64,000 bases of DNA from a virus, in IMG/VR virus record IMGVR_UViG_3300042301_001596, positions 1 through 64,000 of that record. One strand, 5' to 3'. Within the stretch, counting starts at the first letter, position 1, and every line of letters starts with the position of its first letter. The notes below the pieces were generated by a model that saw only the letters and a program-made list of their open reading frames with translations, was not told the DNA's origin and made no database searches. The translations under genes and the position numbers were made by a program. Positions 1 through 64,000 of the stretch are shown one piece after another.

Positions 1-130
1 ATCATATTATGAAAAGGATCTATTTGTTAATGTTATGTTAAACCTCATTTTGATTGTTCTAATTTACATAAAGGTACATTAAATTGCACTCATATTAATT
101 AACAACGGGGCAACCCAAAAACAAAAAAAA

Positions 131-667
131 ATGGAAAATCTAACAACAACACACCCAGCGATTCAATCAAAAATTACCGACCAAATGGCGGTATATGTAG
201 GAACTTATGGCAAGTATAATGAAGGCAGCCTTTTTGGTGCTTGGATTGATTTAACATTAATAAAGGACGAAGAAGATTTCAACGAGTTATGCAGTGCCAT
301 CCATTATTTAGAGGAAGATGCAGAATTTATGTTTCAGGACTGGCAAAGCATCCCAAGTAAATATATAAGCGAAAGCGGATTAACTGCCTCTTTTTGGGAT
401 TATTTAGAGGCATATAATGGAACAAGTAACACCGAAGCATTGGAAAAGTTTGTATCCTATGGATATAATCCCGAAGATTTTAGTAGCTACTACATGGGAG
501 AATACGATAACGAGCAAGAATATGCGGAGCAGTTATTGGCAGAAACTGGCGACCTTGACCAAATACCGCATCATTTAAGATATTACTTTGATTATGAAAG
601 TTTTGCAAGAGATTTATTTATCAATGATTATTTATTTATTGATGGCTCAGTATTTCAACAACATTAA
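131..667 (+). CDS. ardA: Antirestriction protein ArdA
   Basis: 178 residues, close to the usual ArdA length. ArdA dimers mimic bent B-form DNA and occupy type I restriction-modification enzymes, protecting incoming phage or plasmid DNA. What is seen: the family's opening strand (residues about 20-40) with VGTYGKYNEGS and GAWIDL, then EFMFQDW near 68-74 followed by IP and YISES, and an Asp/Glu-rich C-terminal half (GEYDNEQEYAEQLL) giving the strong negative charge expected of a DNA mimic. It heads the rightward early cluster, which fits immediate-early expression. The leader is A-rich with no Shine-Dalgarno site. No clean promoter is visible in bases 1-130; a weak TAAATTG element lies near base 80. 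The assignment is confident from sequence pattern; which restriction enzymes it blocks is unknown. Confidence 0.93.
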   Translation: MENLTTTHPAIQSKITDQMAVYVGTYGKYNEGSLFGAWIDLTLIKDEEDFNELCSAIHYLEEDAEFMFQDWQSIPSKYISESGLTASFWDYLEAYNGTSNTEALEKFVSYGYNPEDFSSYYMGEYDNEQEYAEQLLAETGDLDQIPHHLRYYFDYESFARDLFINDYLFIDGSVFQQH

Positions 668-689
668 AACACCCTTAAAAACTAATAAA

Positions 690-896
690 ATGGAAAATTT
701 ACAAGAACTTGAAAGGTGCAAACAATTCATAAAAGATAATTTTTTGCAGATACCAACACCCCGCAGCGTTTCAGTTTATAGCCTATTTTTTAGCGGTGGT
801 ACGTTTACTGATGAAAATATAATAAAACAAGCATTAAAAGACATTAAACCCGAACAACTTTACAAACAACCTCAAGAAAATGCAAAAAAATACTAA
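690..896 (+). CDS. Small hypothetical early protein (68 aa)
   Basis: Not recognised. The open frame extends upstream into ardA, but the ATG at 690 is preferred: it follows the ardA stop by 22 bases and has the same AAAATGGAAAATTTA-like start context as several neighbours. The product starts MENLQELERCKQF and is a short charged helix followed by a Pro/Ser-rich stretch. Its end overlaps a possible 24-residue membrane peptide. Probably an early host-interaction protein, by position only. Confidence 0.6.
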   Translation: MENLQELERCKQFIKDNFLQIPTPRSVSVYSLFFSGGTFTDENIIKQALKDIKPEQLYKQPQENAKKY

Positions 897-954
897 AACC
901 GCCCTTTTAATTGTCCTTTTATTTTTACTAATAACCTTAGCCGATAACCTTTAA
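880..954 (+). CDS. Possible 24-aa membrane peptide
   Basis: Starts MQKNTKTALLIV and is almost entirely one hydrophobic helix. It overlaps the 3' end of the preceding gene by 17 bases in another frame. A second single-helix peptide follows directly at 965, which makes a translated pair of small membrane proteins plausible. The length alone cannot prove coding. Confidence 0.35.
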   Translation: MQKNTKTALLIVLLFLLITLADNL

Positions 955-964
955 AAACTTAAAA

Positions 965-1096
965 ATGGAAACAATTAACGCACTTTTGCCCATCCTTTAT
1001 GCAATTAATTTAACCCTTTGCGTAGGATCTTTTTTTGCCATCATTGGAGCAATTACTTTTAAAACATTAAAAGCAGTTAAAAATTATCTTTTTTAA
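965..1096 (+). CDS. Small single-pass membrane protein (43 aa)
   Basis: Product METINALLPILY... with one long hydrophobic segment (about residues 6-32) and a basic C-terminal tail (KTLKAVKNY), so an inner-membrane protein with the C-terminus inside is predicted. A-rich leader, ATG start 10 bases after the previous small frame. It is the last gene before an intrinsic terminator at 1122. No family recognised. Confidence 0.5.
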   Translation: METINALLPILYAINLTLCVGSFFAIIGAITFKTLKAVKNYLF

Positions 1097-1121
1097 TTTA
1101 TTTAGTAAGTAAGTAAGAGTG

Positions 1122-1150
1122 GGCAGACCTCTAAAACTGCCTTTTTTTTT
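1122..1150 (+). terminator. Rho-independent terminator closing the first early unit
   Basis: Stem GGCAG (1122-1126) / CTGCC (1137-1141) with a ten-base loop, followed at once by nine T residues. It ends the ardA transcription unit and implies a separate promoter for the genes that follow, or partial read-through. Confidence 0.75.
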
Positions 1151-1169
1151 AAAATTTAATACCTATTTT

Positions 1170-1385
1170 ATGAAATTAGAAACAATGACTTTTGAAGAAA
1201 TTTATTTGATTTTTTACAACAATTATTTGACCATTGAAAGGATGGCAGAGGATTACCAAGTAGATACCAACCTATTAAAACATTGGATTGATTTCGGAAG
1301 AACTGACAACCACAAAGAGTGGGAAGATAAGTGGGCAGAGTTCCAAGCGGAAATTGATGAATTGTACATTGCACTAAGCCAGTAA
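1170..1385 (+). CDS. Hypothetical protein with HTH-like segment (71 aa)
   Basis: The start at 1170 (MKLETMTFEEIYLIF) is chosen over the in-frame ATG at 1119, which would lie inside the terminator stem. The segment TIERMAEDYQVDTNLLKHWIDFGR resembles the turn and recognition helix of a small helix-turn-helix (ERMAEDYQVD...LLKHWI), so weak DNA binding is possible. The acidic, Trp-rich C-terminus (HKEWEDKWAEF) is unusual. No family recognised. Confidence 0.55.
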   Translation: MKLETMTFEEIYLIFYNNYLTIERMAEDYQVDTNLLKHWIDFGRTDNHKEWEDKWAEFQAEIDELYIALSQ

Positions 1386-1390
1386 AAATA

Positions 1391-1425
1391 TTTTTGTTAT
1401 TTAATTAAATTAATCTTTATTTTAC
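1391..1425 (+). promoter_or_regulatory. Probable promoter with AATTAAATTAAT spacer
   Basis: A TTTTTG tract at 1391-1396 is followed by the AT-rich spacer motif TTAATTAAATTAAT and a weak -7 element (TATTTTAC at 1418-1425, against TAnnTTTG). The same spacer motif precedes much better promoters elsewhere in this genome (4159, 16254, 20435, 61968), which is why it is listed. It would serve the genes from 1441 onward, after the terminator at 1122. Confidence 0.45.
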
Positions 1426-1440
1426 ACAAAATTAAGTTAT

Positions 1441-1629
1441 ATGAAAAAAGCAGTAACACCCATCCAAACAATCAACAAGATTAAAAGCCAAATCAAGGCA
1501 CTAAACAACCGCTTAAAAGAAGGGAAAGTAAAAAACCCATACCCAGTACTTAATAAGATTGAAGGCTTGAAAGAGAGCCTAAAAATTGAAATGGAAAACT
1601 ACTATTGGGAAAATTATTTGTCAATATAA
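1441..1629 (+). CDS. Small basic hypothetical protein (62 aa)
   Basis: Lys-rich helical protein (MKKAVTPIQTINKIKSQIK...), predicted as a short two-helix or coiled-coil structure. First gene after a probable promoter. Not recognised. Confidence 0.55.
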   Translation: MKKAVTPIQTINKIKSQIKALNNRLKEGKVKNPYPVLNKIEGLKESLKIEMENYYWENYLSI

Positions 1630-1639
1630 ATTTAATAAA

Positions 1640-1843
1640 ATGAACAAAGATTTATTTGAAACACCAAACAAGTTACCCAAAAAGGTACAAGCCATTTTAA
1701 GACACTATAATAGCCTTGAAATTGAAAATGGTATACAATATACCGACCTTATTAAAATGGGCAAAGAAATGGCTATTTATGGCTATGAATTTGAATTTTA
1801 CCTTGACTGCATACCCTTTAATCTTAAAAAAGTAAAAAATTAA
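1640..1843 (+). CDS. Small hypothetical protein (67 aa)
   Basis: The ATG at 1640 is chosen over an upstream in-frame ATG at 1586 that lies inside the previous gene; it follows that gene's stop by ten bases with an A-rich leader. Product starts MNKDLFETPNKLPKKVQAIL. The LPKKVQAILRHYN segment looks helical and basic. No family recognised. Confidence 0.6.
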   Translation: MNKDLFETPNKLPKKVQAILRHYNSLEIENGIQYTDLIKMGKEMAIYGYEFEFYLDCIPFNLKKVKN

Positions 1844-1853
1844 ATTAAATTTT

Positions 1854-2375
1854 ATGAAAATTGAATTAAAAAACATCAAGTACTCCGAATGGGGTAGCGA
1901 GGAAACAAATTGTTTTCAGGCAAATATATACCTCAATGGAAAATTAGTAGGCTATTGCGAAAATGATGGGAAGGGTGGATGTACAAATTACAACCGCATC
2001 CCTAATGTAGAATATAAAGTAATACAAGAGATGGAAGAATATTGTAAGACACTACCCCCAGTAATTTATGATAGCCATTTACGTCAAGGAGAAAAATTTA
2101 CTATTAATATGAATTTAGAGCATTACTTGGATAATCTATTTGAGGAGCATTTAAAAGCCAAAGAGAAGGCTAAATTGACCAAAAAAATGGAAAAAGGTAT
2201 ATTGATAGGGAATGATTATAGCTACCGAATTATAGGCTTTAAAGTGCCATTAAGCAAGGTATGGACTGAAGATCCTAATTTTTTCATCAAAACACTCAAG
2301 GATAGCTTGGATAAGTACGCTAAAAATGGATATAAATTACTTAATACGAATATACCACAACAATTTTTAAATTAA
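1854..2375 (+). CDS. Conserved phage/mobile-element hypothetical protein (173 aa)
   Basis: The N-terminus (KIELKNIKYSEWGSEET..CFQANIYLNGKLVGYCENDGKGG) resembles a hypothetical protein often seen in phages and plasmids, in which a first beta-sheet carries a G-x-x-x-N-D-G-x-G-G loop (here ENDGKGG, near residues 36-42). The middle (about 95-120) is a Lys/Glu-rich helix. No function is known to me. It sits in an unbroken run of small early genes. Confidence 0.65.
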   Translation: MKIELKNIKYSEWGSEETNCFQANIYLNGKLVGYCENDGKGGCTNYNRIPNVEYKVIQEMEEYCKTLPPVIYDSHLRQGEKFTINMNLEHYLDNLFEEHLKAKEKAKLTKKMEKGILIGNDYSYRIIGFKVPLSKVWTEDPNFFIKTLKDSLDKYAKNGYKLLNTNIPQQFLN

Positions 2376-2387
2376 AAAACTACAAAA

Positions 2388-2945
2388 ATGAAAAATTTAA
2401 CTGAAAAACAACAATTAATCATTGAAGAAATTACCAGTGAATTTAACAAGATTAATGAAGAAAAAAAGAAATTGAAAAAAGGCACATTGCTTAAATTAAA
2501 TGAAATAGTAGAGCAAAAAGAAAATGACCTTGAATTAAGAAAAACTATTGAATTACATAATGAGGCTTTTTTTAAAAATTTCTTGTGTATAGTAGATGAT
2601 GCTATTAATAAACTTAATAGTGAATTACTTGATTATGGATTGATAGCATTTAAAAACTCAAATCATAAATTTAATGCCAAACATAATTTAAGTGGAATTA
2701 GTATTTATATTGACAAAATAGATTACGCAAATCAAAATAAAACAAGTAAATACGGGATTACTATTAGAGCAATAAATGAAACATTTTACAAAACTTTTGA
2801 AAGTAAAATAGAAGGAATTGAAAAATATGTAAATTTTCAAGGTTTTAAATCTGCTGATTCATATGGGGGTGCATACAAAAATATTGAAGAATTTGCAGAA
2901 AAAAGTTCTTTAAGAGCTAATCTTAATTATTTACTTCTTCATTAA
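2388..2945 (+). CDS. Hypothetical early protein with N-terminal coiled coil (185 aa)
   Basis: Starts MKNLTEKQQLIIEEITSEF; residues about 1-60 are Lys/Glu-rich heptads typical of a coiled coil, followed by a mixed alpha/beta domain with aromatic residues. Same A-rich leader and MxNLT start as its neighbours. Very AT-rich codon use. Not recognised. Confidence 0.6.
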   Translation: MKNLTEKQQLIIEEITSEFNKINEEKKKLKKGTLLKLNEIVEQKENDLELRKTIELHNEAFFKNFLCIVDDAINKLNSELLDYGLIAFKNSNHKFNAKHNLSGISIYIDKIDYANQNKTSKYGITIRAINETFYKTFESKIEGIEKYVNFQGFKSADSYGGAYKNIEEFAEKSSLRANLNYLLLH

Positions 2946-2972
2946 TAATTTTTAAATTAAATAAATAGTAAA

Positions 2973-3266
2973 ATGGAAAATTTAACCAAAAAAGAACCAG
3001 TAAAACAAATATTAATCTTAAAAGAAACTATTAGATTAGTTAGATTAAAAACAACCTATTGGGATGAAGAAGATTTTTTAATATTAACCGATTTAACGGA
3101 TGATGAAATAAAAGACATTGTTACCCCTATTGTAGAAAAAGAAAGGAAGGAAGGTGAAGAATATTTTTATGATAACGAAGGATTAGTATGGGCATTAAAA
3201 GATTATTACCCTAACAATTTAGTTGATTTTTACACTATGGAAAACATTGATATAATAACAATTTAA
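2973..3266 (+). CDS. Acidic hypothetical protein (97 aa)
   Basis: Begins MENLTKKEPVKQI. The second half is rich in Asp, Glu and aromatic residues (EEYFYDNEG, DYYPNNLVDFY). Unrecognised. Small acidic early proteins sometimes inhibit nucleic-acid-binding host enzymes, but nothing here proves that. Confidence 0.6.
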   Translation: MENLTKKEPVKQILILKETIRLVRLKTTYWDEEDFLILTDLTDDEIKDIVTPIVEKERKEGEEYFYDNEGLVWALKDYYPNNLVDFYTMENIDIITI

Positions 3267-3278
3267 ACCCCAGTAATT

Positions 3279-3494
3279 ATGAAAGTATTAAAAACCTATG
3301 ATGATTTTTTATGGCTTGATGTTACCGATATAGCCAAAAGTTTATGGCAATCTCAAGATTTTGAGTTGTATGCCGTATACGAGGATCATACCGAACACCT
3401 CATAAATACTGAAATGGAATTTGAAGCTGCATTGATGGAGAAATGCATTATTGCCATTGAATTATGTCATTTAAACCAAATTACAAATATTTAA
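3279..3494 (+). CDS. Small acidic hypothetical protein (71 aa)
   Basis: MKVLKTYDDFLWLDVTD..., a compact acidic protein predicted as mixed alpha/beta. It follows the previous gene by 12 bases and precedes the next by 11, so it is part of the same transcript. Not recognised. Confidence 0.6.
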   Translation: MKVLKTYDDFLWLDVTDIAKSLWQSQDFELYAVYEDHTEHLINTEMEFEAALMEKCIIAIELCHLNQITNI

Positions 3495-3505
3495 AACTAA
3501 AAATT

Positions 3506-4150
3506 ATGCCAAATTGGTGCTACAATTCACTTTGCGTAAGTGGAGAAAAAGAAATACTTGCAGATTTTGTAAGTAAAACAATTATACCAGTAGATAGTGA
3601 AAACAATTTTTATGAAGATGAAAGAGGTAGATTTACCTTTAATATCTTACATCCTTTGCCTAAAGCATTGGAAGGAAACACATCCCCATTGAGAAAATTA
3701 GAGGGAGAAGATGATACCCAGTATAAAGAACGTATGGCTGAAAATGTACGATTATATGGTGCAGTAGATTGGTATGATTGGCATATAGATAATTGGGGAA
3801 CAAAATGGGATGCAAGTAGTACCCTTATTGAAGAATTAAGTGAGGAGATTTTTAATGTTAGTTTCAATACCGCTTGGGGACCACCACTACATTGGTTTGA
3901 AAAAATTATCCCAATGTACCCTGAATTAGAATTTGAACTTGTATTTGATGAAGAATCACACGCTTTTTGTGGTAGAATGACTGGGATTGATGGAGAAATA
4001 GAACTACAAGAAGGTGAGCCTTATTTTACTGATGAAGAAGATAAGAAGGTTATTTATGACATCAATAAAGGCTTATGGAAGTACGAAGATACTGGGATCT
4101 TAATTGAAGATGAAGATTTTTACCCCATTGATGTAAATCCTTTTGCATAA
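3506..4150 (+). CDS. YubB/Api92-like ferredoxin-fold protein (214 aa)
   Basis: The start at 3506 gives the hallmark N-terminus MPNWCYNSLCVSGE; the longer frame from 3464 would add 14 residues not seen in the family. MPNWCxNxLxVxG opens the YubB/DUF1281 (Api92-like) family, a ferredoxin-fold domain found in phages, plasmids and enteric islands, function not established. The downstream Trp-rich block (WYDWHIDNWGTKWDASS, near residues 92-108) and the NTAWGPPLHWFEK motif are also typical. An acidic tail (about 160-214) follows. No iron-sulfur cluster is implied by the fold name. Confidence 0.8.
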   Translation: MPNWCYNSLCVSGEKEILADFVSKTIIPVDSENNFYEDERGRFTFNILHPLPKALEGNTSPLRKLEGEDDTQYKERMAENVRLYGAVDWYDWHIDNWGTKWDASSTLIEELSEEIFNVSFNTAWGPPLHWFEKIIPMYPELEFELVFDEESHAFCGRMTGIDGEIELQEGEPYFTDEEDKKVIYDINKGLWKYEDTGILIEDEDFYPIDVNPFA

Positions 4151-4153
4151 ATA

Positions 4154-4185
4154 TTTTTTTAATTAAATTAATTATTCTACCTTTA
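4154..4185 (+). promoter_or_regulatory. Probable promoter, TTTT-N19-TACCTTTA
   Basis: A T-run (4154-4160) supplies a TTTT at the -33 position; the spacer is the recurring AATTAAATTAATT motif; and TACCTTTA at 4178-4185 is one base from the Bacteroidota -7 consensus TAnnTTTG. The ATG of the next gene lies 22 bases downstream. It is in a 57-base gap, one of the few in this cluster. Confidence 0.55.
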
Positions 4186-4207
4186 ATTTTCAAAAACATA
4201 AAAGAAA

Positions 4208-4792
4208 ATGAAAACAACAACCACAAACCTATTCGCAACGGCAACTAAAGTTAAAGAAACAACCAAAAAAACCGATAAAAAGGTTATTTCTGCCCCATTA
4301 TTGGGGAGTAAAGTCCAAAGGTACTCCGAACTCAAGCAACTTATTGACTCCGCCACTGGGGAACTTAAAATGATTGAGGGAGATATTAAAAACGTAGGCA
4401 AGGACTTATTTATGAAAGAATACCGCCAACAAAAAAGCACACCCGATAATTTTAAAATTCAAGATGATACTGGCAATTCATGTATGTTTATATGCATGGA
4501 CAAATACACTATTGTAGATGAAAACAAAGCAAATATCTTATCCCAGTATGATGGATTATTAGCTGAGAATGTAGTGTATAAATTTAATGCAGACCTTGTT
4601 GAGAAATATGGTGCAGTATTAAGTGAACTTATCCTTAATTGCCCCGATATAGATGATTTAGACAAGGGAAATCTTATTAGTGGAGAAAAGACCTTTTCGG
4701 TAGCAAAAGGCAGCATTGATAGGCTTATGCAATATGATAGTCCAGAGGCAATATTTGAACTAATCAACCCCATTGTAGCACTTAAAAAATAA
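4208..4792 (+). CDS. Hypothetical early protein (194 aa)
   Basis: Thr/Lys-rich flexible N-terminus (residues 1-30), then a helical and mixed domain (SELKQLIDSATGELKMIEGDIK; NCPDIDDLDKGNLISG). First gene after its own promoter, so it may be made in larger amounts than its neighbours. I do not recognise the family. Confidence 0.65.
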   Translation: MKTTTTNLFATATKVKETTKKTDKKVISAPLLGSKVQRYSELKQLIDSATGELKMIEGDIKNVGKDLFMKEYRQQKSTPDNFKIQDDTGNSCMFICMDKYTIVDENKANILSQYDGLLAENVVYKFNADLVEKYGAVLSELILNCPDIDDLDKGNLISGEKTFSVAKGSIDRLMQYDSPEAIFELINPIVALKK

Positions 4793-4796
4793 TAAA

Positions 4797-5036
4797 ATGA
4801 ACAAGAAAACAAGCCAACACCAAATGTTAAGGGACACAATGTATGTGATGTTTAAAGACAATCATTTGCCATATTTAGATATGGAAGATTTTTTAGTGAT
4901 GTGGCAATCATTAGCCGACCAGTGGAACATAAGAATAGATGATGAGCAATGGGAAGAATTTGCTGAAGAAGTTAATAGTGAAGCATCCAACAAACAAAGT
5001 GTATTTAATTCAATATTTGATAAATATTTTTTATGA
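4797..5036 (+). CDS. Small acidic hypothetical protein (79 aa)
   Basis: MNKKTSQHQMLRDTMYVMF..., helical, acidic C-terminal half (IDDEQWEEFAEEVNSE). Its stop overlaps the start of the ligase-like gene by four bases (ATGA), suggesting coupled translation. Not recognised. Confidence 0.6.
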   Translation: MNKKTSQHQMLRDTMYVMFKDNHLPYLDMEDFLVMWQSLADQWNIRIDDEQWEEFAEEVNSEASNKQSVFNSIFDKYFL

Positions 5037-5692
5037 TCCCTTATTTAAACTTTAATTACATATACCCACCCCGACCTGAATATAAGATACCGCCCAAAGA
5101 TTTAGATACATTTGACAATGGAGAATATGTAGTGCAACCAAAGTACAATGGTACTTGTTGCATAGTTTTCACAAATGGAACTAATGTTTATGTATATAAC
5201 CGACACAAGCAACCTATTTCTCGGTATAGTCCTGATATAGATTTTAAGGGATTAGCACAATCCGAGCAATGGTATGTATATACTGGGGAATATCTTAACA
5301 AAGGTAAATTAGGGGAGAATGGTATCAAGGAAAAAGACAAATTTGTTATATGGGATGTTTTAGTTTGGGCAGACCAGTATTTAGTCGGTGATGATCTTTT
5401 GGCAAGAGTAAAGCTACTTGAGGAAACGTACCCTTGTGATAGAGGCAGAATAACCGAAAATGGGTTAGAAATATACGAGCATTTATGCCTAACTAAACTA
5501 AACAACATATACAAAGCACCTACATATATGACTGGCTTTGCTGAATTGTATAAAGACATAGTTAAGACAGATATGTATGAAGGATTGGTTATTAAAAAGA
5601 TTGATAGCAAATTGACTTTTGGCTTTCAGGAATTAAATAACCACGATTGGCAAGTAAAATGTAGAAAGGAAACAAAAATTTATGAATTTTAA
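5033..5692 (+). CDS. DNA/RNA ligase-like covalent nucleotidyltransferase, catalytic domain only
   Basis: 219 residues carrying the ordered motifs of the ligase/capping-enzyme superfamily: motif I KYNG (K37-G40; K37 would carry the AMP), motif III-like YTGEYL (83-88), motif IV EGLVIKK (183-189) and motif V WQVKCRK (K209, K212). It is too short for the OB-fold domain that most ligases add. Motif I is normally KxDG; here Asp is Asn, which may alter activity or specificity. The family's reaction is sealing of nicks in DNA or RNA through an enzyme-AMP intermediate. Position among early genes, away from the replication block, leaves nick repair, RNA repair against host tRNA cleavage, or another adenylylation role open. 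Confidence 0.75.
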   Translation: MIPYLNFNYIYPPRPEYKIPPKDLDTFDNGEYVVQPKYNGTCCIVFTNGTNVYVYNRHKQPISRYSPDIDFKGLAQSEQWYVYTGEYLNKGKLGENGIKEKDKFVIWDVLVWADQYLVGDDLLARVKLLEETYPCDRGRITENGLEIYEHLCLTKLNNIYKAPTYMTGFAELYKDIVKTDMYEGLVIKKIDSKLTFGFQELNNHDWQVKCRKETKIYEF

Positions 5693-5704
5693 AAACAATG
5701 AATT

Positions 5705-5866
5705 ATGCTAATAACAACATGCTGCAATTACGAAAGTGAAATTTACTATGAATTATGCCCCGAATGTAAAGAACATTGCGATTGGGAAGTTATTGACAAT
5801 GAAGAATGGGAATTAAGAAACGAATACGAAAACCAAATAGAACAACAACAAATTAATAAACAATAA
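5705..5866 (+). CDS. Small Cys-rich (possible zinc-binding) protein (53 aa)
   Basis: MLITTCCNYESE... contains Cys6, Cys7 and the cluster CPECKEHCDW (about 19-28), a spacing suited to one zinc site. The C-terminal half is acidic and Gln-rich. It starts 13 bases after the ligase-like gene. Too short for a family call. Confidence 0.5.
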   Translation: MLITTCCNYESEIYYELCPECKEHCDWEVIDNEEWELRNEYENQIEQQQINKQ

Positions 5867-5878
5867 AACCAATTAACA

Positions 5879-6079
5879 ATGACAAAGTATGAATTAGTAA
5901 AGAAAACCGAAGTAAACGGAGATGTATGGTATTTTATTCGCAAAGAGGACGGCTATTCGCTAGAAAATAGCTGGACTATGCACCTAGAAAAAGCAGAACG
6001 AATGTTTCAAGAAATTGAAATCCGCAAGAATTTAGAGCCTATTTTTGAAACCCTTAAAGCCATTGAAGTAGATGATTAA
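5879..6079 (+). CDS. Small hypothetical protein (66 aa)
   Basis: MTKYELVKKTEVNGDVWYFI..., a probable beta-hairpin N-terminus followed by a charged helix (EKAERMFQEIEIRKN). Tight spacing to both neighbours. Not recognised. Confidence 0.55.
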   Translation: MTKYELVKKTEVNGDVWYFIRKEDGYSLENSWTMHLEKAERMFQEIEIRKNLEPIFETLKAIEVDD

Positions 6080-6080
6080 G

Positions 6081-6224
6081 ATGATAATGAATTATTTTTC
6101 ACAAGAACAAAAAGAAAAGAGAAAAAAACTCCGCCAATTAGGTATTAAAATTGCAGAAACCAACGACTATAAGGAATTAGTTAGATTAGTAAATGAATAT
6201 AATAGATTAAAAGATGAAAACTAA
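6081..6224 (+). CDS. Small basic helical protein (47 aa)
   Basis: MIMNYFSQEQKEKRKKLRQLG..., one or two highly basic helices. It begins one base after the previous stop and overlaps the next gene by 11 bases, as expected in a compact operon. Not recognised. Confidence 0.5.
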   Translation: MIMNYFSQEQKEKRKKLRQLGIKIAETNDYKELVRLVNEYNRLKDEN

Positions 6225-6417
6225 GCAAATTAGTGTATTGGAATATGCCAGTAAAGTAAACCCTGAATTTTTCAGGAAGAATAGGAAGTACCCCGACACA
6301 CCATTAACAAGACACGCTATTATGTACCGAATTAAAAACAATATGCCATTACCCGAAGTATTAAAATACAATAGGGTAGGCAAGGTACATGTATTGACCG
6401 TAGATGCAAATTTTTAG
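6214..6417 (+). CDS. Small basic protein, HTH-like (67 aa)
   Basis: MKTKQISVLEYASKVNPEFF... then TRHAIMYRIKNNMPLPEVLKYNRVGKVHVL. The pattern 'S-V-x-E-Y-A-x-x ... T-R-H-A-I-x-Y-R-I' matches the small excisionase/MerR-like HTH proteins in which residues 6-12 start the first helix and 32-40 the recognition helix. A DNA-binding role is plausible, not proven. Confidence 0.55.
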   Translation: MKTKQISVLEYASKVNPEFFRKNRKYPDTPLTRHAIMYRIKNNMPLPEVLKYNRVGKVHVLTVDANF

Positions 6418-6440
6418 TAACAAATAAACCAACAAATTAA

Positions 6441-6638
6441 ATGAAAACAAACTTAGAATGGGTAATCAATTGTATTAACTCATGCACCAACTTAGAGCAA
6501 TTAAAAACTTGTGAAGTAATTATCGGCCTTTATAAATTTAGATTAGCTAAAGACGGAATGACTGAGGCAGATATATATGGGGAAGAAAGCCAGTTATTGA
6601 CCGCTTACTTGGATAAGGAGGCCATGTTATTAATCTAA
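6441..6638 (+). CDS. Small helical hypothetical protein (65 aa)
   Basis: MKTNLEWVINCINSCTNLEQLKTCEVIIGLY...; predicted helices with three Cys. The phrase CTNLEQLKTCE is similar to a motif in the 123-aa protein at 62223 (CTTKQELKAWELM) and hints at a shared small helical module. It shares one base with the next gene (TAATG). Confidence 0.55.
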   Translation: MKTNLEWVINCINSCTNLEQLKTCEVIIGLYKFRLAKDGMTEADIYGEESQLLTAYLDKEAMLLI

Positions 6639-6832
6639 TGGGTAATAGATACCAAATATCCGAGTCCGCCATGATCCAAATGGAGAATGACTACCTGAAG
6701 GAGAGGATAGAATTGTTAAAAAATGAAGTTAGATACTTAAAGGAAAAGTTATTGTCTTATGAGGAAACCAGCACCGGAGAAGGATATAATGCAAAGCAAA
6801 CGTCAGGAACTCAAATCGTCAGGGATAATTGA
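6638..6832 (+). CDS. Coiled-coil hypothetical protein (64 aa)
   Basis: MGNRYQISESAMIQMENDYLKERIELL...: residues about 10-45 form leucine/charged heptads. The 3' end overlaps the next gene in another frame. Not recognised. Confidence 0.5.
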   Translation: MGNRYQISESAMIQMENDYLKERIELLKNEVRYLKEKLLSYEETSTGEGYNAKQTSGTQIVRDN

Positions 6833-6980
6833 GGTATGGGTAAATGATGAATTGTATGCAACGAAACAATTTAAGGGTAAAAGCCACCGCAGTAAAATTA
6901 TTCAGGAATGGCTGCAAAGGTTAGGCAAACCCTATGAACCAAGAAAAATTTATTTAGTAGTAAAACCAATGCCTTTATGA
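6789..6980 (+). CDS. Small hypothetical protein (63 aa)
   Basis: The ATG at 6789 (MQSKRQELKSSGIIEVWVND) is preferred to 6759, which would increase the overlap with the previous gene from 44 to 74 bases. Beta-strands IIEVWVN and KIYLVVKP flank a basic helix. Its stop overlaps the next ATG by four bases. Confidence 0.5.
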   Translation: MQSKRQELKSSGIIEVWVNDELYATKQFKGKSHRSKIIQEWLQRLGKPYEPRKIYLVVKPMPL

Positions 6981-7213
6981 CAAACATGACACCAATTAGA
7001 CAAGTAATGGAAGCACGAAGTTTCCGTAATCAAAATGATTTTGACTCATGGTTATTAGATAACTTTGATAGGTTATATAATGAGGAGAAATCTATGATAG
7101 CCGAGGCCATGGAATATGCTTTTGATGAGGACGGGCATAGCAAGACATGGCGCAAAGCAGTCATTGAAAAATATTATTTAGAAAAATACTATGAGAAAAA
7201 CACAACCAAGTAA
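6977..7213 (+). CDS. Small acidic hypothetical protein (78 aa)
   Basis: MTNMTPIRQVMEARSFRNQNDF..., helical and acidic, with a pattern (DFDSWLLDNFDRLYNEEKSMI) often seen in small unclassified phage proteins. Overlaps the following membrane-protein gene by 23 bases. Not recognised. Confidence 0.55.
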   Translation: MTNMTPIRQVMEARSFRNQNDFDSWLLDNFDRLYNEEKSMIAEAMEYAFDEDGHSKTWRKAVIEKYYLEKYYEKNTTK

Positions 7214-7463
7214 TTACGCAGATACCTTTCTCAGTAAGTTAAAGGAACAATCTTTTACCATTATGTTATTGGTAGGTATAATGTATTACCAAAATACCCT
7301 ATTTACCGGTCAAATGAATGAGTATAAAACTATGATTAAAGCCAAAGAAGATTTGATCCTGAAACTTACAGAGGAAGAAAGGCAGCGCCTAATAGATAGG
7401 GAAAAATATCTCATCAGCCAACGTGATGAATTTATTAAAGAACTAAAAGAAAAAATTAAATGA
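7191..7463 (+). CDS. Membrane-anchored coiled-coil protein (90 aa)
   Basis: One hydrophobic segment (FTIMLLVGIMYYQNTLF, about 22-38) followed by a long charged coiled coil (about 45-90, EERQRLIDREKYLISQRDEF). An N-in, C-out inner-membrane protein with a periplasmic rod is possible, the shape of an i-spanin or superinfection-exclusion factor, but it lies far from the lysis genes. Overlaps both neighbours. Confidence 0.6.
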   Translation: MRKTQPSNYADTFLSKLKEQSFTIMLLVGIMYYQNTLFTGQMNEYKTMIKAKEDLILKLTEEERQRLIDREKYLISQRDEFIKELKEKIK

Positions 7464-7672
7464 CCGACCTACAAAAGCAATACATAGACAACAACCATAA
7501 AAATGAGCCAATATCCATGATGATACCCAATATCAACCTAACTTATTTGCAGATATTGACATACTATAAATCAATGGGATATGAGCCATTAAAGAAAAGA
7601 GGTAGAAGGCATGAGCATAAAACACCTGCTGGTTACTTTGACGTAGATAACTACAAACCAGAAACAATATGA
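7460..7672 (+). CDS. Small hypothetical protein (70 aa)
   Basis: MTDLQKQYIDNNHKNEP... with the segment LTYLQILTYYKSMGYEPLKKRGRRHEH, a short helix followed by a very basic patch that could bind nucleic acid. ATGA overlaps at both ends. Not recognised. Confidence 0.55.
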   Translation: MTDLQKQYIDNNHKNEPISMMIPNINLTYLQILTYYKSMGYEPLKKRGRRHEHKTPAGYFDVDNYKPETI

Positions 7673-8292
7673 AATTGAACTCAAGCATACCCAGCTTTAA
7701 AGGATTAGTAAAGAAGTCCTACTTTACAAAAGACCCCAAAGATACCAATGAATACTACAATGTTTATGTATTTGGGATTCAATCAGTAGGCGGCAAGATA
7801 GTTACGTTCCATGTATTAACCGATTCAGGTATGTTAAGAAGTAGAGTTCCAATATCAGAAATATATACCAAAGTTCCGACAAACGATATACCATTCTATT
7901 ACAAGCAATTATGGGATTGTTTTAGTGAGAATGTAGCAGTTGTTGAGTACGAGTTTTTAGCCTTCCATAAGGCACAAGTAGTGTTAAGAGATGGCAGTAA
8001 GGTATGGGCTACATATATCTTAACTATTGACTGGTATAACAATCCATATAGCAAAGAACCTTCCGACTACAAGTGCGGTCATTTGCTTGAATCTGATGAT
8101 GGATATTTGTTGTGTATGCCTAACAATAGGATCTTTTGGAAGGACTCTAATTTTGTAACCAAGCCCCTACCAGATGATTTAAAGCAGTTTAAGGTAGACA
8201 CTGAACTTCCTTCCGTAGAAAACCAATCGGATAGGTGGGTTGCAGAAGATACCAATTCATTTTATTACGATATAATAGAAACAAACAAATAA
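7669..8292 (+). CDS. Hypothetical beta-rich early protein (207 aa)
   Basis: Last and one of the largest proteins of the cluster. Aromatic- and beta-rich (YYNVYVFGIQSVGGKIVTFHVL; VLRDGSKVWATYILTIDWYNN), no signal peptide or membrane helix. I recall nothing specific to match. The ORF is well formed, with usual start context and overlap with the gene before it. Confidence 0.65.
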   Translation: MKLNSSIPSFKGLVKKSYFTKDPKDTNEYYNVYVFGIQSVGGKIVTFHVLTDSGMLRSRVPISEIYTKVPTNDIPFYYKQLWDCFSENVAVVEYEFLAFHKAQVVLRDGSKVWATYILTIDWYNNPYSKEPSDYKCGHLLESDDGYLLCMPNNRIFWKDSNFVTKPLPDDLKQFKVDTELPSVENQSDRWVAEDTNSFYYDIIETNK

Positions 8293-8294
8293 AG

Positions 8295-8340
8295 GTAGTA
8301 ATACTACTATAATGTGCGATAAAATGCACATAAATTTGGA
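8295..8340 (+). promoter_or_regulatory. Promoter with two palindromic operator candidates
   Basis: A perfect -7 box TAAATTTG lies at 8331-8338. Just upstream are a palindrome GTAGTA-A-TACTAC (8295-8307) and an inverted repeat ATGTGC-N8-GCACAT (8312-8331) whose last base is the first base of the -7 box. A protein bound to the second repeat would cover the spacer and block transcription. No clear -33 TTTG is present. The downstream gene is the small two-helix membrane protein at 8400. Confidence 0.55.
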
Positions 8341-8399
8341 ATTTTATCCTATATAAAACAAGTTATTGTAACAAATCAAATAACCTAAAAACAAAAAAC

Positions 8400-8561
8400 A
8401 TGAAAAAATTAACTGGTATTTTTCAAATTTTATTTTTCTTTTTAGTTGGCATACCAGCTTTCATTTTACTTTACGGAACAATTATAATTTCCTTTGCAAT
8501 AAAGGAGTTAATCACTATCATCATCTTCTGGAGGCGCAAGGTCAATTTGGATAACAGATAG
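8400..8561 (+). CDS. Small two-helix membrane protein (53 aa)
   Basis: MKKLTGIFQILFFFLVG... has two hydrophobic stretches (about 6-31 and 34-42) and a basic C-terminus (FWRRKVNLDNR). The ATG follows an A-rich leader 60 bases after a TAnnTTTG box, which supports expression. Its 3' end overlaps the convergent gene on the other strand (8508-8669) by 54 bases. A regulated membrane peptide with superinfection-exclusion or lysis-timing role is possible but unproven. Confidence 0.5.
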   Translation: MKKLTGIFQILFFFLVGIPAFILLYGTIIISFAIKELITIIIFWRRKVNLDNR

Positions 8562-8669
8562 TATCTTCAGGTCTTTATATTTTTGTAGCACATCAGACAT
8601 TGAAACGGCATAAACCAATTTAGTCATTTTGGTCCCTTCCTTTTCAAAGAATATGCGGTACGTTTTCAT
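8508..8669 (-). CDS. Small hypothetical protein (53 aa)
   Basis: Starts MKTYRIFFEKEGTKM and ends with an acidic tail (PPEDDDSD). The start at 8669 forms a TGATG stop-start overlap with the upstream zinc-ribbon gene; longer in-frame starts at 8681 and 8696 would run inside that gene. Last gene of the leftward glycosyltransferase operon. Not recognised. Confidence 0.5.
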   Translation of the reverse strand: MKTYRIFFEKEGTKMTKLVYAVSMSDVLQKYKDLKILSVIQIDLAPPEDDDSD

Positions 8670-8893
8670 CAGTTTTGCCATTTGCCTTTTGGACAACCCT
8701 CTGCCCCTTTTGGTGAGAAAACTTTTTTACTTGTTGTGCAGCCACATACTTCACAATAGTCCCGTAATGTACCCTGAACCCAGTGTTCACAATCAAAACA
8801 AGTTAAGAGCCTTTCTTGAGCAAGCTGACTTTCTTCCTCTGTTGGATTCATAGAAGCTGCATAGGACAGGAATATTTCTTTTAACTTGTTCAT
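8669..8893 (-). CDS. Small zinc-ribbon phage protein (74 aa)
   Basis: Two Cys pairs, CFDC (about 32-35) and CEVCGC (47-52), then a C-terminal CPKGKW. The order 'R-L-x-x-C-x-x-C-x-x-W ... Y-C-x-x-C-G-C ... K ... C-P-x-G-K-W' is a recurrent small phage zinc-binding protein of unknown job. It overlaps the glycosyltransferase upstream by four bases (ATGA), so it is co-translated with the glycan genes. Confidence 0.7.
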   Translation of the reverse strand: MNKLKEIFLSYAASMNPTEEESQLAQERLLTCFDCEHWVQGTLRDYCEVCGCTTSKKVFSPKGAEGCPKGKWQN

Positions 8894-9750
8894 ACGAATA
8901 AATTGGTATAATCGGAGTGTTCACCCCAGTAATTATGAGTTAAAGATAAATTATCTTTGCGATATATTGAATTATGGCTGGTAAAATGTATGCCATGGTT
9001 GATATGGATAGCTTGATTTTCGCAGTTCCATCGGCTTCTATTCATTGTTTGAGTTTCAATCATACCGCTATTAGTACGCAAAGCATTGGGTAAAATGGCT
9101 AAGCAATGCTCAATGGCATCGTCAAATCTCATGGTCATTTGGTGAAACGGCTCATCATTTTGGCCTCTCTCTTGCCACCCATCAATGCAAAGACCTCCGT
9201 AATTCATATTGGTAAGTACGCTGCCTCTATCAAAATCAGGGAAATCAAAGTAACCCTTTGGGTACATTACATCATGCTCTAGGAAAGAAACGTAATCATA
9301 TTCGCCAGTTTCTTTTGCAGAATAAAGGCATTGCATAATTTGGAGCAACTGATTAAGATGCGACTGGGACTGATACCAGCTTCTAACTTGGTAGAATGGG
9401 TTTTCCGGCATAGGCTCCCACATACAAGTTACAATGTCTGCTACTCCATTACTGGCTTGCTTAATTGTATCTAATGACTTGTATATTGATGGCCATATAT
9501 TTTTGTTGTTGTTGTTGGAATAGAATATACCCAATTTTTTACTTTTGGACTTAGGGTATACAAACACACTACCTTCTCTAATGCTGAAGATATTGCCGTC
9601 TATATCCAATTCCAGATATTTAACATGACCAACTGCTGGATCCCCTATAATATCATTATTAGCTCTTACCACGAGCTTATCCGATACTATTTTATCCTTA
9701 ATCAATTGGGTACAATCTTGACCTCCGTATGTTGCTTTATTTATAATCAT
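8890..9750 (-). CDS. Glycosyltransferase with N-terminal DUF3395-like module (286 aa)
   Basis: Two parts are visible. Residues about 1-66 form a beta-rich module with the spaced pattern ATYGGQDCT ... ANNDIIGDP ... GHVKYLELDI ... EG, resembling the DUF3395-like modules found beside sugar-active domains. Residues about 70-286 look like a GT-A glycosyltransferase: LGIFYSNNNN strand at the start and an acidic FLEHDVMYP motif (E158, D160) in the position of the metal-binding DxD. Start at 9750; four-base overlaps with both neighbours. Substrate unknown: host surface glycan, or the virion. The family assignment of the N-terminal module is tentative. Confidence 0.65.
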   Translation of the reverse strand: MIINKATYGGQDCTQLIKDKIVSDKLVVRANNDIIGDPAVGHVKYLELDIDGNIFSIREGSVFVYPKSKSKKLGIFYSNNNNKNIWPSIYKSLDTIKQASNGVADIVTCMWEPMPENPFYQVRSWYQSQSHLNQLLQIMQCLYSAKETGEYDYVSFLEHDVMYPKGYFDFPDFDRGSVLTNMNYGGLCIDGWQERGQNDEPFHQMTMRFDDAIEHCLAILPNALRTNSGMIETQTMNRSRWNCENQAIHINHGIHFTSHNSIYRKDNLSLTHNYWGEHSDYTNLFV

Positions 9751-10424
9751 ATATCTATATTATATTTCCTCTTGTATACTAAAGACCAAAAATTAGTACA
9801 ACCTGTATGATAATACTTTTCTTCATCATCTAATTCTAATGAATTTTCACCTAAATACCAAGGAAGATGTTTAGCAGTATAAGGTTGAGGAAGCCTACTC
9901 CCATAATAAAATTTATCTCCACAATCCCACCCTTCTGTTTGCCTTTTCCTATCATACATTGCAAATGTAGTATCAACACCAGCTATATAATTACCTAAAT
10001 AATCTTTATCATTCCAGTATTTTGATTCACATCCAATTACGGCTTTAGCATATTCGGTATCTGGCAAATCATATATATCTAAAGATAAACCACATTTGGT
10101 GATATTTTTATTATCCAATCCATTTATTAATTTATCAACGTAATCCGATGGGACTGAAGAAATATCTAAATCATGATCCGTTACAATATAATACTCATCA
10201 TTGTATTCATTAAACAATTTAGAATCCCAAAAAATCCTTTCCCCGTATCTATCTTTGAAAGTATGCACCTTAAAAGGACAATTTTTATACCATTCTAACA
10301 ATGGCGGATAAGTAGATGAATTGTCCAAAAGAATCGGTTCGCATCCAGTATCAGCTAAATTTTCAGCTAATTTTTTAGGTATTGTCAACCTATTATACAT
10401 TATTATGAAAGCTTTTATTTTCAT
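9747..10424 (-). CDS. GT-A-type glycosyltransferase (225 aa)
   Basis: Opens KIKAFIIMYNRLTIPKKLAENL, a family-2-like first strand and helix, then ILLDNSS; the acidic motif YYIVTDHDLDISS (D83, D85, D87) stands where GT-A enzymes bind the metal and nucleotide-sugar. No membrane segment, so cytoplasmic. Middle gene of three glycosyltransferases joined by ATGA overlaps, so they are expected in fixed ratio and may act in sequence on one glycan. Confidence 0.72.
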   Translation of the reverse strand: MKIKAFIIMYNRLTIPKKLAENLADTGCEPILLDNSSTYPPLLEWYKNCPFKVHTFKDRYGERIFWDSKLFNEYNDEYYIVTDHDLDISSVPSDYVDKLINGLDNKNITKCGLSLDIYDLPDTEYAKAVIGCESKYWNDKDYLGNYIAGVDTTFAMYDRKRQTEGWDCGDKFYYGSRLPQPYTAKHLPWYLGENSLELDDEEKYYHTGCTNFWSLVYKRKYNIDI

Positions 10425-11350
10425 ATTAAAACCGATTTTTTAGCTGTTTCTTGTATTATATCCCAATATTTTTTACTGGCAGTACCTTCTTTTATATCTA
10501 ATGTTGCACTATAAGGCAACTGGTTCATGTACTCTGCTTTATAGAATAAGCCACCGGCAGATGTAACAACACCGGCATTGTGAAATATATTTAATCTATC
10601 CCAATCCGCTTCGGTACTTGTACCCCATGAAAATTCTAGTTCTGGGTGACAAATGGTTTCTGCTCCACGTTTCCAGCCGTTCCACAAAACCGCCCACATG
10701 TCTGCGCACCATATCTGTAACTCATGATGAGTTGGATCTAATTGCTTCTTTTGATTATTGAGGTGCGTTACTTCATAAAATAATCTTTCGCAATCTCTTT
10801 CAACGTCCGCCCAAAACTGCGCATCAATACCTTTCATCAGGTACTGCGCTCCGATTGAGTTTAGTTCATTATCTTTTATGAGTGATTCAGGTATGTCCAC
10901 TATCTCACACATTTTATCTATTACGTCTTGGCCTTTGCCTAATATGTAGCTATGTCCTATGTACCAGCGACAATCGGATCCGTACCACTTATCATCTTGT
11001 AGGAACTGCTCCCAATCTATTTTCTTTGTAAACGCAATGTCGCAATCGTGATAAAGAATAGCTTCACCATTCAAGTAATCATTTGCTTCAAAATGCTGCT
11101 TTAATATGTTTGGACGTATTGAGGATATGTAATGTCTGCTTTGTCTGGTATCTTCATAGAAAAAGAAACGAGCTGGATAATTAGCCGCTAGTTTGCTCCA
11201 TTCTTCTGGTACTACATTGTTAATCTTCCAGCAAACAATATCAATCATGTTGGGGTTGATACCCATTTCAATAAAGTTATTTATCATAACTTCTACTTGC
11301 CATGCATAATAAAGTGAGGTTGGTTGAGCGCAAATGAACCTTAATTTCAT
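10421..11350 (-). CDS. Glycosyltransferase (309 aa)
   Basis: The start at 11350 (MKLRFICAQPTSLYYAWQ) is chosen over 11365 because the probable transcription start, judged from the -7 box at 11363-11370, lies between the two. The motif AILYHDCDIAF (D102, D104) is a DxD. The N-terminus, with TSLYYAWQVEVMINN, resembles a family of phage and bacterial glycosyltransferases acting on surface glycans. First gene of the leftward glycan operon. Acceptor unknown. Confidence 0.72.
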   Translation of the reverse strand: MKLRFICAQPTSLYYAWQVEVMINNFIEMGINPNMIDIVCWKINNVVPEEWSKLAANYPARFFFYEDTRQSRHYISSIRPNILKQHFEANDYLNGEAILYHDCDIAFTKKIDWEQFLQDDKWYGSDCRWYIGHSYILGKGQDVIDKMCEIVDIPESLIKDNELNSIGAQYLMKGIDAQFWADVERDCERLFYEVTHLNNQKKQLDPTHHELQIWCADMWAVLWNGWKRGAETICHPELEFSWGTSTEADWDRLNIFHNAGVVTSAGGLFYKAEYMNQLPYSATLDIKEGTASKKYWDIIQETAKKSVLI

Positions 11351-11361
11351 GTATTTTTTTT

Positions 11362-11393
11362 CCAAAGTTAACCGACTTAATTAAATTAAAAAA
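11362..11393 (-). promoter_or_regulatory. Promoter of the glycosyltransferase operon
   Basis: Read on the - strand: TTTT (11393-11390), 19 bases that include AATTTAATTAA, then TAACTTTG (11370-11363), a perfect TAnnTTTG -7 box. The ATG at 11350 lies 13 bases beyond. It sits in the gap between the zincin gene and the glycosyltransferases and so separates two units. Confidence 0.7.
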
Positions 11394-12014
11394 TTATTTT
11401 TTGGAATAAAACTGAATCATGTGCTTGGCTATCTTTTCTGGCACTCTTTTGTAGCTTTTTTGGAAAGTAGTTGGAGCCATATTTATTAGAACTTGATCTC
11501 TGTAAATATCAGTAGGGAACTTCTTTAACTTATCCATTAGACCATAGCTATAAAGGTATATATTAGCCTTTTGGGTATACAATGATAGGTTAATTGGCAA
11601 CCCCCATTTCTTTATCTTTTCCACCGCTCTCATCTCACAATCCTTTTCTAATTCTATCATGTCATCAAGCATCTTGGACACCTGACTCTTATTCATAATC
11701 TTATCTCCTGAGAGCCATGCCCACATATTACCGCATGATGTACCCCATTTATCCCACCTTTCATCTGATTTCCATTGATCCATGTGAGAGGACTCGTGTA
11801 CTAATATTTCGGACCACATGGCAAATGGCTTACCACAAGCAACCACCAGAACTTTATCATCTCCGTCAAAGTAACCACCGCACTCTGTTTCAAAGTCACC
11901 AGTTACTACAACCTTTTTGCTTGGCGATAAGACAAGCTCTATCTTATACTCCCTACATTGCCTTTTGACAGAATTGATAAACGGCTTAAACTTATCATCT
12001 ATAGGGAATTTCAT
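11394..12014 (-). CDS. Zincin-like metallopeptidase (206 aa)
   Basis: HESSH at residues 73-77 (LVHESSHMDQW) is the HExxH zinc motif; the acidic helix ELEKDCEMRA about 55 residues later could provide a third ligand. The arrangement, a small protein with HExxH after a central sheet and no signal peptide, is like phage-encoded SprT/WSS-type or anti-host metallopeptidases. It overlaps the DUF3310 gene by four bases. Substrate not predictable; a structural, non-enzymatic role cannot be ruled out. Confidence 0.68.
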   Translation of the reverse strand: MKFPIDDKFKPFINSVKRQCREYKIELVLSPSKKVVVTGDFETECGGYFDGDDKVLVVACGKPFAMWSEILVHESSHMDQWKSDERWDKWGTSCGNMWAWLSGDKIMNKSQVSKMLDDMIELEKDCEMRAVEKIKKWGLPINLSLYTQKANIYLYSYGLMDKLKKFPTDIYRDQVLINMAPTTFQKSYKRVPEKIAKHMIQFYSKK

Positions 12015-12238
12015 TTATTTGGATTGTTGATTATTCTTTCTATGTACCAGATTGCTTTTTTTAGATCCTCCTTCCCTCCTTTACGCTTCCACCTCCACAA
12101 ATACTTTATGGCATTGCCAATGGCAAATGCTTCATCTCCGTCCAACCCTTTTATTGCTTCGTCAATTGCGTCTATACACTCAATTTTTCCAACGTTATAA
12201 TGTGCTGGGTGGTCTACTTTAGATAATCCTTCCTTCAT
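12011..12238 (-). CDS. DUF3310 protein (75 aa)
   Basis: Contains DHPAHYN, then IECIDAI and AIGNAIKYLWRWKRKGGKEDLKKAIWY, which is the complete DUF3310 signature (HPxHYN ... ID ... GNxIKYxxR...K ... DLxKAxxY). The family is common in phages near nucleotide-metabolism genes and has been labelled 'nucleotide kinase-like', without a proven reaction. Here it is overlapped by the metallophosphoesterase gene (20 bases) and the zincin (4 bases). Confidence 0.88.
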   Translation of the reverse strand: MKEGLSKVDHPAHYNVGKIECIDAIDEAIKGLDGDEAFAIGNAIKYLWRWKRKGGKEDLKKAIWYIERIINNPNK

Positions 12239-13217
12239 GAATAGCTATATTGTTAACTTTAAAGTTACCATTCTTTTCTACTAAAATATGGGCAAATCCT
12301 AAATTGTGCTTTGTGCCATGTGGATCATAATCAGGAGCTAGTGTACAAAGACAACCAACTGACCATGTACCAATTGTTTCTCCTTTCAGGGTTTTCTCAA
12401 CGTGATGGCTAGTGGTATGCACATGGCCTATAATTGCATTTGATTTAACGCGTAAGAACAATCCTCTTGCTGCGTTTACTGGGGCAAATACTCCACGAAT
12501 CATAGTATGACCATGATGCATCTGCAACTTACCGGCCATTAAAACTACATGCTCCGCAAAGAATTTAACACCCAACTCATCAAGTTTCATTCTTTGTGGC
12601 AAGTGGTAATACTCATCACTAAATAAGATTGGAGCCTTCTTTATTAAATAGCGTTTAATCCACGCGTCATGATTGCCCTCAATCCAATAGAATTTAGCTT
12701 TTGGAAATTGATATTTTAGATATTCTATAAATTGTTTTGCATACTGGAACCATGTTCTTACATCATCAAGTCCGGGCGGTGGCGCATCATGGCTTGTAAA
12801 TGGAGTGTTATCCAATATATCACCTCCCAGAACAATGCAGTTTACATCATTCTTCTTACCATATTCAACGGCTAATTCAATAGCTTCATTGTCTTGGTTA
12901 GGTATGTGAACATCAGAAAGCCAAAGAATGTTATTACACTCTTTTGGTAGAATTTGAAATTCTCTTTCCTTACAATTTGAAGGAGGTAGTTGTGGTTTGT
13001 GGTCCATCATATTTCTTGTGAGTTTTCTATTTTTCCCACCGATTGCGCCAGTAATAGTTCTAATCATTGTTCTAGCAACTTCTGGACTATCAAACAGATG
13101 AGGATATCTTTCAAATGCTATCTTACCCAAATTAGCTTTAGAACTATTAGGGAAAGCTAATAAAAGCTCCCTGATTATTTTATTCTTAACTGTTGGGCCT
13201 GTATGTTGATTTGGCAT
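12219..13217 (-). CDS. Calcineurin-like metallophosphoesterase (332 aa)
   Basis: All five motifs of the fold are visible: SDVHIP (D102, H104), GGDILDN (D133), GNHDAW (N182, H183), MHHGHTM (about 234-240) and GHVHTTSH (H265, H267), which bind two metal ions. Residues 1-75 form an N-terminal basic helical extension (NKIIRELLLAF...IRTITGAIGGKN) that may be an HTH or DNA-binding arm. Such phage enzymes act on DNA ends, cyclic nucleotides or phosphoproteins; the extension makes a nucleic-acid substrate attractive, but this is inference. Its start shares one base with the endolysin stop (TAATG). Confidence 0.85.
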   Translation of the reverse strand: MPNQHTGPTVKNKIIRELLLAFPNSSKANLGKIAFERYPHLFDSPEVARTMIRTITGAIGGKNRKLTRNMMDHKPQLPPSNCKEREFQILPKECNNILWLSDVHIPNQDNEAIELAVEYGKKNDVNCIVLGGDILDNTPFTSHDAPPPGLDDVRTWFQYAKQFIEYLKYQFPKAKFYWIEGNHDAWIKRYLIKKAPILFSDEYYHLPQRMKLDELGVKFFAEHVVLMAGKLQMHHGHTMIRGVFAPVNAARGLFLRVKSNAIIGHVHTTSHHVEKTLKGETIGTWSVGCLCTLAPDYDPHGTKHNLGFAHILVEKNGNFKVNNIAIHEGRII

Positions 13218-13816
13218 TATGCTAAGGTACTATGGAATACACTAAACTTATCCTTTCTATCATCAAGACCATGGGTTCCTCCGTTTACACGCTTTGTTAC
13301 TGCAACTACTACATCATGGCTATGCCCTTTGTCGCACACGTCCCATAATTTATTCTTATGGAAGAAGAAGGCAGCAGAAGTAAGTGGATATTTGGTAGCC
13401 ACTAGATCAGGATTAGCCATAATATCATCATCTACAAATTTATCAAACGCTGCGTAATTATCCTTACCAGTAAGCTGGATATAACCACGACCTCTGAATT
13501 TAAAACCATCTCCACTAGCTTCATCACCATTACCCATGCGGCCACCATAAACTTTGTTAGCAATTTTTTCAGGTTGTCTTGCATATTTTTCTGCTGCTTC
13601 TAAAGTTGGGAAATACTTAGGAAAAATCTTACGAAGCCCATCAGCAGAGTAGTTCAAGTTTTCTTTTACAAACTTAAAGTTACCGCTTTCATGAGCGCAT
13701 TGAGAAAGGAAATGAGATAATCTTAATGGACCATCTATGTTAAATTTCTCAATGATTAAAGGTATTTCTTCCATTACGTTTGCCGGAAGTTTCTTGGATA
13801 ACGCTTCTAATTTCAT
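13217..13816 (-). CDS. GH19 chitinase-like endolysin
   Basis: 199 residues with the GH19 pattern: LSHFLSQCAHESGNF (catalytic Glu43), then LNYSADGLRKIFPKYF, then FRGRGYIQLTGKDNY (about 107-121), and TSAAFFFHKNKLWD. Phage GH19 enzymes cut the GlcNAc-MurNAc backbone of peptidoglycan at lysis. No signal peptide, so it needs a holin; the holin candidate lies five genes upstream in the same operon. Length suits a single catalytic domain with no wall-binding module, as usual for Gram-negative hosts. Confidence 0.9.
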   Translation of the reverse strand: MKLEALSKKLPANVMEEIPLIIEKFNIDGPLRLSHFLSQCAHESGNFKFVKENLNYSADGLRKIFPKYFPTLEAAEKYARQPEKIANKVYGGRMGNGDEASGDGFKFRGRGYIQLTGKDNYAAFDKFVDDDIMANPDLVATKYPLTSAAFFFHKNKLWDVCDKGHSHDVVVAVTKRVNGGTHGLDDRKDKFSVFHSTLA

Positions 13817-13817
13817 T

Positions 13818-14258
13818 TTAATTTATTTGTGAGTATAGAAATAATGTTAGCATAGCAAACAAAACAGAATTAAGCCTATGTAGTTTTATTTCAAAATCTA
13901 CTGCCTTTTCGTACTTCTCGTAAATCGCGATGTTTTTATAATATCTATTACGATAGTCGTTTAACGTATCGTTTGCTATTTTATTGCGTGTGCTTAAACT
14001 ATCTCTTACCACAAATAAATCAATGCGTAAGCTATCCCTTGTCTTGATGTTAGCCCTAATTAAACTATCAATACGAGCTTCTCTTAATGTAACTAAATTG
14101 CTCACGCTATCAAACGCAGCGTTTATCTTTTCGCCTTCTGCTCTACTAATAACAATCTTTTCCTCGCCGCCTATCTTCTTAACGTATTGGGCGAAGCTGA
14201 AACTTGGTGCTATTAGTATCAACAGAATTAGCAGAGTCCAATTTAGCCTTAACTTCAT
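13818..14258 (-). CDS. Secreted coiled-coil protein of the lysis cassette (spanin-like)
   Basis: 146 residues: an N-terminal signal peptide (LLILLILIAPSFSFA, cleavage expected near 23-24), a long heptad-rich coiled coil (about 45-115), and a hydrophobic C-terminal segment (SVLFAMLTLFLYSQ). Topology suggests a periplasmic rod anchored at its C-terminus. Its 5' end overlaps the lipoprotein gene in another frame by 80 bases, a layout typical of spanin pairs, though i-spanins are usually anchored at the N-terminus. Involvement in outer-membrane disruption is likely; which subunit it is remains unclear. Confidence 0.55.
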   Translation of the reverse strand: MKLRLNWTLLILLILIAPSFSFAQYVKKIGGEEKIVISRAEGEKINAAFDSVSNLVTLREARIDSLIRANIKTRDSLRIDLFVVRDSLSTRNKIANDTLNDYRNRYYKNIAIYEKYEKAVDFEIKLHRLNSVLFAMLTLFLYSQIN

Positions 14259-14469
14259 TTAGTTCTGTTTTTAATTCTTTAACTTCTTCTTTTAACGTAA
14301 CAATAGTATTTACGGTTTTTGTAATTACCTTCTTGTTATCCTCAGATGCCACCCCTTGCGCCGTTTCACTTTGCAATTGGCTTTGTTTTACTTTGTCTTG
14401 CAACTCTTTGATTTGGTTATCGGCTTTGGTGCCACAACCTAACAAAGCTATGAATATAAAATAACGCAT
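14179..14469 (-). CDS. Probable o-spanin lipoprotein (96 aa)
   Basis: MRYFIFIALLGCGTK: a short hydrophobic signal with lipobox LLGC (Cys12), then a heptad-rich coiled coil (about 18-80). Outer-membrane lipoproteins of this kind (Rz1-like) join an inner-membrane partner across the periplasm and fuse the membranes at lysis. It overlaps the next gene by 80 bases out of frame and its start shares one base with the upstream membrane coiled-coil gene. Partner could be 14469-14762 or 13818-14258. Confidence 0.65.
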   Translation of the reverse strand: MRYFIFIALLGCGTKADNQIKELQDKVKQSQLQSETAQGVASEDNKKVITKTVNTIVTLKEEVKELKTELNEVKAKLDSANSVDTNSTKFQLRPIR

Positions 14470-14762
14470 TACTTGAAGCTTTTAAGTGCTTTTAGGTCTA
14501 CTGCCATTTCTAAACGAGCGGTACTCGCTGCATTACTGCTATCACTTTTGCGCACCATTTCGTACAAAGCACCTATCTTTTCGTCTTGCTTTTCGTTACG
14601 CTTTGCGTTGTCTATATACAAGTAACTGATACCGCAGATGCATAAAAATAACATTCCAACAACTGGATTCTTGCTAAACTCTTTGAATGAAATAGGTAAC
14701 GGGTTAGCTCCTATCTTTAAGCCTTCTGACTCTTCTGCTTTTTTTCTTACTGCTTTTGCCAT
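14469..14762 (-). CDS. Inner-membrane coiled-coil protein, i-spanin candidate (97 aa)
   Basis: Basic cytoplasmic N-terminus (1-32), one membrane helix (PVVGMLFLCICGISYLYI, about 33-50), then a charged periplasmic helix (NAKRNEKQDEKIGALYEMV). This N-in/C-out topology is that of Rz-type i-spanins, and the o-spanin candidate follows directly. Shares single bases with both neighbours (TAATG). Confidence 0.55.
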   Translation of the reverse strand: MAKAVRKKAEESEGLKIGANPLPISFKEFSKNPVVGMLFLCICGISYLYIDNAKRNEKQDEKIGALYEMVRKSDSSNAASTARLEMAVDLKALKSFK

Positions 14763-15022
14763 TATTTACGATCTTCTTTATTTTGTAATAATATTAGAAT
14801 TTGCTCATTGCTCCTCTTGATGTCTTTAATATCATCTCTAATTTCTTTCTTATCAGCTTCTAACTGGCCGATACGAACCTCATGGTTTTCATACTTCTTA
14901 CCATCATCTTCAAATTTACCAGTTAACGCATAGTAACCACCTAATATTGTGAGGATTACTATAATTAAAGATGTTTTTGATTGCCAAGTACGTTCAACTT
15001 GCTTTTCAATTGTTGCTTCCAT
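14762..15022 (-). CDS. Inner-membrane coiled-coil protein of the lysis cassette (86 aa)
   Basis: The start at 15022 (MEATIEKQVERTW) lies one base after the holin stop and is preferred to 15058, which would overlap the holin. One membrane helix (TSLIIVILTILGGYYAL, about 18-34) and a long coiled coil (HEVRIGQLEADKKEIRDDIKDIKR). Similar in design to the next gene, so the two may be an i-spanin pair, a heteromeric lysis complex or one may be an antiholin. Confidence 0.55.
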   Translation of the reverse strand: MEATIEKQVERTWQSKTSLIIVILTILGGYYALTGKFEDDGKKYENHEVRIGQLEADKKEIRDDIKDIKRSNEQILILLQNKEDRK

Positions 15023-15023
15023 T

Positions 15024-15284
15024 TTATTCAGATGTTTTATTGCCCTTAAAGTTTCCAATTAAATCTCCTATCTCCTTTACAGAAGCTAATCCTAAAGAGG
15101 TACATACCAAAGTAACAGTACCCCATACCAATGATTCGGCTGGAACTACATGACTTTCGCTATGTGAATTTGAATAAAGTGTCCAGTATAAGAAACCGGC
15201 ACCAACAATTCCTACTAATCTTTTGCTTGAATTTGGGCTATCTGCTGAGAAAAACCCTGCTACCCAATTGAATAATTTTTTCAT
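15024..15284 (-). CDS. Holin candidate (86 aa)
   Basis: MKKLFNWVAGFFSADSPNSSKRLVGIVGAGFLY...: a basic amphipathic N-terminus, two hydrophobic helices (about 22-37 and 49-67) and a charged C-terminus. The 'short soluble start, SxxRLVGI, two helices' design occurs in small phage holins. It lies in the lysis cassette upstream of the GH19 endolysin that lacks a signal peptide. Holins are only weakly conserved, so the call is by topology and context. Confidence 0.6.
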   Translation of the reverse strand: MKKLFNWVAGFFSADSPNSSKRLVGIVGAGFLYWTLYSNSHSESHVVPAESLVWGTVTLVCTSLGLASVKEIGDLIGNFKGNKTSE

Positions 15285-15367
15285 ATAAATAATGATATTA
15301 AGAGTATAATAATAACGTAAACTAAAGCGAATACATACCCCTTGATATTATGATTTATACGTTTCAT
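15281..15367 (-). CDS. 28-aa single-helix membrane peptide
   Basis: MKRINHNIKGYVFALVYVIIILLISLFI: basic start, then one hydrophobic helix to the end. It is linked by ATGA overlaps to the u-spanin-like gene upstream and the holin candidate downstream, which argues strongly that it is translated. A holin partner or antiholin is possible. Confidence 0.5.
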   Translation of the reverse strand: MKRINHNIKGYVFALVYVIIILLISLFI

Positions 15368-15801
15368 TTTTTGAGCTTTGTATAAATGTAAATAACAAGT
15401 AGGGCAATAAGAATAAATAACAAGAACTTATAAAAGTTATTGGCCATTTTCTTCTTATCTTTTTCAACTATGGTTTTTGTGATTGTTTCTGCCTTTGAAA
15501 TATTGGCAGAATCCTTTTTGGTTAGCTTGGATTCGGATTGCTTCTCGCGGCTGCCAGAAGTCCAAGTTTCTGTATACTTTGGAATGGTTATCATACTATC
15601 TTTAGTTACCCATAAGGTATCGTAGTATGTTATTGTTTTAGTAAAGTATTGTTCTTTTTCTATGACCTTTGTAACGCTGTCATAAAACGTAACTTTCACA
15701 CTATCAATGGATCTGGTTACTGTGCTGTCCATTCTCCTCTCGGTTTTCTTAACCGAAGCGCAGCTACAGAAAAAAATCATTATGATAGCGAGTCTATTCA
15801 T
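15364..15801 (-). CDS. u-spanin-like lipoprotein with C-terminal membrane helix (145 aa)
   Basis: Short N-terminal hydrophobic signal with a lipobox at FFCSCAS (Cys12 or Cys14), a Thr/Ser- and Lys-rich periplasmic segment (about 20-118), and a C-terminal membrane helix (FYKFLLFILIALLVIYIYTKLKK). One chain tied to the outer membrane by lipid and to the inner membrane by a helix is the architecture of unimolecular spanins such as T1 gp11. First gene of the lysis operon. If true, the cassette holds both a one-component and a two-component spanin. Confidence 0.62.
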   Translation of the reverse strand: MNRLAIIMIFFCSCASVKKTERRMDSTVTRSIDSVKVTFYDSVTKVIEKEQYFTKTITYYDTLWVTKDSMITIPKYTETWTSGSREKQSESKLTKKDSANISKAETITKTIVEKDKKKMANNFYKFLLFILIALLVIYIYTKLKK

Positions 15802-15805
15802 CTAT

Positions 15806-15813
15806 CAAAAATA
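15806..15813 (-). promoter_or_regulatory. Possible -7 box before the lysis operon
   Basis: TATTTTTG read leftward (15813-15806) matches TAnnTTTG, but it ends only four bases before the ATG at 15801, which would make the message leaderless, and no -33 box stands at the right distance. Listed as weak. Confidence 0.35.
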
Positions 15814-15849
15814 ACTTTTTTCTGTCAAATTCTGCTAAATTTATATAAA

Positions 15850-16227
15850 TTAATAAGCGTTATATGATTTTTCCTCCACAATGTCGGACTTGTATTTAAT
15901 GTTAATCTCTCTTTTTATGGCTGCTCTTTGGTCATTTAGCCTGTAAACCTGTCTTGCCAAAAAGACAAATAACTTATCAAACTCACTGTCATTTTCGCAA
16001 TCTCGGAGCGAATCCTCTACCACCCATAACTGCCTGTTTATATCCAAAAGCCTATGTGTTAGCTTGTCTGCTGCCAGCTCCTTGAAGTTCTCTTTGATTA
16101 CTTGGTTAATGTACTTCCACTCTTTCTTAATGTTAATCTGCTTTTCCTCGTCTAAAATTTCAAATGATTTGATGGTTAAGATGGTGAACTTGTCGGCTAT
16201 TTCGCCAATGCTTACTTCTATTTTCAT
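15850..16227 (-). CDS. DUF6165 protein (125 aa)
   Basis: KIEVSIGEIADKFTILTIKSFEI at the start, LWVVEDSLRDCE in the middle and NDQRAAIKREIN ... EEKSY at the end give the whole DUF6165 signature. The family occurs next to surface-polysaccharide and glycosyltransferase genes in bacteria and phages; no reaction is known. The start at 16227 is preferred to 16245 because the promoter's -7 box (16250-16243) overlaps the longer version. It lies between the lysis cassette and the rightward glycosylation cassette and is a likely partner of the latter. Confidence 0.85.
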   Translation of the reverse strand: MKIEVSIGEIADKFTILTIKSFEILDEEKQINIKKEWKYINQVIKENFKELAADKLTHRLLDINRQLWVVEDSLRDCENDSEFDKLFVFLARQVYRLNDQRAAIKREINIKYKSDIVEEKSYNAY

Positions 16228-16242
16228 AATAATTATTTTAGG

Positions 16243-16273
16243 CAAAGATATATTTATTTAATTAAATTAATTA
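16243..16273 (-). promoter_or_regulatory. Leftward promoter of the DUF6165 gene
   Basis: TATCTTTG (16250-16243) is a perfect TAnnTTTG, followed 16 bases later by the ATG at 16227. The upstream spacer contains the AATTAATTTAATTAA motif shared with the rightward promoter, so the two divergent promoters overlap almost completely. Confidence 0.7.
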
Positions 16274-16279
16274 CTTTTG
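16249..16279 (+). promoter_or_regulatory. Rightward promoter of the glycosylation cassette
   Basis: TACTTTTG (16272-16279) is a perfect -7 box, preceded by TTAATTAAATTAATT; a second copy of that motif (16281-16295) occupies the leader just before the ATG at 16298. Overlapping divergent promoters here suggest mutual or shared control of DUF6165 and the cassette. Confidence 0.65.
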
Positions 16280-16297
16280 CTTAATTAAATTAATTTT

Positions 16298-17653
16298 ATG
16301 CCAACTAGCTTTCAATTCTTCAAACAAGAGGTAAGGGATTACATAGTAGATAACGTAGACATAAACAAAAAGATATTAGATGTGGGGGCTGGTATTGGCA
16401 CCTATTCTGATATGCTAAAAAACTATGGTTACTACATGGATTGCGTAGAGATATACGAACCTTATGTAGTTAATTATCAATTAGATAAGAAGTACAACAA
16501 TGTATTTATACAAAGCGTAGTTGGTTTCCATTTTGACTATTACGAGTTCATTATCATGGGTGATGTGCTTGAGCATTTATCTGTGGAAGATGCACAAAGT
16601 ATCATCAGAAAGATAGTCCATAGCGGTAAGCAATGTCTGATAGCGGTGCCATATCTTATGGAACAGGGAGAGCATGAAGGTAACATCCATGAAACCCATT
16701 TGCAGCCTGACTTAACTCCGGCAGTCATGGAAACCAGATACCCAGAACTTAGATTACTTTATGCTAACCAGTATTATGGCTACTATGTAAACAGAACCCA
16801 TAAGCATGAGAAAGCCTACCTATTGTACGCTGATGACTCTTATTTTGATTTGGTCCAAGTATGCGCTGAATCTATCCGTAAGTTCAGCAGCCTACCGATA
16901 TTAGTATACATGCTCAACTCTGATAAGAAGATTCCCGACATAGAAGATACCAAAACAATTAGATGGGATTGTGATGTAAAGCACCTGAAACAAAGGTCCG
17001 ACTACATTGATAGATCCAATAAAAGCATCTACAAACTACTAATACAAAGACCTTTAATAACCAAACATGCACTTGAAAACTATGCTGAAACGATTGCGTA
17101 TGTGGATTCTGACTCTGTGGCTAGTCCATTTGTTGACAACATCTTTACTTTCTATAATGAAGAATCTAGTCACCCCTATTTTACAGAAGGTATCTATGAA
17201 TATCTTATGGTCAATGGTAGAGGCGGCGCTGAAAGTAGGGCGGATTTAAGCACTACATTAGAAGCACCAGCCTGTGAGCTATTCAATATAAACCAGTATG
17301 TCCGTAACAGATACAGGCAAACAGGATATTATGTTGCAGGGCAGAACACCATTGAATTTTTAGATGAATGGTTCTGGATGTGTAACCACCCTAAAGTATT
17401 AAAGAACCACAACTATTACGCACCCTTCCATGAAGAAACCATACTTCAAGCCCTTCTGTATAAGCGTATGACATTTTCAGGACTACCATACTGCTACATC
17501 AATGGACTACATAAAGACCTAAAATTTACTGGTCATGATAATTTAATAGGGCCATGGATTAAAGTACCTTCACATAAAGAACATTTACTATTCTATCATG
17601 GAGAAAAGAACATTGAAAAGATTAAAGAATTTATAAACCAACTAAACAAATAA
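16298..17653 (+). CDS. Methyltransferase-glycosyltransferase fusion (451 aa)
   Basis: Residues about 1-160 are a class I SAM-dependent methyltransferase: ILDVGAGIGTY (26-36) is motif I, CVEIYEP (49-55) the acidic second strand, IIMGDVLEHL (85-94) motif IV. Residues about 170-451 look like a GT-A glycosyltransferase of the family that starts AYLLYADDSYFDLV and carries a DxD at YVDSDS (D270, D272), with NGRGG and HEETILQALL later. Such bifunctional proteins assemble and cap or methylate glycans. First gene of a + strand cassette between two leftward blocks. Confidence 0.78.
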   Translation: MPTSFQFFKQEVRDYIVDNVDINKKILDVGAGIGTYSDMLKNYGYYMDCVEIYEPYVVNYQLDKKYNNVFIQSVVGFHFDYYEFIIMGDVLEHLSVEDAQSIIRKIVHSGKQCLIAVPYLMEQGEHEGNIHETHLQPDLTPAVMETRYPELRLLYANQYYGYYVNRTHKHEKAYLLYADDSYFDLVQVCAESIRKFSSLPILVYMLNSDKKIPDIEDTKTIRWDCDVKHLKQRSDYIDRSNKSIYKLLIQRPLITKHALENYAETIAYVDSDSVASPFVDNIFTFYNEESSHPYFTEGIYEYLMVNGRGGAESRADLSTTLEAPACELFNINQYVRNRYRQTGYYVAGQNTIEFLDEWFWMCNHPKVLKNHNYYAPFHEETILQALLYKRMTFSGLPYCYINGLHKDLKFTGHDNLIGPWIKVPSHKEHLLFYHGEKNIEKIKEFINQLNK

Positions 17654-17656
17654 CCT

Positions 17657-17743
17657 ATGAAACAAATAGATGTAATTTTATTCATTATTATTACTTGGAT
17701 AATAGGATTTTTAACAGGATATTTTAAAGCTAAAAACAAATAA
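17657..17743 (+). CDS. 28-aa membrane peptide
   Basis: MKQIDVILFIIITWIIGFLT then GYFKAKNK: one membrane helix and a basic tail. It is flanked by two exact copies of a 17-base sequence (17644-17660 and 17734-17750) spanning the stop-start junctions, which looks like a small duplication or insertion scar. Coding is plausible from context only. Confidence 0.45.
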   Translation: MKQIDVILFIIITWIIGFLTGYFKAKNK

Positions 17744-17746
17744 CCT

Positions 17747-17959
17747 ATGACACCAAAAGAAAAAGCACAAGAATTATTTGATAAAATCTACAATATAAGT
17801 GGCTTAACAAAAGAATCTAAACAAATTTCATTAATAGCAGTAGATGAAATATTAAAAGAATATGCACACGCAGAAAATCATATTGAAGATATTATGGGTA
17901 AAATAAGTATCTATATAAAGTATTGGCAAGAAGTTAAAACAGAAATAGAATTATTATGA
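17747..17959 (+). CDS. Small helical phage protein, MTPKEKA family (70 aa)
   Basis: MTPKEKAQELFDKIYNISGLT..., ending YIKYWQEVKTEIELL. The start is nearly identical in protein and DNA to the gene at 61063 (MTPKEKAEELL), and both end with an aromatic-rich helix. Small proteins with this start are frequent in Bacteroidota phages; function unknown. Overlaps the next gene by four bases. Confidence 0.6.
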   Translation: MTPKEKAQELFDKIYNISGLTKESKQISLIAVDEILKEYAHAENHIEDIMGKISIYIKYWQEVKTEIELL

Positions 17960-20010
17960 GAATATTATTTTTAGCTCCGCATCTTAGCACAGGAGGTTGC
18001 CCCCAATTCATTCTTGGAAGGCTTGGTAGCATGAAGAATCACACTGACAACGAATACTATGTAGTAGAATATCAATGCCATGGATTAGATTATGTGGTAC
18101 AAAGAAACGATATAAAGAACCTAATTGGTAGTAATTTTACTACCCTTTATGAAAATAAAATGATTCTATTTGATGTGATAGATTACTTCCAGCCTGATAT
18201 AATCCATATAGATGAAATGTCTGAAAGATTGGATAGAGAGATGGTAAGGAGGCTTTACAATCCAGATAGAAAGTATCGTATCGTAGAAACCTGCCATGAC
18301 ATCTCGTTTGATCCGAATAGCAAGTTATTTCACCCAGACTTATATTCATTCTGCACTCCGTATCATGAAGAAACTTTTGCTGATTTGGAATCCAAGTATG
18401 TTACAATACTTTATCCAATAGAGGAAATTAATCTTAGTAAATTCAAGACTATCTGGCAAGATGAATTAGGCTTTGATAGAAACAAAAAGCATGTGCTGAA
18501 TGTTGGCTTATGGACTCCGGGGAAGAATCAAGCTGAAGGAATAGAAATAGCCCGTAAATATCCTGATATGATGTTTCACTTTGTAGGCAATCAGGCTGGG
18601 AACTTTAAGCACTACTGGGAACCATTGATGCAGAACTTACCACCAAATGTAAAGGTATGGGGAGAGCGAACAGATATTGATCACTTCATGATAGCATCAG
18701 ATGTATTTATGTTTAATAGCACATGGGAATGTAACCCAATTGTACTTCGTGAAGCCATAAGTTATGGGCTACCTATTGTTGCGCGGAATCTTCCGCAGTA
18801 TGCCGGAATGTATGATAACTACACATACTCAATAGATGCTGATTTAGAATTGATAGCTAAGTACAATAATATTACATACGATATACCAAAAGACAATACT
18901 ACAGGTGATTTTGCAAGAGCGCATCAAGTAGCTTATGAAAAGATATTAGAACTCCCAGCACAAGTACAAAAGGTCCGCATCTTACAAAACTTCATTAATC
19001 ACCCTTTCCTTGAAATAAAAGGAGAAAGCGATAGTGAATTTGATGTTAGATTTTATGATGAGAATGATGTATGCCAATACCAAAGTGTAATCAAGAGTAA
19101 TAGCTGGGTAAGGCTCAATAGACAATACTATACTAAATGGAAAACGTATGTATATCAGGACGGAGAATTAATCTATGAAAACGTATTGGATTTGCATAGT
19201 AAAAGGGTATTCATATCAATAGAAAGTAGCGCGCTTGGAGATACTATTGCATGGGTTCCGTATGCTTTAGAGTTCCAAAAGAAGCATGGTTGCAAGGTTG
19301 TGTTGTCCACTTTTCATAATAAAATACTGGACTACCCTGAACTTGAATTAGTAGAACCCGGCAGCTCTGTTAATTGTTATGCCATGTATAAGATTGGTTG
19401 GCACTATGATACCAATAGAGAACCAGAACTGCCAAACACAATACCACTACAAAAGGCAGCGTGTAATATTTTGGGCTTAAAATACACTGAAATTCGCCCC
19501 AAATTATTTACCAAGAGAGATTGCCCAGAGCATGATAAATACATCACTATTGCCACTAATTCTACCACAGGATGCAAGTTTTGGGTAAGGGAAGAATGGC
19601 AGAAGCTAATTAACCATTATACCGAACAAGGCTATAAAGTATACAATGTTTCCAAAGAAGTAAATCCATTTGATAATTGCCCACAGATACCAGATACATC
19701 AATGGAATCAACAATGGATTGGATATACCATAGCACATTCTTCGTAGGACTCAGCAGTGGTTTATCGTGGCTCGCGTGGAGTTTAGGTAAGCAAGTTGTA
19801 CTAATAAGCAACTTTACTGAATTTGACCATGAGTTCCTTACCAACTGCATACGAATCACAAATGAAAAAGTATGTCATGGATGCTGGAACAAACCAGAAA
19901 TAAAATTTGATAAAGGCAATTGGAATTGGTGTCCTTACAATAAGAACTTTGAGTGCCAGACTTCAATCACCGCAGAGATGGTAATAAATAGAATTAGTCG
20001 TTACTTATAA
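17956..20010 (+). CDS. GT4 glycosyltransferase fused to AAH/TibC-like O-heptosyltransferase (684 aa)
   Basis: Residues about 1-340 are a GT-B glycosyltransferase of the GT4 type: LFLAPHLSTGGCPQF near the start, VGLWTPGKNQAEG and the donor-site run STWECNPIVLREAISYGLP. Residues about 345-410 form a linker with beta-strands. Residues about 414-684 match the autotransporter strand-loop-strand O-heptosyltransferases (AAH, TibC): FISIESSALGDTIAW, YKIGWHYD, PLQKAACNILGLKYTEIRP, VGLSSGLSWLAWSL, and the Cys finger C640-x2-C643-x15-C659-x7-C667, which in TibC binds iron. TibC-type enzymes move heptose from ADP-heptose to protein Ser. Donor and acceptor here are unknown; virion proteins with Thr/Ser repeats are attractive acceptors. 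Confidence 0.85.
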   Translation: MRILFLAPHLSTGGCPQFILGRLGSMKNHTDNEYYVVEYQCHGLDYVVQRNDIKNLIGSNFTTLYENKMILFDVIDYFQPDIIHIDEMSERLDREMVRRLYNPDRKYRIVETCHDISFDPNSKLFHPDLYSFCTPYHEETFADLESKYVTILYPIEEINLSKFKTIWQDELGFDRNKKHVLNVGLWTPGKNQAEGIEIARKYPDMMFHFVGNQAGNFKHYWEPLMQNLPPNVKVWGERTDIDHFMIASDVFMFNSTWECNPIVLREAISYGLPIVARNLPQYAGMYDNYTYSIDADLELIAKYNNITYDIPKDNTTGDFARAHQVAYEKILELPAQVQKVRILQNFINHPFLEIKGESDSEFDVRFYDENDVCQYQSVIKSNSWVRLNRQYYTKWKTYVYQDGELIYENVLDLHSKRVFISIESSALGDTIAWVPYALEFQKKHGCKVVLSTFHNKILDYPELELVEPGSSVNCYAMYKIGWHYDTNREPELPNTIPLQKAACNILGLKYTEIRPKLFTKRDCPEHDKYITIATNSTTGCKFWVREEWQKLINHYTEQGYKVYNVSKEVNPFDNCPQIPDTSMESTMDWIYHSTFFVGLSSGLSWLAWSLGKQVVLISNFTEFDHEFLTNCIRITNEKVCHGCWNKPEIKFDKGNWNWCPYNKNFECQTSITAEMVINRISRYL

Positions 20011-20016
20011 TAAAAA

Positions 20017-20040
20017 AAGCAGGTTCGCAGCCTGCTTAAT
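20017..20040. terminator. Bidirectional terminator between convergent units
   Basis: AAGCAGG (20018-20024) pairs with CCTGCTT (20032-20038) around a seven-base loop. On the - strand the stem is followed by a run of seven T, on the + strand by AATTTATTA. It ends the rightward glycosylation cassette and the leftward virion operon. Confidence 0.8.
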
Positions 20041-20067
20041 TTATTATTAAACCACTAACCTTTAAAA

Positions 20068-20409
20068 CTATTTGTCAAATTGATTGCTTAAATCAACAAT
20101 TGTTTTTGATACTACCACCCACTTCATTTCTTTGAAGAGTTCTTTTAACTTGGTAAAATCAGCATCTTCTAATTCTAATGTGGCTTTTCTTTCAAGAAAT
20201 TCATCTTTAAAATCCTCTGGATTAATTTCAAATAGGTCTTTGTGCTTTTCAACTTCACCTAATAAACGAAGTCTTTTAATCATCTCATCAACATTTAATC
20301 CTCCTTGAGTTGGATTATTAATTGATGATTTCAATAAACTGTAAGTGGTAAAAAAGATTTTTTTGCCATCAATGTTTTCCTTAGATACTGATAATTCAAT
20401 TGATTTCAT
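20068..20409 (-). CDS. Hypothetical protein (113 aa)
   Basis: MKSIELSVSKENIDGKKIFF..., a soluble helix-rich protein with Lys/Glu-rich middle (NPEDFKDEFLERKATLELED). Driven by its own clear promoter and ended by the terminator at 20017, it forms a single-gene unit. Not recognised; small protein regulators of late or tail genes are often found here, but that is a guess. Confidence 0.65.
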   Translation of the reverse strand: MKSIELSVSKENIDGKKIFFTTYSLLKSSINNPTQGGLNVDEMIKRLRLLGEVEKHKDLFEINPEDFKDEFLERKATLELEDADFTKLKELFKEMKWVVVSKTIVDLSNQFDK

Positions 20410-20426
20410 AATGTATTTATTTTTAG

Positions 20427-20457
20427 CAAAGCTAATTAAATTAATTTAATTAAAAAA
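20427..20457 (-). promoter_or_regulatory. Promoter, TTTT-N19-TAGCTTTG
   Basis: Read leftward: an eight-T run gives TTTT at 20457-20454, the 19-base spacer is AATTAAATTAATTTAAT-like, and TAGCTTTG (20434-20427) is a perfect -7 box. The ATG lies 17 bases further. This is one of the clearest examples of the phage's recurring promoter design. Confidence 0.75.
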
Positions 20458-20462
20458 AATAA

Positions 20463-20873
20463 TTATGGGGCTTCTGTTGTAGAAGTTGTTGTATCAGGGG
20501 CTTCTGTTGTAGTAGTTGTAGTAGGAGCCTCTGTAGTGGTAGTCGTAGTGGTACTTGGCACAGGAGGAATATACTCGCCTGTAATTGTCAATTTAAGTTG
20601 TGTTGCTGCCCAATTATATATCCAATTATTTGCATCTGATGAAGTGTCCCAATCTAGGTAATCTTGTCCTGATATATTCAATGAACCATTTACCAAAGTA
20701 TTAAACATAGGGTAAGGAGCTGGAGTAATTGGGCTTGTAATAACCTCATTTAATTGATATTGAAAAGTTGCATTTGTAGATAAGTTATCAAAAGAAGATG
20801 TTAATACAAATACTGTTGCTTCTTTTTCTTCGCCATTTTGCCAAGACAAAATTGGTTCAATTGTTTTTGCCAT
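20463..20873 (-). CDS. Virion-associated protein with C-terminal Thr-rich repeats (136 aa)
   Basis: Residues 1-100 form a beta-rich domain (ATVFVLTSSFDNLSTNATFQYQL). From about 103 the chain is three repeats of (P)TTTTTT-EAP. The same style of tract occurs in the 1618-aa stabilization protein and in the 118-aa protein at 55721, both likely virion parts, so this is probably a structural or decoration protein. Poly-Thr with Pro is a classic mucin-like O-glycosylation site. Last gene before the promoter of 20409. Confidence 0.6.
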   Translation of the reverse strand: MAKTIEPILSWQNGEEKEATVFVLTSSFDNLSTNATFQYQLNEVITSPITPAPYPMFNTLVNGSLNISGQDYLDWDTSSDANNWIYNWAATQLKLTITGEYIPPVPSTTTTTTTEAPTTTTTTEAPDTTTSTTEAP

Positions 20874-20879
20874 TTTATT

Positions 20880-21062
20880 TTATTTTATTTTATAAATATA
20901 CTTATTATATCCCATTGATATATTTTGTTTGAAATATACAAACAATAATATAGCTAGTCCTACTATTAATAGGCTATTATCAACATTAGAAAAGTTTTGA
21001 ACTGGTTCAATAACTAATTCAAGATTATTTAGGTTAACTGCTGTGTCTGTACTTGTTTCCAT
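20880..21062 (-). CDS. Small single-pass membrane protein (60 aa)
   Basis: METSTDTAVNLNNLELVIEP..., an acidic N-terminal half, then one membrane helix (LLIVGLAILLFVYF, about 31-44) and a Tyr/Lys-rich tail. N-out, C-in topology is predicted. It follows a clear promoter at 21078-21085. Function unknown. Confidence 0.55.
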   Translation of the reverse strand: METSTDTAVNLNNLELVIEPVQNFSNVDNSLLIVGLAILLFVYFKQNISMGYNKYIYKIK

Positions 21063-21077
21063 TTTTATAAATTTTTA

Positions 21078-21085
21078 CAAAGATA
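21078..21085 (-). promoter_or_regulatory. -7 box TATCTTTG
   Basis: Perfect TAnnTTTG read leftward (21085-21078), 15 bases before the ATG at 21062, in the gap after the LamG gene. The -33 region is AT-rich without a TTTG. It would give the two genes downstream (membrane protein and Thr-rich protein) expression apart from the tail fibre. Confidence 0.6.
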
Positions 21086-21100
21086 TAATATAAATTGGGC

Positions 21101-21973
21101 TTACAAACCAAATCTTGCTTTAGTAGCATTATAATTTTGTAGAACCTCCGCAGCAGTTAATTCTCTGTTATATACATGTAATAATGCAATTTGCTGGTTT
21201 GCTCTAAAATCAAAATTCGCTGTACACCAACCTGCTGTAGAAGCTCTTAAAACAGGAGTATTGGTAGGAGTTGATGTTGCAATAAGATTCCCGTTTCCAT
21301 ATACCCTCATTCTTGATGAAGTTCCGGGGAGCCATGTACCAACCATATATAACCAAACATTATTGCTAGGGAATGTTCCACCTCTTGCTAAAGGCTGGGT
21401 AATAGCAAGTGTAACTGGGTCTACACCAACCCCCACTGACATCCACTGAGATGTACTAGGTGTTGATTTCCCAATAAATAAACTCCAACCATTTTGTTGA
21501 AACTGACCAAGATCTTGTCCTCTTTCAAACATAGTATAACCAGTACGAGTTTCTTGCACGTTAAACCATCCTCCAAATGAAAAGGCACTATCATCAGCTC
21601 CTTTTGCTCCAGCCGAATTTGGGAATGATATAAATCCAGTATTACCAGTTAATGCCATAAATTTTGGCCCAGTAGAATTATAAGCTACTGCTCCAGCAAA
21701 GGTGGCATTATATCCATTTCCACTTAAATCAAACCATGTAGTTCCAGTTCCCGGATAAGATTTAGGACTACTAGCATCCACATATATATTTAGGCCACTT
21801 GTAATGATAGGGATTGCGCTATAACCATAGAATTCACTAATAGCATCAGGACTAGAAAATCCAGCATTAGCACTAAGTTGTCTTAGGCTATAAGTTGAAG
21901 GGAACCCCCAAACATCAACCTGTTCATTTCTAATTTGTGATATACTCAGTGGTCCACTAACTGGTAAGGGCAT
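21101..21973 (-). CDS. LamG/concanavalin-like tail-associated protein (290 aa)
   Basis: Residues 1-50 form an attachment segment (SGPLSISQIRNEQV ... ISEFYGYSA) seen at the start of many phage tail-tip proteins. Residues about 55-290 are a LamG/ConA-like jelly roll: LNIYVDASSPKSYPGTGTTW, WFDLSGNGYNAT, SFGGWFN, and the typical ending ALLHVYNRELTAAEVLQNYNATKARFG. Such domains bind glycans, so a receptor-binding or adhesive role at the virion surface is likely. Its start overlaps the tail-fibre stop by 17 bases. Confidence 0.8.
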   Translation of the reverse strand: MPLPVSGPLSISQIRNEQVDVWGFPSTYSLRQLSANAGFSSPDAISEFYGYSAIPIITSGLNIYVDASSPKSYPGTGTTWFDLSGNGYNATFAGAVAYNSTGPKFMALTGNTGFISFPNSAGAKGADDSAFSFGGWFNVQETRTGYTMFERGQDLGQFQQNGWSLFIGKSTPSTSQWMSVGVGVDPVTLAITQPLARGGTFPSNNVWLYMVGTWLPGTSSRMRVYGNGNLIATSTPTNTPVLRASTAGWCTANFDFRANQQIALLHVYNRELTAAEVLQNYNATKARFGL

Positions 21974-24900
21974 TGATTATAGATTTAAGTTCTTCAATTT
22001 GTTTCTGCTGCTCTTTAAATGCTTCAATGAATAATCCTGCAAAGTTACCATATTTAACACCATACTCGTCTATATCCTTTGCATACGAAACAGCTTCTGG
22101 TAACACTTGATTTACTTCTTGTGCAATAACCCCAAGCTGCCTTCCTTTTTCTTCTTCACCAATTTTATCATAAAATACACCACGAAGATTTGTCACTTTT
22201 TCAAGAGCGTTATCTATAGTGATTATGTTATTTTTCTTACGAGCATCAGAGAAAGCAACCACATCGCCAGTTGCAAAAATAGCTCCCTCAACATATAATC
22301 TATAAGATGTTGAGTTAGTTGATGTACCTATTGACAATCTACCTGTTCCATATAGAGAATAGAATATCCAACCACCAGCATAACCTATATCATGCAAACC
22401 TATATCCGTAGACACTCTACCCATTAAATTAAATTGTGTCCCAACACCATACCCTGCCCAACCATTTCTGCCGCTACCATGTGTTGCTACATTACCATAA
22501 GTATTACCTTCTGCATCTGGAGAACGAAGTCCATAACCATATGAATTAAAATATAATCCTCCAGTTCCATTTACATAAAACCAATCACTTGTGCTTACTG
22601 AACCACTTACATTTAATGGTCCACTTGACCAACTCCCATATAACTGACCACCACCAGATGTTGTACGCACAGCCCAAGATCCACCATTTAAAAGACCAAA
22701 ATTACCACCAGTTTCTCCATATACATAACCTACAACTGCTGAATCATAATTAGATCTAAACTGCAGTCCAAAAGTAGATGTACCAGCACCAGTTATAGAC
22801 CAATAACTAGTACTATCTGCGTAAAAATGGCTTCCATAAGTTTGGCTGTATAATCCTAGTCTTCCAGTGACTCTATACCAACTATTGTTGTATATACCAT
22901 TAGCATCATTTATGCTATTATTATTTAAATACATAGTACCATACAACCAATTCGTACCTTGACTATAAATACCTGCTGGATGATATGTTGCTTCACCTGT
23001 TCCTCCTACGTTTGCGTTGCCACGATAAGCAGCAGACCGAACGTTACCACTTGTATCAATAGTAAACGACCATGTATTACTATAACCTACGTTATCAAAC
23101 CTTACTGTATTTACATTAGTTGTCCAGTTACCTCCAGATCCTGTTGTTCTAGTTCCCCAACTTCCAACCGAGCCAGCAGTTCCAGCCATGTACATAAAAC
23201 CAGATGCATGAGCGTCTCCGTTTACACTAAGCCTTACATCTGCAGTTACACCTAAGCCAAGATTTCCTGCAATTTGCATGTTGCCAGTTGTTGAGTTCAA
23301 TGCAGCAATCGGAGCAACACCAATTCTACCCCAAGTAAATCCTCTACCTGTACTTCCAGCATCCATTTGCATTTTGATGGAATAATCAATAACGGGTCCA
23401 TATTGGTATAAACTTCCAACACCCATTGATATTTTATATTCATCGGATGACCAAAATCTAACTCCATTCCCATCACCGGGGGTTACATTATAAAAAGGAT
23501 TTACATTAGAACCATTAGGGGCGCTACCTGCTGATCCTGTTATATTAATCCCCCATGTACCACTTGCTCCGCTACCTGTTAAACTTGGAGCGTAACTTGT
23601 ATAATTACCACTATGCAAAAATTGATACCATGTAGCGTTCCAACTACTATTAATACCATTTCTTAAAGCTAATCCGGGTAACCCTGAAGCGTTCACTCCA
23701 CTCCAATTACAAAAAGCTAATTGATATGAAGAATCTCCTGTACTTGCAGATGTACCATCCCAAGGAGAGTATGTCATTACACCAGCATAGTTACCAGTTG
23801 CACCAGTTACACTACCAGCGGTTGCAAAATCATATCTTACAGACCTTGGGTTTGTTGTTGGTAAAGCAAATGTGTTAGGGTTTCTACTACCATCAGGAGA
23901 AGCTACAAAAGTAGTAGTTGTTGCAGATGTAGCATTACCTGTAATACTAATACCCCAAGTTCCACTAGCTCCCCCACCTGTTAGTGTTGGAGCGTAAGAG
24001 TTAAAGTTAGCTGCGTTAAGAACTTGATTACCATTTTGAGTAATTGCTCCAATAAAGTTTGCATTACCAGAAGCATCAACTGTACCTACACTACCTCCAG
24101 CACCATTACAAAATATTACACCTCCTGTTCCATGATCAAAGTTAAAGAACAATGCATTTGTTTTTGCACTGATGATACTATTACCAGTAGCTGGATTAGT
24201 TCTAAAATCTCCATAAGCTGTTGAACCATCACTGCCTCCAGTATAAAATCTAAAAGCATTTGCTAATATTGTAGTTCCAGTTGAGGTAAGTGTACTATTA
24301 ATTGTTAATGGTACATTAAAGTTAGCATTAGCCTCATCTATAGTTAATCCTGTTGTCCAAGTAACTGTACCACCAGAAGGAGATGTTCTAAATTCATGTC
24401 TACCATTACCTAAATGTTGAATATAAGCCATGGATTTTCTAGTAGGGTCATCTTGTGACCATGCTCCACTAAAAAGAGCATTAGAAGTAAAGTTTAAACC
24501 ATTTGAATCAGAACCTAGTCTAGCAGGAGCAATAACTCCTGTTGTTACGAGCCTCCATTTTTCCCATGTTGAGGTTGAAACAATATTACCACCAGTATTT
24601 AAAGTAATAGCTGTTGATGTTGATGCACCACGACCTGTTACTGTAGCTAGTGTTTCACTACCTGCTGTACCTGTAATATTAATACCCCAAGTACCTGAAG
24701 CATTAGCACCAGTTGTTGATGGAGCGCCTATAGTATTATAAGAAAGAGTTCTAGGAACAGAACCATTATATGTTGTTCCTGAAGCGTCCCCTGCTCCACC
24801 ACTATTCATAGTTAAAACATTGGAGAAAGCTTGGGTTGCTCCTGAGCTTCCAGATGTGCCACTCGTTCCAGAAGTTCCGGAAGTACCAGACGTGCCGGTA

Positions 24901-26861
24901 GTTCCACTTGTACCACGAGAACCTGAAGTTCCACTTGAACCAGAAGTTCCTGTAGTTCCAGAAGTTCCACTTGTACCTGTTGAACCGCTAGTACCAGATG
25001 TCCCACCTGTACCATCGGTTCCACTTGTTCCAGAAGTTCCGCTTGAACCTGAAACACCACTTGAACCAGTTGTTCCACTTGTACCACTTGTTCCACTTGT
25101 ACCTCCTGTACCATCAGTTCCACTTGTTCCAGAAGTACCGCTAGTCGCAGAAGTTCCAGAAGTTCCAGAAGTACCAGAAGTTCCATCTGTACCACTAACT
25201 CCACTTACACCGCTTGTTCCAGAAGTACCTGTTGAGCCACTAGTACCAGAAGTTCCATTAGTACCCGAAGTACCGCTCGTTCCAGAAGTACCACTTGGTG
25301 GATTAAATGTTGTTTGAGCGTATGAGTAGTTACTTGTACCTTCTGTATAAAAAGTTACATTTACACTTGAACCACCGTCATGCTGAGTATATATTTGACA
25401 ATAAAGTCTGTCTGTTGCGTTTAATGCTGTTTGACCTAAAAATAAATCAGTAAAAAATTCTTTAATGACACCGTTAATCATGTTTTCGGTATCAAGGTTG
25501 GTAGTTCCTAATAAAGTAGAAACACCACCTGTTGTATATTTATAAAGCTCAATGTCAACAGCTAAATTTCCGTTACCATTTATAGCAAAGTGTGTTACCC
25601 ATGCCCAGTTCCCCGAAGGAATACTTGTTAAATTAGGAACACCACTATCTGTCGCATAAGTTGCAAATAAAGTTCTTGTAGAACCCGATACGCTTCTTGT
25701 TACAGCTTGTTGACCTGTAATTGTACCATTAGGTGACCATTGTTTATATGTCGGACTACCAAAAGCAGTATTCGTATTTAAAGATTGATTTAGATAGTAT
25801 ACAAGTCCCCCTGCAACACCATTCATACCGTTTACCCCTGAAGTACCTGCTGTTCCGCTAGTCCCTGATGTACCTGTCGTACCTGAAGTACCCGTTATAC
25901 CACTAGAACCCGAAGTACCAGATGTACCCGTTGTTCCACTTGTACCGCTTGTACCAGATGTAGCTGAAGTTCCTGATGTTCCCGAAGTTCCACCGGTACC
26001 ATCCGTACCGCTTGTTCCACTAGAGCCAGACGTAGCTGAAGTTCCAGAAGTTCCGGTTGTACCAGAAGTACCAGAAGTACCGCTTGTTCCACCTGTACCA
26101 TCAGTACCAGAAGTGCCACTAGAACCTGAAGTAGCAGAAGTACCCGAAGTACCTGTTGTACCCGAAGTGCCACTGCTTCCGCTTGTTCCAGAGCTACCAC
26201 TAGTTCCTGTTGTTCCTGAAGTTCCGCTTGTTGCAGACGTACCTGAAGTTCCACTAGTACCACTCGTTCCATCAGTTCCTGATGTAGCAGATGTACCAGA
26301 CGTACCAGAAGTTCCAGAGCTACCAGACGTACCTGAAGTACCACTAGTTCCACCCGTACCATCAGTTCCTGATGTACCAGTCGTTCCCGAAGTTCCTGAA
26401 GTAGACGAACTACCTGAAGATCCACTTGTTCCAGCTGTCGCTGAAGTTCCAGAGCTACCGCTTGTACCAGTTGTACCACTAGTACCCGAAGTGCCTGTAG
26501 TACCTGATGTACCAGTAGTGCCGCTTGTACCCGAAGTACCAGAAGTTCCACTAGTTCCAGAAGTTCCACCAGAACCATCTGTTCCAGACGTACCTGAAGT
26601 ACCAGTAGTTCCAGAAGTACCAGTAGTACCACTTGTTCCGGCAGTAGCTGAAGTTCCAGATGTACCAGAAGTTCCAGACGTACCAGAAGTTCCACTACTA
26701 CCAGTAGTACCTGATGTACCACTAGTGCCACTTGTTCCACTGCTTCCAGATGTACCTATAGTTCCTGAAGTATCAGCAGCGACAATACCATCTATTGCAA
26801 CGAGAATACCATTTTCATCCCTTAATTTTAAATCTCCAGAAATTAGATTTTGTATTGCCAC
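21957..26861 (-). CDS. Tail fibre: collagen-like Gly-Thr-Ser repeats and C-terminal S74 chaperone (1634 aa)
   Basis: N-terminus (1-30, IQNLISGDLKLRDENG) resembles fibre attachment segments. Residues about 32-345 and 520-710 are near-perfect Gly-X-Y repeats made of GTS, GTT, GSS and GTD triplets, i.e. collagen-like. Between them is a beta domain (about 350-515). The rest is beta-structure of a fibre shaft and tip. The last ~105 residues are an intramolecular chaperone of the peptidase S74 type: FSDARKKNNI (catalytic Ser), GVIAQEVNQVLPEAV, GLFIEAFKEQQKQIEEL; these domains trimerise the fibre and then cut themselves off. The host receptor is probably bound by the tip. Confidence 0.92.
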   Translation of the reverse strand: MAIQNLISGDLKLRDENGILVAIDGIVAADTSGTIGTSGSSGTSGTSGTSGTTGSSGTSGTSGTSGTSGTSATAGTSGTTGTSGTTGTSGTSGTDGSGGTSGTSGTSGTSGTSGTTGTSGTTGTSGTSGTTGTSGSSGTSATAGTSGSSGSSSTSGTSGTTGTSGTDGTGGTSGTSGTSGSSGTSGTSGTSATSGTDGTSGTSGTSGTSATSGTSGTTGTSGSSGTSGSSGTSGTTGTSGTSATSGSSGTSGTDGTGGTSGTSGTSGTTGTSGTSATSGSSGTSGTDGTGGTSGTSGTSATSGTSGTSGTTGTSGTSGSSGITGTSGTTGTSGTSGTAGTSGVNGMNGVAGGLVYYLNQSLNTNTAFGSPTYKQWSPNGTITGQQAVTRSVSGSTRTLFATYATDSGVPNLTSIPSGNWAWVTHFAINGNGNLAVDIELYKYTTGGVSTLLGTTNLDTENMINGVIKEFFTDLFLGQTALNATDRLYCQIYTQHDGGSSVNVTFYTEGTSNYSYAQTTFNPPSGTSGTSGTSGTNGTSGTSGSTGTSGTSGVSGVSGTDGTSGTSGTSGTSATSGTSGTSGTDGTGGTSGTSGTSGTTGSSGVSGSSGTSGTSGTDGTGGTSGTSGSTGTSGTSGTTGTSGSSGTSGSRGTSGTTGTSGTSGTSGTSGTSGSSGATQAFSNVLTMNSGGAGDASGTTYNGSVPRTLSYNTIGAPSTTGANASGTWGINITGTAGSETLATVTGRGASTSTAITLNTGGNIVSTSTWEKWRLVTTGVIAPARLGSDSNGLNFTSNALFSGAWSQDDPTRKSMAYIQHLGNGRHEFRTSPSGGTVTWTTGLTIDEANANFNVPLTINSTLTSTGTTILANAFRFYTGGSDGSTAYGDFRTNPATGNSIISAKTNALFFNFDHGTGGVIFCNGAGGSVGTVDASGNANFIGAITQNGNQVLNAANFNSYAPTLTGGGASGTWGISITGNATSATTTTFVASPDGSRNPNTFALPTTNPRSVRYDFATAGSVTGATGNYAGVMTYSPWDGTSASTGDSSYQLAFCNWSGVNASGLPGLALRNGINSSWNATWYQFLHSGNYTSYAPSLTGSGASGTWGINITGSAGSAPNGSNVNPFYNVTPGDGNGVRFWSSDEYKISMGVGSLYQYGPVIDYSIKMQMDAGSTGRGFTWGRIGVAPIAALNSTTGNMQIAGNLGLGVTADVRLSVNGDAHASGFMYMAGTAGSVGSWGTRTTGSGGNWTTNVNTVRFDNVGYSNTWSFTIDTSGNVRSAAYRGNANVGGTGEATYHPAGIYSQGTNWLYGTMYLNNNSINDANGIYNNSWYRVTGRLGLYSQTYGSHFYADSTSYWSITGAGTSTFGLQFRSNYDSAVVGYVYGETGGNFGLLNGGSWAVRTTSGGGQLYGSWSSGPLNVSGSVSTSDWFYVNGTGGLYFNSYGYGLRSPDAEGNTYGNVATHGSGRNGWAGYGVGTQFNLMGRVSTDIGLHDIGYAGGWIFYSLYGTGRLSIGTSTNSTSYRLYVEGAIFATGDVVAFSDARKKNNIITIDNALEKVTNLRGVFYDKIGEEEKGRQLGVIAQEVNQVLPEAVSYAKDIDEYGVKYGNFAGLFIEAFKEQQKQIEELKSIINALTS
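24830..25300 (-). repeat. Gly-Thr-Ser coding repeat, block 2
   Basis: Second collagen-like block (about 470 bases) of the tail-fibre gene, with the same triplets and occasional GTD, GVS and GSR variants, separated from block 1 by a beta-domain coding stretch. Two blocks flanking one domain suggest a segmented, perhaps hinged, rod. Confidence 0.85.
25826..26768 (-). repeat. Long Gly-Thr-Ser coding repeat, block 1
   Basis: About 940 bases of nine-base-like units coding GTSGTSGTTGSS... Codons vary at third positions (GGT/GGA, ACT/ACA), so the protein repeat is kept while the DNA repeat is blurred, a sign of selection on the protein. On the other strand it gives spurious Val-Pro-Glu frames. Confidence 0.85.
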
Positions 26862-26872
26862 CTTGATTATTT

Positions 26873-27397
26873 TTATTGTTGAACGACTACTCTCACAAAT
26901 TCATTACTGTAAAAAGCAACTGCTACTGTTAATGATCCAGCTGTTTTATCCCATACAACTTGGTTTCCTGTTGGAGTACCTGAAGTTAATATGGCTCCGA
27001 TGTTGTTACCTTGTCTAAATGCGTTAACACATCTTTTACCAATTGCTTCTGGGAAGTATATTGTAAATGAACCTAAAGTTGCATTGTTAGAATATTCAAA
27101 TACACTAAAGTTACCACCACCGCCGGGGATTACACCACCACCACCATTTCCATTTCCTAATATTTCAATTGCTAATTGCAATTTAGCACCACATAGTGCA
27201 TAAACATAATTAGATGTTCCGGGTATTCCACTTAACTGCTGGTCAATACCATATTGCAAAGCTTTTCTTTCTAGGTAAAGTTGCTGAGCCTTACGCGGAT
27301 CAATACTTCCATTGAAGAAAGCATTTTGCTTAGGAATAGAATCATTCCATAAGTATTGTGAAATTTCTGCTATAGATACTACTTCTTGTGGTGTCAT
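26873..27397 (-). CDS. Tail-associated structural protein (174 aa)
   Basis: N-terminal helical part (about 1-80: EVVSIAEISQYLWNDSIP, RKAQQLYLERKALQYG), a Gly-rich linker (NGNGGGGVIPGGGG, about 82-95) and a C-terminal beta-sandwich (FSVFEYSNNATLGSFTIYF). Its place between the adaptor-like gene and the fibre, 11 bases from the latter, suggests it joins fibre to tail. No named family recognised. Confidence 0.55.
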   Translation of the reverse strand: MTPQEVVSIAEISQYLWNDSIPKQNAFFNGSIDPRKAQQLYLERKALQYGIDQQLSGIPGTSNYVYALCGAKLQLAIEILGNGNGGGGVIPGGGGNFSVFEYSNNATLGSFTIYFPEAIGKRCVNAFRQGNNIGAILTSGTPTGNQVVWDKTAGSLTVAVAFYSNEFVRVVVQQ

Positions 27398-27399
27398 GT

Positions 27400-27918
27400 T
27401 TAGAAGAATAAAGCTTGGTTAGTAGATATGTATGTTGCTCTGTTTAATGCAGCTTGTGCTGAATAAATATCAGAAGCAAATGTAATTGCCTGATCTGCAC
27501 TATCAATTTCAACTCGTAATACTAGTTTCGTTTGGTACCAGTTGGTGCTTGCAGACAAATTAGAATTTGCAACTTGACTTTCAGTTAAGCCGTAATAAAA
27601 AGTTTCATTATATGCTGTAAATGCGAATGATATAGTCTTTGAAGTGACTATTGTGTTTGTACTGCTCATCCATTGTACAGTAATACTTAATGCAGAATCT
27701 TGAGATAACACATCTAAATCAATGCTTGTATCAACTAAATCCCAAACCACATAATCTGTAGTTGTTCCAGCCGGTACTAGAAACGTACCATTAGCTTGTA
27801 ATAAATATACTCTGCGAGAAGTAATGGCTACATCACTTCCCGTACTTGTATCGGTTAATGTAATAACTGACGGAGTGCCACTAAACTGACTGGCCGTAAA
27901 ATTAGGTACAAGAGGCAT
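27400..27918 (-). CDS. Beta-rich tail structural protein (172 aa)
   Basis: MPLVPNFTASQFSGTPSVITLTDTSTGSD...: an N-terminal beta segment with the 'P-N-F-x-x-S-Q' start common among small phage tail-adaptor proteins, then helical LTESQVANSNLSASTNWYQTKLVLRVEID. First gene after a clear promoter, followed by the fibre genes. Likely a fibre-tail connector. Confidence 0.55.
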   Translation of the reverse strand: MPLVPNFTASQFSGTPSVITLTDTSTGSDVAITSRRVYLLQANGTFLVPAGTTTDYVVWDLVDTSIDLDVLSQDSALSITVQWMSSTNTIVTSKTISFAFTAYNETFYYGLTESQVANSNLSASTNWYQTKLVLRVEIDSADQAITFASDIYSAQAALNRATYISTNQALFF

Positions 27919-27936
27919 TTGCTTTAAATTTTACAC

Positions 27937-27944
27937 CAAATATA
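27937..27944 (-). promoter_or_regulatory. -7 box TATATTTG before the tail-fibre unit
   Basis: Perfect TAnnTTTG read leftward (27944-27937), 18 bases before the ATG at 27918. No TTTG at -33. It can give the adaptor, fibre and LamG genes a boost at the far end of the virion operon. Confidence 0.65.
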
Positions 27945-27961
27945 AGAAAAATATAGCTATA

Positions 27962-28126
27962 TTAGCCCTTTTTTCTTTTCTTCATGGCAGCTAATTTACT
28001 AGCTTTTTTGGGTAGCTTCATCCCCCTGCTCTCTCGGTTCCATTCTGCTACGTCAACTCCTTCTTTTTCAAGCTCTTTTTTATGTATATTAAAGTAGGCG
28101 GCTTGAGCCTTAGATTTGTATGGCAT
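27962..28126 (-). CDS. Small basic phage protein (54 aa)
   Basis: MPYKSKAQAAYFNIHKKELE..., ending SRGMKLPKKASKLAAMKKRKKG. The start 'MPYKSKAQ' and the 'E-W-x-R-x-S ... L-P-x-x' middle match a widespread small basic phage protein of unknown function, usually inside structural operons. Very basic C-terminus, possibly DNA-binding. Confidence 0.7.
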   Translation of the reverse strand: MPYKSKAQAAYFNIHKKELEKEGVDVAEWNRESRGMKLPKKASKLAAMKKRKKG

Positions 28127-28139
28127 ATCTAATTTTTTA

Positions 28140-31100
28140 TTATTCCTGCTCTTGTTCTTCTTCCTGCTCTAACCCTAATACCTCTTCCCAAGTTAATTTT
28201 AAATCTTCTTTTAAATATTCTTCTGGTCCTGGCTTTTCACCAAATAACTTCTTTTTAATTTTTTTGGTTGCAAGAGTTTTTATTTTATTTATCGCACTTA
28301 TTAAATCCTCCTTTGAAACCTCTGAGATTGGCTTCATTACCGTAGTTTCATCTACCAAAACAGGAACGCCTTTTTCATATATTTTGGTAATATAATCGCC
28401 AACCAATTCATCTCTCTCTTTTACAAACTCATCAAACTCTTTGCTTGTTATGGGTTTACCAGCTGGATCTTCATTATAGTTAACCATGAGATTCTTATCC
28501 ATTGTACTAGAAACCTGAGTATCATCTAATAAAGATTGTAAATCTCTTTTATCGTACATTTTTTCATTTACCACCTTGATACCATTAAAAGCAGGTATTG
28601 CTCTTTTTAAAATAGCATCTGTGCCATCTATCTTAATTTGTTCTCTTAATTCATTCAAAAATAATGGCTCAAATAAATCACTAGCAATCTGCCCTTTATT
28701 ATCCAATGTATACTTTTTACCTTGAAAATTCTCTGAAAATGCTAAATCAGTCGCAACACCAACAAATGGAGATGCTTTACCTCTAAAGAATTTATATGTT
28801 TCTGCTTTAGCATCAAATTTAACAGGCTTCCCGTTAATTGTTTTTCCTCTCATTGTCATCATTGCCAAGTATCTCACATAAGGAGTAAACCTACCAAATA
28901 TATTGTAAGACCATCCATTTTTTGTATCTCTTACTTGACCAAATGTTACGCTCGTTGGATCACTATCTACTTCTTTATCTGGATCAAGTGCCATTGCACC
29001 CATAATCAACGCTCCCATAGACAAACCTGCTGCCGTTTCCTTTAAGGCATATTTTCTAACTTCTGGAGTCATTGCCCTATAGTACCCTTTATTTTTTCCA
29101 AGGTTAGCAACATCTCCTAGTCCCATTATATTCATTGATGAGGACATAAGTCCCGGCGCCCAAAATAATGCAGAAATTATAGGCTCTGATCTTTTTATTA
29201 ATTCAGATTGATGTATTTTACCTCTACCAGTAATGTTATTTGCATAACTAGCTAAGCTTTTAAAATCTTCAAGATTATTATCTAACGTCTTACCTTTGGC
29301 TATTAATTTTTCTGCTCCTCTTAAAAATATCTGTAATCTAAATTCATTACTAAATGCGGCAAAAACTCTCTCAAATGGAGAAGATATATCTGATGCTTTG
29401 TATGTTTTTTTGGTGATTTCGCCCGGATATGTTTCCCATTTTCCTTCTTTATTTTGAACAGAATATGGTTCTCCTTTTTTAGATACAGTAAACTTTATTT
29501 TATCTAACCAGTTTTGCCCACCAAATTGTTCATTTGTAATTGATTCTCTGAATCCTTTTGGATCAATAATATCCAATCCAGACCTTTTAATCATATCAAT
29601 CAAAGGCTTATTCTCAAAAATAGAAACAAGCCTTCTTCTAAAATTTTTTTCACTGAAAGCAACATCCAATTGCGCACCTAATCCTTTTGCTGTAGCCTTT
29701 ATATTCATTGGGTTCAAAACAGCAAGTCCATTCTGGATAAACACAACAGAGTTATCAAAGCCTGCTTTTAATGCTTTTTGTGTATTAATTCCTTCTTTAA
29801 TAAATTTACCACTTACAGCAAAAGCTTTTTGAAAACCCTTTTTAGAATCCATTTCTTCCTTAGCCAACTTTTGAATATACTCAAACTTTAAATTATCTAG
29901 CTTATCCCTAGCATCTAATAGTTTATTAAATAATTCTGGATTCTTTTTCCTTAATTCAGTATCATCTAATATATTTAGACGCTTTGGCTTTTCTGAATAA
30001 TCCCCTTCTTTAATTCTTCTTTCAAATTCAGCTATTTGTGATTCAATATTTTTTATAGAACCCTCTAACTTTTTCTTACCTTCATTATAATAACCAGCTT
30101 CTTCTCTAGCTTTTACTAATTGCTTGTTTAAATCAGCTATTCTTTGATTCTTCTTAATCTCCTCTCTTTCTGTTTTTGGTTTACCTGCTTTTACATCTTC
30201 AATTTCATTAAGAATTTTAGCTTCCTTCTTTAAGCCTTCTAGTTTTGTTTGTATTTCTGATTTAGTTTCTCTTGGCTTACTATATTTGCCAGCAATCATA
30301 TCCTGCACATCCTTTTTAGTAAGTCCGGCTAAGTCAGATTCCAAAAAACTATGCACTTTATTAACTATATCTTCAAGTTTTACTTCTTCAAGTTTTTCAA
30401 TTGCTTCTCCGACATACAATCTAGCTAATTTTGCAACATCTGGAGCTATTTCAATAAACTTGTCAACATATGGTATAGGAACTGCTGTTAATTTATTTGA
30501 CCTTAACTTTTTTCTAATATCATCAATTACTTTACTTCTTTCAGCAGCGTAATCTATCTTTTTCTTTGGAGCTTCACCTAATCTAATAGTTTTCTTTGTT
30601 TCTTCTACTTCCCTATTGGTTAATTCTTTAGCAGCAGCTTCATCTACCTTAGCTCTTAACTCCTCTACTTCCTTTTCTAATTTTGATATTTTCTCAAAAT
30701 CAGCTTTTGCTTCTGCTTTTTGTTTTTCAGTCAATACTTCTACCCCATTCTTATCCATCTTATCAATGTAATAATCAGAGATAGTTGACATTGGCGGAGG
30801 CATACCCTTTCTAGCCTGCAATTGCCTAGCTGCATCAGTACCAATCAAGTCATTAATTTGAACTAATCTTCTTTGCTTAGAAAGCAATTCATCAGTTGGG
30901 TTTTCTGCTATCTTAGCATCTAATTCAAGATTCAAAATCTTTACAACTTCTTGGCCAAAAGAGGTGGCGGCCTTTTTAGATTCTATGTCGCTCAATAATT
31001 TATTTACATCACCTCCAGCCTTCAACCACTCTTCAGCTTTTCTATTTGCCTCAATATTGGTAACTACATCTGGATCATAACTTTTCATGCCAAGCATCTC

Positions 31101-31253
31101 TCTTCTTATCTGATTAGCTGCTTTGTTAATGCCTCTAACTTCTGATTTCGCCCCAGCCAATTCTTCAGAAAAAGATTCTAAGTTTTTAGCTAAGTATTCT
31201 TTAAGCTGCGCTTCGTTGTACTCAATTCCGTCTATAATGTAAATGCAACCCAT
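28140..31253 (-). CDS. Large polyvalent/ejection-type virion protein (1037 aa)
   Basis: Residues about 1-500 are mostly charged coiled coil (SKLEKEVEELRAKVDEAA; RIADLNKQLVKAREEAG). The C-terminal half has the run ASYANNITGRGKI, LFWAPGLMSSSMNIM and a hydrophobic stretch (LSMGALIMGAMAL) followed by FGRFTPYVRYLAMM, similar to terminal domains of large phage 'polyvalent' proteins carried in the virion. An acidic tail (EQEEEQEQE) ends it. Likely an internal protein delivered with the DNA or forming an ejection conduit; the exact family is unsure. Confidence 0.6.
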   Translation of the reverse strand: MGCIYIIDGIEYNEAQLKEYLAKNLESFSEELAGAKSEVRGINKAANQIRREMLGMKSYDPDVVTNIEANRKAEEWLKAGGDVNKLLSDIESKKAATSFGQEVVKILNLELDAKIAENPTDELLSKQRRLVQINDLIGTDAARQLQARKGMPPPMSTISDYYIDKMDKNGVEVLTEKQKAEAKADFEKISKLEKEVEELRAKVDEAAAKELTNREVEETKKTIRLGEAPKKKIDYAAERSKVIDDIRKKLRSNKLTAVPIPYVDKFIEIAPDVAKLARLYVGEAIEKLEEVKLEDIVNKVHSFLESDLAGLTKKDVQDMIAGKYSKPRETKSEIQTKLEGLKKEAKILNEIEDVKAGKPKTEREEIKKNQRIADLNKQLVKAREEAGYYNEGKKKLEGSIKNIESQIAEFERRIKEGDYSEKPKRLNILDDTELRKKNPELFNKLLDARDKLDNLKFEYIQKLAKEEMDSKKGFQKAFAVSGKFIKEGINTQKALKAGFDNSVVFIQNGLAVLNPMNIKATAKGLGAQLDVAFSEKNFRRRLVSIFENKPLIDMIKRSGLDIIDPKGFRESITNEQFGGQNWLDKIKFTVSKKGEPYSVQNKEGKWETYPGEITKKTYKASDISSPFERVFAAFSNEFRLQIFLRGAEKLIAKGKTLDNNLEDFKSLASYANNITGRGKIHQSELIKRSEPIISALFWAPGLMSSSMNIMGLGDVANLGKNKGYYRAMTPEVRKYALKETAAGLSMGALIMGAMALDPDKEVDSDPTSVTFGQVRDTKNGWSYNIFGRFTPYVRYLAMMTMRGKTINGKPVKFDAKAETYKFFRGKASPFVGVATDLAFSENFQGKKYTLDNKGQIASDLFEPLFLNELREQIKIDGTDAILKRAIPAFNGIKVVNEKMYDKRDLQSLLDDTQVSSTMDKNLMVNYNEDPAGKPITSKEFDEFVKERDELVGDYITKIYEKGVPVLVDETTVMKPISEVSKEDLISAINKIKTLATKKIKKKLFGEKPGPEEYLKEDLKLTWEEVLGLEQEEEQEQE

Positions 31254-31265
31254 TATTTATAAGTA

Positions 31266-31766
31266 TTATTGTTTTGATAAATATCTATCAAATTCTAAAA
31301 TAGCCGCTTCGTTTGTACCACATCTGTTATAACGACTAATCAAATCACCATAAGTTCCAACTGCTTTTAATTGGATTGTAACAAACTGCTGCATGAATAT
31401 ACCTACTGCGCAATCTTCTTCATCAGCTTCCTCGTAGAATTTTTTGTATTGGTTATATACATCTAATTCCATGTCATAAGCTACTTGTAAAGCTGTTGCA
31501 ATTGAATCAATTTCATCTTCAATAGCATCTATTTTTGGAACATCTGCCACATCACCCATATCATTGATGAAATCAACAAATATCTGGTAATGAGTAAGCT
31601 CCTCAGCACTTTCTGCTAAGAAATACTTTTGACCACCGAAGTAACCTAATCTTTGTAAATTGTTTGCTATATGCTTCCAAAGATTAGATTGGTAAAGTTC
31701 TGCATATATTGCTTTCTGCAAGCCCTTTTTCATGCTAGGGCTTAATAAATTTTTTACGTTGGGCAT
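31266..31766 (-). CDS. Ferritin-like protein (166 aa)
   Basis: Length and order of helices fit a bacterial ferritin. Visible ligands: E23 (AELYQSNLW), E55/E56 and H59 (SAEELTHY), E100 (YDMELDVYNQY) and Q132 (FVTIQLKAV), aligned with E17, E49/E50, H53, E94 and Q127 of E. coli FtnA; 'IFVDFINDMGDVADVP' matches the family's 'FFDFINERGGKVKL'-type turn. The two Glu after the Gln (FtnA E129/E130, third iron site) are absent. Thus a ferroxidase-type diiron site is probably intact. Overlaps the next virion gene's end by 13 bases, so it is expressed with the ejection proteins. Iron store, encapsulated virion cargo or a structural reuse of the fold are all possible. Confidence 0.82.
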   Translation of the reverse strand: MPNVKNLLSPSMKKGLQKAIYAELYQSNLWKHIANNLQRLGYFGGQKYFLAESAEELTHYQIFVDFINDMGDVADVPKIDAIEDEIDSIATALQVAYDMELDVYNQYKKFYEEADEEDCAVGIFMQQFVTIQLKAVGTYGDLISRYNRCGTNEAAILEFDRYLSKQ

Positions 31767-34700
31767 TTTATTTGGATTTTTAATTTTTCTACTAAGTTCT
31801 CAAAGTTACGATCTACAAAGTCTTTTTTAGCATTTTCTTTAGCTTTTTTACTAGCCTTATTTACAGCTTCTTTGTATTCTTTTGCTAACTCTGCTTCTGG
31901 AGCTTTTTCAGTAACCTTTCCCTTGCTAACTTCTTTACTAACTTCTCCCTCACCTTCGGTTCTAAGTTGTTGATTTTCTGCTTTAAACTCTGCTTCATAT
32001 TGATTTATTAAATTGTTTATATGTTCTTCTGATGCCTCTCCCTCAATTTGCTCATCTAATGGCTTCCTTAATTCCTTTTCTAACCTTTCTTGTTCTTCCA
32101 AATACTGTTCAGCATATTGCTCAGCTACCCTCATTTCCTCTTGCTCTATCTTATACTCAGCATTATATCTTTCTAAATAAGCTTTGCTTGCATCTAACCT
32201 TGTATTGTTATTCCCAATTTCAGACATCAATGCGTCTTTAATATCTCTTTCAGATATTTTTTGACCACTAGCTTCCCATAATCTATGAGCTAAATCATCT
32301 AAAGACTCTGTACCACCTGCGTAATCTCTGGCTTTTACCTCAGCTGTTTTAAGCTCTCTACGTCCAGTATTTAAAGAAGCTCTTTTAGTAGTGCCAGACA
32401 CCTCATTAATAGCATCTTGACTTACTTTTCCACCTTCAGCTAAATACCTTAATGCTACTTGCTCTGCATCACTAGGAGGCTCCATTTCAGCAACTCTACT
32501 ATGTATCTTTTTAGCTTCAGCCCTATCTAAGTCTTTTTGAGCAAATGTTTTTTCTTCTTTTGGCTTTTCGGTAACTATAATTTTTTCTTCTACAGGAGCT
32601 ACTTCTTTTTTACCAAAAGGCAACTTAAAGTCAATTGTTTCTCGCAATTCTTCTTTTGTTGTTCCGGTAAATTCAAGTCCTTTTGACTCTGCCCACTTTT
32701 TTATTTCACTAACCGTTTGAGGACTTGCGGTTACTTTTCCCTGTTTTTTAAATTCAATTCTAAATACAGAATTGCCATTTTTTATATCTGTGTTTACAAT
32801 AATACTACCATCTTTTATTTTACCTGTTTTACCAATAGGAAATGTTTTATAGTAATCTTTTGTAATGCTCTTTTCATTTTTTTCTATTTCTTTTTCACTT
32901 AATTCAACTTTTTCTTTTGGCTTTGCTTCAGTTAACTTAACTTTTTCTGTTACTTTAACTTCTGGTTTTACTCCTTCCAAAGAAGATAATTTTGCATTAT
33001 ACTTGGCATTAACCAATTTTTCATTAGCAACAATTGGAGTCATTTTATTGATTTCCGCATCAGTAAATCCATATTTTTTTAAATCTGATTCAAGCTTTTT
33101 GGTTATCATAGCCGGAATACCTTTCTTTAAATCATCTAACTCTGTTTGCCGCTCTTTTTCTATATCAGCTTTCTTAGATTCTATATCTTCTATTGCTTTT
33201 ACTTCAGTTGGTTTAACTTCTTCTAAAGATTTTAATTCTGCATTAATTTCAGCTATTCTGCCTTCTCTTTTATCTAATAAATTTTTATACTCTGCATCTG
33301 ACATACCTAATTGCAAAGGTTTTAAATTATATTCATCTAACTCATTTTGTAATTCAGATTTTCTTTGTTTTACATCTTCTGTCACTTTAACTTCTGTAGT
33401 AGAAGTTTTTGTTTTAGGCTGTTCAAATTTACCTAATTCATAATCAGCTAAAGATTTTGGAACTGTTACTCTAACAAACTTTTCTATCGTACCATCTGGC
33501 AAAGTATTCTCACCACTTGACGATATTCTTTCTTTAAATACTTCTGGGACTTCTGCTTCAGATTTATATGTAAATGTAACTATATTACCCTCTATTGATT
33601 CTTTTGCTTGCTGTTCTATACTAGGTTTTTTAACTTCAGCAGGGACTATCCCTTCTCCAACCTTAAATCCAGTAACATCATCTACTTCTTCAGAAATACC
33701 AGTTTCATCTTTTGATTTAATTACCTTTTTAATTTGATTGTCGTAGAAATCAACTTCTTTATTTTTATCAGCTATTTCTAAGTCTATTTCTTTTACTATT
33801 GCAGGAGTAACCGTTTTTTTCTTTTCCTCTAAATCTTTAATTTCAGATTTTATATTATCTGTTTTTTCTGTCAAACCAGTAACTGAAGCTACTTTTTCTT
33901 CAGGAACAAAATCCTGAACCTTAGCCTTAGTTTCAACAAATTTTGGAATCTCATCTAATGTCCTTTTACCATCAGGATATTTTTCTGCTATGACATTTAA
34001 AACTTCTTTAGGAACAGTTGATAATACATTCTTAGCTGCTGAAGATAAATATTTTGGCCCTATGTGAGCTACCTTAAAGGCGGCATCCATAATAGCATAA
34101 TCTCCGGCCTCTCTAAAGCCATTTTCAATTGCCTCCGCATCTGTCACTTTGTACCCTGCGCGTTGCTGTATTTTTGACCTTTCATATCCAGCAATACCGC
34201 CAGTCCCAGAAACTACACCAATACTCTTAAGAGCATTACCAGCTGCTTTTATAAAAGACTCTTTAGCTGCGTTTGGTATTATACTTCCGCCAGCTTTACC
34301 ACCAACCCCTCTAGCCATAACAGCCGCAACTAATGCGTCTGGTATTGCTGAAATAGGAGCTATTTCCATAGCTTTCTTAGCAGCTGAAACTCTATCCATA
34401 CCTTCTTCCAATCCTCTTTGGTATAATTCTCTTCTTTGATTGGCCAAAGCATTGTAATACATTTCACCAACCATTGCAGTTTGCCCTACATAAGGTATGG
34501 CTGTCAATGCCGCTAATTTAGGTAATCCACCTACTAATCCACCTAAATAACCAGAAACGGCAGAAGGCGCTTCTTGTGGAACATTTGGTTCCTTTCTTAT
34601 TTTTTCATCTAATAAATTGGCAAGCTCTTCTGGACTATCTGTAAAATTAATTTCAGTAGATTCTATAGGATCTTTTAAACTCCTAACAAATGAATCACCA

Positions 34701-35287
34701 GCGGATTCAAAAAATCCTTGACTTCTAACTAAATATTCTTTACCATCCTTACCTGTTACTTTAGTTAAATCTCCGTTTATAGACTTATCAACGTATTCTT
34801 GTATTTGTTTCTTAGCAGCAGGTTTTGAAGGATCAAATTTCAATCCCTTCTTTTTATATATATCTGCTAACGTATTTACCGCTACATCATTTAGCTTAAG
34901 TTCATTTTCATAAGCAAGAGCTTCTTGCTTTGGCAAATTAGTAGGTATACCTAATACTGGCTCTTTTTTCTGAACAGGAGCTGCAACAGGCTTTGGAGCA
35001 CCTGTTTTAAGTAAATCAATTTGCTTTTGACTAAATCCTTGTAATGGTAATCCTGTAGGGGAAGATTCTGTGCCACCAACTTTTTTTTTTAATCCCATGT
35101 CTACAGAAAACACATCATACTCAGGTACATCATAACCATCACTAACTAATGTATTATGCAATCTTTTTGCCTTATTAGAATCAGACATATCTGCCTTAAA
35201 GGTATTAAAATCTGGAAGATCATATTCATTCTTTATATTATTATAAAGACGAACTATTGGATCTGGTTGCACTTTATTATCTACCAT
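31754..35287 (-). CDS. Large coiled-coil ejection/internal virion protein (1177 aa)
   Basis: Residues about 9-65 hold a repeated pattern (LYNNIKNEYDLPDFNTF, then LVSDGYDVPEYDVF) seen at the N-terminus of large Bacteroidota phage virion proteins. Gly/Ala-rich hydrophobic stretches near 240-370 (GYLGGLVGGLPKLAALTAI, NALKSIGVVSGTGGIAGY) could insert into membrane. The rest (about 420-1177) is Lys/Glu coiled coil. Hydrophobic segments plus a long rod suit a protein that leaves the capsid to form a conduit through the cell envelope, as in T7 or P22. A product this long with low complexity resists firmer classification. Confidence 0.6.
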   Translation of the reverse strand: MVDNKVQPDPIVRLYNNIKNEYDLPDFNTFKADMSDSNKAKRLHNTLVSDGYDVPEYDVFSVDMGLKKKVGGTESSPTGLPLQGFSQKQIDLLKTGAPKPVAAPVQKKEPVLGIPTNLPKQEALAYENELKLNDVAVNTLADIYKKKGLKFDPSKPAAKKQIQEYVDKSINGDLTKVTGKDGKEYLVRSQGFFESAGDSFVRSLKDPIESTEINFTDSPEELANLLDEKIRKEPNVPQEAPSAVSGYLGGLVGGLPKLAALTAIPYVGQTAMVGEMYYNALANQRRELYQRGLEEGMDRVSAAKKAMEIAPISAIPDALVAAVMARGVGGKAGGSIIPNAAKESFIKAAGNALKSIGVVSGTGGIAGYERSKIQQRAGYKVTDAEAIENGFREAGDYAIMDAAFKVAHIGPKYLSSAAKNVLSTVPKEVLNVIAEKYPDGKRTLDEIPKFVETKAKVQDFVPEEKVASVTGLTEKTDNIKSEIKDLEEKKKTVTPAIVKEIDLEIADKNKEVDFYDNQIKKVIKSKDETGISEEVDDVTGFKVGEGIVPAEVKKPSIEQQAKESIEGNIVTFTYKSEAEVPEVFKERISSSGENTLPDGTIEKFVRVTVPKSLADYELGKFEQPKTKTSTTEVKVTEDVKQRKSELQNELDEYNLKPLQLGMSDAEYKNLLDKREGRIAEINAELKSLEEVKPTEVKAIEDIESKKADIEKERQTELDDLKKGIPAMITKKLESDLKKYGFTDAEINKMTPIVANEKLVNAKYNAKLSSLEGVKPEVKVTEKVKLTEAKPKEKVELSEKEIEKNEKSITKDYYKTFPIGKTGKIKDGSIIVNTDIKNGNSVFRIEFKKQGKVTASPQTVSEIKKWAESKGLEFTGTTKEELRETIDFKLPFGKKEVAPVEEKIIVTEKPKEEKTFAQKDLDRAEAKKIHSRVAEMEPPSDAEQVALRYLAEGGKVSQDAINEVSGTTKRASLNTGRRELKTAEVKARDYAGGTESLDDLAHRLWEASGQKISERDIKDALMSEIGNNNTRLDASKAYLERYNAEYKIEQEEMRVAEQYAEQYLEEQERLEKELRKPLDEQIEGEASEEHINNLINQYEAEFKAENQQLRTEGEGEVSKEVSKGKVTEKAPEAELAKEYKEAVNKASKKAKENAKKDFVDRNFENLVEKLKIQIKCPT

Positions 35288-35289
35288 TT

Positions 35290-36609
35290 TTAATAAGCTT
35301 TTTTCTTTTTACCTGATTTATTCTTACCGCGTACTAATTTAACCTTAGAGCCGCTTGGTAATGCGCGAGAAACTACTGAAGCTCTAATTTGAGATTCTGG
35401 TATTATTTGTGTTTTACCCCAATCAATTATATCTGTATTAACACCTGTTGGTTTACCTGTTTTTTTATCTCTTTCTTTTTGATAAACAATGCTGTAATAC
35501 TGATTATCATTAAGACCTCTTCCTACTATTGCTGTCTTTTTGTCTTTACCTAAATCTTTTAATATAATTTCAGGTAAATTCATGATTTCAATATTTTCTC
35601 CTTCTACACCAGCAAAAGTTTTTCCTAACCTTGCGTCAGAAAGATACTGGTCAACTGGATCAACATAATCCTCCTCATCATCTGCTGCTGCTCTCGCATT
35701 TATAGCTGCCTGAGTTTTATTGAATTTAGTTTCCCAATCATAATCTGCTGCCTCTTCTTTTATCAATCCGCCCGGCTTTTGAGTTAATGCATAACCAACA
35801 GCTAAATCAGCACCACTTGATATATCTTTATTAAACTTTTTCCTAAAATTTTCATTTATTTGAGAAGTAAAATCTTTATCTTTAAATAATTCATCAAAAT
35901 GCTCTTTTGTTCCTCTGTTGCTTTTATATTCGTTAATAGCACCTAGCATCGCATTTTTTACTGTATTATCATCTAAACTTTCATAAGTTTTTTTAATAAC
36001 CTTTCCTGTTGGTTTATTATTTATAATTTCTTTTTCAAAAACCTCTTTAGTAGGTAATTTTATCCCACCCCACACATTAGTAGTAAATTTCTTTTCATCA
36101 TGTGGATCATATATATCTACCTGCATAATATCTGGAGGTGTATAACCAGCCCCTACAGGCAGCATTGCATTATTCATTACATCTAAATAATTATCAGAAA
36201 CACGTTTACCAGACTTAATAGCCTGATTGATATAATCCTTAAATGCTTTTCTTTCAGCGGTAGCTTGTTTACCTTGCTCAATAAACCCTTGCAAATCTTT
36301 GAACCCGGCCATTAATGTTGACTGTGCATCATAACCATACTTTGAAGGGTTGGTAATTGCTTGCTTATTTTTAATACCAAATTCTTGAACTTCTTTCAAT
36401 TTCTTGGCAAAAATATCAACCTCGGCTTTAGATAAACCAGCAGGATTTAAAGACTTTTCATAATCCTTAAAATACTTGTCTACAGCTTCAGCTTTAGCTT
36501 GCTGTTTTTGCATAAGACCAATAGCTAATTGAGTTGGCTTAGATGAAACATCTATAGCCACATTTCCGCCTCTAAATGGGTTTATACCCAGTAATCCTGT
36601 ACTTGCCAT
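35290..36609 (-). CDS. Internal virion/ejection protein candidate (439 aa)
   Basis: MASTGLLGINPFRGGNVAID..., helical first half (LMQKQQAKAEAVDKYFKDYEKSL), Lys-rich C-terminus (KSGKKKKAY). It starts at the stop of the preceding gene (one-base overlap) and is followed by the 1177-aa protein after two bases. Third in a row of helical proteins downstream of the tail-stabilization genes, the usual place of ejection proteins in podoviruses. Confidence 0.55.
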   Translation of the reverse strand: MASTGLLGINPFRGGNVAIDVSSKPTQLAIGLMQKQQAKAEAVDKYFKDYEKSLNPAGLSKAEVDIFAKKLKEVQEFGIKNKQAITNPSKYGYDAQSTLMAGFKDLQGFIEQGKQATAERKAFKDYINQAIKSGKRVSDNYLDVMNNAMLPVGAGYTPPDIMQVDIYDPHDEKKFTTNVWGGIKLPTKEVFEKEIINNKPTGKVIKKTYESLDDNTVKNAMLGAINEYKSNRGTKEHFDELFKDKDFTSQINENFRKKFNKDISSGADLAVGYALTQKPGGLIKEEAADYDWETKFNKTQAAINARAAADDEEDYVDPVDQYLSDARLGKTFAGVEGENIEIMNLPEIILKDLGKDKKTAIVGRGLNDNQYYSIVYQKERDKKTGKPTGVNTDIIDWGKTQIIPESQIRASVVSRALPSGSKVKLVRGKNKSGKKKKAY

Positions 36610-37358
36610 TAAAAAATCTTTTTAGGTGTACTTGTTTGAAAATATTCCTTAAGTTTGGGAGGTAATTTCGGTTTATTTCCCGGCATACCAATAATATCAG
36701 ACGATAATGATGCATTTGATAATGTTGGAGAATTTGATTTATTACCAAATAAACCTTTAAATGGATTTTGTCCCGGATTACTATCCATATACTGCATACC
36801 TCCAGCTGCCGCATTACTTAAACCTTGCCCTAGCATTTGCATACCAGCATTATATCTTTCACCAGCAGCAGCTCCTTTCATTTGCTCTAATTGAAGTTTA
36901 CGTTGATAAGGAGTCATTGTATTTATATCAAACAATTCATCTTCATTTGCTTTTTTCATTTGAGTCGCTCTTCCTAATTCAGAAAACCTTTGACTTCTAG
37001 CGTATTCGCCACCAAGAATAGCATTATTTAAAGCCTCCCCTTTTAATCTAGAAAGTTTTGTTACACCACCAATGGCCCCTTTTCTATCTTGCAATGCACT
37101 TATACCAGCGGCTGCAGTCCTGTCTGCATTGCGCGTAGCCTGTTGATAAGCAGCTGATTGATAAGGACTTTCTGTAAATCTATTTAAAGCTTGTTGATAG
37201 TAATCATTTAGTGATTTACTCTCTTTTCTTAATGGGCTATTTTTAGCTAAATTTTCTAATTGAGCTTCTGCTGATTTCTGTTCTCTTCTTGCTTTGGCTG
37301 CTTTAGCGCCACCCCAAATAGCACTACCAACTGATACCCCTGTTGTCATCCAACTCAT
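36609..37358 (-). CDS. Internal virion/ejection protein candidate (249 aa)
   Basis: MSWMTTGVSVGSAIWGGAKAA...: a Gly/Ala-rich amphipathic N-terminus, then long Ala/Gln-rich helices (YYQQALNRFTESPYQSAAYQQATRNADRTAAAG) and a Gly/Met-rich end. The composition is that of T7 gp14- or P22 gp7-like ejection proteins. Four-base overlap with the cupin-like gene upstream. Confidence 0.58.
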   Translation of the reverse strand: MSWMTTGVSVGSAIWGGAKAAKARREQKSAEAQLENLAKNSPLRKESKSLNDYYQQALNRFTESPYQSAAYQQATRNADRTAAAGISALQDRKGAIGGVTKLSRLKGEALNNAILGGEYARSQRFSELGRATQMKKANEDELFDINTMTPYQRKLQLEQMKGAAAGERYNAGMQMLGQGLSNAAAGGMQYMDSNPGQNPFKGLFGNKSNSPTLSNASLSSDIIGMPGNKPKLPPKLKEYFQTSTPKKIF

Positions 37359-37846
37359 AAAATACTTTTTATGTTATTTAAAATATCTTTATATTCAATA
37401 TGAATATTAGTACCAGTCAATAAATTTACATGTGGCTCTAATATCTTTTCTTCTATTTTATTTACAATCTCCTCTTGCTCTGTAACACTCAAATCATTAA
37501 ACTCGGATTTCATATCATCTAATGGATGATAAGTTGTCCAAATACAATCTTCAATAACATATAAAACTCTTCTAGTTCCGGGTTTCGTTATTCCAGTGTA
37601 AGGAGCGGTTATTTGATCCCATTCCCCACCGTCTATTGAAACCGCAACCATACCATAAGAAACAGTATACGGATGCTCGGTTTTATGAATTTTACTTGTA
37701 ATCAAAGAACCGGCAGGCATAAATATTTCTCTAATATACAGACCATTAGTAAACATGTGTTTAACTGGGCAATCTACAACATCAAAATTAGATAGCATTA
37801 CTACTTCTAATTCATCAATTACGTTGTCGTTGCTTCTAGCTATCAC
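37355..37846 (-). CDS. Cupin-like virion-module protein (163 aa)
   Basis: Residues about 30-115 carry a cupin-like beta-barrel pattern: REIFMPAGSLITSKIHKTEHPYTVSYG, then a glycine turn and KPGTRRVLYVIEDCIWTTYHPLD. His residues in the two motifs could bind a metal. Small cupin proteins are recurrent in phage structural operons, role unknown. The first in-frame start is GTG at 37846 (a TAGTG overlap with the upstream stop); ATG at 37798 is the alternative and would still contain the domain. Confidence 0.68.
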   Translation of the reverse strand: MIARSNDNVIDELEVVMLSNFDVVDCPVKHMFTNGLYIREIFMPAGSLITSKIHKTEHPYTVSYGMVAVSIDGGEWDQITAPYTGITKPGTRRVLYVIEDCIWTTYHPLDDMKSEFNDLSVTEQEEIVNKIEEKILEPHVNLLTGTNIHIEYKDILNNIKSIL

Positions 37847-38391
37847 TACCTATTATTTAATGGCGAATTAATATATTTAGTCGTTGCGCTGTTCAAATAT
37901 ACGAAAGAATTTGCACTTGCTTTCTCAAATTTTATAACAATATAATTGCCCTTTAGGCTATCCCCCTCAATAAGTCCTCCGGGGCTATTTGCATCCCTTA
38001 AAAATGATGCATGATATTCAGATTCTAAAGTTTCAAAATCCGTTGCTAAAAGCTCACTATCCTGTCTGGCCCCTGCACTCTCCATTTGGGTGTATATATC
38101 TGGACAAGCCCATACTGCGCTACCTGTTTCCATAACAGAAACCCAAGTCTTTTTATCTAATGAATTTGAGTTAAATACCGGGGTAATGGATGCATTATAT
38201 TGAGTACCATAGAAATTACAATAAGGACTCGTTCCATGCTTCCAGATTCCGCCATTTTTAAACGTAAACATAGTAGTATTCACCTCACCCATAAATTCAG
38301 GGTGATACGAGTAAAATGACTCAAAAGCATTATCAGGCTCTGAAAAAACTATGGTAAATGGATCTTGATGAAAATATAATGTATTTGCCAT
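37846..38391 (-). CDS. Stabilization-protein-like C-terminal domain as a separate gene (181 aa)
   Basis: The motif YSYHPEFMGEVNTTMFTFKNGGIWKHG followed by NFYGTQYNASITPVFN resembles the C-terminal part of tail 'stabilization' proteins of crAss-like phages, where it forms one chain with the N-terminal part. Here that N-terminal part is the 1618-aa protein directly upstream, and 18 bases separate them. So the ancestral protein seems split, with a Thr-rich multi-domain extension added to the first part. Confidence 0.6.
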   Translation of the reverse strand: MANTLYFHQDPFTIVFSEPDNAFESFYSYHPEFMGEVNTTMFTFKNGGIWKHGTSPYCNFYGTQYNASITPVFNSNSLDKKTWVSVMETGSAVWACPDIYTQMESAGARQDSELLATDFETLESEYHASFLRDANSPGGLIEGDSLKGNYIVIKFEKASANSFVYLNSATTKYINSPLNNR

Positions 38392-38409
38392 TTAATTTAA
38401 TTTATTTAA

Positions 38410-41400
38410 TTAACAAGATGTTTCGTTTGTTAATGTACCATTACCTCCTGTGATTAACCAATTATTTACCCCATTAGAATAATAATTATCAGGTACAACA
38501 GTTGTTAGAGCGGAGTCTTGATAAACTACTACACTATTAGTTAATACTGAAGATGCTGAATAATAGTTTAAAGGTGTGCCTGCAAAATCAATACAAGCTA
38601 AAGCGCCGCTAGTTGAATCTACCCCTAGTGGAAAAGTATAAAAAGACAAAGTTGTTGTTGTTGTTGTTGGCGGCAAAGTAGTAGTAGTAGTACTCGTACT
38701 AGTAGTTGTTGTAGTTGGAACTGCAGTTGTAGTCGTAGTTGTTGGAGCCGCAGTTGTTGTTGTGGTTGTGCTTGTACTAGTCGTAGTAGTTGTGGTACTT
38801 GTTGTAGTACTAGTTGTTGTGGTTGTCGGAACCGCAGCTGCTGTTGTTGTAGTAGTTGTCGGAGCCGAAGTTGTAGTGGTCGTAGTAGTAGGTGTACATG
38901 ACGAACAAGCACTCGTAACTGTTGCAACAGGGTTTCCATTAGTTACAGATACTGATACATATTGGCCTCCAAAAGACACATACCATGTACCTGTTGCTGC
39001 TGCTGCAAATATTGCGCCTGTGAATGTAGTACAATTACAGAAAATAGGACTATCACCTGTTACAGTTCCTGATGCTGCAAACCCACAAGCATCTTCAAAA
39101 GCTCCACCAAAACCAATTAAAAATGATAGTGTAGTAGTAGTTGTTGTTGTAGGCGCTAACGTAGTTGTTGTTGTCGTAGTTGGCCCAGCAGTTGTAGTTG
39201 TAGTTGTTGATGTAGTCGTTGTAGTCGGAGCAGCGGTTGTAGTTGTAGTTGTTGATGTAGTCGTTGTAGTCGGAGCAGCGGTTGTAGTTGTACTTGTTGT
39301 TGTTGTTGTTGTATTACATTGAACAAAATTACCTGCTATAACATTAAGATTAAAATATACAGTCGTATTTGAGTTTATTGACGGAATTATTACAGGATTT
39401 GATTTACCACATAGTGATGCAAAATCTCCACTAGTATTACCTAATCCATATTGAATGTCATTACCAGATGTATTAGTTATAGCAAGATAAGGTGTAGATC
39501 CTTGGCTAAATGTTTGTCCAGAATAAAGATCATAAAGCGGATAGTTGCTAGTATTAAATGTAGATTGTTGCCATAATGTCCAATTTAATCCAAAATCTAA
39601 ACTATACCATAATTGTATTAATTGTCCAGTATTAGAAAGTTCTGATATTCTCCAATCAACATCAAAGAAAAGATTTGATGTTGTTGTGGTAGTCGTAGGC
39701 GCAACCGTTGTTGTAGTAGTTGTGGTGCTAGTCGTAGTTGTAGTAGGCGCAATAGTGGTAGTTGTAGTTGTACTAGTAGTAGTTGGAGCAGACGTAGTAG
39801 TAGTTGTAGAAGGAGGTAAATACCTATTAATTTCCTCCATTGCAATAATATACTTGTTTGTATTAGCATCAAATACACCATATATACAAGGATTACCAGA
39901 ATATACAGCACCTGTTGCAGGTACACCATTATTCAAGTCTTGTCTATAAGCAGCCAGTGTTGCTACAAAAAAAGCATTTGTCTTGTTAGTAATGCTAATA
40001 GGAGTTATACCATCTTGAGCCAATCTACACACCACACCTCTAAAATTATCTACAAAGTAGTCAGCATAGTTGTTCCATGCAAGACTTGTAGCAGCATCAC
40101 CAATACCATAATCACCAGCATAATACTGAATCTTATTAATTAATTGATTACTATTAGCTTGTAATGGATTTCCAGTTACATCTTTTACAATTTGAGTTAA
40201 GATAGGTACATTACCAACTTTAAAATTCTGGTAAACCTTTAAGTATCTATCTCTAACATGCAATCTCAATACATCACCAAACGACCTATCATACTCATCA
40301 AAATCCTCGTAAATAAATCTATTTGTAGCATTAAGATTTGTATTTGATTGATATGCCTGACCAAATCTAATTAATGTAGGGAAATATGTTTTTGAAGCAT
40401 TTTCATCTATTACAGAAGGCCTTCCGTTACTATTTGTAATTAAATTATATGTATCGTTAAAGCTATTTTCAATAATTTCAATTTCAGAGCCTTTTAAAAC
40501 CTGAAATTCAAATGTCATTGGTTGAACAAATATACTATTTGAACCAACTGCATCATTTGTAGATTTAGCTACAATATACACTTTACCTGTTTGAGGAACA
40601 GTGATTTGCTTATCAATAGTAAATGTGGTATCTACGTTTTGTTTTATATCATTTACTTCAATTGGAAGCAATGAAATAGTAAACTTAGGCGATAATGGAA
40701 CTAAATTAGTACAAATAAGAGCATAAACAGAAAACTGTGATGTACCATCTGATGCCATATTAAATGTTCCCTTTATAGAAACAGGTTGCTGTAAAGTTGT
40801 AGACTTGTTATAGAAAAAATATCCAATATCAGACCAAACCGGATAACTTGCTCCAGTTAAGGACACATTTACATTCGGTTGTGTTTGTATTCTATATGAT
40901 GCATTATCAATAGCTGTATTAACAGTTATTGGAAATGATACACTTCTTGATACAAAGGCACCGGACACTCCAATATTAAATTCTCCAGACCTGTATTCAT
41001 ATTTATCGCTATAAGGAACTCTTCTCAATCTATAGAACAAGTCACCATTATTAATAGCAAGAGTTGTTCCTCCGTTAGGAAGTTTTGTCAAACCATAGTG
41101 ATACCTTGTTGGCAATCCCGCATCTCCAATTCCATACTGCTTACCAAACTCATAGAAAAATCTTTGAGTTGAAGAAGCATTGTTTGTATAATTGTACAAT
41201 AATATTTCATAGTGTTGCCAATCTTCAGTTCCGGGAAATTGGAATGTACCATCAATATCACTATTTGGGTATCTTACTTTTAGAAAATTACCAACCGCTG
41301 TATTGGTATTATTGTTAGCTGTTGTAGTATATTCAATAGTAGAAAGCGTACCAACGATTTCATAGTCAAATTGACTGGTGATATTTTGAGGATTACCAGC

Positions 41401-43266
41401 AACATCATATCTCCTTATAAATTTAATTCTATCACCTTCTGTGTAATTGTAAGAAACAACATTTTGGGTTGAACTAATTTGGTCATTATATTCTTGGATA
41501 TTACCAATACCTATGTAAACAAATTTTGTATTATCTATACCATCAGGTAATGAAGTGTAAGCCGAATCACTTACCCAGCAAAGACGTTTATTGTAAGTTG
41601 TATTATTAGATCTAACAATCTGATAATAAGAAGCATATAATGGAGGTCTATTTAAAATAGATAAATTAACCAATGGAAAATCATCTGAAAGAACTCTTGA
41701 TGGAGTATTAATTATAGCATTTTTTGATGTTTGTGTACCAATTGTTCTACCTTGTGCATCAAAGTATTGAATACCATATTGATAACCACCATTCCAAACA
41801 TTTGCAAATCTTGTATTGTCATTATCTAATGCAGGTATTGTAGCAAAAGCTGTTGATGTCAATACAAAACCACCTGCATAAGTCATAGTTAGCTTATTAC
41901 CAACTATTGGGCCATCTTGAGTATATCCCTCTGAAACCATAGCAGCAGATATGCCAGCTAAAATATCACTTACTAAATAATTAGTAGTAAGTCCCGTAGT
42001 TGAATAAGATGTACTTAAATCAGTTCCGCTTGAACTAAAAGAATTAATAAAATAAGTACCTGCCGCATTATTCAATTCAATAACATTGCCATTTACATCA
42101 TTTGTACCTGTACCATATAGATATATTTCCATTTTAGTACCTGCGCCACTATCATTACCATTTACTGATGCAAAGAAAGATATACCACATTGGTCATAAT
42201 TATAACTTGATGCAGTAGAATATGTAGTTGCTTCTAAGTTAACCTCTGTTTTATCATACCCTTCTAAAATACCTGCATATAATAATACGTTACCATTTGC
42301 AAGTTCTGCTGCATTGGCTCTTTGTGGAACCCAATCTTGCAACTGATCTGCTTCTATAACATCAATTTGAGTATATATAGAGTCATTATAAAACCTGAAA
42401 TAATAAATATCATTATTATCTATTCCAAGAGTATCTTTATCAAAAGACTTTATTAGGTACCAATCACTTGTCCCATTACTAAATGTTTCTCTAAAAGCAA
42501 CTTCAATAGCTTTAACATCAGTATCTCCTGTTGAAAAGTTAATAGCAATTCTTGAATTGTAAGTATCACTTATGTCATTTGTAAGCGTTAATGATGGCTG
42601 TTGAGGCAAAGGAACTATGCTCTTTGAACTCCATACAGACTTTTCATTATTATCATAAACGTATCTATAACAAAATTGAAATAATTTGTTTCTTAAATTA
42701 TTAATAGTAATTGTAGTATCGTTCTCGTAAGTAACTTGAGGCGGCATTACTGGAGGAGCTTTTGCTACAAGCAAATATTCCGCTACCCAGTCAGTTCCAT
42801 ATAGATTGTTTACATTTAGTACCCTAGGAGGATTATATCCATCATTAAAGAATAATAAATCACCTTCTAAATCCCTATAAAATATATTAATTGATAAAAC
42901 CTTGTAAGAAGGGTTGAAATTTAAAATATCAACACCATTACTATTTGTCTTACTTTGAAGAACGGTTGTTATAGACTGTGTATTTAAGTCATAATAAGCG
43001 ATGGTATGGAAACCATCACTATTCCAGATAAAATAATAAGCCCTGTTCCTTACCTTATCTCCATAAAATCCAATAACCTTACTTACTCCACTAGGCAAGC
43101 TGTAGTTTATTAAAGTATTTCCTAAAATATTAGAAACAACTTTATCCTGACCACGACCTTGTGCGTCTTTTGTGACGTTCAATGCATCTACATAATCATT
43201 ATTACTAATTCTGTATTCTGCATCATCTAGGTTTAATTTACCACTAAAGGGAGTATTTATTATCAT
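38410..43266 (-). CDS. Tail stabilization/tail-hub protein with Thr-rich C-terminal modules (1618 aa)
   Basis: Residues about 1-1150 resemble the large P22 gp10-like stabilization protein of Bacteroidota podoviruses: FSGKLNLDDAEYRISNNDYVDALNV at the start, LLFFNDGYNPPRVLNV near 147, and many beta-propeller-like strands. From about 1155 come four to five PTTTTTT/TTTTTxAP tracts separating small domains: a beta-domain (about 1205-1310), a Cys-containing domain (about 1360-1430) and a final domain (LGVDSTSGALACIDF ... DNYYSNGVNNWLITGG) of a type repeated in Bacteroidota phage surface proteins. Probably sits at the capsid-tail junction with flexible decorated arms outward. Confidence 0.75.
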   Translation of the reverse strand: MIINTPFSGKLNLDDAEYRISNNDYVDALNVTKDAQGRGQDKVVSNILGNTLINYSLPSGVSKVIGFYGDKVRNRAYYFIWNSDGFHTIAYYDLNTQSITTVLQSKTNSNGVDILNFNPSYKVLSINIFYRDLEGDLLFFNDGYNPPRVLNVNNLYGTDWVAEYLLVAKAPPVMPPQVTYENDTTITINNLRNKLFQFCYRYVYDNNEKSVWSSKSIVPLPQQPSLTLTNDISDTYNSRIAINFSTGDTDVKAIEVAFRETFSNGTSDWYLIKSFDKDTLGIDNNDIYYFRFYNDSIYTQIDVIEADQLQDWVPQRANAAELANGNVLLYAGILEGYDKTEVNLEATTYSTASSYNYDQCGISFFASVNGNDSGAGTKMEIYLYGTGTNDVNGNVIELNNAAGTYFINSFSSSGTDLSTSYSTTGLTTNYLVSDILAGISAAMVSEGYTQDGPIVGNKLTMTYAGGFVLTSTAFATIPALDNDNTRFANVWNGGYQYGIQYFDAQGRTIGTQTSKNAIINTPSRVLSDDFPLVNLSILNRPPLYASYYQIVRSNNTTYNKRLCWVSDSAYTSLPDGIDNTKFVYIGIGNIQEYNDQISSTQNVVSYNYTEGDRIKFIRRYDVAGNPQNITSQFDYEIVGTLSTIEYTTTANNNTNTAVGNFLKVRYPNSDIDGTFQFPGTEDWQHYEILLYNYTNNASSTQRFFYEFGKQYGIGDAGLPTRYHYGLTKLPNGGTTLAINNGDLFYRLRRVPYSDKYEYRSGEFNIGVSGAFVSRSVSFPITVNTAIDNASYRIQTQPNVNVSLTGASYPVWSDIGYFFYNKSTTLQQPVSIKGTFNMASDGTSQFSVYALICTNLVPLSPKFTISLLPIEVNDIKQNVDTTFTIDKQITVPQTGKVYIVAKSTNDAVGSNSIFVQPMTFEFQVLKGSEIEIIENSFNDTYNLITNSNGRPSVIDENASKTYFPTLIRFGQAYQSNTNLNATNRFIYEDFDEYDRSFGDVLRLHVRDRYLKVYQNFKVGNVPILTQIVKDVTGNPLQANSNQLINKIQYYAGDYGIGDAATSLAWNNYADYFVDNFRGVVCRLAQDGITPISITNKTNAFFVATLAAYRQDLNNGVPATGAVYSGNPCIYGVFDANTNKYIIAMEEINRYLPPSTTTTTSAPTTTSTTTTTTIAPTTTTTSTTTTTTTVAPTTTTTTSNLFFDVDWRISELSNTGQLIQLWYSLDFGLNWTLWQQSTFNTSNYPLYDLYSGQTFSQGSTPYLAITNTSGNDIQYGLGNTSGDFASLCGKSNPVIIPSINSNTTVYFNLNVIAGNFVQCNTTTTTTSTTTTAAPTTTTTSTTTTTTAAPTTTTTSTTTTTTAGPTTTTTTTLAPTTTTTTTLSFLIGFGGAFEDACGFAASGTVTGDSPIFCNCTTFTGAIFAAAATGTWYVSFGGQYVSVSVTNGNPVATVTSACSSCTPTTTTTTTSAPTTTTTTAAAVPTTTTTSTTTSTTTTTTSTSTTTTTTAAPTTTTTTAVPTTTTTSTSTTTTTLPPTTTTTTLSFYTFPLGVDSTSGALACIDFAGTPLNYYSASSVLTNSVVVYQDSALTTVVPDNYYSNGVNNWLITGGNGTLTNETSC
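38650..38895 (-). repeat. Thr-rich (PTTTTTT) coding repeat, tract 1
   Basis: About 245 bases encoding repeated TTTTTT-[AS]-AP and TTTST units in the stabilization protein, between its Cys-containing domain and its last domain. ACA, ACT and ACC codons are mixed, so the amino-acid pattern, not the DNA, is conserved. Confidence 0.8.
39132..39315 (-). repeat. Thr-rich coding repeat, tract 2
   Basis: Encodes TTTTTTSTTTT-AAP units; within it a stretch of about 48 bases is present as two almost identical copies (from about 39190 and 39238), pointing to recent slippage or unequal recombination. Confidence 0.8.
39675..39815 (-). repeat. Thr-rich coding repeat, tract 3
   Basis: Encodes PPSTTTTTSAPTTTST-like units at the border between the conserved stabilization-protein body and its C-terminal modules. 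Confidence 0.8.
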
Positions 43267-43269
43267 ATC

Positions 43270-44040
43270 TTATGCCTTAACAGTCATTCTTTGTGTATCT
43301 AAATTCAATTCATATCCTTGCATTAAGTATAAAGGTTTAAATTGAGCGTTAGCTATTCTTCTTTGATTATAAAATTCCTGCTTTCTATCTCTCTTATCAC
43401 CTAAATTACCTCTTCTAGTAGATGGCATAGATGCTATATCTCTCCAAGAAATCCATGCAAGCAAAGCTTCTCTAAATTGAATAGGTATAGAAAACGTTTC
43501 TTCTGGATTTCCGCTAGATAGATATTCTATCATTAAATAAGAATAATAAAAATACTGATTTAAAAGAACAACACCATTTGAATCATCAATGTTAAATTGA
43601 CCTACAAATGGAGAACCACTTGGCAATCCGTAAATATTTTGGAAACCATAGCCGTCCCAGTAATTAAACCATAATGGCAAGTCTGTCTGATACCATGTTG
43701 CCAAAGTATCATCTTGAGTCAAAGCCAATCTGTTTGGCTGTTGATCCCCGTAAAATGTCATTTTACTATTAAACTTTAAAGGAATAATTTCCCCAACTGA
43801 ATTTAATACACCTATTTTAGTATAGCTTATATAATCATTAGGTAATTGTGCAGTATAATTGGTTGTGTCAACTGGAACCTTAACTGTTCTTATTTTATAA
43901 AAAAAGTCAAGCCCTAGTTTTTCCATACCTCTAACAGCTATATTATATAATTTAGCATATTTGTGTACTGACTGTTCACTTTCATCAATGTAATCATTGA
44001 TAACTGAATCTAATGTTATGTAATTTCTTACTTGGGACAT
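43270..44040 (-). CDS. Tail connector/tubular-type structural protein (256 aa)
   Basis: MSQVRNYITLDSVINDYIDE..., then LGLDFFYKIRTVKVPVDTTNYTAQLPNDYISYTKIGV and a C-terminal helical part (FREALLAWISWRDIASMP). The 'ITLDSVINDYI' start followed by LPxDYIxxxKIG is shared by structural proteins of Bacteroidota podoviruses located next to the stabilization gene. Four bases before the 1618-aa gene. Probably a ring or tube component below the portal. Confidence 0.62.
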   Translation of the reverse strand: MSQVRNYITLDSVINDYIDESEQSVHKYAKLYNIAVRGMEKLGLDFFYKIRTVKVPVDTTNYTAQLPNDYISYTKIGVLNSVGEIIPLKFNSKMTFYGDQQPNRLALTQDDTLATWYQTDLPLWFNYWDGYGFQNIYGLPSGSPFVGQFNIDDSNGVVLLNQYFYYSYLMIEYLSSGNPEETFSIPIQFREALLAWISWRDIASMPSTRRGNLGDKRDRKQEFYNQRRIANAQFKPLYLMQGYELNLDTQRMTVKA

Positions 44041-44042
44041 TT

Positions 44043-44315
44043 TTAATTATTTGAAAAATAAGCTAATATATCGTTATGACGAATCAAAAAATGCAATTCA
44101 TTATTTACAACAACAGGCTCTCCTGCTCCCTTAATATGGAAAATGCAATCATCTTTTTTGGCTTCCATTTTTACTTTAGCAGTTCCGCGACCTACAGAAA
44201 TTACTTTTGCTTTGCTACTTCTTTCCCTAAATCCTTCAGGGATAAATAATCCGCCTTCTGTAATTTCATCAGCCATAAATGGTTTCACTAAAACAAAATC
44301 TCTAATTGGTTTCAT
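44043..44315 (-). CDS. groES: GroES-like co-chaperonin (90 aa)
   Basis: Full-length Cpn10: PIRDFVLVKP at the start, the mobile-loop segment EITEGGLFIPEG (about 17-28; hydrophobic tip LFI binds GroEL), then KAKVISVGRG, a basin KDDCIFHIKGAGEPVVVNN and LHFLIRHNDILAYF at the end. Phage GroES proteins such as T4 gp31 replace host GroES so that GroEL can fold the capsid protein. The gene lies among connector genes, two bases from its downstream neighbour, so it is made together with the virion proteins. Confidence 0.88.
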   Translation of the reverse strand: MKPIRDFVLVKPFMADEITEGGLFIPEGFRERSSKAKVISVGRGTAKVKMEAKKDDCIFHIKGAGEPVVVNNELHFLIRHNDILAYFSNN

Positions 44316-44327
44316 TGGTTGTTATTT

Positions 44328-44960
44328 TTAGTTATTATTATCTACTCCATCATTACTTTGGTCTATAGGCCTTGACTTTTCAAAAACCAATTGACCTTTA
44401 ATATACTCTATTACTACTGGCATATAATCATCAGGAATAATTAATGTTGAATCCAAATCTGTTGAATTACCACCACTAACCATTCTAATTGTTGCTTTAT
44501 ATGATGTCAAAGGTATTGAGCTTTTTACATAAATGTTTTTACCTTCAACCCAATATGCTATTTTATTCTGAATAGGTCTTAACTGCTCTTGATAAGCAAT
44601 CTGATTCATGCTTAATGGAATTGCTGTTTGAGATGTTTTTTTATCCCCTACAAATTGTAATGTAGCAACTCCTTCGTTTTTACCTAATGCAACGGGTATT
44701 GATGGTAAATCAACCCTGTAAGTTACATTATCTACGGTTTCAGCTTCTATATCTAAATTCTTAAAAGTAGTATAGAATGAATTATTGATATAAGATATAC
44801 CATCTATCTGTATATTATCAGTATAATTTTTTCTTGCAGCTGCCCCAATAGCATCATTTAACCATTGGTTAACTAATCCATATGTGATATTAGAATCATC
44901 AGACGGCTGCCCGTTATATATTTGCCTTAATATTCTTTCTATTAATTGATACCTAGTCAT
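44328..44960 (-). CDS. Head-tail connector-type protein (210 aa)
   Basis: MTRYQLIERILRQIYNGQPSDDSNITYGLVNQWLNDAIGAAARKNY is an N-terminal helical bundle like those of P22 gp4-type or similar adaptor proteins, followed by a beta-rich part (YRVDLPSIPVALGKNEG; AYWVEGKNIYVKSSIPLTSYKATI). One-base overlap with the upstream gene. Role at the portal-tail joint is inferred from order. Confidence 0.62.
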   Translation of the reverse strand: MTRYQLIERILRQIYNGQPSDDSNITYGLVNQWLNDAIGAAARKNYTDNIQIDGISYINNSFYTTFKNLDIEAETVDNVTYRVDLPSIPVALGKNEGVATLQFVGDKKTSQTAIPLSMNQIAYQEQLRPIQNKIAYWVEGKNIYVKSSIPLTSYKATIRMVSGGNSTDLDSTLIIPDDYMPVVIEYIKGQLVFEKSRPIDQSNDGVDNNN

Positions 44961-45628
44961 TATTGTCCAGTTTGGTTTATTTGATTAGCATATTGCATCA
45001 CCGCTCCGTCTTGTAAATTTAATCCAATTAACTTTAATGCACGAGTAATAATTTCAAGAATATCTATTTCAGCCCAAACAGGCTGTACGCTTGCGCCAGA
45101 ATTATAAACAGGTCTACCGCTTACTGTAGTAAATGCCCAAACAATAGCCGGGGCAGATTTTACATAAGACAAAACAGCCGTACCTAATGTTTTAGGGTAA
45201 AACTGAAATTGATTATTTTCTAACAAGTATATTGGATTATCCGCAATTGGATCAATTTGACTATTGTAATAAGAATACAATTTATCTTGAGAAACAAATC
45301 TTATTCTGTGCAATCCGTCAGACTTCCACATAGCATCAACTTGCAAAAAATCAGCTGGTGCTGGAGCAACTCCAGTTCCACTATTTATAGTCAAAGTAGA
45401 TTCTGCAATCAAAGGGGTTAACCTTTGTCTAGTGTTTTCATTTTGACTATAATTTATTCTAGCTTGAGGCCTTCCGTATTGATATTGCTGAAATTCACCC
45501 AATAGATAATCTTGATATGAAATCTGCGCTTGATTTATAGTCAGATTAAACTCTGCCGGAGTTAAATAGCCATTCTGCGCCTTATTAACCGCATACTGGC
45601 AAATACGATATACATCATTAACATTCAT
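44960..45628 (-). CDS. Head-tail connector-type protein (222 aa)
   Basis: MNVNDVYRICQYAVNKAQNGYLTPAEFNLTINQAQISYQDYLLGEF..., the helical start of a recurrent Bacteroidota podovirus structural family, followed by LPADF-like APADFLQVDAMW and a segment rich in Tyr and Pro. Preceded by its own promoter and the terminator of the upstream unit, so the connectors, stabilization and ejection genes form a separable late transcript. Confidence 0.62.
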   Translation of the reverse strand: MNVNDVYRICQYAVNKAQNGYLTPAEFNLTINQAQISYQDYLLGEFQQYQYGRPQARINYSQNENTRQRLTPLIAESTLTINSGTGVAPAPADFLQVDAMWKSDGLHRIRFVSQDKLYSYYNSQIDPIADNPIYLLENNQFQFYPKTLGTAVLSYVKSAPAIVWAFTTVSGRPVYNSGASVQPVWAEIDILEIITRALKLIGLNLQDGAVMQYANQINQTGQ

Positions 45629-45645
45629 TGAAATAAGTTATACAA

Positions 45646-45653
45646 CAAATATA
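45646..45653 (-). promoter_or_regulatory. -7 box TATATTTG at the start of the connector/tail unit
   Basis: Perfect TAnnTTTG read leftward (45653-45646), 17 bases before the ATG at 45628 and just past the terminator at 45665-45698, so it restarts transcription for everything from 45628 leftward. Confidence 0.7.
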
Positions 45654-45663
45654 CGAAAAAGTA

Positions 45664-45699
45664 ATAAAAAAGCCCCGTAATTTTTAGGTTACGAGGGCT
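45664..45699 (-). terminator. Leftward intrinsic terminator
   Basis: On the - strand AGCCCTCGTAA pairs with TTACGGGGCT (one unpaired base) around an eight-base loop, followed by six T. It ends the capsid unit after the 296-aa gene. Confidence 0.85.
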
Positions 45700-45721
45700 T
45701 CTTATATTTGGAGGGAAAGTA

Positions 45722-46612
45722 TTAAACTAGCTTCTTTAATTGCTCTAAAAATGCCTTACTTTCATCTTGAGGGTACATTGCAAATTCAACCAAGTAATTT
45801 TGCGGTTTTTTATCTGAAGGTATTTTGCAGATAAATCCACCATCACCTGACCAATAAGCAGAACCTTTCTTAGTAGTAGTATCTATTTTATTGTCAATTA
45901 ATGCTTTTTTAACAATGTAAGCTATTTCAACTTCTTTAGAACCAGCGCTTTGCATAAACTTATTAGGTTGCGCCTCAGCGTAAAGCTCATAGTCGTTTCT
46001 TAATGCTTCCAATGATTTAGGCATACCTAATTCATCTACAAATGAAATTCCAAGATAATTACAGTGCTTACGCATTTCTTCGTCAGAAGCTAATGAAGCA
46101 TATTTAATAGCTTCAACTTTAGCAACTCTCTTAGCGCGTTCAAGTTCTGCTGTTCTTTGAGGATTCCATTGGAAAAATGTAACTTTTCTTGTTCCTTTTC
46201 TATTTTGGTTATCAAGGTTTGCATTACATAGACTTAAAAACTCAAGAGCTTCTACATCATATTCTGCTACTCTTAAAACCCTTCTATCAAAGATTAAACT
46301 TCTTCTATTTTGCTCTACGAATGATTTTTCTAGACCTTTTTGATCCTCAACCCAAATGCTTGGATAGCCTCTCAAAAGTCTAATTCTCTCCATTCTACCC
46401 TTCTTTTCATTCCAAACATCATCAATACCTTCCATGTGGTATTTACCATTTTTTTTGGTATCTGATAATTTGAAAATTTTAAAAGTATTACCGGTAGCTA
46501 CGGGAGCATCATTAAGTGCTGCTGTAGATTCTTCGTATTGTCTTGATTGTACTGCTTCACTTTGTTGTGAAAAATTGGCTTCTTGTATGCCAACTGCCTT
46601 TAAACGAGCCAT
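45722..46612 (-). CDS. Hypothetical capsid-module protein (296 aa)
   Basis: MARLKAVGIQEANFSQQSEA..., then KNGKYHMEGIDDVWNEKKGRMERIRLLRGYPSIWVEDQKG; a soluble mixed alpha/beta protein with basic middle. It lies between the capsid gene's terminator-like hairpin and a strong terminator, so it is expressed as part of the capsid unit. It may be a head-completion or head-vertex protein; no family recognised. Confidence 0.55.
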   Translation of the reverse strand: MARLKAVGIQEANFSQQSEAVQSRQYEESTAALNDAPVATGNTFKIFKLSDTKKNGKYHMEGIDDVWNEKKGRMERIRLLRGYPSIWVEDQKGLEKSFVEQNRRSLIFDRRVLRVAEYDVEALEFLSLCNANLDNQNRKGTRKVTFFQWNPQRTAELERAKRVAKVEAIKYASLASDEEMRKHCNYLGISFVDELGMPKSLEALRNDYELYAEAQPNKFMQSAGSKEVEIAYIVKKALIDNKIDTTTKKGSAYWSGDGGFICKIPSDKKPQNYLVEFAMYPQDESKAFLEQLKKLV

Positions 46613-46635
46613 AAAATGGTTTTTATATGTTTAAA

Positions 46636-46670
46636 ATAGGTAGCGACAATCAATAAAGTTGTCGCTACCC
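46636..46670 (-). terminator. Hairpin after the major capsid gene (attenuator/terminator)
   Basis: Perfect 11-base-pair stem GGTAGCGACAA (46639-46649) / TTGTCGCTACC (46659-46669) with a nine-base loop; leftward it is followed by TATTTTAAA, a weak T-tract. Likely a partial terminator or message-stabilising structure giving more capsid mRNA than downstream mRNA. Confidence 0.75.
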
Positions 46671-46693
46671 GATTAATTAAAGGTAATTAAAAA

Positions 46694-48106
46694 TTAGTTA
46701 CCTTGAAGGATGATAAACTGATTTGCTGCACAAACGCGAGTACCACGATAAGTGATCATTGCGATTTGATTAGTCATTGTACCATCTGTTGGATTAGGAG
46801 ATCCACCACCAAATTGCCATACACGAATACCGTTACCAACAGTACCGCCCACAGGAGGCTGCTGATACATGATAGTAATGTTCTTGTAAGCTTGAGCAGT
46901 TTTTGCATCCTTAGTTTCACCCATTGGATAGATTAGACCGAAATTACGGAAGTAATCTACGTTAGGAGTTAAACCAGTTGTAACCTCAGTGTTGAATTGA
47001 GAGTACTTCTTAACAGATAATAAGTAACCGTCAATGAAGATTTCTTGGAAGCCATAAGCAACAGAAGCCTCTTTTGACTTTTCGCCTTGACCATAAACGA
47101 AAGCACCAGCAGGGTATGCAGAGAAGATACCATCACTGAAGTCTTGTCTTTGGAAGATATCACACAACCAAGCAGATTGCTTAGCGCAACCATTAACGTC
47201 CATGATACGAGTAATCTCATGAAGTTTAGCGATATCAAGTGTACCCGGAGTGTAACCAACAGTTTCACCGTCAGCAACTACTTTAGGGATGATACCAACA
47301 GAACCTTGAGAATTAGAATCAATAGCGTTATTGTTTTGTAAGTTACCACGCATTAATTTAGCTTCTACGTTGTTTTTGAAACGCACAAGTGTTTTGTACA
47401 TACCTTTGTATGTAAATGCAGTAGCACCGTTTGCAGCCATATCAGGAGATACAGGGAACTCATAATATGTTTCAGCCATTTGTGCTAAGTCGGTATTGCT
47501 CCAACCATCACGAATTTCTGTTACATAGTTATCATATCTTTGATCCAATTGGATTAAAGGATTGATTTGAGTTGAAGCTTCACCAGCATCAGCGTCACCG
47601 CCAAATAATAAAACTTCACCAGCAAGTAATGAGTTAACACCAGCTGAAGCAAAACGCTGACCAGTTTGCTTAGGAGCAACTTCAAATGTGAAAGCATAAG
47701 GAGTTGTATCATCAATTGAGATAATAACACCTTCTACGTTTGAAGAAGCAACACGCAATGTTTCTTTTAATCTAAGTGGAGATTGAGTACCATTGTTGTA
47801 GTACGCTTCTTGACCAAGAGTTAAAGTTAAAGTTGCGCCAACACCTGCTGCTACAGTTGATTCGTTTGTAACACCCGGCATTAATTTACCGCGGTTTTCA
47901 AACCAGAAGTAGTTTAAGTTTTTAACTTCTTCCATGCCGCTATGAGCTGCTAACCACCAAGTAAAATCTTCGTTACCGTACTTTTGAGTGTACTGCTTGT
48001 AGTACTGTGGGGTTAATAATTGTAAGTCAACCATCAGTTGACGATTCTGGGACTGGAGTGATATTGCACCCGGTTGCAGAATATTAGAGGTAGGTATTCC
48101 TGCCAT
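46694..48106 (-). CDS. Major capsid protein (470 aa)
   Basis: MAGIPTSNILQPGAISLQSQ...; helix-rich N-terminus with PQYYKQYTQKYGNEDF, a long E-loop-like beta section and a domain with alternating Gly and hydrophobic residues (ITIMYQQPPVGGTVGNGIRVW) near the C-terminus. Length, position (after the scaffold candidate, followed by a hairpin) and richer GC codons than neighbours, as in highly expressed genes, fit an HK97-fold capsid protein. Fold motifs are not readable by eye, so the call rests mainly on context. Confidence 0.78.
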   Translation of the reverse strand: MAGIPTSNILQPGAISLQSQNRQLMVDLQLLTPQYYKQYTQKYGNEDFTWWLAAHSGMEEVKNLNYFWFENRGKLMPGVTNESTVAAGVGATLTLTLGQEAYYNNGTQSPLRLKETLRVASSNVEGVIISIDDTTPYAFTFEVAPKQTGQRFASAGVNSLLAGEVLLFGGDADAGEASTQINPLIQLDQRYDNYVTEIRDGWSNTDLAQMAETYYEFPVSPDMAANGATAFTYKGMYKTLVRFKNNVEAKLMRGNLQNNNAIDSNSQGSVGIIPKVVADGETVGYTPGTLDIAKLHEITRIMDVNGCAKQSAWLCDIFQRQDFSDGIFSAYPAGAFVYGQGEKSKEASVAYGFQEIFIDGYLLSVKKYSQFNTEVTTGLTPNVDYFRNFGLIYPMGETKDAKTAQAYKNITIMYQQPPVGGTVGNGIRVWQFGGGSPNPTDGTMTNQIAMITYRGTRVCAANQFIILQGN

Positions 48107-48136
48107 AATATTTAGTTTTTAATCTTAACACCTTCT

Positions 48137-48145
48137 CCAAGGGTA
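48137..48145 (-). promoter_or_regulatory. Possible capsid-gene promoter (-7 TACCCTTG)
   Basis: TACCCTTG read leftward (48145-48138) differs from TAnnTTTG by one base and lies 31 bases before the capsid ATG. A TTTT stands 18 bases upstream (within the scaffold gene's end). Plausible, but not exact. Confidence 0.4.
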
Positions 48146-48154
48146 ATATTTAAG

Positions 48155-49351
48155 TTACGAACTAAAAGCCCAGTTAGCCAATTGCTCTTGAATAGCAGAA
48201 TTTGGATTTAGACTTGGAGCCGTTCCTTGCGGAGTGGGGGTTTGGTTAAGGTTAATATTACCACTTTTCTTTAAATGAGCTAACAATCTTTGAGATGCAG
48301 CTTCATTCGCTACCTTTTGCAAAATTCTAGGCAAATTTTCAAGAACATATTTGTCGGCCATTATTTGTCTAACATTTGGCTTTCCTTCCTCGTTAAACCA
48401 TCTGTTTTCTAAATAAGCTTCGCCATCAAAATCTGATAGTTCCTGCTTTAATGCTAATCTCTCATCTTCCGCTACGTTAAATGAAATCGGTATTTCAACA
48501 TCATCGTCTTTAACCGAAACATTAAACCCATTGAAAGATTGAAATTCAGAATCCAGCGTTCTTTCATAAACAGACCTAGCTTGTTGCAAATATTCAAATT
48601 CCTCTTGATATTCCGCTTCTCTACCGGCCTCATTATAAATATCTGGTAGTTTTATTTCACTTTTTAACTTCGCTATTTCCGGCCTAAGCACTTTTGCTTC
48701 AATCATCAGACGTTTCTCTGTGTAATCAGCTTGTGCCTGCCATGTCTTTAACTTATCAGCATAATCCTCATCAGTTTCATCATAACCTTGTTCAGGTTTC
48801 AAAGGTACGAAAAATTGATCATAAAATAAAAGATCAACTTCATCTGCACTTAAATCCTTAAACTTGTTTTGAATATTTGTTTTCACAATTTCAGCAGCAA
48901 TTTCTGTTGTTAATTCAGAACTAGTTAATTTATCAAGTTTTTTTTGTTCGTTTAAAATTTGATAAACTTCATCAGTTTTACCTTCTCTAATTGCATCAAA
49001 CAAAGTTCTACTAACATCATCAGAAAAATCAAAACTAGGAGCTTGCTCCCTTTCTTCAATTAATCTCATGAACTCTTGCTCTGCTTCATCTACTGTATCA
49101 AATCCAAATCTTTCTTTTATAAAAGAATCTGGATTAAAAGTAGAATAATCGGCCTGTTGTGTTTGTTGTTGATTATCACTAACGATTGAATCCGGAGATG
49201 TGTTAGGTGAATTATCAACGATTTGTTGTTCGTTTGCAGTAGGGGCTACTTCTACTTGCGGTTGCACTTGCGGTACAACATCTTCATCCGAAAACGGATT
49301 GTAACCTTCTGCCAGCTTTATTGGAGCTGACATGTCTTGATTTTCTAGCAT
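48155..49351 (-). CDS. Scaffolding protein candidate (398 aa)
   Basis: Acidic, Gln- and Pro-rich disordered N-terminus (about 1-70), long charged helices in the middle (EAEQEFMRLIEEREQAP; LRPEIAKLKSEIKLPDIYNEAG) and a C-terminal helix (LAHLKKSGNINLN). Placement immediately before the capsid gene and this composition are typical of scaffolds, which bind capsid protein during prohead assembly. No protease is evident nearby. Confidence 0.65.
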   Translation of the reverse strand: MLENQDMSAPIKLAEGYNPFSDEDVVPQVQPQVEVAPTANEQQIVDNSPNTSPDSIVSDNQQQTQQADYSTFNPDSFIKERFGFDTVDEAEQEFMRLIEEREQAPSFDFSDDVSRTLFDAIREGKTDEVYQILNEQKKLDKLTSSELTTEIAAEIVKTNIQNKFKDLSADEVDLLFYDQFFVPLKPEQGYDETDEDYADKLKTWQAQADYTEKRLMIEAKVLRPEIAKLKSEIKLPDIYNEAGREAEYQEEFEYLQQARSVYERTLDSEFQSFNGFNVSVKDDDVEIPISFNVAEDERLALKQELSDFDGEAYLENRWFNEEGKPNVRQIMADKYVLENLPRILQKVANEAASQRLLAHLKKSGNINLNQTPTPQGTAPSLNPNSAIQEQLANWAFSS

Positions 49352-49375
49352 AAATGCTTATTTTGTTTTTCGTTA

Positions 49376-49639
49376 TTAATCTATAACTATAGAGCCATCT
49401 ACATCAATTGTAATGGCATACTTAACACCAGTATTTGTTAGTAATTGAACACCATACCAATCAGAACCATTCCCATAGATTGGCTGTATCAAATCACTTT
49501 CAGCATATAGAATATTAGCAACAGTCAAAGTTGCTGTGGTTGCATAAACTATTCTGGTTCCTTGTAAAACCCCAACATTATAAGCTTCTTGAGCTGTTGG
49601 GTATGTATTTTTAGATAAAACGTATGCGTAATTTGCCAT
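49376..49639 (-). CDS. Small virion-module protein (87 aa)
   Basis: MANYAYVLSKNTYPTAQEAY...; beta-rich with TVANILYAESDLIQPIYGNGSDWY. Between portal and scaffold, with 11 and 24 bases to its neighbours. Small beta proteins in this place are often decoration or head-stabilising proteins; that role is inferred. Confidence 0.55.
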   Translation of the reverse strand: MANYAYVLSKNTYPTAQEAYNVGVLQGTRIVYATTATLTVANILYAESDLIQPIYGNGSDWYGVQLLTNTGVKYAITIDVDGSIVID

Positions 49640-49650
49640 TTTATTTTATT

Positions 49651-49998
49651 TTAAGCTATTTTTAAATATTTACCAATAATGCCAAATGCCACAATTCCGC
49701 TTGCATTAATTGATGAAACGTCTGTTTTAGTAGTTAAGTTAACACCTAAAACCGTAACCCAGTTAATAGGTACTTCTGGAGCTGGTAATAATTGACCTTC
49801 AATTGAACCATCATCATTTGTTGTGGTAAAATTAATTGCGCCAGAAGGAGTTACTACTTGAACTACAGCTGAGTCCCAACCAGATAAATCTTGGTAAAAA
49901 CTACTATTAGCATTAAAAGAATCAGTTGCATCTACAACTGTACTAATTTTAGAACTAAATTTTTGAAGTCTTATTAAGAGCTTGCTTACCGTTGCCAT
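49651..49998 (-). CDS. Small beta-rich virion-module protein (115 aa)
   Basis: MATVSKLLIRLQKFSSKIST... followed by QDLSGWDSAVVQVVTPSGAINFTTTNDDGSIEG, a pattern of antiparallel strands around a Trp and an acidic loop. Like the neighbour at 49376 it is a candidate capsid decoration protein. No family recognised. Confidence 0.55.
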   Translation of the reverse strand: MATVSKLLIRLQKFSSKISTVVDATDSFNANSSFYQDLSGWDSAVVQVVTPSGAINFTTTNDDGSIEGQLLPAPEVPINWVTVLGVNLTTKTDVSSINASGIVAFGIIGKYLKIA

Positions 49999-50020
49999 TT
50001 TTTTTTATTTTATAGTTTAT

Positions 50021-52438
50021 TTATTGTTGTGTTTCCATTTGTTGTTCCATTTCAGGTTCCATTTGTTGTTCTTGAGGACCTTGTTCCATTTCTTGCTGTT
50101 GCATTTGCTCCATTTCAGCTTGTTGCTGTTGAGCCAAGGCTTTCTGTTGTTGCTGATTTTGAACAGCAATTGGAACAGTTACATTCTGCAACATATTTGC
50201 AACCAAAGTCTGAAGTTCTGCCGGTACAGGTATATTCGCTTTTGCAAGATCAAAAACACCTTGTAAAATTATCTCCTTTTCCTTAGTTAAAGACTTTTGC
50301 TGTTCAAGAGCGCTATCCGCTTGCATCTTAGCTTGAATACTAGCTTGTTGAGCTTCTGCATTTTGCTGAGAATTGATTTGAGCTTTTTCTTGCTCAGTTT
50401 TTATAAATCTTTTCTGAGCTTGTCTAAAATACAATTCTCCAAGTTCTACATTTTCCTTAGCCATTCTCATTGCTTTGAATGGATCTAAGTAAATAACTAA
50501 CTGAGGATTTGATGCAACAGCATTGTTCATCATTGCTTGTAATGTAGCAACTTGTACATCGTCAGGCATCATCTTAATAGAAGCAACAAAGTTTCTATCT
50601 TTTACATCTTCTTGGTTTAATAAATCGCTGTATTTTTTAGCACCATGCGTAACGCTTTTATTAATTAAGCAAGCAACTTTTTTAGCTGTTTCTTCCATTA
50701 CATAAATATATGCATCATACATATATTCTGTAGCGTTATTCGCTAAAACTCTTGAAGCCTCAATATTAGAAGCAGCTACTCTTGGTTGCGCAGCCTGATT
50801 CATTAAATTAGGATCTTCACCTAATTCATCTTTTAATACTTGATAATGGAATTGATATAACTGAATTAAAGCTTGTAATTGAGGTGAAAAACCTGTATTA
50901 GCTAATTCTGTAATTGGAACAGGAATACGATTACCTTCAGCATCTCTACCGCGATAATAAAGCTTACCTGTTTGCTCCCAAATCTTTTGAACATCAATAG
51001 GCTTTACAGAATCACCTAAACCTAAGTCAAGTTCCTGTAATGCATCAACATCAATTGCCGCACCTGCTGGTACCATTTTAGCTACAAGTTGTTGTATCTT
51101 TAATCTAGCTAAAATCATTTGCTCAATAGGCTCTTCAATTTTTTCTGGTACAGCTACGTTACGCATGTCATAAGGATCATACATATAAAAGCTATAAGAA
51201 AACTCTGCGTTACCTATTTCTTTTGGATCTTGTGGACGAATCATGTTTTTCTTGACACCCCAATGAATCATTGTTTGAGTAACCGGGCAATAAACACCAT
51301 GATAAATATTCCACTTTTTCTCTTCTAAATATTCTTGATTTTCATCTAATTTTTCTGGCTTTCCTTTTTTGATAATAGTGCTACCATTCTTTTTAGTTTT
51401 AGTAACAGTATAACCATCAGAATCTAATGTGCGAATTTCAAAATTCATCAAATCAATATTCCACTCGTCATAAGGTCTTAGCCAAGAAACATTCCAATCT
51501 TGCATCCACTTAATCTTATCAGTAAGTTGATACTCTTTTGAAGATTGTGCTAACAAAAATATATCTTCCTCAGAAAGAGTTCCTCCTGCTGCTTTGCTAT
51601 ATCTCGCTCTTACTTCACTAATCTTCATTGAAAGAATATGACCTCTGTATGTCGTATCTCTAAAATCAGGAAAATCAGAATATGAATAGATAGCATTTTC
51701 AGGTCTAATCCATTGAACATGAACTTCACCTTCTTCATCCATCCAAGTATATGTACAAACTAATCCAACCTCAGCTGAATCATGCAATAACCTTTGTTTC
51801 AAAACATCGTTCCATCCATTAGCTTCAAAAACATTATTACAACCAATGCTGTATAATATTTCTTCTGGCAAATGATTGAACTCCATTATCCATTGATCTA
51901 ACTCATCCCTATCTTCTGCAACAAATTTATCTTTAGGGATAATTTCAACACCCGATTCTTGCTGTAATTGAGCAAGAGTTTCTTTATTTCTGTATAAAAA
52001 TTCTGCCTCATCTGCTTGTCTTTGTTTTAACATTGCAGATGCGCTATCATTGGCATTAACAGTAATTTTTTCTTTGCGACTCATCCAAGAACCAACTAAT
52101 CTAGCAACAATAGTATTGCCAATAATAATTGATTTCCAGTTAATATTTACAAAATTGGCTTTACCATTCATTTCCAATCGGTCCATAAACACACTCATGT
52201 CTACTTTACCGTTGGCAATTTGTCTGTTTTTTCTAAATCTATTGTTTCTTAACCAAAAATAAGTTTGGTTACCATAAATTGTAGAATAGATATTTTGGGC
52301 AACATTTTTACCGTATAAATAATCTTTTTTAGACGCTACATCAGTAGTAATTTGGAAGTCTTTAAGCGACTGTCCACTACTATTTGCCGAGGATATGTAT
52401 AAAGGACTTTCTGCCAATTTGAATATATTTTGTGTCAA
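50021..52438 (-). CDS. Portal protein (805 aa)
   Basis: Adjacent to TerL, of the length and composition of large Bacteroidota podovirus portals: a wing/stem region with ENAIYSYSDFPDFRDTTYRGHILSMKISEVRARY, DPYDMRN, and a Gln/Met-rich C-terminal barrel (about 690-805, QQQAEMEQMQQQEMEQ). The portal dodecamer is the DNA gate and docks the terminase. The frame has no ATG near its beginning: the first usable codon is TTG at 52438 (MTQNIFKLAES), with another TTG at 52417; the next ATG comes only about 80 codons in. So an unusual start is likely. Confidence 0.82.
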   Translation of the reverse strand: MTQNIFKLAESPLYISSANSSGQSLKDFQITTDVASKKDYLYGKNVAQNIYSTIYGNQTYFWLRNNRFRKNRQIANGKVDMSVFMDRLEMNGKANFVNINWKSIIIGNTIVARLVGSWMSRKEKITVNANDSASAMLKQRQADEAEFLYRNKETLAQLQQESGVEIIPKDKFVAEDRDELDQWIMEFNHLPEEILYSIGCNNVFEANGWNDVLKQRLLHDSAEVGLVCTYTWMDEEGEVHVQWIRPENAIYSYSDFPDFRDTTYRGHILSMKISEVRARYSKAAGGTLSEEDIFLLAQSSKEYQLTDKIKWMQDWNVSWLRPYDEWNIDLMNFEIRTLDSDGYTVTKTKKNGSTIIKKGKPEKLDENQEYLEEKKWNIYHGVYCPVTQTMIHWGVKKNMIRPQDPKEIGNAEFSYSFYMYDPYDMRNVAVPEKIEEPIEQMILARLKIQQLVAKMVPAGAAIDVDALQELDLGLGDSVKPIDVQKIWEQTGKLYYRGRDAEGNRIPVPITELANTGFSPQLQALIQLYQFHYQVLKDELGEDPNLMNQAAQPRVAASNIEASRVLANNATEYMYDAYIYVMEETAKKVACLINKSVTHGAKKYSDLLNQEDVKDRNFVASIKMMPDDVQVATLQAMMNNAVASNPQLVIYLDPFKAMRMAKENVELGELYFRQAQKRFIKTEQEKAQINSQQNAEAQQASIQAKMQADSALEQQKSLTKEKEIILQGVFDLAKANIPVPAELQTLVANMLQNVTVPIAVQNQQQQKALAQQQQAEMEQMQQQEMEQGPQEQQMEPEMEQQMETQQ

Positions 52439-52466
52439 ATATACTAAATCTCCAGAATTTAATAAA
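52436..52466 (-). promoter_or_regulatory. -7 box TATATTTG overlapping the portal start
   Basis: TATATTTG read leftward (52443-52436) is a perfect -7 match with TTTT 20 bases upstream, but it contains the TTG that would start the portal. Transcripts from it could begin translation only at a later codon. Either promoter or start call needs revision. Confidence 0.4.
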
Positions 52467-52473
52467 ATTTTAA

Positions 52474-54522
52474 TTAATTAAAAGAAGGAACATAGCTTTT
52501 TACCAAAGGTTCTCTTTTCGCAGGCTTGATGACAGGTTCCATTAAACAAACGATAAGCATTAAAAAAGAAACAGTAATATCGTAGTCAGTTCTGTTATTT
52601 GGATCAAACTTCTTGGCATCCTCTAATAAGTTCTCAAAATCTATAGAATCAATATGTGATTCAAAATACATGATTCCTACATCAGCTTGTTTTGTAAGGC
52701 TAAAAGGGGTAGTAGGGAAACCTTTATACCTCTCAGCTGTTTCTCTTTTTGCCGGATCTATTGTAGAAATCGGATAAGAACCCAAATATCCAACTCTTCC
52801 CCTATCCCTAAAGTATGAAAGATAATCATCACTGTTATGCTCATACCAAGCCTGATAACCATAGTATTCTGCTGCTAAAAGAACTTGTTCATGTAGTGTT
52901 TCTTTAATATTAGGCCTTCCATACAGATGACCAATCGCCTTACCAGTACTTGAAGGATCTAATAAATTATACCTTCTACCAATCCAAGCGGATGCCTTAG
53001 AACCATATTTACCTCCCTGACTATTACTATATCCATCAATTGCAATTGCACCATCATCAGTCCTTCCGGGCTTCTTTGTTCTAATATCAAACACATGACT
53101 GTTCTCTTTTCCAACAGGTGGAAATTGAGTAATAACCCAATGAAAATCTTCCTCTTTATCGTTTATGTTCCTCCATTTTACCGTTTGGTCAATATCTCTA
53201 TAAAATATAACATGCCTTTTCAATACCGGATTTTCTTTTAAATAAGACTCTCTAGCACTTATATTCATTACATTAAAAATACAACCATCAGCATCTGTAC
53301 TAAATGCCTCATCAATCGTTAATGGCTCTTTTCTAATACGAGCTGATAATGCTCTTGGGTTGTTTTTAACCGTTTCTCTATCTGCTTCAATTTGCAAAAA
53401 AGTCTTTTCTTCATCAGGAAAGCCAAAATCATCAAAGTTTCTTGTTCTTTTTGCGGACATAAAAAATCTATACAACCCACTAGATGTAGTACCATTATCT
53501 TGTCTTTTCTCCTGATTGCTCTCTTCCCAAAGTAACTTAAAAGCCTCTTGAACACCATCTTTTTCAGATGTAAGTTTCTCTACAGTAGTTGTATATAAAG
53601 CTTTACCAATAACCTTACCTTCATCATCCAGTAAACAATAACGCACAACCTCATGTCTGTCATAAACGTTCACTTCTGTTGTTTTACCGCACTCATCCGC
53701 CACATACCTATGCAACTTCTGTCCATCATAAGCTACTGTATCGGCAGATTGGTGGTCAATAATAGAACCAAGCTCGTCTTTATCTACATTTTCCTCAGCC
53801 TTCTTACCTCTTACGTTTGTTTTTTGGAAACGCATTTCTGACTTTGGATTAACACCCAAAGACATATCATATTCAGGTCTAAAAAACTTAGGAAGCCTTC
53901 TAAATGGATTTACAACCGTTTTTGCAAAGAATTTCTTAGCATCAGAACCTGTTTTAGATTGAATACCTCCATTGGTCATCTTAGTTCTGGTAGTGTATTC
54001 TGTAACAAACAATCCTGCCACAAAAGACTTACCAAAACGTCTTTTTGTAACCTCCAGCATTCCCATACAAAGCGGATCCTGTATGCAATAGTCCATAAAA
54101 TAGAACTTCTCTAAATCTGGGATCCTAAATTTAGGATAACCAATATCTATACTCCACCATTGCAAATACAAGTAATGCATACCTGTTAAAAAGGTAGGCT
54201 TGCCATTATTCATGTACCAAAAACCATTCAATCTCCTATCCCACTCCTGTTTCTTAAACTCCTCTAATTTTTCATCATAAAACTCAGGAGCCTCATCTTT
54301 TTTCTTTTTATCATACTCATCCCATTCTTTCATGGTATCAGCATACCAGCTTGGTAACGGTATTCTTTTCCAATATTGCTCATCTTGAATATCCGACCTT
54401 TGGTAAATGCCCCTATGCTCAACTTGTTTAGTCAATATATTAAATACATAACCTTCTGGAGGAAGATTACAATCTAATCCCTGAATGTGAATCGTGGAAC
54501 CTTTTTCAATTTTTTCGTACAT
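52474..54522 (-). CDS. terL: Terminase large subunit (682 aa)
   Basis: ATPase motifs: KRRFGKS (160-166, Walker A-like) and LHRYVADECGKT (Walker B with D276, E277), preceded by NGKPTFLTGMHYLYLQWW, a segment characteristic of the large TerL of crAss-like and related phages. The C-terminal half contains TQFPP and GAIAIDGYSNSQGGKYGSKASA, the probable start of the RNase H-like nuclease. It pumps DNA into the prohead and cuts the concatemer. The preceding gene ends two bases upstream. Confidence 0.92.
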   Translation of the reverse strand: MYEKIEKGSTIHIQGLDCNLPPEGYVFNILTKQVEHRGIYQRSDIQDEQYWKRIPLPSWYADTMKEWDEYDKKKKDEAPEFYDEKLEEFKKQEWDRRLNGFWYMNNGKPTFLTGMHYLYLQWWSIDIGYPKFRIPDLEKFYFMDYCIQDPLCMGMLEVTKRRFGKSFVAGLFVTEYTTRTKMTNGGIQSKTGSDAKKFFAKTVVNPFRRLPKFFRPEYDMSLGVNPKSEMRFQKTNVRGKKAEENVDKDELGSIIDHQSADTVAYDGQKLHRYVADECGKTTEVNVYDRHEVVRYCLLDDEGKVIGKALYTTTVEKLTSEKDGVQEAFKLLWEESNQEKRQDNGTTSSGLYRFFMSAKRTRNFDDFGFPDEEKTFLQIEADRETVKNNPRALSARIRKEPLTIDEAFSTDADGCIFNVMNISARESYLKENPVLKRHVIFYRDIDQTVKWRNINDKEEDFHWVITQFPPVGKENSHVFDIRTKKPGRTDDGAIAIDGYSNSQGGKYGSKASAWIGRRYNLLDPSSTGKAIGHLYGRPNIKETLHEQVLLAAEYYGYQAWYEHNSDDYLSYFRDRGRVGYLGSYPISTIDPAKRETAERYKGFPTTPFSLTKQADVGIMYFESHIDSIDFENLLEDAKKFDPNNRTDYDITVSFLMLIVCLMEPVIKPAKREPLVKSYVPSFN

Positions 54523-54523
54523 A

Positions 54524-54910
54524 CTATGAGCGTTTGCCTGCTAATTCACCTATCTCATCAGCAACACTTTCTGGTGAGAAAGGTCTTTTATTTATTACAA
54601 CTGCTTCTTTTTTACTTTCTTTCCCTTCTTGGTTTATGCCAGCGGATATTTCTAATGCCCTAATAGACTCAGTAATAGTACCTGCTTCAGACCAAAGCTT
54701 CTGTAATCTTTCAAATGACTTGTCTTTTGGATCAATCAACTCAATATCCAATAAGTTAATCCTATTTAACAACTCGGCCATTTCATTTGCCTTTCTTTGC
54801 AAGCTATAATAAAGCTTAATTGCTCCATCCTGCTCATAATAAGCAAGTTTGCTTGTCAAATAAGCATTTGACTTCTCTAACTCTTTTACTTTTTGTTCTA
54901 ATTCAGACAT
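54524..54910 (-). CDS. Coiled-coil protein before TerL, small-terminase candidate (128 aa)
   Basis: MSELEQKVKELEKSNAYLTSK...: heptad repeats over residues 1-60, then mixed helices. Its position directly before terL and its length fit a small terminase subunit, but no HTH is evident. It overlaps the upstream gene by 13 bases. Confidence 0.5.
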   Translation of the reverse strand: MSELEQKVKELEKSNAYLTSKLAYYEQDGAIKLYYSLQRKANEMAELLNRINLLDIELIDPKDKSFERLQKLWSEAGTITESIRALEISAGINQEGKESKKEAVVINKRPFSPESVADEIGELAGKRS

Positions 54911-55596
54911 ACTACATTTGGTGTTGATATTGTTACCAATTTTGATGCATCGGAAATTCCATACCCAATTAAAACCTCATTATTAATTACCCTTGATGTT
55001 AAATCATGGTCAATAGCAATCACTTCATTCCTTTCATGGCCTTCTGGATAATATCTTAATCTAATTATTTTACCTTCAGTGCCATCATCGTTCTGATAAA
55101 TAATTTCATAATCACTTGATATCAAAGTAGTTACAACCTTACCAGTCAAATCTCCACTTGTAACGTAAATTTTATTTTTAATCAAAGTAGAAGGTATGCC
55201 TTCTAAAAATCCAGTATATGGCTCAAATATTCTTAAACCTGTAACAAAATTATTAAGTGGCTGCCATGGTTTATCTTGGCCATCTCTCCATAAGAAACAT
55301 TCTTCAATAGGTATTGAGAAATATTGAATATCAGAAGAAGCTTCTGCTGTTGGTCTTAGGTAATTAAAAAGTTTGTATGTATCATGTGTAGCATTATGGT
55401 GTATCAATATTTCAGCACCTTCTGGGATGTCTTTAGCTGCTACAACTGTTGCATTTACTGGTTTTACATAACGCATATTAAAGTTATCATAAACCCTTTC
55501 CAACTTGATTTTAGTGCCATCTTTAAAAGTATGGCTGTTTTTACTTTCTAAATCTACTTTAATAATAACTCTATTTGACGGAGCAATTAATTTCAT
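54898..55596 (-). CDS. Conserved protein heading the virion operon (232 aa)
   Basis: MKLIAPSNRVIIKVDLESKN..., PVNATVVAAKDIPEGAEILIHHNATHDTYKLF..., SIPIEECFLWRDG. The 'NRVIIKVD ... ATVVAAKDI..GAEILIH ... IPIEECF' order recalls the beta-barrel of GroES proteins (RVLVK ... GEVVAVG..I..GDxVLF ... V.E.DIL) but with long inserts; a GroES-like fold is only a suspicion. First gene of the leftward virion operon, transcribed from a clear promoter. Confidence 0.5.
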   Translation of the reverse strand: MKLIAPSNRVIIKVDLESKNSHTFKDGTKIKLERVYDNFNMRYVKPVNATVVAAKDIPEGAEILIHHNATHDTYKLFNYLRPTAEASSDIQYFSIPIEECFLWRDGQDKPWQPLNNFVTGLRIFEPYTGFLEGIPSTLIKNKIYVTSGDLTGKVVTTLISSDYEIIYQNDDGTEGKIIRLRYYPEGHERNEVIAIDHDLTSRVINNEVLIGYGISDASKLVTISTPNVVCLN

Positions 55597-55613
55597 ATTT
55601 AATTAATTTAATA

Positions 55614-55645
55614 CAAATGTAGAACTAATTTAATTAATTTAATAC
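55614..55645 (-). promoter_or_regulatory. Promoter of the leftward virion operon
   Basis: TACATTTG (55621-55614) is a perfect -7 box, 17 bases before the ATG at 55596; upstream the spacer holds TTAATTAAATTA, the recurring motif, and TATT stands at the -33 place. It drives the packaging and capsid genes and faces the + strand promoter at 55679. Confidence 0.72.
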
Positions 55646-55678
55646 TTTTTTTTAAAATAAAAATTAGTAAATTTTAAG

Positions 55679-55686
55679 TATATTTG
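55679..55686 (+). promoter_or_regulatory. -7 box of the tandem-paralog unit (TATATTTG)
   Basis: Perfect TAnnTTTG, 34 bases before the ATG at 55721, with an A-rich leader ending in nine A. Together with the terminator at 56386 it defines a private two-gene transcription unit. Confidence 0.7.
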
Positions 55687-55720
55687 TTAAAACAATTTAT
55701 AAACAATAAAATAAAAAAAA

Positions 55721-56077
55721 ATGGCAAATCATGTATCGGTTTATGTTTATCGTAGAAATCAATACGATTTAACGAACCCAAATGGAACACCTGCAACAAA
55801 TGGTGTATTATTCACTTTACCAACTGCTAACTTACAGGTTCAACCTTCTACAGTTGTGGCAAATGGTGTACAAATGAACTCATTAATTCTTATGTACCCA
55901 AGTGGCCTTAATCAACCAGCTGAAAAATTATACAGTAACGCAACTGTTGCTGGTTTAATTGCAGCTATTAATGGAAATGGTATTCAAACTACAACAACAA
56001 CAACAACAGTAGCACCGACCACCACCACTACCACTACAGCGGCTCCTACAACCACTACTACAACAACAGCACCTTAA
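55721..56077 (+). CDS. Putative virion decoration protein with Thr-rich tail (118 aa)
   Basis: Residues 1-85 form a compact domain: VSVYVYRRNQYDLTNPNGTPATNGVLF ... VVANGVQMNSLILMYPSGLNQ ... LYSNATVAGLIAAIN. Residues about 88-118 are three TTTTTTT-xAP units. The domain is about half identical to the next gene's product, which lacks the Thr tail. Private promoter, A-rich leader and terminator indicate high expression, as for an abundant capsid or tail decoration protein. No enzymatic motif. Confidence 0.65.
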   Translation: MANHVSVYVYRRNQYDLTNPNGTPATNGVLFTLPTANLQVQPSTVVANGVQMNSLILMYPSGLNQPAEKLYSNATVAGLIAAINGNGIQTTTTTTTVAPTTTTTTTAAPTTTTTTTAP

Positions 56078-56112
56078 CAAAAAAATTAAAAAACAAATAA
56101 AAACATTATAAA

Positions 56113-56376
56113 ATGGCACAAATAGTATCAATTACAGCATATCAAAGAAATCAATATGCTTTATTAAACCCTAACGGAACTCCAGCAACATCTGGTATTG
56201 CTTACGGATTCCCAGTTGAAGGATTTGTAGCTTACCCAGCTCCTTCTGGATTTGTAGCAAACGGAGTAACTATGAACTCAATAGTTGAAGTAGCTCCAAC
56301 AGGCTTAAATCAAGTACCTGTTTACTTCTACACAAATGCCACTGTAGCGCAAATTAATGCAGCTGCAAACGCTTAA
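56113..56376 (+). CDS. Paralog of the putative decoration protein, without Thr tail (87 aa)
   Basis: MAQIVSITAYQRNQYALLNP..., VANGVTMNSIVEVAPTGLNQ, YTNATVAQINAAANA align along their full length with the previous product (N-terminal RNQY, NGTPAT, NGVxMNS, PxGLNQ, TNATVA all shared). A tandem duplication followed by gain or loss of the Thr-rich tail is the simplest history. The gene ends ten bases before a terminator. Confidence 0.65.
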   Translation: MAQIVSITAYQRNQYALLNPNGTPATSGIAYGFPVEGFVAYPAPSGFVANGVTMNSIVEVAPTGLNQVPVYFYTNATVAQINAAANA

Positions 56377-56385
56377 ATAAATTAG

Positions 56386-56410
56386 GCCCCTATTTTTTAG
56401 GGGCTTTTTT
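56386..56410 (+). terminator. Rightward intrinsic terminator
   Basis: GCCCCTA (56386-56392) pairs with TAGGGGC (56398-56404) around five T, followed by six T. It ends the paralog pair; the first arm also contains the stop codon of the convergent 47-aa gene. Confidence 0.85.
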
Positions 56411-56533
56411 ATTTTCTTTATATACTGTTTTTAGATTTTTGTAGATTCTTTCTGCATCATCAATAGTCTTGCCTGAACCGGCAGCTAGGGCAACAGATAA
56501 TCTTCTTAATTTTTTGGCGGCTTTGTTATTCAT
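56390..56533 (-). CDS. Small basic hypothetical protein (47 aa)
   Basis: MNNKAAKKLRRLSVALAAGS..., very basic helix then GKTIDDAERIYKNLKTVYKENKK. It overlaps the methyltransferase stop by four bases, supporting translation, and its last codons are in the terminator of the opposite unit. Similar short proteins occur in Bacteroidota phages; function unknown. Confidence 0.5.
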   Translation of the reverse strand: MNNKAAKKLRRLSVALAAGSGKTIDDAERIYKNLKTVYKENKKAPKK

Positions 56534-57144
56534 ATACAACTTTTTAAAATTTCTTCACATAATTGATTCGGTATTTTGCTTCTTTCAAAAGCATTTGCAA
56601 GTCCTTGTGTTCCTGTCCTTGAACCTCTTGGCGCACTAACATGACAAGTATCTCCGTTTTTACAAGCAGGTCTTGGAATCCAAGTTTGGCTATTTGTCCA
56701 AATATCAGTTGGCTTCATTCTGCTATCTCCATATTGACAATATGTTACACTATGACGCTTAAAACGTTGCATAATTTGCAACTTTCTGAGCATGCCTCTT
56801 GGGTTTTCAATAAAAAAATATTTTGGATTAAAATAATCAATTATCTCAATTGTTTTTTTTACTAATTCTATTCCTAATCTTGCTGTGTCTGATTTTGGTA
56901 TTGCATCTCCATCTGTTTTTGTCCAGTTTCTGCCTATTGCTGCAACACTAAAACCTGTGCATGGTGGACTAGCCCATATAATATCTGGCTTAAATGGAAC
57001 TTTATTTACATCAAATTCTAAAATATCAACAACATAATCAATACCACCAAATTGTTCAATATCACTTGAGTAAACATTCATTCTTAATTGTTCAGCTACA
57101 TTACCAATAGATTTACTACCAGCAAATAATTCCAATATATACAT
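56530..57144 (-). CDS. DNA (cytosine-5) methyltransferase
   Basis: 204 residues with the main C5-methyltransferase motifs: LELFAGSKS (4-12, motif I), the catalytic SPPCTGFS (59-66, Cys62, motif IV) and FFIENPRGML (110-119, motif VI, ENP in place of ENV). It is shorter than typical enzymes and has a reduced target-recognition region (about 140-190, CQYGDSRMKPTDIWTN). Phage versions protect DNA from host restriction. It pairs logically with ArdA, giving two separate ways to evade restriction. Confidence 0.85.
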   Translation of the reverse strand: MYILELFAGSKSIGNVAEQLRMNVYSSDIEQFGGIDYVVDILEFDVNKVPFKPDIIWASPPCTGFSVAAIGRNWTKTDGDAIPKSDTARLGIELVKKTIEIIDYFNPKYFFIENPRGMLRKLQIMQRFKRHSVTYCQYGDSRMKPTDIWTNSQTWIPRPACKNGDTCHVSAPRGSRTGTQGLANAFERSKIPNQLCEEILKSCI

Positions 57145-57153
57145 AATTAATTT

Positions 57154-57276
57154 TTATCTCCCTTGACCTCTATATTCTTTAGGTTTAGGAGTGTGTTTGT
57201 TATAAGATTTTTTTGCACTTCCTGTCTTTCTTTTACCGAATGAAATTTTTCTGGAATCAGATTTAACTTTGGCCAT
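57154..57276 (-). CDS. Small basic conserved phage protein (40 aa)
   Basis: MAKVKSDSRKISFGKRKTGS..., ending KPKEYRGQGR. The motif ISFGKRKTG and the KxYRGQGR end are shared by a tiny basic protein often seen in Bacteroidota phages. It overlaps the winged-helix gene by 14 bases and precedes the methyltransferase by ten. Probably nucleic-acid binding, by charge. Confidence 0.6.
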   Translation of the reverse strand: MAKVKSDSRKISFGKRKTGSAKKSYNKHTPKPKEYRGQGR

Positions 57277-57550
57277 TTTGATGTTTTTTTAGGATTAATT
57301 GGTACGAATATAAACCATTTCCTTCATATCTTTTATTCAAGGTATGTCCACCAAACCTTTCTTTTCTAAAATCCCTTAATCCAGCAGATACTGATGCTTC
57401 GGGGACATCTATAAATTTAGATATTTCTCCAAGCGTCCTGTATACACTATCCTTCATAAGCTCTTTTAGTTTAAAATGGTTGTTAGCTAACCTTTGATAA
57501 TCCCTTTCTTTAACATAATCAGCGCCATCAAATTGTAATTCTTGTTGCAT
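57263..57550 (-). CDS. Winged-helix DNA-binding protein (95 aa)
   Basis: LANNHFKLKELMKDSVYRTLGEISKFIDVPEASVSAGLRDFRKERFGGHTLNKRYEGNGLYSYQL: helix, then the HTH (TLGEISKFID-VPEASVSAGLRDFRK) and a two-stranded wing ending in YSYQL. A recurrent small phage regulator or replication accessory protein. Located between SSB and methyltransferase genes. Confidence 0.7.
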   Translation of the reverse strand: MQQELQFDGADYVKERDYQRLANNHFKLKELMKDSVYRTLGEISKFIDVPEASVSAGLRDFRKERFGGHTLNKRYEGNGLYSYQLILKKHQNGQS

Positions 57551-57554
57551 AGTA

Positions 57555-57779
57555 TTACTTTTTATTTTTAAAATAATCTAAGTCAATATTTCCTCCGTCC
57601 ATTCTATTTGGGTAGACGATAATGTCGGTGTCGTAAAAATTACGCACAATACCACTGTCGTGTAATATAACTTTCCAAACAGTGTTGACTTCGCTTCCGT
57701 AATCAATCCATGCGATAGCTTTTCCTTTTCCGAGTGGGGTGTGGACATCTATAATATTTTTTAATTCATGTATGTACAT
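57555..57779 (-). CDS. Small conserved hypothetical protein (74 aa)
   Basis: MYIHELKNIIDVHTPLGKGKAIAWIDYGSEVNTVWKVILHDSG..., beta-rich SH3-like pattern (GKAIAWIDYG; VWKVIL; VRNFYDTDIIVYPN). It shares one base with the SSB stop (TAATG). A similar small protein occurs in Bacteroidota phage replication operons; function unknown. Confidence 0.6.
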   Translation of the reverse strand: MYIHELKNIIDVHTPLGKGKAIAWIDYGSEVNTVWKVILHDSGIVRNFYDTDIIVYPNRMDGGNIDLDYFKNKK

Positions 57780-58117
57780 TAAAATGGAGCTTCTTCTTGT
57801 TTACCAGAAAGTAACTGCAATGTAGCTACTCTTGCATGCAATTGTGCAACACTTTCGTTTGTGCTACCATTTACATAATTTTTTGCTTCTGGCTTACCTT
57901 CCATGTAAATCAAAGTTCCTTTTTTTAAATAGCTTGCAACATTAATTTTTTCAGTCCAATAAGCACATGAAATCCAAGTTGTCTTATCAACCTCTTGTCC
58001 ATCTTGCTTTTTAAACTTTTCACTGTAAGCCATTGAGAAATTAATCACCGTCTTACCATTAACATTGTTAACTACTGCATCTTGGCCTAAACGACCAATA
58101 ACTGAAATTCTAATCAT
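57779..58117 (-). CDS. ssb: Single-stranded DNA-binding protein
   Basis: 112 residues forming a single OB fold with the SSB signature: RISVIGRLGQDA, INFSMAYSEKF, TTWISCAYWTEKINVASYLKKGTLIYMEGKP. The tail is short and acidic (KQEEAPF), ending in the hydrophobic-after-Glu pattern typical of interaction tips. It protects ssDNA during replication and works with the adjacent primase-helicase. Confidence 0.93.
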   Translation of the reverse strand: MIRISVIGRLGQDAVVNNVNGKTVINFSMAYSEKFKKQDGQEVDKTTWISCAYWTEKINVASYLKKGTLIYMEGKPEAKNYVNGSTNESVAQLHARVATLQLLSGKQEEAPF

Positions 58118-58137
58118 TGTTTTGTTTTTTATAATTA

Positions 58138-60003
58138 TTAAAATATTACTTCTTCCCCATTTTCATCTTGATATGGTAACCAAGCCTGACTTGCTTCTTT
58201 TCTTTTCCAAAAATCATAATTCTTTTTATTCAACATCTCTTGTATAAAATCTCTGCCTTCAATAAAAAATCTTCTTCTTTCCCATACATACTCAACCAAC
58301 ATAAAACCTTTTCTGCCAACGCTTTTCTTTTTAATCTTTTTAGAGTGAAATTCTGCTAAAGGATTATTAGGATCCGTTTGCGCAAATGGTCTATGATAGA
58401 CTAAAATGTTATCCATTTTGTTATTCCACATTGCACCATCTGCAACATCAAAAACATCTGGACATTTGTAATTACCTGTCTTATCTCTTTCCATTAATTT
58501 AGGATGCGCAATTACCCAGAAATATACATCATTTTTCTTTGCAAATCTTGAAAAGTCAGCTAATAATGTTTCAAGATATTTATCTGTTCTTCCACCAAAT
58601 CCTTTGTAATCATTTGTCATCTGATTGAACGGATCAATACAACAAAAATCAACTTTCTCTTGCACAATCAATTCAAGAAATTTTTCTTTGATATACTGGG
58701 GGGTAGGGGAAAGCATTTCTGCGCTGATGTAAAATATATGCTTAGAAATAAAATCATAAGCAGCTTCATAAACCTCATTTGATGGTCTATTTGGATTAAA
58801 TGGAGTACACTCACAACCCAATAACATCTCAACATAATCATGAAAATATTCTTCAGCTGGAGTATCTTCAGGTGAAAATGTAGCAATCTTCTCCCCAAAC
58901 ATTATGATTCTTCCCAAAATCTGTGACTTCTGCCAAGCGGTCTTTCCGTAGTTACCAATACCGGTCAACAGTGTTATTTCTCCTCTTTTTGGCTTAAACA
59001 AATAATCAAGCTCAGGTACACCAACCCCCATAATCTTCTCAAACCCTTTTTCGTTTATTGATAAAGCCCTATCCTTAACATCAATACCATAAACCACATC
59101 TTCAATCCTATAATTCTCGCCATTTTCTTCTGTAAATTCACGCTTTACATCAATCTCATAATTAGTTTCTTTACTAACCAACTTCTCTTTCTGTATAGAA
59201 GCCGTTCCAAAATTGTTCTTATTTGCCCTATATCCGCTCTTTACGGCACTTTTCATCTCCGACATAGTAAAGTCATTACTAACGGTATATTCTGCCGAAA
59301 TTAGGCCTAATGCGGCGCTTTCATCAATACCGAAGCGGCAACATGCTGAAGCTAATTTGAAAATATATGTATTTCGCTCACCTGTTACAAAAGCATCGTT
59401 CTTATTCGTAAGCCATTTTAAAATTCTACGAAAGTTTTCGGAATCATCAATATTCTGGTTTTCAGTTACGGTTATCTTCTCAATTTTCTTAGCTTTTGCA
59501 AACACTAAAGCATTTTCGTTTACATAAATTTCAGGATCAAAGCTTTCGTAACAAACCCTACTTACATTAATTCCACTCCTGTCAATTTCAGGAAATACTT
59601 CCTGTAAAGACTGAAAATGCTCTCTATGCTTTGAACCGTCAGCTATTTTTACCAATGCTTTTAATCCATTACCAGATGGGCTAACCCAACAGGCATAAAC
59701 AAAATCATGTGAAATTATATCGGTTTGCTTATCCCTTAATTCAGATATATCATCAAAATCAAGCACAATAAAACCACTATGCTCAATAAGTTGCTCATCT
59801 TTTCTGTCGTTACCAAACTTACCGCTAAAGCAAACTGATGGTAAATTTAACTTAATCTTATTAGCCTTTTCCTTGTCAAGAGTGTTTCTGATTTCGGTAA
59901 CCAGTTCCTTACTTGAACCAAATTTAATCCTTTCTAAAGCTTTTTCAATTGTGATGTAGTGAGGTTCCTTGCTAAAAATGTTTTTAAAAATAGTAGCTAT
60001 CAT
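58138..60003 (-). CDS. Primase-helicase: BT4734-like N-terminus and DnaB-like ATPase (621 aa)
   Basis: Residues about 50-170 contain LDFDDI (81-86), SPSGNGLKALVKI (108-120) and ISRVCYESFDP-like SRVCYESFDP (148-157), the catalytic features of the BT4734/VirE-like primase-polymerase domain. Residues about 325-560 are a RecA-type ATPase: GIGNYGKT Walker A (348-355), VDFCCIDPF Walker B (D457), and FWVIAHPK. A middle helical domain (about 190-265) links them. It should lay primers and unwind DNA at the fork. Followed by SSB, preceded by a DUF4373 protein. Confidence 0.88.
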   Translation of the reverse strand: MIATIFKNIFSKEPHYITIEKALERIKFGSSKELVTEIRNTLDKEKANKIKLNLPSVCFSGKFGNDRKDEQLIEHSGFIVLDFDDISELRDKQTDIISHDFVYACWVSPSGNGLKALVKIADGSKHREHFQSLQEVFPEIDRSGINVSRVCYESFDPEIYVNENALVFAKAKKIEKITVTENQNIDDSENFRRILKWLTNKNDAFVTGERNTYIFKLASACCRFGIDESAALGLISAEYTVSNDFTMSEMKSAVKSGYRANKNNFGTASIQKEKLVSKETNYEIDVKREFTEENGENYRIEDVVYGIDVKDRALSINEKGFEKIMGVGVPELDYLFKPKRGEITLLTGIGNYGKTAWQKSQILGRIIMFGEKIATFSPEDTPAEEYFHDYVEMLLGCECTPFNPNRPSNEVYEAAYDFISKHIFYISAEMLSPTPQYIKEKFLELIVQEKVDFCCIDPFNQMTNDYKGFGGRTDKYLETLLADFSRFAKKNDVYFWVIAHPKLMERDKTGNYKCPDVFDVADGAMWNNKMDNILVYHRPFAQTDPNNPLAEFHSKKIKKKSVGRKGFMLVEYVWERRRFFIEGRDFIQEMLNKKNYDFWKRKEASQAWLPYQDENGEEVIF

Positions 60004-60007
60004 CGTA

Positions 60008-60736
60008 TTAATTTAAAGTTTTTCCTAATTCCTGTTGTCTTTTCTTGTAAGCTTCAAAATCATTATTTTTATAAATCTGCTGCTTTGGTAAATCTAAACC
60101 AACCAATTCATCATTCCATGAACTGTTGTTAAAGAAAGTTTGTGGATCCTTCCTAAATTTTTTATCTGGTTGGATAGTCTTGTATTTTGGGATATAGTCA
60201 ATAATTGATTTTCTATCTAAATCTTGCAATGACTCCCACTTCTTTTTCAATTTCACTTTATCACCCACTTTCTTGTCATATAAATCCCAGAAAATATCAA
60301 ACGATATATTTATTTCTTTTATTTCCTTTCCTTTTATTTCCTTTCCTTTCCTTTCCTTTTTAGCATTGCTATCGGATTGCGTTTGCATTGCGTTCGCATT
60401 TTCCCATCTATAACTAGCTGATTTTCTTGCTTTTGCACTTTTATCATTTCTTTGTTCTAGTCTTTCTTGAACAGAATTACTGCCAAAATAATCACCATTA
60501 AAAATGAATAAATCAAAGTCATTTACTACGCTCGCTACAAGGTCGCTATCCGATCTTAAATCATACGCAATGCCTTCGTAATCCATTCGCAATGCGTTCG
60601 CATTATTGTATAAATCTTCTACTATTGACCAAAAAACACCATACCCCTGCATGCCATGTTTTCTAATCAACCTTTTTATCTTCTCATCATTACGAGCATT
60701 ATAGTCGTGTGAGAAGTAGAATGTATCTTTTGGCAT
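60008..60736 (-). CDS. DUF4373 replication-initiation protein (242 aa)
   Basis: MPKDTFYFSHDYNARNDEKIKRLIRKHGMQGYGVFWSIVEDLYNN is the DUF4373 (Lin1244/Lin1753-like) domain (residues 1-110), a winged-helix-like module at the start of many phage replication proteins. A Lys/Glu-rich linker (about 125-145, coded by a TTTCC-type microsatellite) leads to a C-terminal domain (FDIFWDLYDKKVGDKVKLKKKW). Probably origin binding and helicase loading for the adjacent primase-helicase. Confidence 0.85.
   Translation of the reverse strand: MPKDTFYFSHDYNARNDEKIKRLIRKHGMQGYGVFWSIVEDLYNNANALRMDYEGIAYDLRSDSDLVASVVNDFDLFIFNGDYFGSNSVQERLEQRNDKSAKARKSASYRWENANAMQTQSDSNAKKERKGKEIKGKEIKEINISFDIFWDLYDKKVGDKVKLKKKWESLQDLDRKSIIDYIPKYKTIQPDKKFRKDPQTFFNNSSWNDELVGLDLPKQQIYKNNDFEAYKKRQQELGKTLN
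60315..60360 (-). repeat. Pentanucleotide (TTTCC-type) microsatellite in the DUF4373 gene
   Basis: A run of TTTCC/TTTTATTTCC units codes the alternating basic/acidic linker KERKGKEIKGKE. Five-base units shift the frame when gained or lost, so slippage would switch the downstream domain off or on. Confidence 0.7.
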
Positions 60737-60745
60737 TTTAAAATC

Positions 60746-60943
60746 TTAATCGTTTATTAAATCGGTTTTCAAAGCTTCATTTATGCGTATAATCTCACTA
60801 TCAGTAAATAGTAATTTACCTTGCATTTTGCGCGATAATTCCGATTCTGGTATCTTGGCATTTAATGAAAGCCAACGCTGAGTGCGACCATCCATAGCTT
60901 CCTTGATTCGTTCATGAAGCTTCATTGTTTTAATTTCTTCCAT
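60746..60943 (-). CDS. Cro/CI-like HTH regulator (65 aa)
   Basis: RIKEAMDGRTQRWLSLNAKIPESELSRKMQGKLLFTDSEIIRINEAL matches the small lambda-repressor-type HTH (helix 2 WLSLNAKI, helix 3 ESELSRKMQGK, followed by INEAL). The first ATG at 60943 is used; 60925 is the alternative. It is divergently arranged from 61063 and lies next to two good promoters, so it is the obvious candidate regulator of the replication/recombination switch. Confidence 0.78.
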   Translation of the reverse strand: MEEIKTMKLHERIKEAMDGRTQRWLSLNAKIPESELSRKMQGKLLFTDSEIIRINEALKTDLIND

Positions 60944-60962
60944 AAAATTTATTGTTGAATAG

Positions 60963-60993
60963 CAAAAATAGTATTAATTTCTAAATTCCCAAA
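60963..60993 (-). promoter_or_regulatory. Canonical promoter TTTG-N19-TATTTTTG
   Basis: The best promoter in the window: read leftward, TTTG (60993-60990), exactly 19 bases, TATTTTTG (60970-60963). The ATG of the HTH gene follows 20 bases on. It also leads into the DUF4373, primase-helicase and SSB genes. Confidence 0.85.
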
Positions 60994-61019
60994 TATTTTT
61001 AATTTTTTTTAAAAATAAT

Positions 61020-61049
61020 TTTGTGGTTTAATTAATTTAATTAAATTTG
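61020..61049 (+). promoter_or_regulatory. Promoter TTTG-N18-TAAATTTG with AATTAAATTAA spacer
   Basis: TTTG (61020-61023), 18 bases containing TTAATTAATTTAATTAA, then TAAATTTG (61042-61049). The ATG at 61063 lies 14 bases on. Faces the leftward promoter across 27 bases, so regulation of both by one protein is easy to imagine. Confidence 0.82.
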
Positions 61050-61062
61050 CATAAAATAAATT

Positions 61063-61302
61063 ATGACACCAAAAGAAAAGGCCGAAGAATTACTAATGTA
61101 TTATATGCAAGTTCCAAAAGATAATGGATATGTTATTAATATAGAACATGGTAGACAAAATGCTTTTAAAGCAATAATAGAAGTTCAGTATGCTATTGCT
61201 GAAACTGGAGTATTGTCAGGATTTTGGTATGAAACTGGAGAACAATTGGAAAAAATATATAAAAAATATAAAAAAGAATTTATAAAAATAGATGGAAAAT
61301 AG
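61063..61302 (+). CDS. Small MTPKEKA-family protein (79 aa)
   Basis: MTPKEKAEELLMYYMQVPKD..., ending TGEQLEKIYKKYKKEF; the start is nearly identical to the 70-aa gene at 17747 and both share an aromatic C-terminal helix, so they are paralogs or share one domain. First gene of the recombination unit. Function unknown. Confidence 0.65.
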   Translation: MTPKEKAEELLMYYMQVPKDNGYVINIEHGRQNAFKAIIEVQYAIAETGVLSGFWYETGEQLEKIYKKYKKEFIKIDGK

Positions 61303-61462
61303 AGAACTAATATATGAATTGGCTAAAAAGCTTGATTTAATAATAGAAGTAACAAAAGATGGTAAATACGCTGGTAAATATAAATTCATAAATAACAAAC
61401 TACATAAACTAAAAGAAGATGAGAAATTCAACGATAATAGTAAAGAAAAAGAGATGCGTTAG
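61292..61462 (+). CDS. Small basic hypothetical protein (56 aa)
   Basis: MENRELIYELAKKLDLIIEV..., Lys-rich throughout (KEDEKFNDNSKEKEMR). It overlaps the previous gene by 11 bases and the NinG-like gene by 44 bases. Position between two coding genes in the same operon supports it; the overlap is long, so the confidence is modest. Confidence 0.45.
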   Translation: MENRELIYELAKKLDLIIEVTKDGKYAGKYKFINNKLHKLKEDEKFNDNSKEKEMR

Positions 61463-61955
61463 ATGCGGAAACATTGATTACCATTTTTCAAAAAAGATGT
61501 GTAAACAATGCGCTACTATTGAATCTACGCAAAAAAGAATGGAAGAATTTGAAGATGATGGAGAAAGTTTTCAAAATCTTGTTTCAGATTTAGATCATGT
61601 ATTTAGCCAGTATATTAGATGTAAATATGCCAGTAAAGATGGTATGGTAGAATGTTATACATCTGGGAAAAAAATGAGATGGCAGGAAATACAATGCGGT
61701 CATTTTATACCAAGGGCAAATCTTGGAACCAGATGGTTAGAAGCTAATTGTAGGCCACAATCAATGGAAGAAAATTATTTTAAGCTTGGTAATCTAGAGG
61801 AGTTTGAATATAAGTTAGATGCAGAGAATAATGGTGTTGTAGAATATTTGAGAGAATTAGCAAGACAGGTTGCTAAGCCAACTAAAGATGAATTAAAAGC
61901 CTTAATTATTGAATATAGGTCCAAATTAAATTTGGTAAAGAAGAAGTTTAATTAA
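61419..61955 (+). CDS. NinG/Rap-like recombination protein (178 aa)
   Basis: Zinc ribbon at the N-terminus (CVRCGN ... CKQCATIE, about 13-34) then LVSDLDHVFSQYIRCKYASKDGMVECYTSGKKMRWQEIQCGHFIPR, and TRWLEANCRPQS. The core 'LxxxxDxxFSxYIR ... C..SG ... xxxQCGHFxxR ... xxWxxxNxxxQ' matches NinG (Rap), a Holliday-junction endonuclease of lambdoid phages. Start at 61419 gives the ribbon intact. Next to the exonuclease gene, in the recombination unit. Confidence 0.78.
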   Translation: MRNSTIIVKKKRCVRCGNIDYHFSKKMCKQCATIESTQKRMEEFEDDGESFQNLVSDLDHVFSQYIRCKYASKDGMVECYTSGKKMRWQEIQCGHFIPRANLGTRWLEANCRPQSMEENYFKLGNLEEFEYKLDAENNGVVEYLRELARQVAKPTKDELKALIIEYRSKLNLVKKKFN

Positions 61956-61960
61956 ATTTA

Positions 61961-61992
61961 TTTTTTTAATTAAATTAATTAAATTAATTTTG
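61961..61992 (+). promoter_or_regulatory. Promoter TTTT-N19-TAATTTTG
   Basis: A seven-T run gives TTTT at 61962-61965, followed by 19 bases of AATTAAATTAATTAAAT, then TAATTTTG (61985-61992), a perfect -7 box. It starts the second rightward unit (62020 on). Confidence 0.75.
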
Positions 61993-62019
61993 TACTCAAA
62001 CATTAAAAAAAAACATAAA

Positions 62020-62217
62020 ATGGCAAGAAACATTAGTCCAGATTCGGTATCAAGTAAAGTATCGGATCTTAAGGTAGGAGAAAGTTTACTATTAGAAAAC
62101 CCATATACTTCAGTAATGGTTATGGTTTCAAATCTTAAAAGAAAAGAAGAGCATAAAGTAAAAGTTTTTAAAATTAAAGCAGATGAAAATAAAACAAATG
62201 TAACCAGACTAAAATAA
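62020..62217 (+). CDS. Small beta-rich protein (65 aa)
   Basis: MARNISPDSVSSKVSDLKVGESLLLENPYTSVMVMVSNLKRK...; the start at 62020 is preferred because the upstream in-frame start at 61990 lies inside the -7 box. Composition suggests a small barrel (VMVMVSNL; KVKVFKIKADENK). First gene of a rightward unit. No family recognised. Confidence 0.6.
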   Translation: MARNISPDSVSSKVSDLKVGESLLLENPYTSVMVMVSNLKRKEEHKVKVFKIKADENKTNVTRLK

Positions 62218-62222
62218 GTAAT

Positions 62223-62594
62223 ATGCACATACAAACCATCAACTACACTAGAACTTTTAATTTAGGTAATTATTCATCAGAAAAAATAGGGGTTGAATTT
62301 GCTTTGAATCCGGGTGAATCAGCAGATAAAGCTCTTGATAACGCAAGACAACTTGTTGAAGAATACCATAAAAAGAGTGTTAAGCAAATTGAAGAAGCTG
62401 GGTTTTATTTTGAACAAGATGAACCAATTGCTGAAAAGGTAATACCAACACAGTCAAAAAAGACTTTAACAGAAAGAACAAAAGAGTTTATTGATTCTTG
62501 CACAACAAAACAAGAATTAAAAGCTTGGGAACTAATGTGTAAAAACAATCTTGAATTGCTGGAATATTATAATAACAAACTAAACAACCTTTAA
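62223..62594 (+). CDS. Exonuclease-associated hypothetical protein (123 aa)
   Basis: MHIQTINYTRTFNLGNYSSEKIGVEFALNPGESADKALDNARQLVEEYHK... The N-terminal part 'I-N-Y-x-R-x-F-N-L-G-N-Y-x-S-E-K-I' is a recurrent phage protein found next to recombination nucleases and SSBs. C-terminal helical segment shares a CTTKQELKAWE motif with the 65-aa protein at 6441. Three bases separate it from the exonuclease. Confidence 0.65.
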   Translation: MHIQTINYTRTFNLGNYSSEKIGVEFALNPGESADKALDNARQLVEEYHKKSVKQIEEAGFYFEQDEPIAEKVIPTQSKKTLTERTKEFIDSCTTKQELKAWELMCKNNLELLEYYNNKLNNL

Positions 62595-62596
62595 TT

Positions 62597-63325
62597 ATGA
62601 ACTGGAGCGAAACACTTATTAGATCAAGTTCTGTTGGGTATTTAATGACAGAGCCGGTAACTAAAGCCGACAAAGAAGCCGGTTTATTATCAAAAACTGC
62701 ACAAAAACATTTAATTGAAGTTTATATCGCTGAGAAATATGGTAGAAAGCGAGATATACAAACAAAACAAATGAAGAAAGGTGTTGAGGTTGAAGATGAT
62801 TCAATTGATCTTTTAAATAATTTTTGGGGAGTAGATTATGATAAAAATGAACATAGATTTACTAATGATTACATATCAGGGCATCCAGATATAATTACTG
62901 TTAATCCAAATAAAGTTATTGATATTAAATCAAGTTATGACCTTTGGACATTCTTAGGAAATATACCAGATAAACTTGATAATTTGTATTACTGGCAACT
63001 TCAATCTTACATGTGGCTTACAGCTGCTACTAGTGGGCATATTGCATACTGTCTTGTGAATACCCCATTCAACATTGTTGAGCAAGAGAAAAGATACTTA
63101 CTTAATAAGATGAATGTTATTTCAGAAGAAAGCCCAGAATATGTAAAAGAAGCTCTTAAATTAGAATTTAGTTTGACTTTTGATGATATTGATATTTCAG
63201 AAAGGATATTAATATTCAATGTTGAAAGAAACGAAGATGACATTTTAAAGATTCAGCATAAAGTAGAAAAAGCAAGAGAATTTTTATTTGAACTTGAAAA
63301 CAAACATCTAAATTTCAATAAATGA
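62597..63325 (+). CDS. PD-(D/E)XK exonuclease (YqaJ/RecB-like)
   Basis: 242 residues with the catalytic set: KGVEVEDDSIDLL (E64), SGHPDII (D98), VIDIKSSYDLW (D109, K111) and YYWQLQSYMWL (Q134). This is the order of YqaJ/lambda-exonuclease-type enzymes that resect DNA ends for single-strand annealing. No annealase (Bet/RecT/Erf) is evident beside it, though the genes that follow the window end are unseen. Start overlaps nothing; the next gene starts four bases before its stop. Confidence 0.85.
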   Translation: MNWSETLIRSSSVGYLMTEPVTKADKEAGLLSKTAQKHLIEVYIAEKYGRKRDIQTKQMKKGVEVEDDSIDLLNNFWGVDYDKNEHRFTNDYISGHPDIITVNPNKVIDIKSSYDLWTFLGNIPDKLDNLYYWQLQSYMWLTAATSGHIAYCLVNTPFNIVEQEKRYLLNKMNVISEESPEYVKEALKLEFSLTFDDIDISERILIFNVERNEDDILKIQHKVEKAREFLFELENKHLNFNK

Positions 63326-63672
63326 CCGGAGCTAATATCATAAGTGCAATCCAAAATTTAAAAATGGCTCAAGAGCAATTAGAAGATTTTTGCAGGCAGT
63401 TCCCCAACTCACAGGGAGAAAGGATATTTAAAAATTATAGTAAAAAAATAGATTGGATTTTTAATGATATTATAACCCACCCGTTTCTTACAACTGAAGT
63501 TAGAATTGGAATTAAAAACGAAATACAAAGTGATGTTTTTGCAGTTCCAGCTATAGTTGAAAAGGTTGCTTTATTGAACCCGGAACAAAGAGAAATTATA
63601 GAATCTACATTAGATGCTATGATAAACGGAGAAGAAGTAAAAATTGTTGACATTAACGAAATAAATAAATAA
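63322..63672 (+). CDS. Hypothetical protein of the recombination unit (116 aa)
   Basis: MTGANIISAIQNLKMAQEQLEDFCRQF..., helical, then GIKNEIQSDVFAVPAIVEKVALLNPEQREIIESTLDAMING. The overlap ATGA with the exonuclease couples the two. Not recognised; may be a nuclease accessory protein. Confidence 0.6.
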   Translation: MTGANIISAIQNLKMAQEQLEDFCRQFPNSQGERIFKNYSKKIDWIFNDIITHPFLTTEVRIGIKNEIQSDVFAVPAIVEKVALLNPEQREIIESTLDAMINGEEVKIVDINEINK

Positions 63673-63674
63673 AA

Positions 63675-63947
63675 ATGGCTAAGAAAAAAGAAAAAGAACT
63701 CAACCTACCATCTAATGCACAAGTACTTGATGGATGCGACTTTTGTATGCAATTTGATTATGATGATCCACATGTAATTGGTGCTAGTGAAAGCTCAGAT
63801 GGCGTAATGGAGATAGTATTGAAGTCTTACATGGACGTTGGTATAACATTTTTATGTCCAACAACCGGAAAGAAACTAAGACTATTTGCAAGGCCTTTAT
63901 CAGACAAAGGCAGACAGATTTTAGAAATGCAAGCAGAACAAGATTAA
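63675..63947 (+). CDS. Small hypothetical protein with two Cys (90 aa)
   Basis: MAKKKEKELNLPSNAQVLDGCDFCMQFDYDDPHVIGASESSDGVMEIVLKSYM...; the CDFC pair and a later Cys in FLCPTTGKKL suggest a zinc site or redox pair. No family recognised. Confidence 0.55.
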   Translation: MAKKKEKELNLPSNAQVLDGCDFCMQFDYDDPHVIGASESSDGVMEIVLKSYMDVGITFLCPTTGKKLRLFARPLSDKGRQILEMQAEQD

Positions 63948-63966
63948 TAACCACAAAACCAAAAAA

Positions 63967-64000
63967 ATGAAAAAGCTAATAACAACCACACTAATCATTA
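63967..64000 (+). CDS. Truncated gene, start only
   Basis: ATG after an A-rich leader, then MKKLITTTLII, a basic start followed by hydrophobic residues like a signal peptide or membrane helix. It runs off the window end, so nothing more can be said. Confidence 0.35.
   Translation, partial: MKKLITTTLII

Follow-up and report, generated by a model that had tools for sequence, protein, structure and literature searches.

The window (the whole stretch of DNA analysed here, 64,000 nucleotides, positions 1 to 64,000 of IMG/VR virus record IMGVR_UViG_3300042301_001596) encodes a putative 684-residue glycosyltransferase, with a methyltransferase/glycosyltransferase gene upstream of it and a collagen-like tail fibre, convergent with it, about 2 kb downstream (Table 1). 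The joining of a GT4 enzyme and a TibC-like protein O-glycosyltransferase in one chain, which the first-pass annotation had proposed, is borne out by profiles, PDB matches and modelled fold. Residues 165–283 match Pfam Glycos_transf_1 (PF00534, E = 1.5e-12), E258 and E266 of the E-x7-E motif occupy conserved columns among relatives, and the corresponding half of the AlphaFold2 model (mean pLDDT 89 for the 684-residue chain) retrieves GT4 enzymes, for example BshA, in Foldseek; the N-terminal half has both the GT-B fold and the E-x7-E motif by which GT4 members are recognized. In the C-terminal half, residues 516–628 match Pfam Glyco_transf_9, and residues 360–682 match NCBIfam TIGR04414 (hepto_Aah_TibC) with 226.8 bits, above the curated cut-off of 200 bits and in agreement with the earlier family assignment; the AAH/TibC-proper sequences tested score 578–660 bits. 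TibC (4RB4/4RAP, E = 3e-41) was the sole match in a PDB sequence search, and the PHROGs match (phrog_2170) spans the GT4 part only, leaving the TibC-like half uncovered.

Table 1 Features of the window discussed in the text
Feature	Position	Strand	Basis
Partner gene, 451 aa: SAM methyltransferase-like (~aa 1–165) and GT-A-fold glycosyltransferase (~aa 170–451, DSD 270–272)	16298..17653	+	
GT4 + TibC-like protein O-glycosyltransferase, 684 aa (putative)	17956..20010	+	Open frame, profiles, PDB match, AlphaFold2 model
GT4 domain, ~aa 1–335; E-x7-E motif E258/E266, K190	17956..18960	+	Pfam PF00534, conserved columns, Foldseek
TibC-like domain, aa 341–684: N-terminal β-strands matching TibC barrel, then GT-B catalytic part (D429, T537, K541, W605)	18976..20007	+	
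Cysteine finger C640, C643, C659, C667	19873..19956	+	Alignment with TibC cysteines 339, 342, 358, 370
Candidate acceptor 2: small protein ending in a mucin-like tail (TTTTTTEAP)	20463..20873	-	
Candidate acceptor: collagen-like tail fibre, 1634 aa, C-terminal Peptidase_S74 chaperone domain	21957..26861	-	PF01391, PF13884, PHROGs tail fibre, linkage
Fibre Gly-Thr-Ser block 1, aa 33–353	25803..26765	-	
Fibre Gly-Thr-Ser block 2, aa 524–676	24834..25292	-	
118-aa protein with Thr-rich tail, candidate acceptor of the first-pass annotation	55721..56077	+	

The fibre matches both PF01391 (Collagen, E = 9.4e-47) and PF13884 (Peptidase_S74), and PHROGs classes it as a tail fibre. Its Gly-X-Y runs comprise 438 residues, of which 261 are serine or threonine and none is proline; pooled across the viral loci, the triplet positions are Gly, Thr (66%) or Ser (18%), and Ser (67%) or Thr (13%). 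Elsewhere in the structural region, two large proteins of 1037 aa (28140–31253) and 1177 aa (31754–35287) are without a PHROGs or Pfam match.

Shared and divergent features of the TibC-like domain

The model superposes on TibC (4RAP) with a TM-score of 0.81–0.83 (normalised by TibC) over ~370 columns, including the N-terminal β-barrel typical of AAH/TibC, whose strands lie at residues 341–410. The expected superposition on TibC thus holds for the fold and, by alignment, for the cysteines, but not for the adenine-contacting Arg286, whose place is taken by Thr586. Likewise, the ‘full AAH/TibC pattern’ credited to this domain in the first-pass annotation stands for the barrel, the four finger cysteines and the Asp/Thr/Lys/Trp set, but not for the thumb hairpin, which is short, or for Arg286. 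Alignment pairs D429 with Asp110, the catalytic base in TibC (PMC4358343), and T537, K541 and W605 with Thr226, Lys230 and Trp305. The cysteine finger is present as described, its residues aligning with C339, C342, C358 and C370 as putative equivalents in the iron finger of TibC, and all four are kept in 79 of 79 sequences that are complete at the C-terminal end; the x7 spacing before the last cysteine is a local shortening, most relatives having x11 as in TibC. Ser600 aligns with Pro300 of TibC, a place at which AAH also has serine, and AAH accepts both heptose epimers (PMC4358343). The domain is TibC-like in fold and probably in its chemistry as well.

The departures concern two elements that are reported as conserved in the AAH/TibC family and functionally needed (PMC4358343). 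The thumb β-hairpin, which closes the TibC dodecamer (PMC4358343), has 20 residues in the window enzyme versus 29–30 in nearly all AAH/TibC-proper sequences, so that the full dodecamer-type thumb is lacking; F265 of TibC falls in an alignment gap; across the wider phage and Gly-Thr-Ser (GTS)-linked clade, thumb lengths are mostly 19–26 residues. Arg286 contacts the adenine and confers ADP specificity, and the R286A exchange abolishes or strongly reduces TibC activity (PMC4358343); this arginine is present in nearly all AAH/TibC-proper rows and is threonine in the window enzyme and its subfamily. The donor is therefore in doubt, and heptose is not to be presumed. A tree of 120 domains, built by a quick method with SH-aLRT support, separates 49 rows (all phage domains together with the bacterial ones beside GTS repeats) from 71 rows (TibC and AAH/TibC proper) by a branch with 100% support. 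Given this split, the short thumb and the lost arginine, we do not file the window enzyme as an AAH/TibC heptosyltransferase in the strict sense. It shares with that group (BAHT; TIGR04414; 4RAP, 4RB4) the GT-B fold, N-terminal barrel, catalytic Asp, Thr/Lys/Trp residues and four-Cys finger, but differs in its shortened thumb, its replaced Arg286, its fusion to GT4 (and, in relatives, to methyltransferase and GT-A domains as well) and its neighbour, a collagen-like fibre instead of an AIDA-type autotransporter.

The TIGR04414 cut-off also admits other members of the GTS-linked clade (227–320 bits for L428, L430, L436, L444, L082, L288 and the window), and the family name autotransporter O-heptosyltransferase probably mislabels this whole clade. 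One Thioalkalivibrio MAG (L446) carries two tandem TibC-like genes (2–1072 and 1111–4026), the first of which aligns without the fourth finger cysteine.

The partner gene and fusions in viral relatives

A scan of viral contigs yielded 196 relatives, 80 of which were kept as near full-length matches to the query, contig-end truncations aside; the fusion of GT4 and TibC-like domains is conserved in these 80 viral loci. The model of the partner gene product (pLDDT 91) finds methyltransferases in Foldseek and, with modest TM-scores, UGGT, glycogenin and LARGE1. Its D270-S-D272 supplies invariant Asp columns, giving the GT-A fold its DxD motif, and one relative matches Glyco_transf_8; the domain is described here as GT8-like, with its assignment to GT8 itself tentative. 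Mycobacteriophages have weak relatives of the methyltransferase domain.

The partner gene is fused, in whole or in part, ahead of the GT4–TibC-like chain in 43 of these 80 loci, yielding proteins of up to about 950–1,180 residues, which places it in the same pathway as the 684-residue enzyme. The enzyme is thus not on its own: the two transferases form one chain, and a methyltransferase and GT-A gene also belongs to the system. Other viral loci have an adjoining FkbM-type methyltransferase, or an extra DXD sugar-transferase domain in front. Together, the fusions suggest that a short glycan, which may be methylated, is assembled step by step. The isolate terminases closest to that of the window, at ~28% identity, belong to Flavobacterium and Cellulophaga phages.

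Association with Gly-Thr-Ser repeats in phages and bacteria

Of the 37 enzyme loci whose downstream sequence extends for 7 kb or more, 35 have a GTS fibre there, versus 6 of 51 loci upstream; after dereplication at 80% identity, the counts are 19/19 and 2/16 (p = 5e-8), and a GTS run of any kind occurs in 1 of 80 random viral loci. The terminase clade of the window was unsuitable as a negative control, 17 of its 20 long contigs having the enzyme (the three without it are a 59.9-kb assembly with an inverted terminase pair and two ~44-kb contigs), and GTS-pattern and random contigs were therefore compared instead. A GTS DNA pattern picked out 38 contigs of 40 kb or more, 18 of which carry a relative of the enzyme, versus 0 of 27 random contigs (p = 9e-6; 8e-4 against the 15 random contigs that are themselves at least 40 kb). 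These significance values are inflated by relatedness, and some kinship remains in the counts. The carriers are not all of one backbone: in most carriers other than the window, its terminase has short matches at 22–25% or none. Both Microcystis phage Mel-JY01 and a 735-kb metagenomic phage also pair the enzyme with GTS repeats. In the latter (L504, LR756501.1 98000–140000, minus strand), a 2816-residue open frame contains 2115 residues of GTS-type repeats. Record IMGVR_UViG_3300032323_002596 (L100/L101) contains two terminase copies facing opposite ways, which probably reflects faulty assembly.

The association is not symmetrical. No TibC-like gene was found in 20 of the 38 GTS contigs, some of which are perhaps fragments, and a TIGR04414 search added none; the repeats of these contigs, expected to be richer in proline or shorter in their runs, showed no useful difference from the others. 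One 636-kb phage has a TibC-like domain and no GTS match. An exclusive tie between enzyme and repeat is doubtful for these reasons. Two further loci (L005 and L034) have the enzyme, and the sequence available downstream of it shows no GTS run; in L034, a fibre of at least 2163 residues with SGGxxNTASG-type repeats (15465–21956, minus strand) stands in place of the GTS fibre.

For bacteria, scanned with one genome per species, 80 loci were obtained, 24 in the clade of the phage domains and 56 in AAH/TibC proper. A GTS or Gly-Ser-Ser (GSS) repeat ORF lies within 6 kb in 15 of the 24 and in 0 of the 56 (p = 2e-10, loci not dereplicated); within this count, at least L425, with a fibre-like ORF of 871 aa, and L445 could be phage sequence assembled into MAGs, and the repeats are called less firmly in L426 and L435. 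A repeat gene sits directly upstream of the TibC-like gene in Methylobacter luteus, Methylobacter sp. BlB1 and a Methylococcaceae MAG; its product has an N-terminus resembling a signal peptide, and the neighbours resemble ordinary chromosomal genes. AIDA-type autotransporters adjoin the enzyme gene in the three AAH/TibC-proper loci tested, and the substrate context thus tracks the enzyme clade. In two gammaproteobacterial GTS/GSS loci, a second gene of ~276–280 codons (L430, 5135–5965; L436, 5069–5911) directly precedes the TibC-like gene. The HldE kinase-domain profile TIGR02198, considered as a clue to the sugar nucleotide, was above cut-off in 10 of 14 clade genomes, but gave a weak signal in all control genomes and does not bear on the host of the phage; it was set aside.

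Proposed glycosylation of the fibre and competing explanations

We consider it probable, at roughly two chances in three, that this gene forms the centre of an assembly line for protein O-glycosylation, encoded by the phage and with the phage's own collagen-like fibre as its main substrate. This reading draws on the computed domain identities, fold and intact catalytic residues of the enzyme, on the conserved fusions, and on the GTS link in viruses and bacteria; we infer from them the Ser/Thr acceptor, the order of sugars and the methyl cap. The TibC-like domain would transfer a first sugar from a nucleotide-sugar to serine or threonine in the Gly-Thr-Ser (or Gly-Ser-Ser) triplets, either ahead of fibre folding or while it proceeds; the fused GT4 domain would follow with a second sugar and the upstream gene's GT-A domain, often in the same chain, with a third, and the partner methyltransferase would cap or mark the glycan. 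The tail fibre would then contain a proline-free Gly-X-Y rod densely covered with sugars. What the first sugar is and what the glycan does physically are matters of speculation; most likely, the sugars would take over the role of hydroxyproline in making the rod stiffer or more stable, and would shield it against proteases or unspecific binding.

The earlier proposal that virion proteins are the targets and receive more than one sugar is retained as the most likely one. The particular acceptor named there, the Thr-rich tail of the 55721 product, gives way to the GTS fibre, to which the statistical link runs across unrelated phage backbones and bacterial chromosomes. In its wider form, the alternative is an AAH/TibC-type heptosyltransferase acting on the TTTTTTEAP and TTTTTTTAP tails of small virion proteins (20463–20873 and 55721–56077), with GT4 extending the heptose. 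Such tails do exist in the window, and Ser600 is AAH-like, but a T-run ORF lies downstream of the enzyme in 32 of 81 loci, a less consistent linkage than that of the GTS repeats, bacterial members of the clade accompany GTS/GSS repeats, and Arg286 and the full thumb are missing, which makes this alternative unlikely. Nor does hitchhiking, by which two functionally unrelated genes are both common in one aquatic phage population, account well for the data: phages of one clade share both genes by descent, and the GTS contigs without the enzyme fit such an origin, but the pairing recurs on different backbones and in very different phages, and accompanies bacterial chromosomal TibC-like genes while being absent from AAH/TibC-proper loci. 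We regard it as very unlikely.

Two other explanations place the acceptor outside the virion proteins. Modification of host surface glycans or proteins during infection, for receptor masking or serotype change, would be in keeping with the GT4 domain, as GT4 enzymes mostly make surface glycans, and with phage glycosyltransferases of such roles mentioned in general terms in a review (PMC12619734). It is decidedly unlikely here, with the genes sitting among structural genes and adjoining the fibre, a strong and position-specific link to the fibre repeat, and no lipid-carrier or membrane gene recognised beside the enzyme genes. Glycosylation of phage DNA is exceedingly improbable: the same review refers to virus-encoded glycosyltransferases that hypermodify DNA, but the enzyme has the sequence, fold and Cys finger of a protein glycosyltransferase, and bacterial clade members adjoin repeat proteins of secreted appearance.

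Glycosylation of the GTS fibre has partial parallels. In Riftia cuticle collagen, as cited in PMC6953826, the triple helix relies on glycosylated threonine instead of hydroxyproline; with almost no proline in the phage repeats, this precedent makes a sugar-stabilised GTS rod physically plausible, by analogy only, Riftia collagen being an animal protein with other sugars and enzymes. Mycobacteriophage glycosyltransferases act on virion proteins (Freeman et al. 2023, as cited in PMC12619734), but the acceptors given there are the C-termini of capsid and tail-tube subunits, the candidate here being a GTS fibre tied to the enzyme by genomic linkage; no mycobacteriophage record matched in the TibC-like search. 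Collagen-like proteins of E. coli prophages (PMC3368898) are likewise phage-encoded, and the abstract of that paper names no dedicated glycosyltransferase. A literature search, thin in its coverage of subscription journals, found no description of a phage TibC-type enzyme or of GTS-fibre glycosylation.

GTS collagen-like fibres are readily met among contigs of uncultured phages. To the question of how a proline-free Gly-X-Y rod coheres, a dedicated enzyme tied to the repeats in unrelated phages and on bacterial chromosomes offers a testable answer, and it would extend phage virion glycosylation from mycobacteriophages to aquatic phages through a different enzyme class. A broader generalisation, which we advance tentatively and rate a little below even, is that reduced-thumb TibC-like enzymes, alone in bacteria and within multi-enzyme chains (methyltransferase, GT-A, GT4, TibC-like) in phages, decorate proline-free (Gly-Thr-Ser)n rods, the sugar replacing hydroxyproline as triple-helix stabiliser. 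If true, this would be a widespread, so far undescribed pathway of prokaryotic and viral collagen O-glycosylation. Mel-JY01, sequenced and with a named host, and the cultured Methylobacter luteus make GTS glycosylation testable. In the Mel-JY01 record (L082, PP395634.1), an 805-aa GTS-rich ORF (635–3052, plus strand) upstream of the 1227-aa GT4 and TibC-like protein is unannotated, an antisense CDS (739–2298, minus strand) being annotated instead, and a further GTS ORF lies at 9152–9658.
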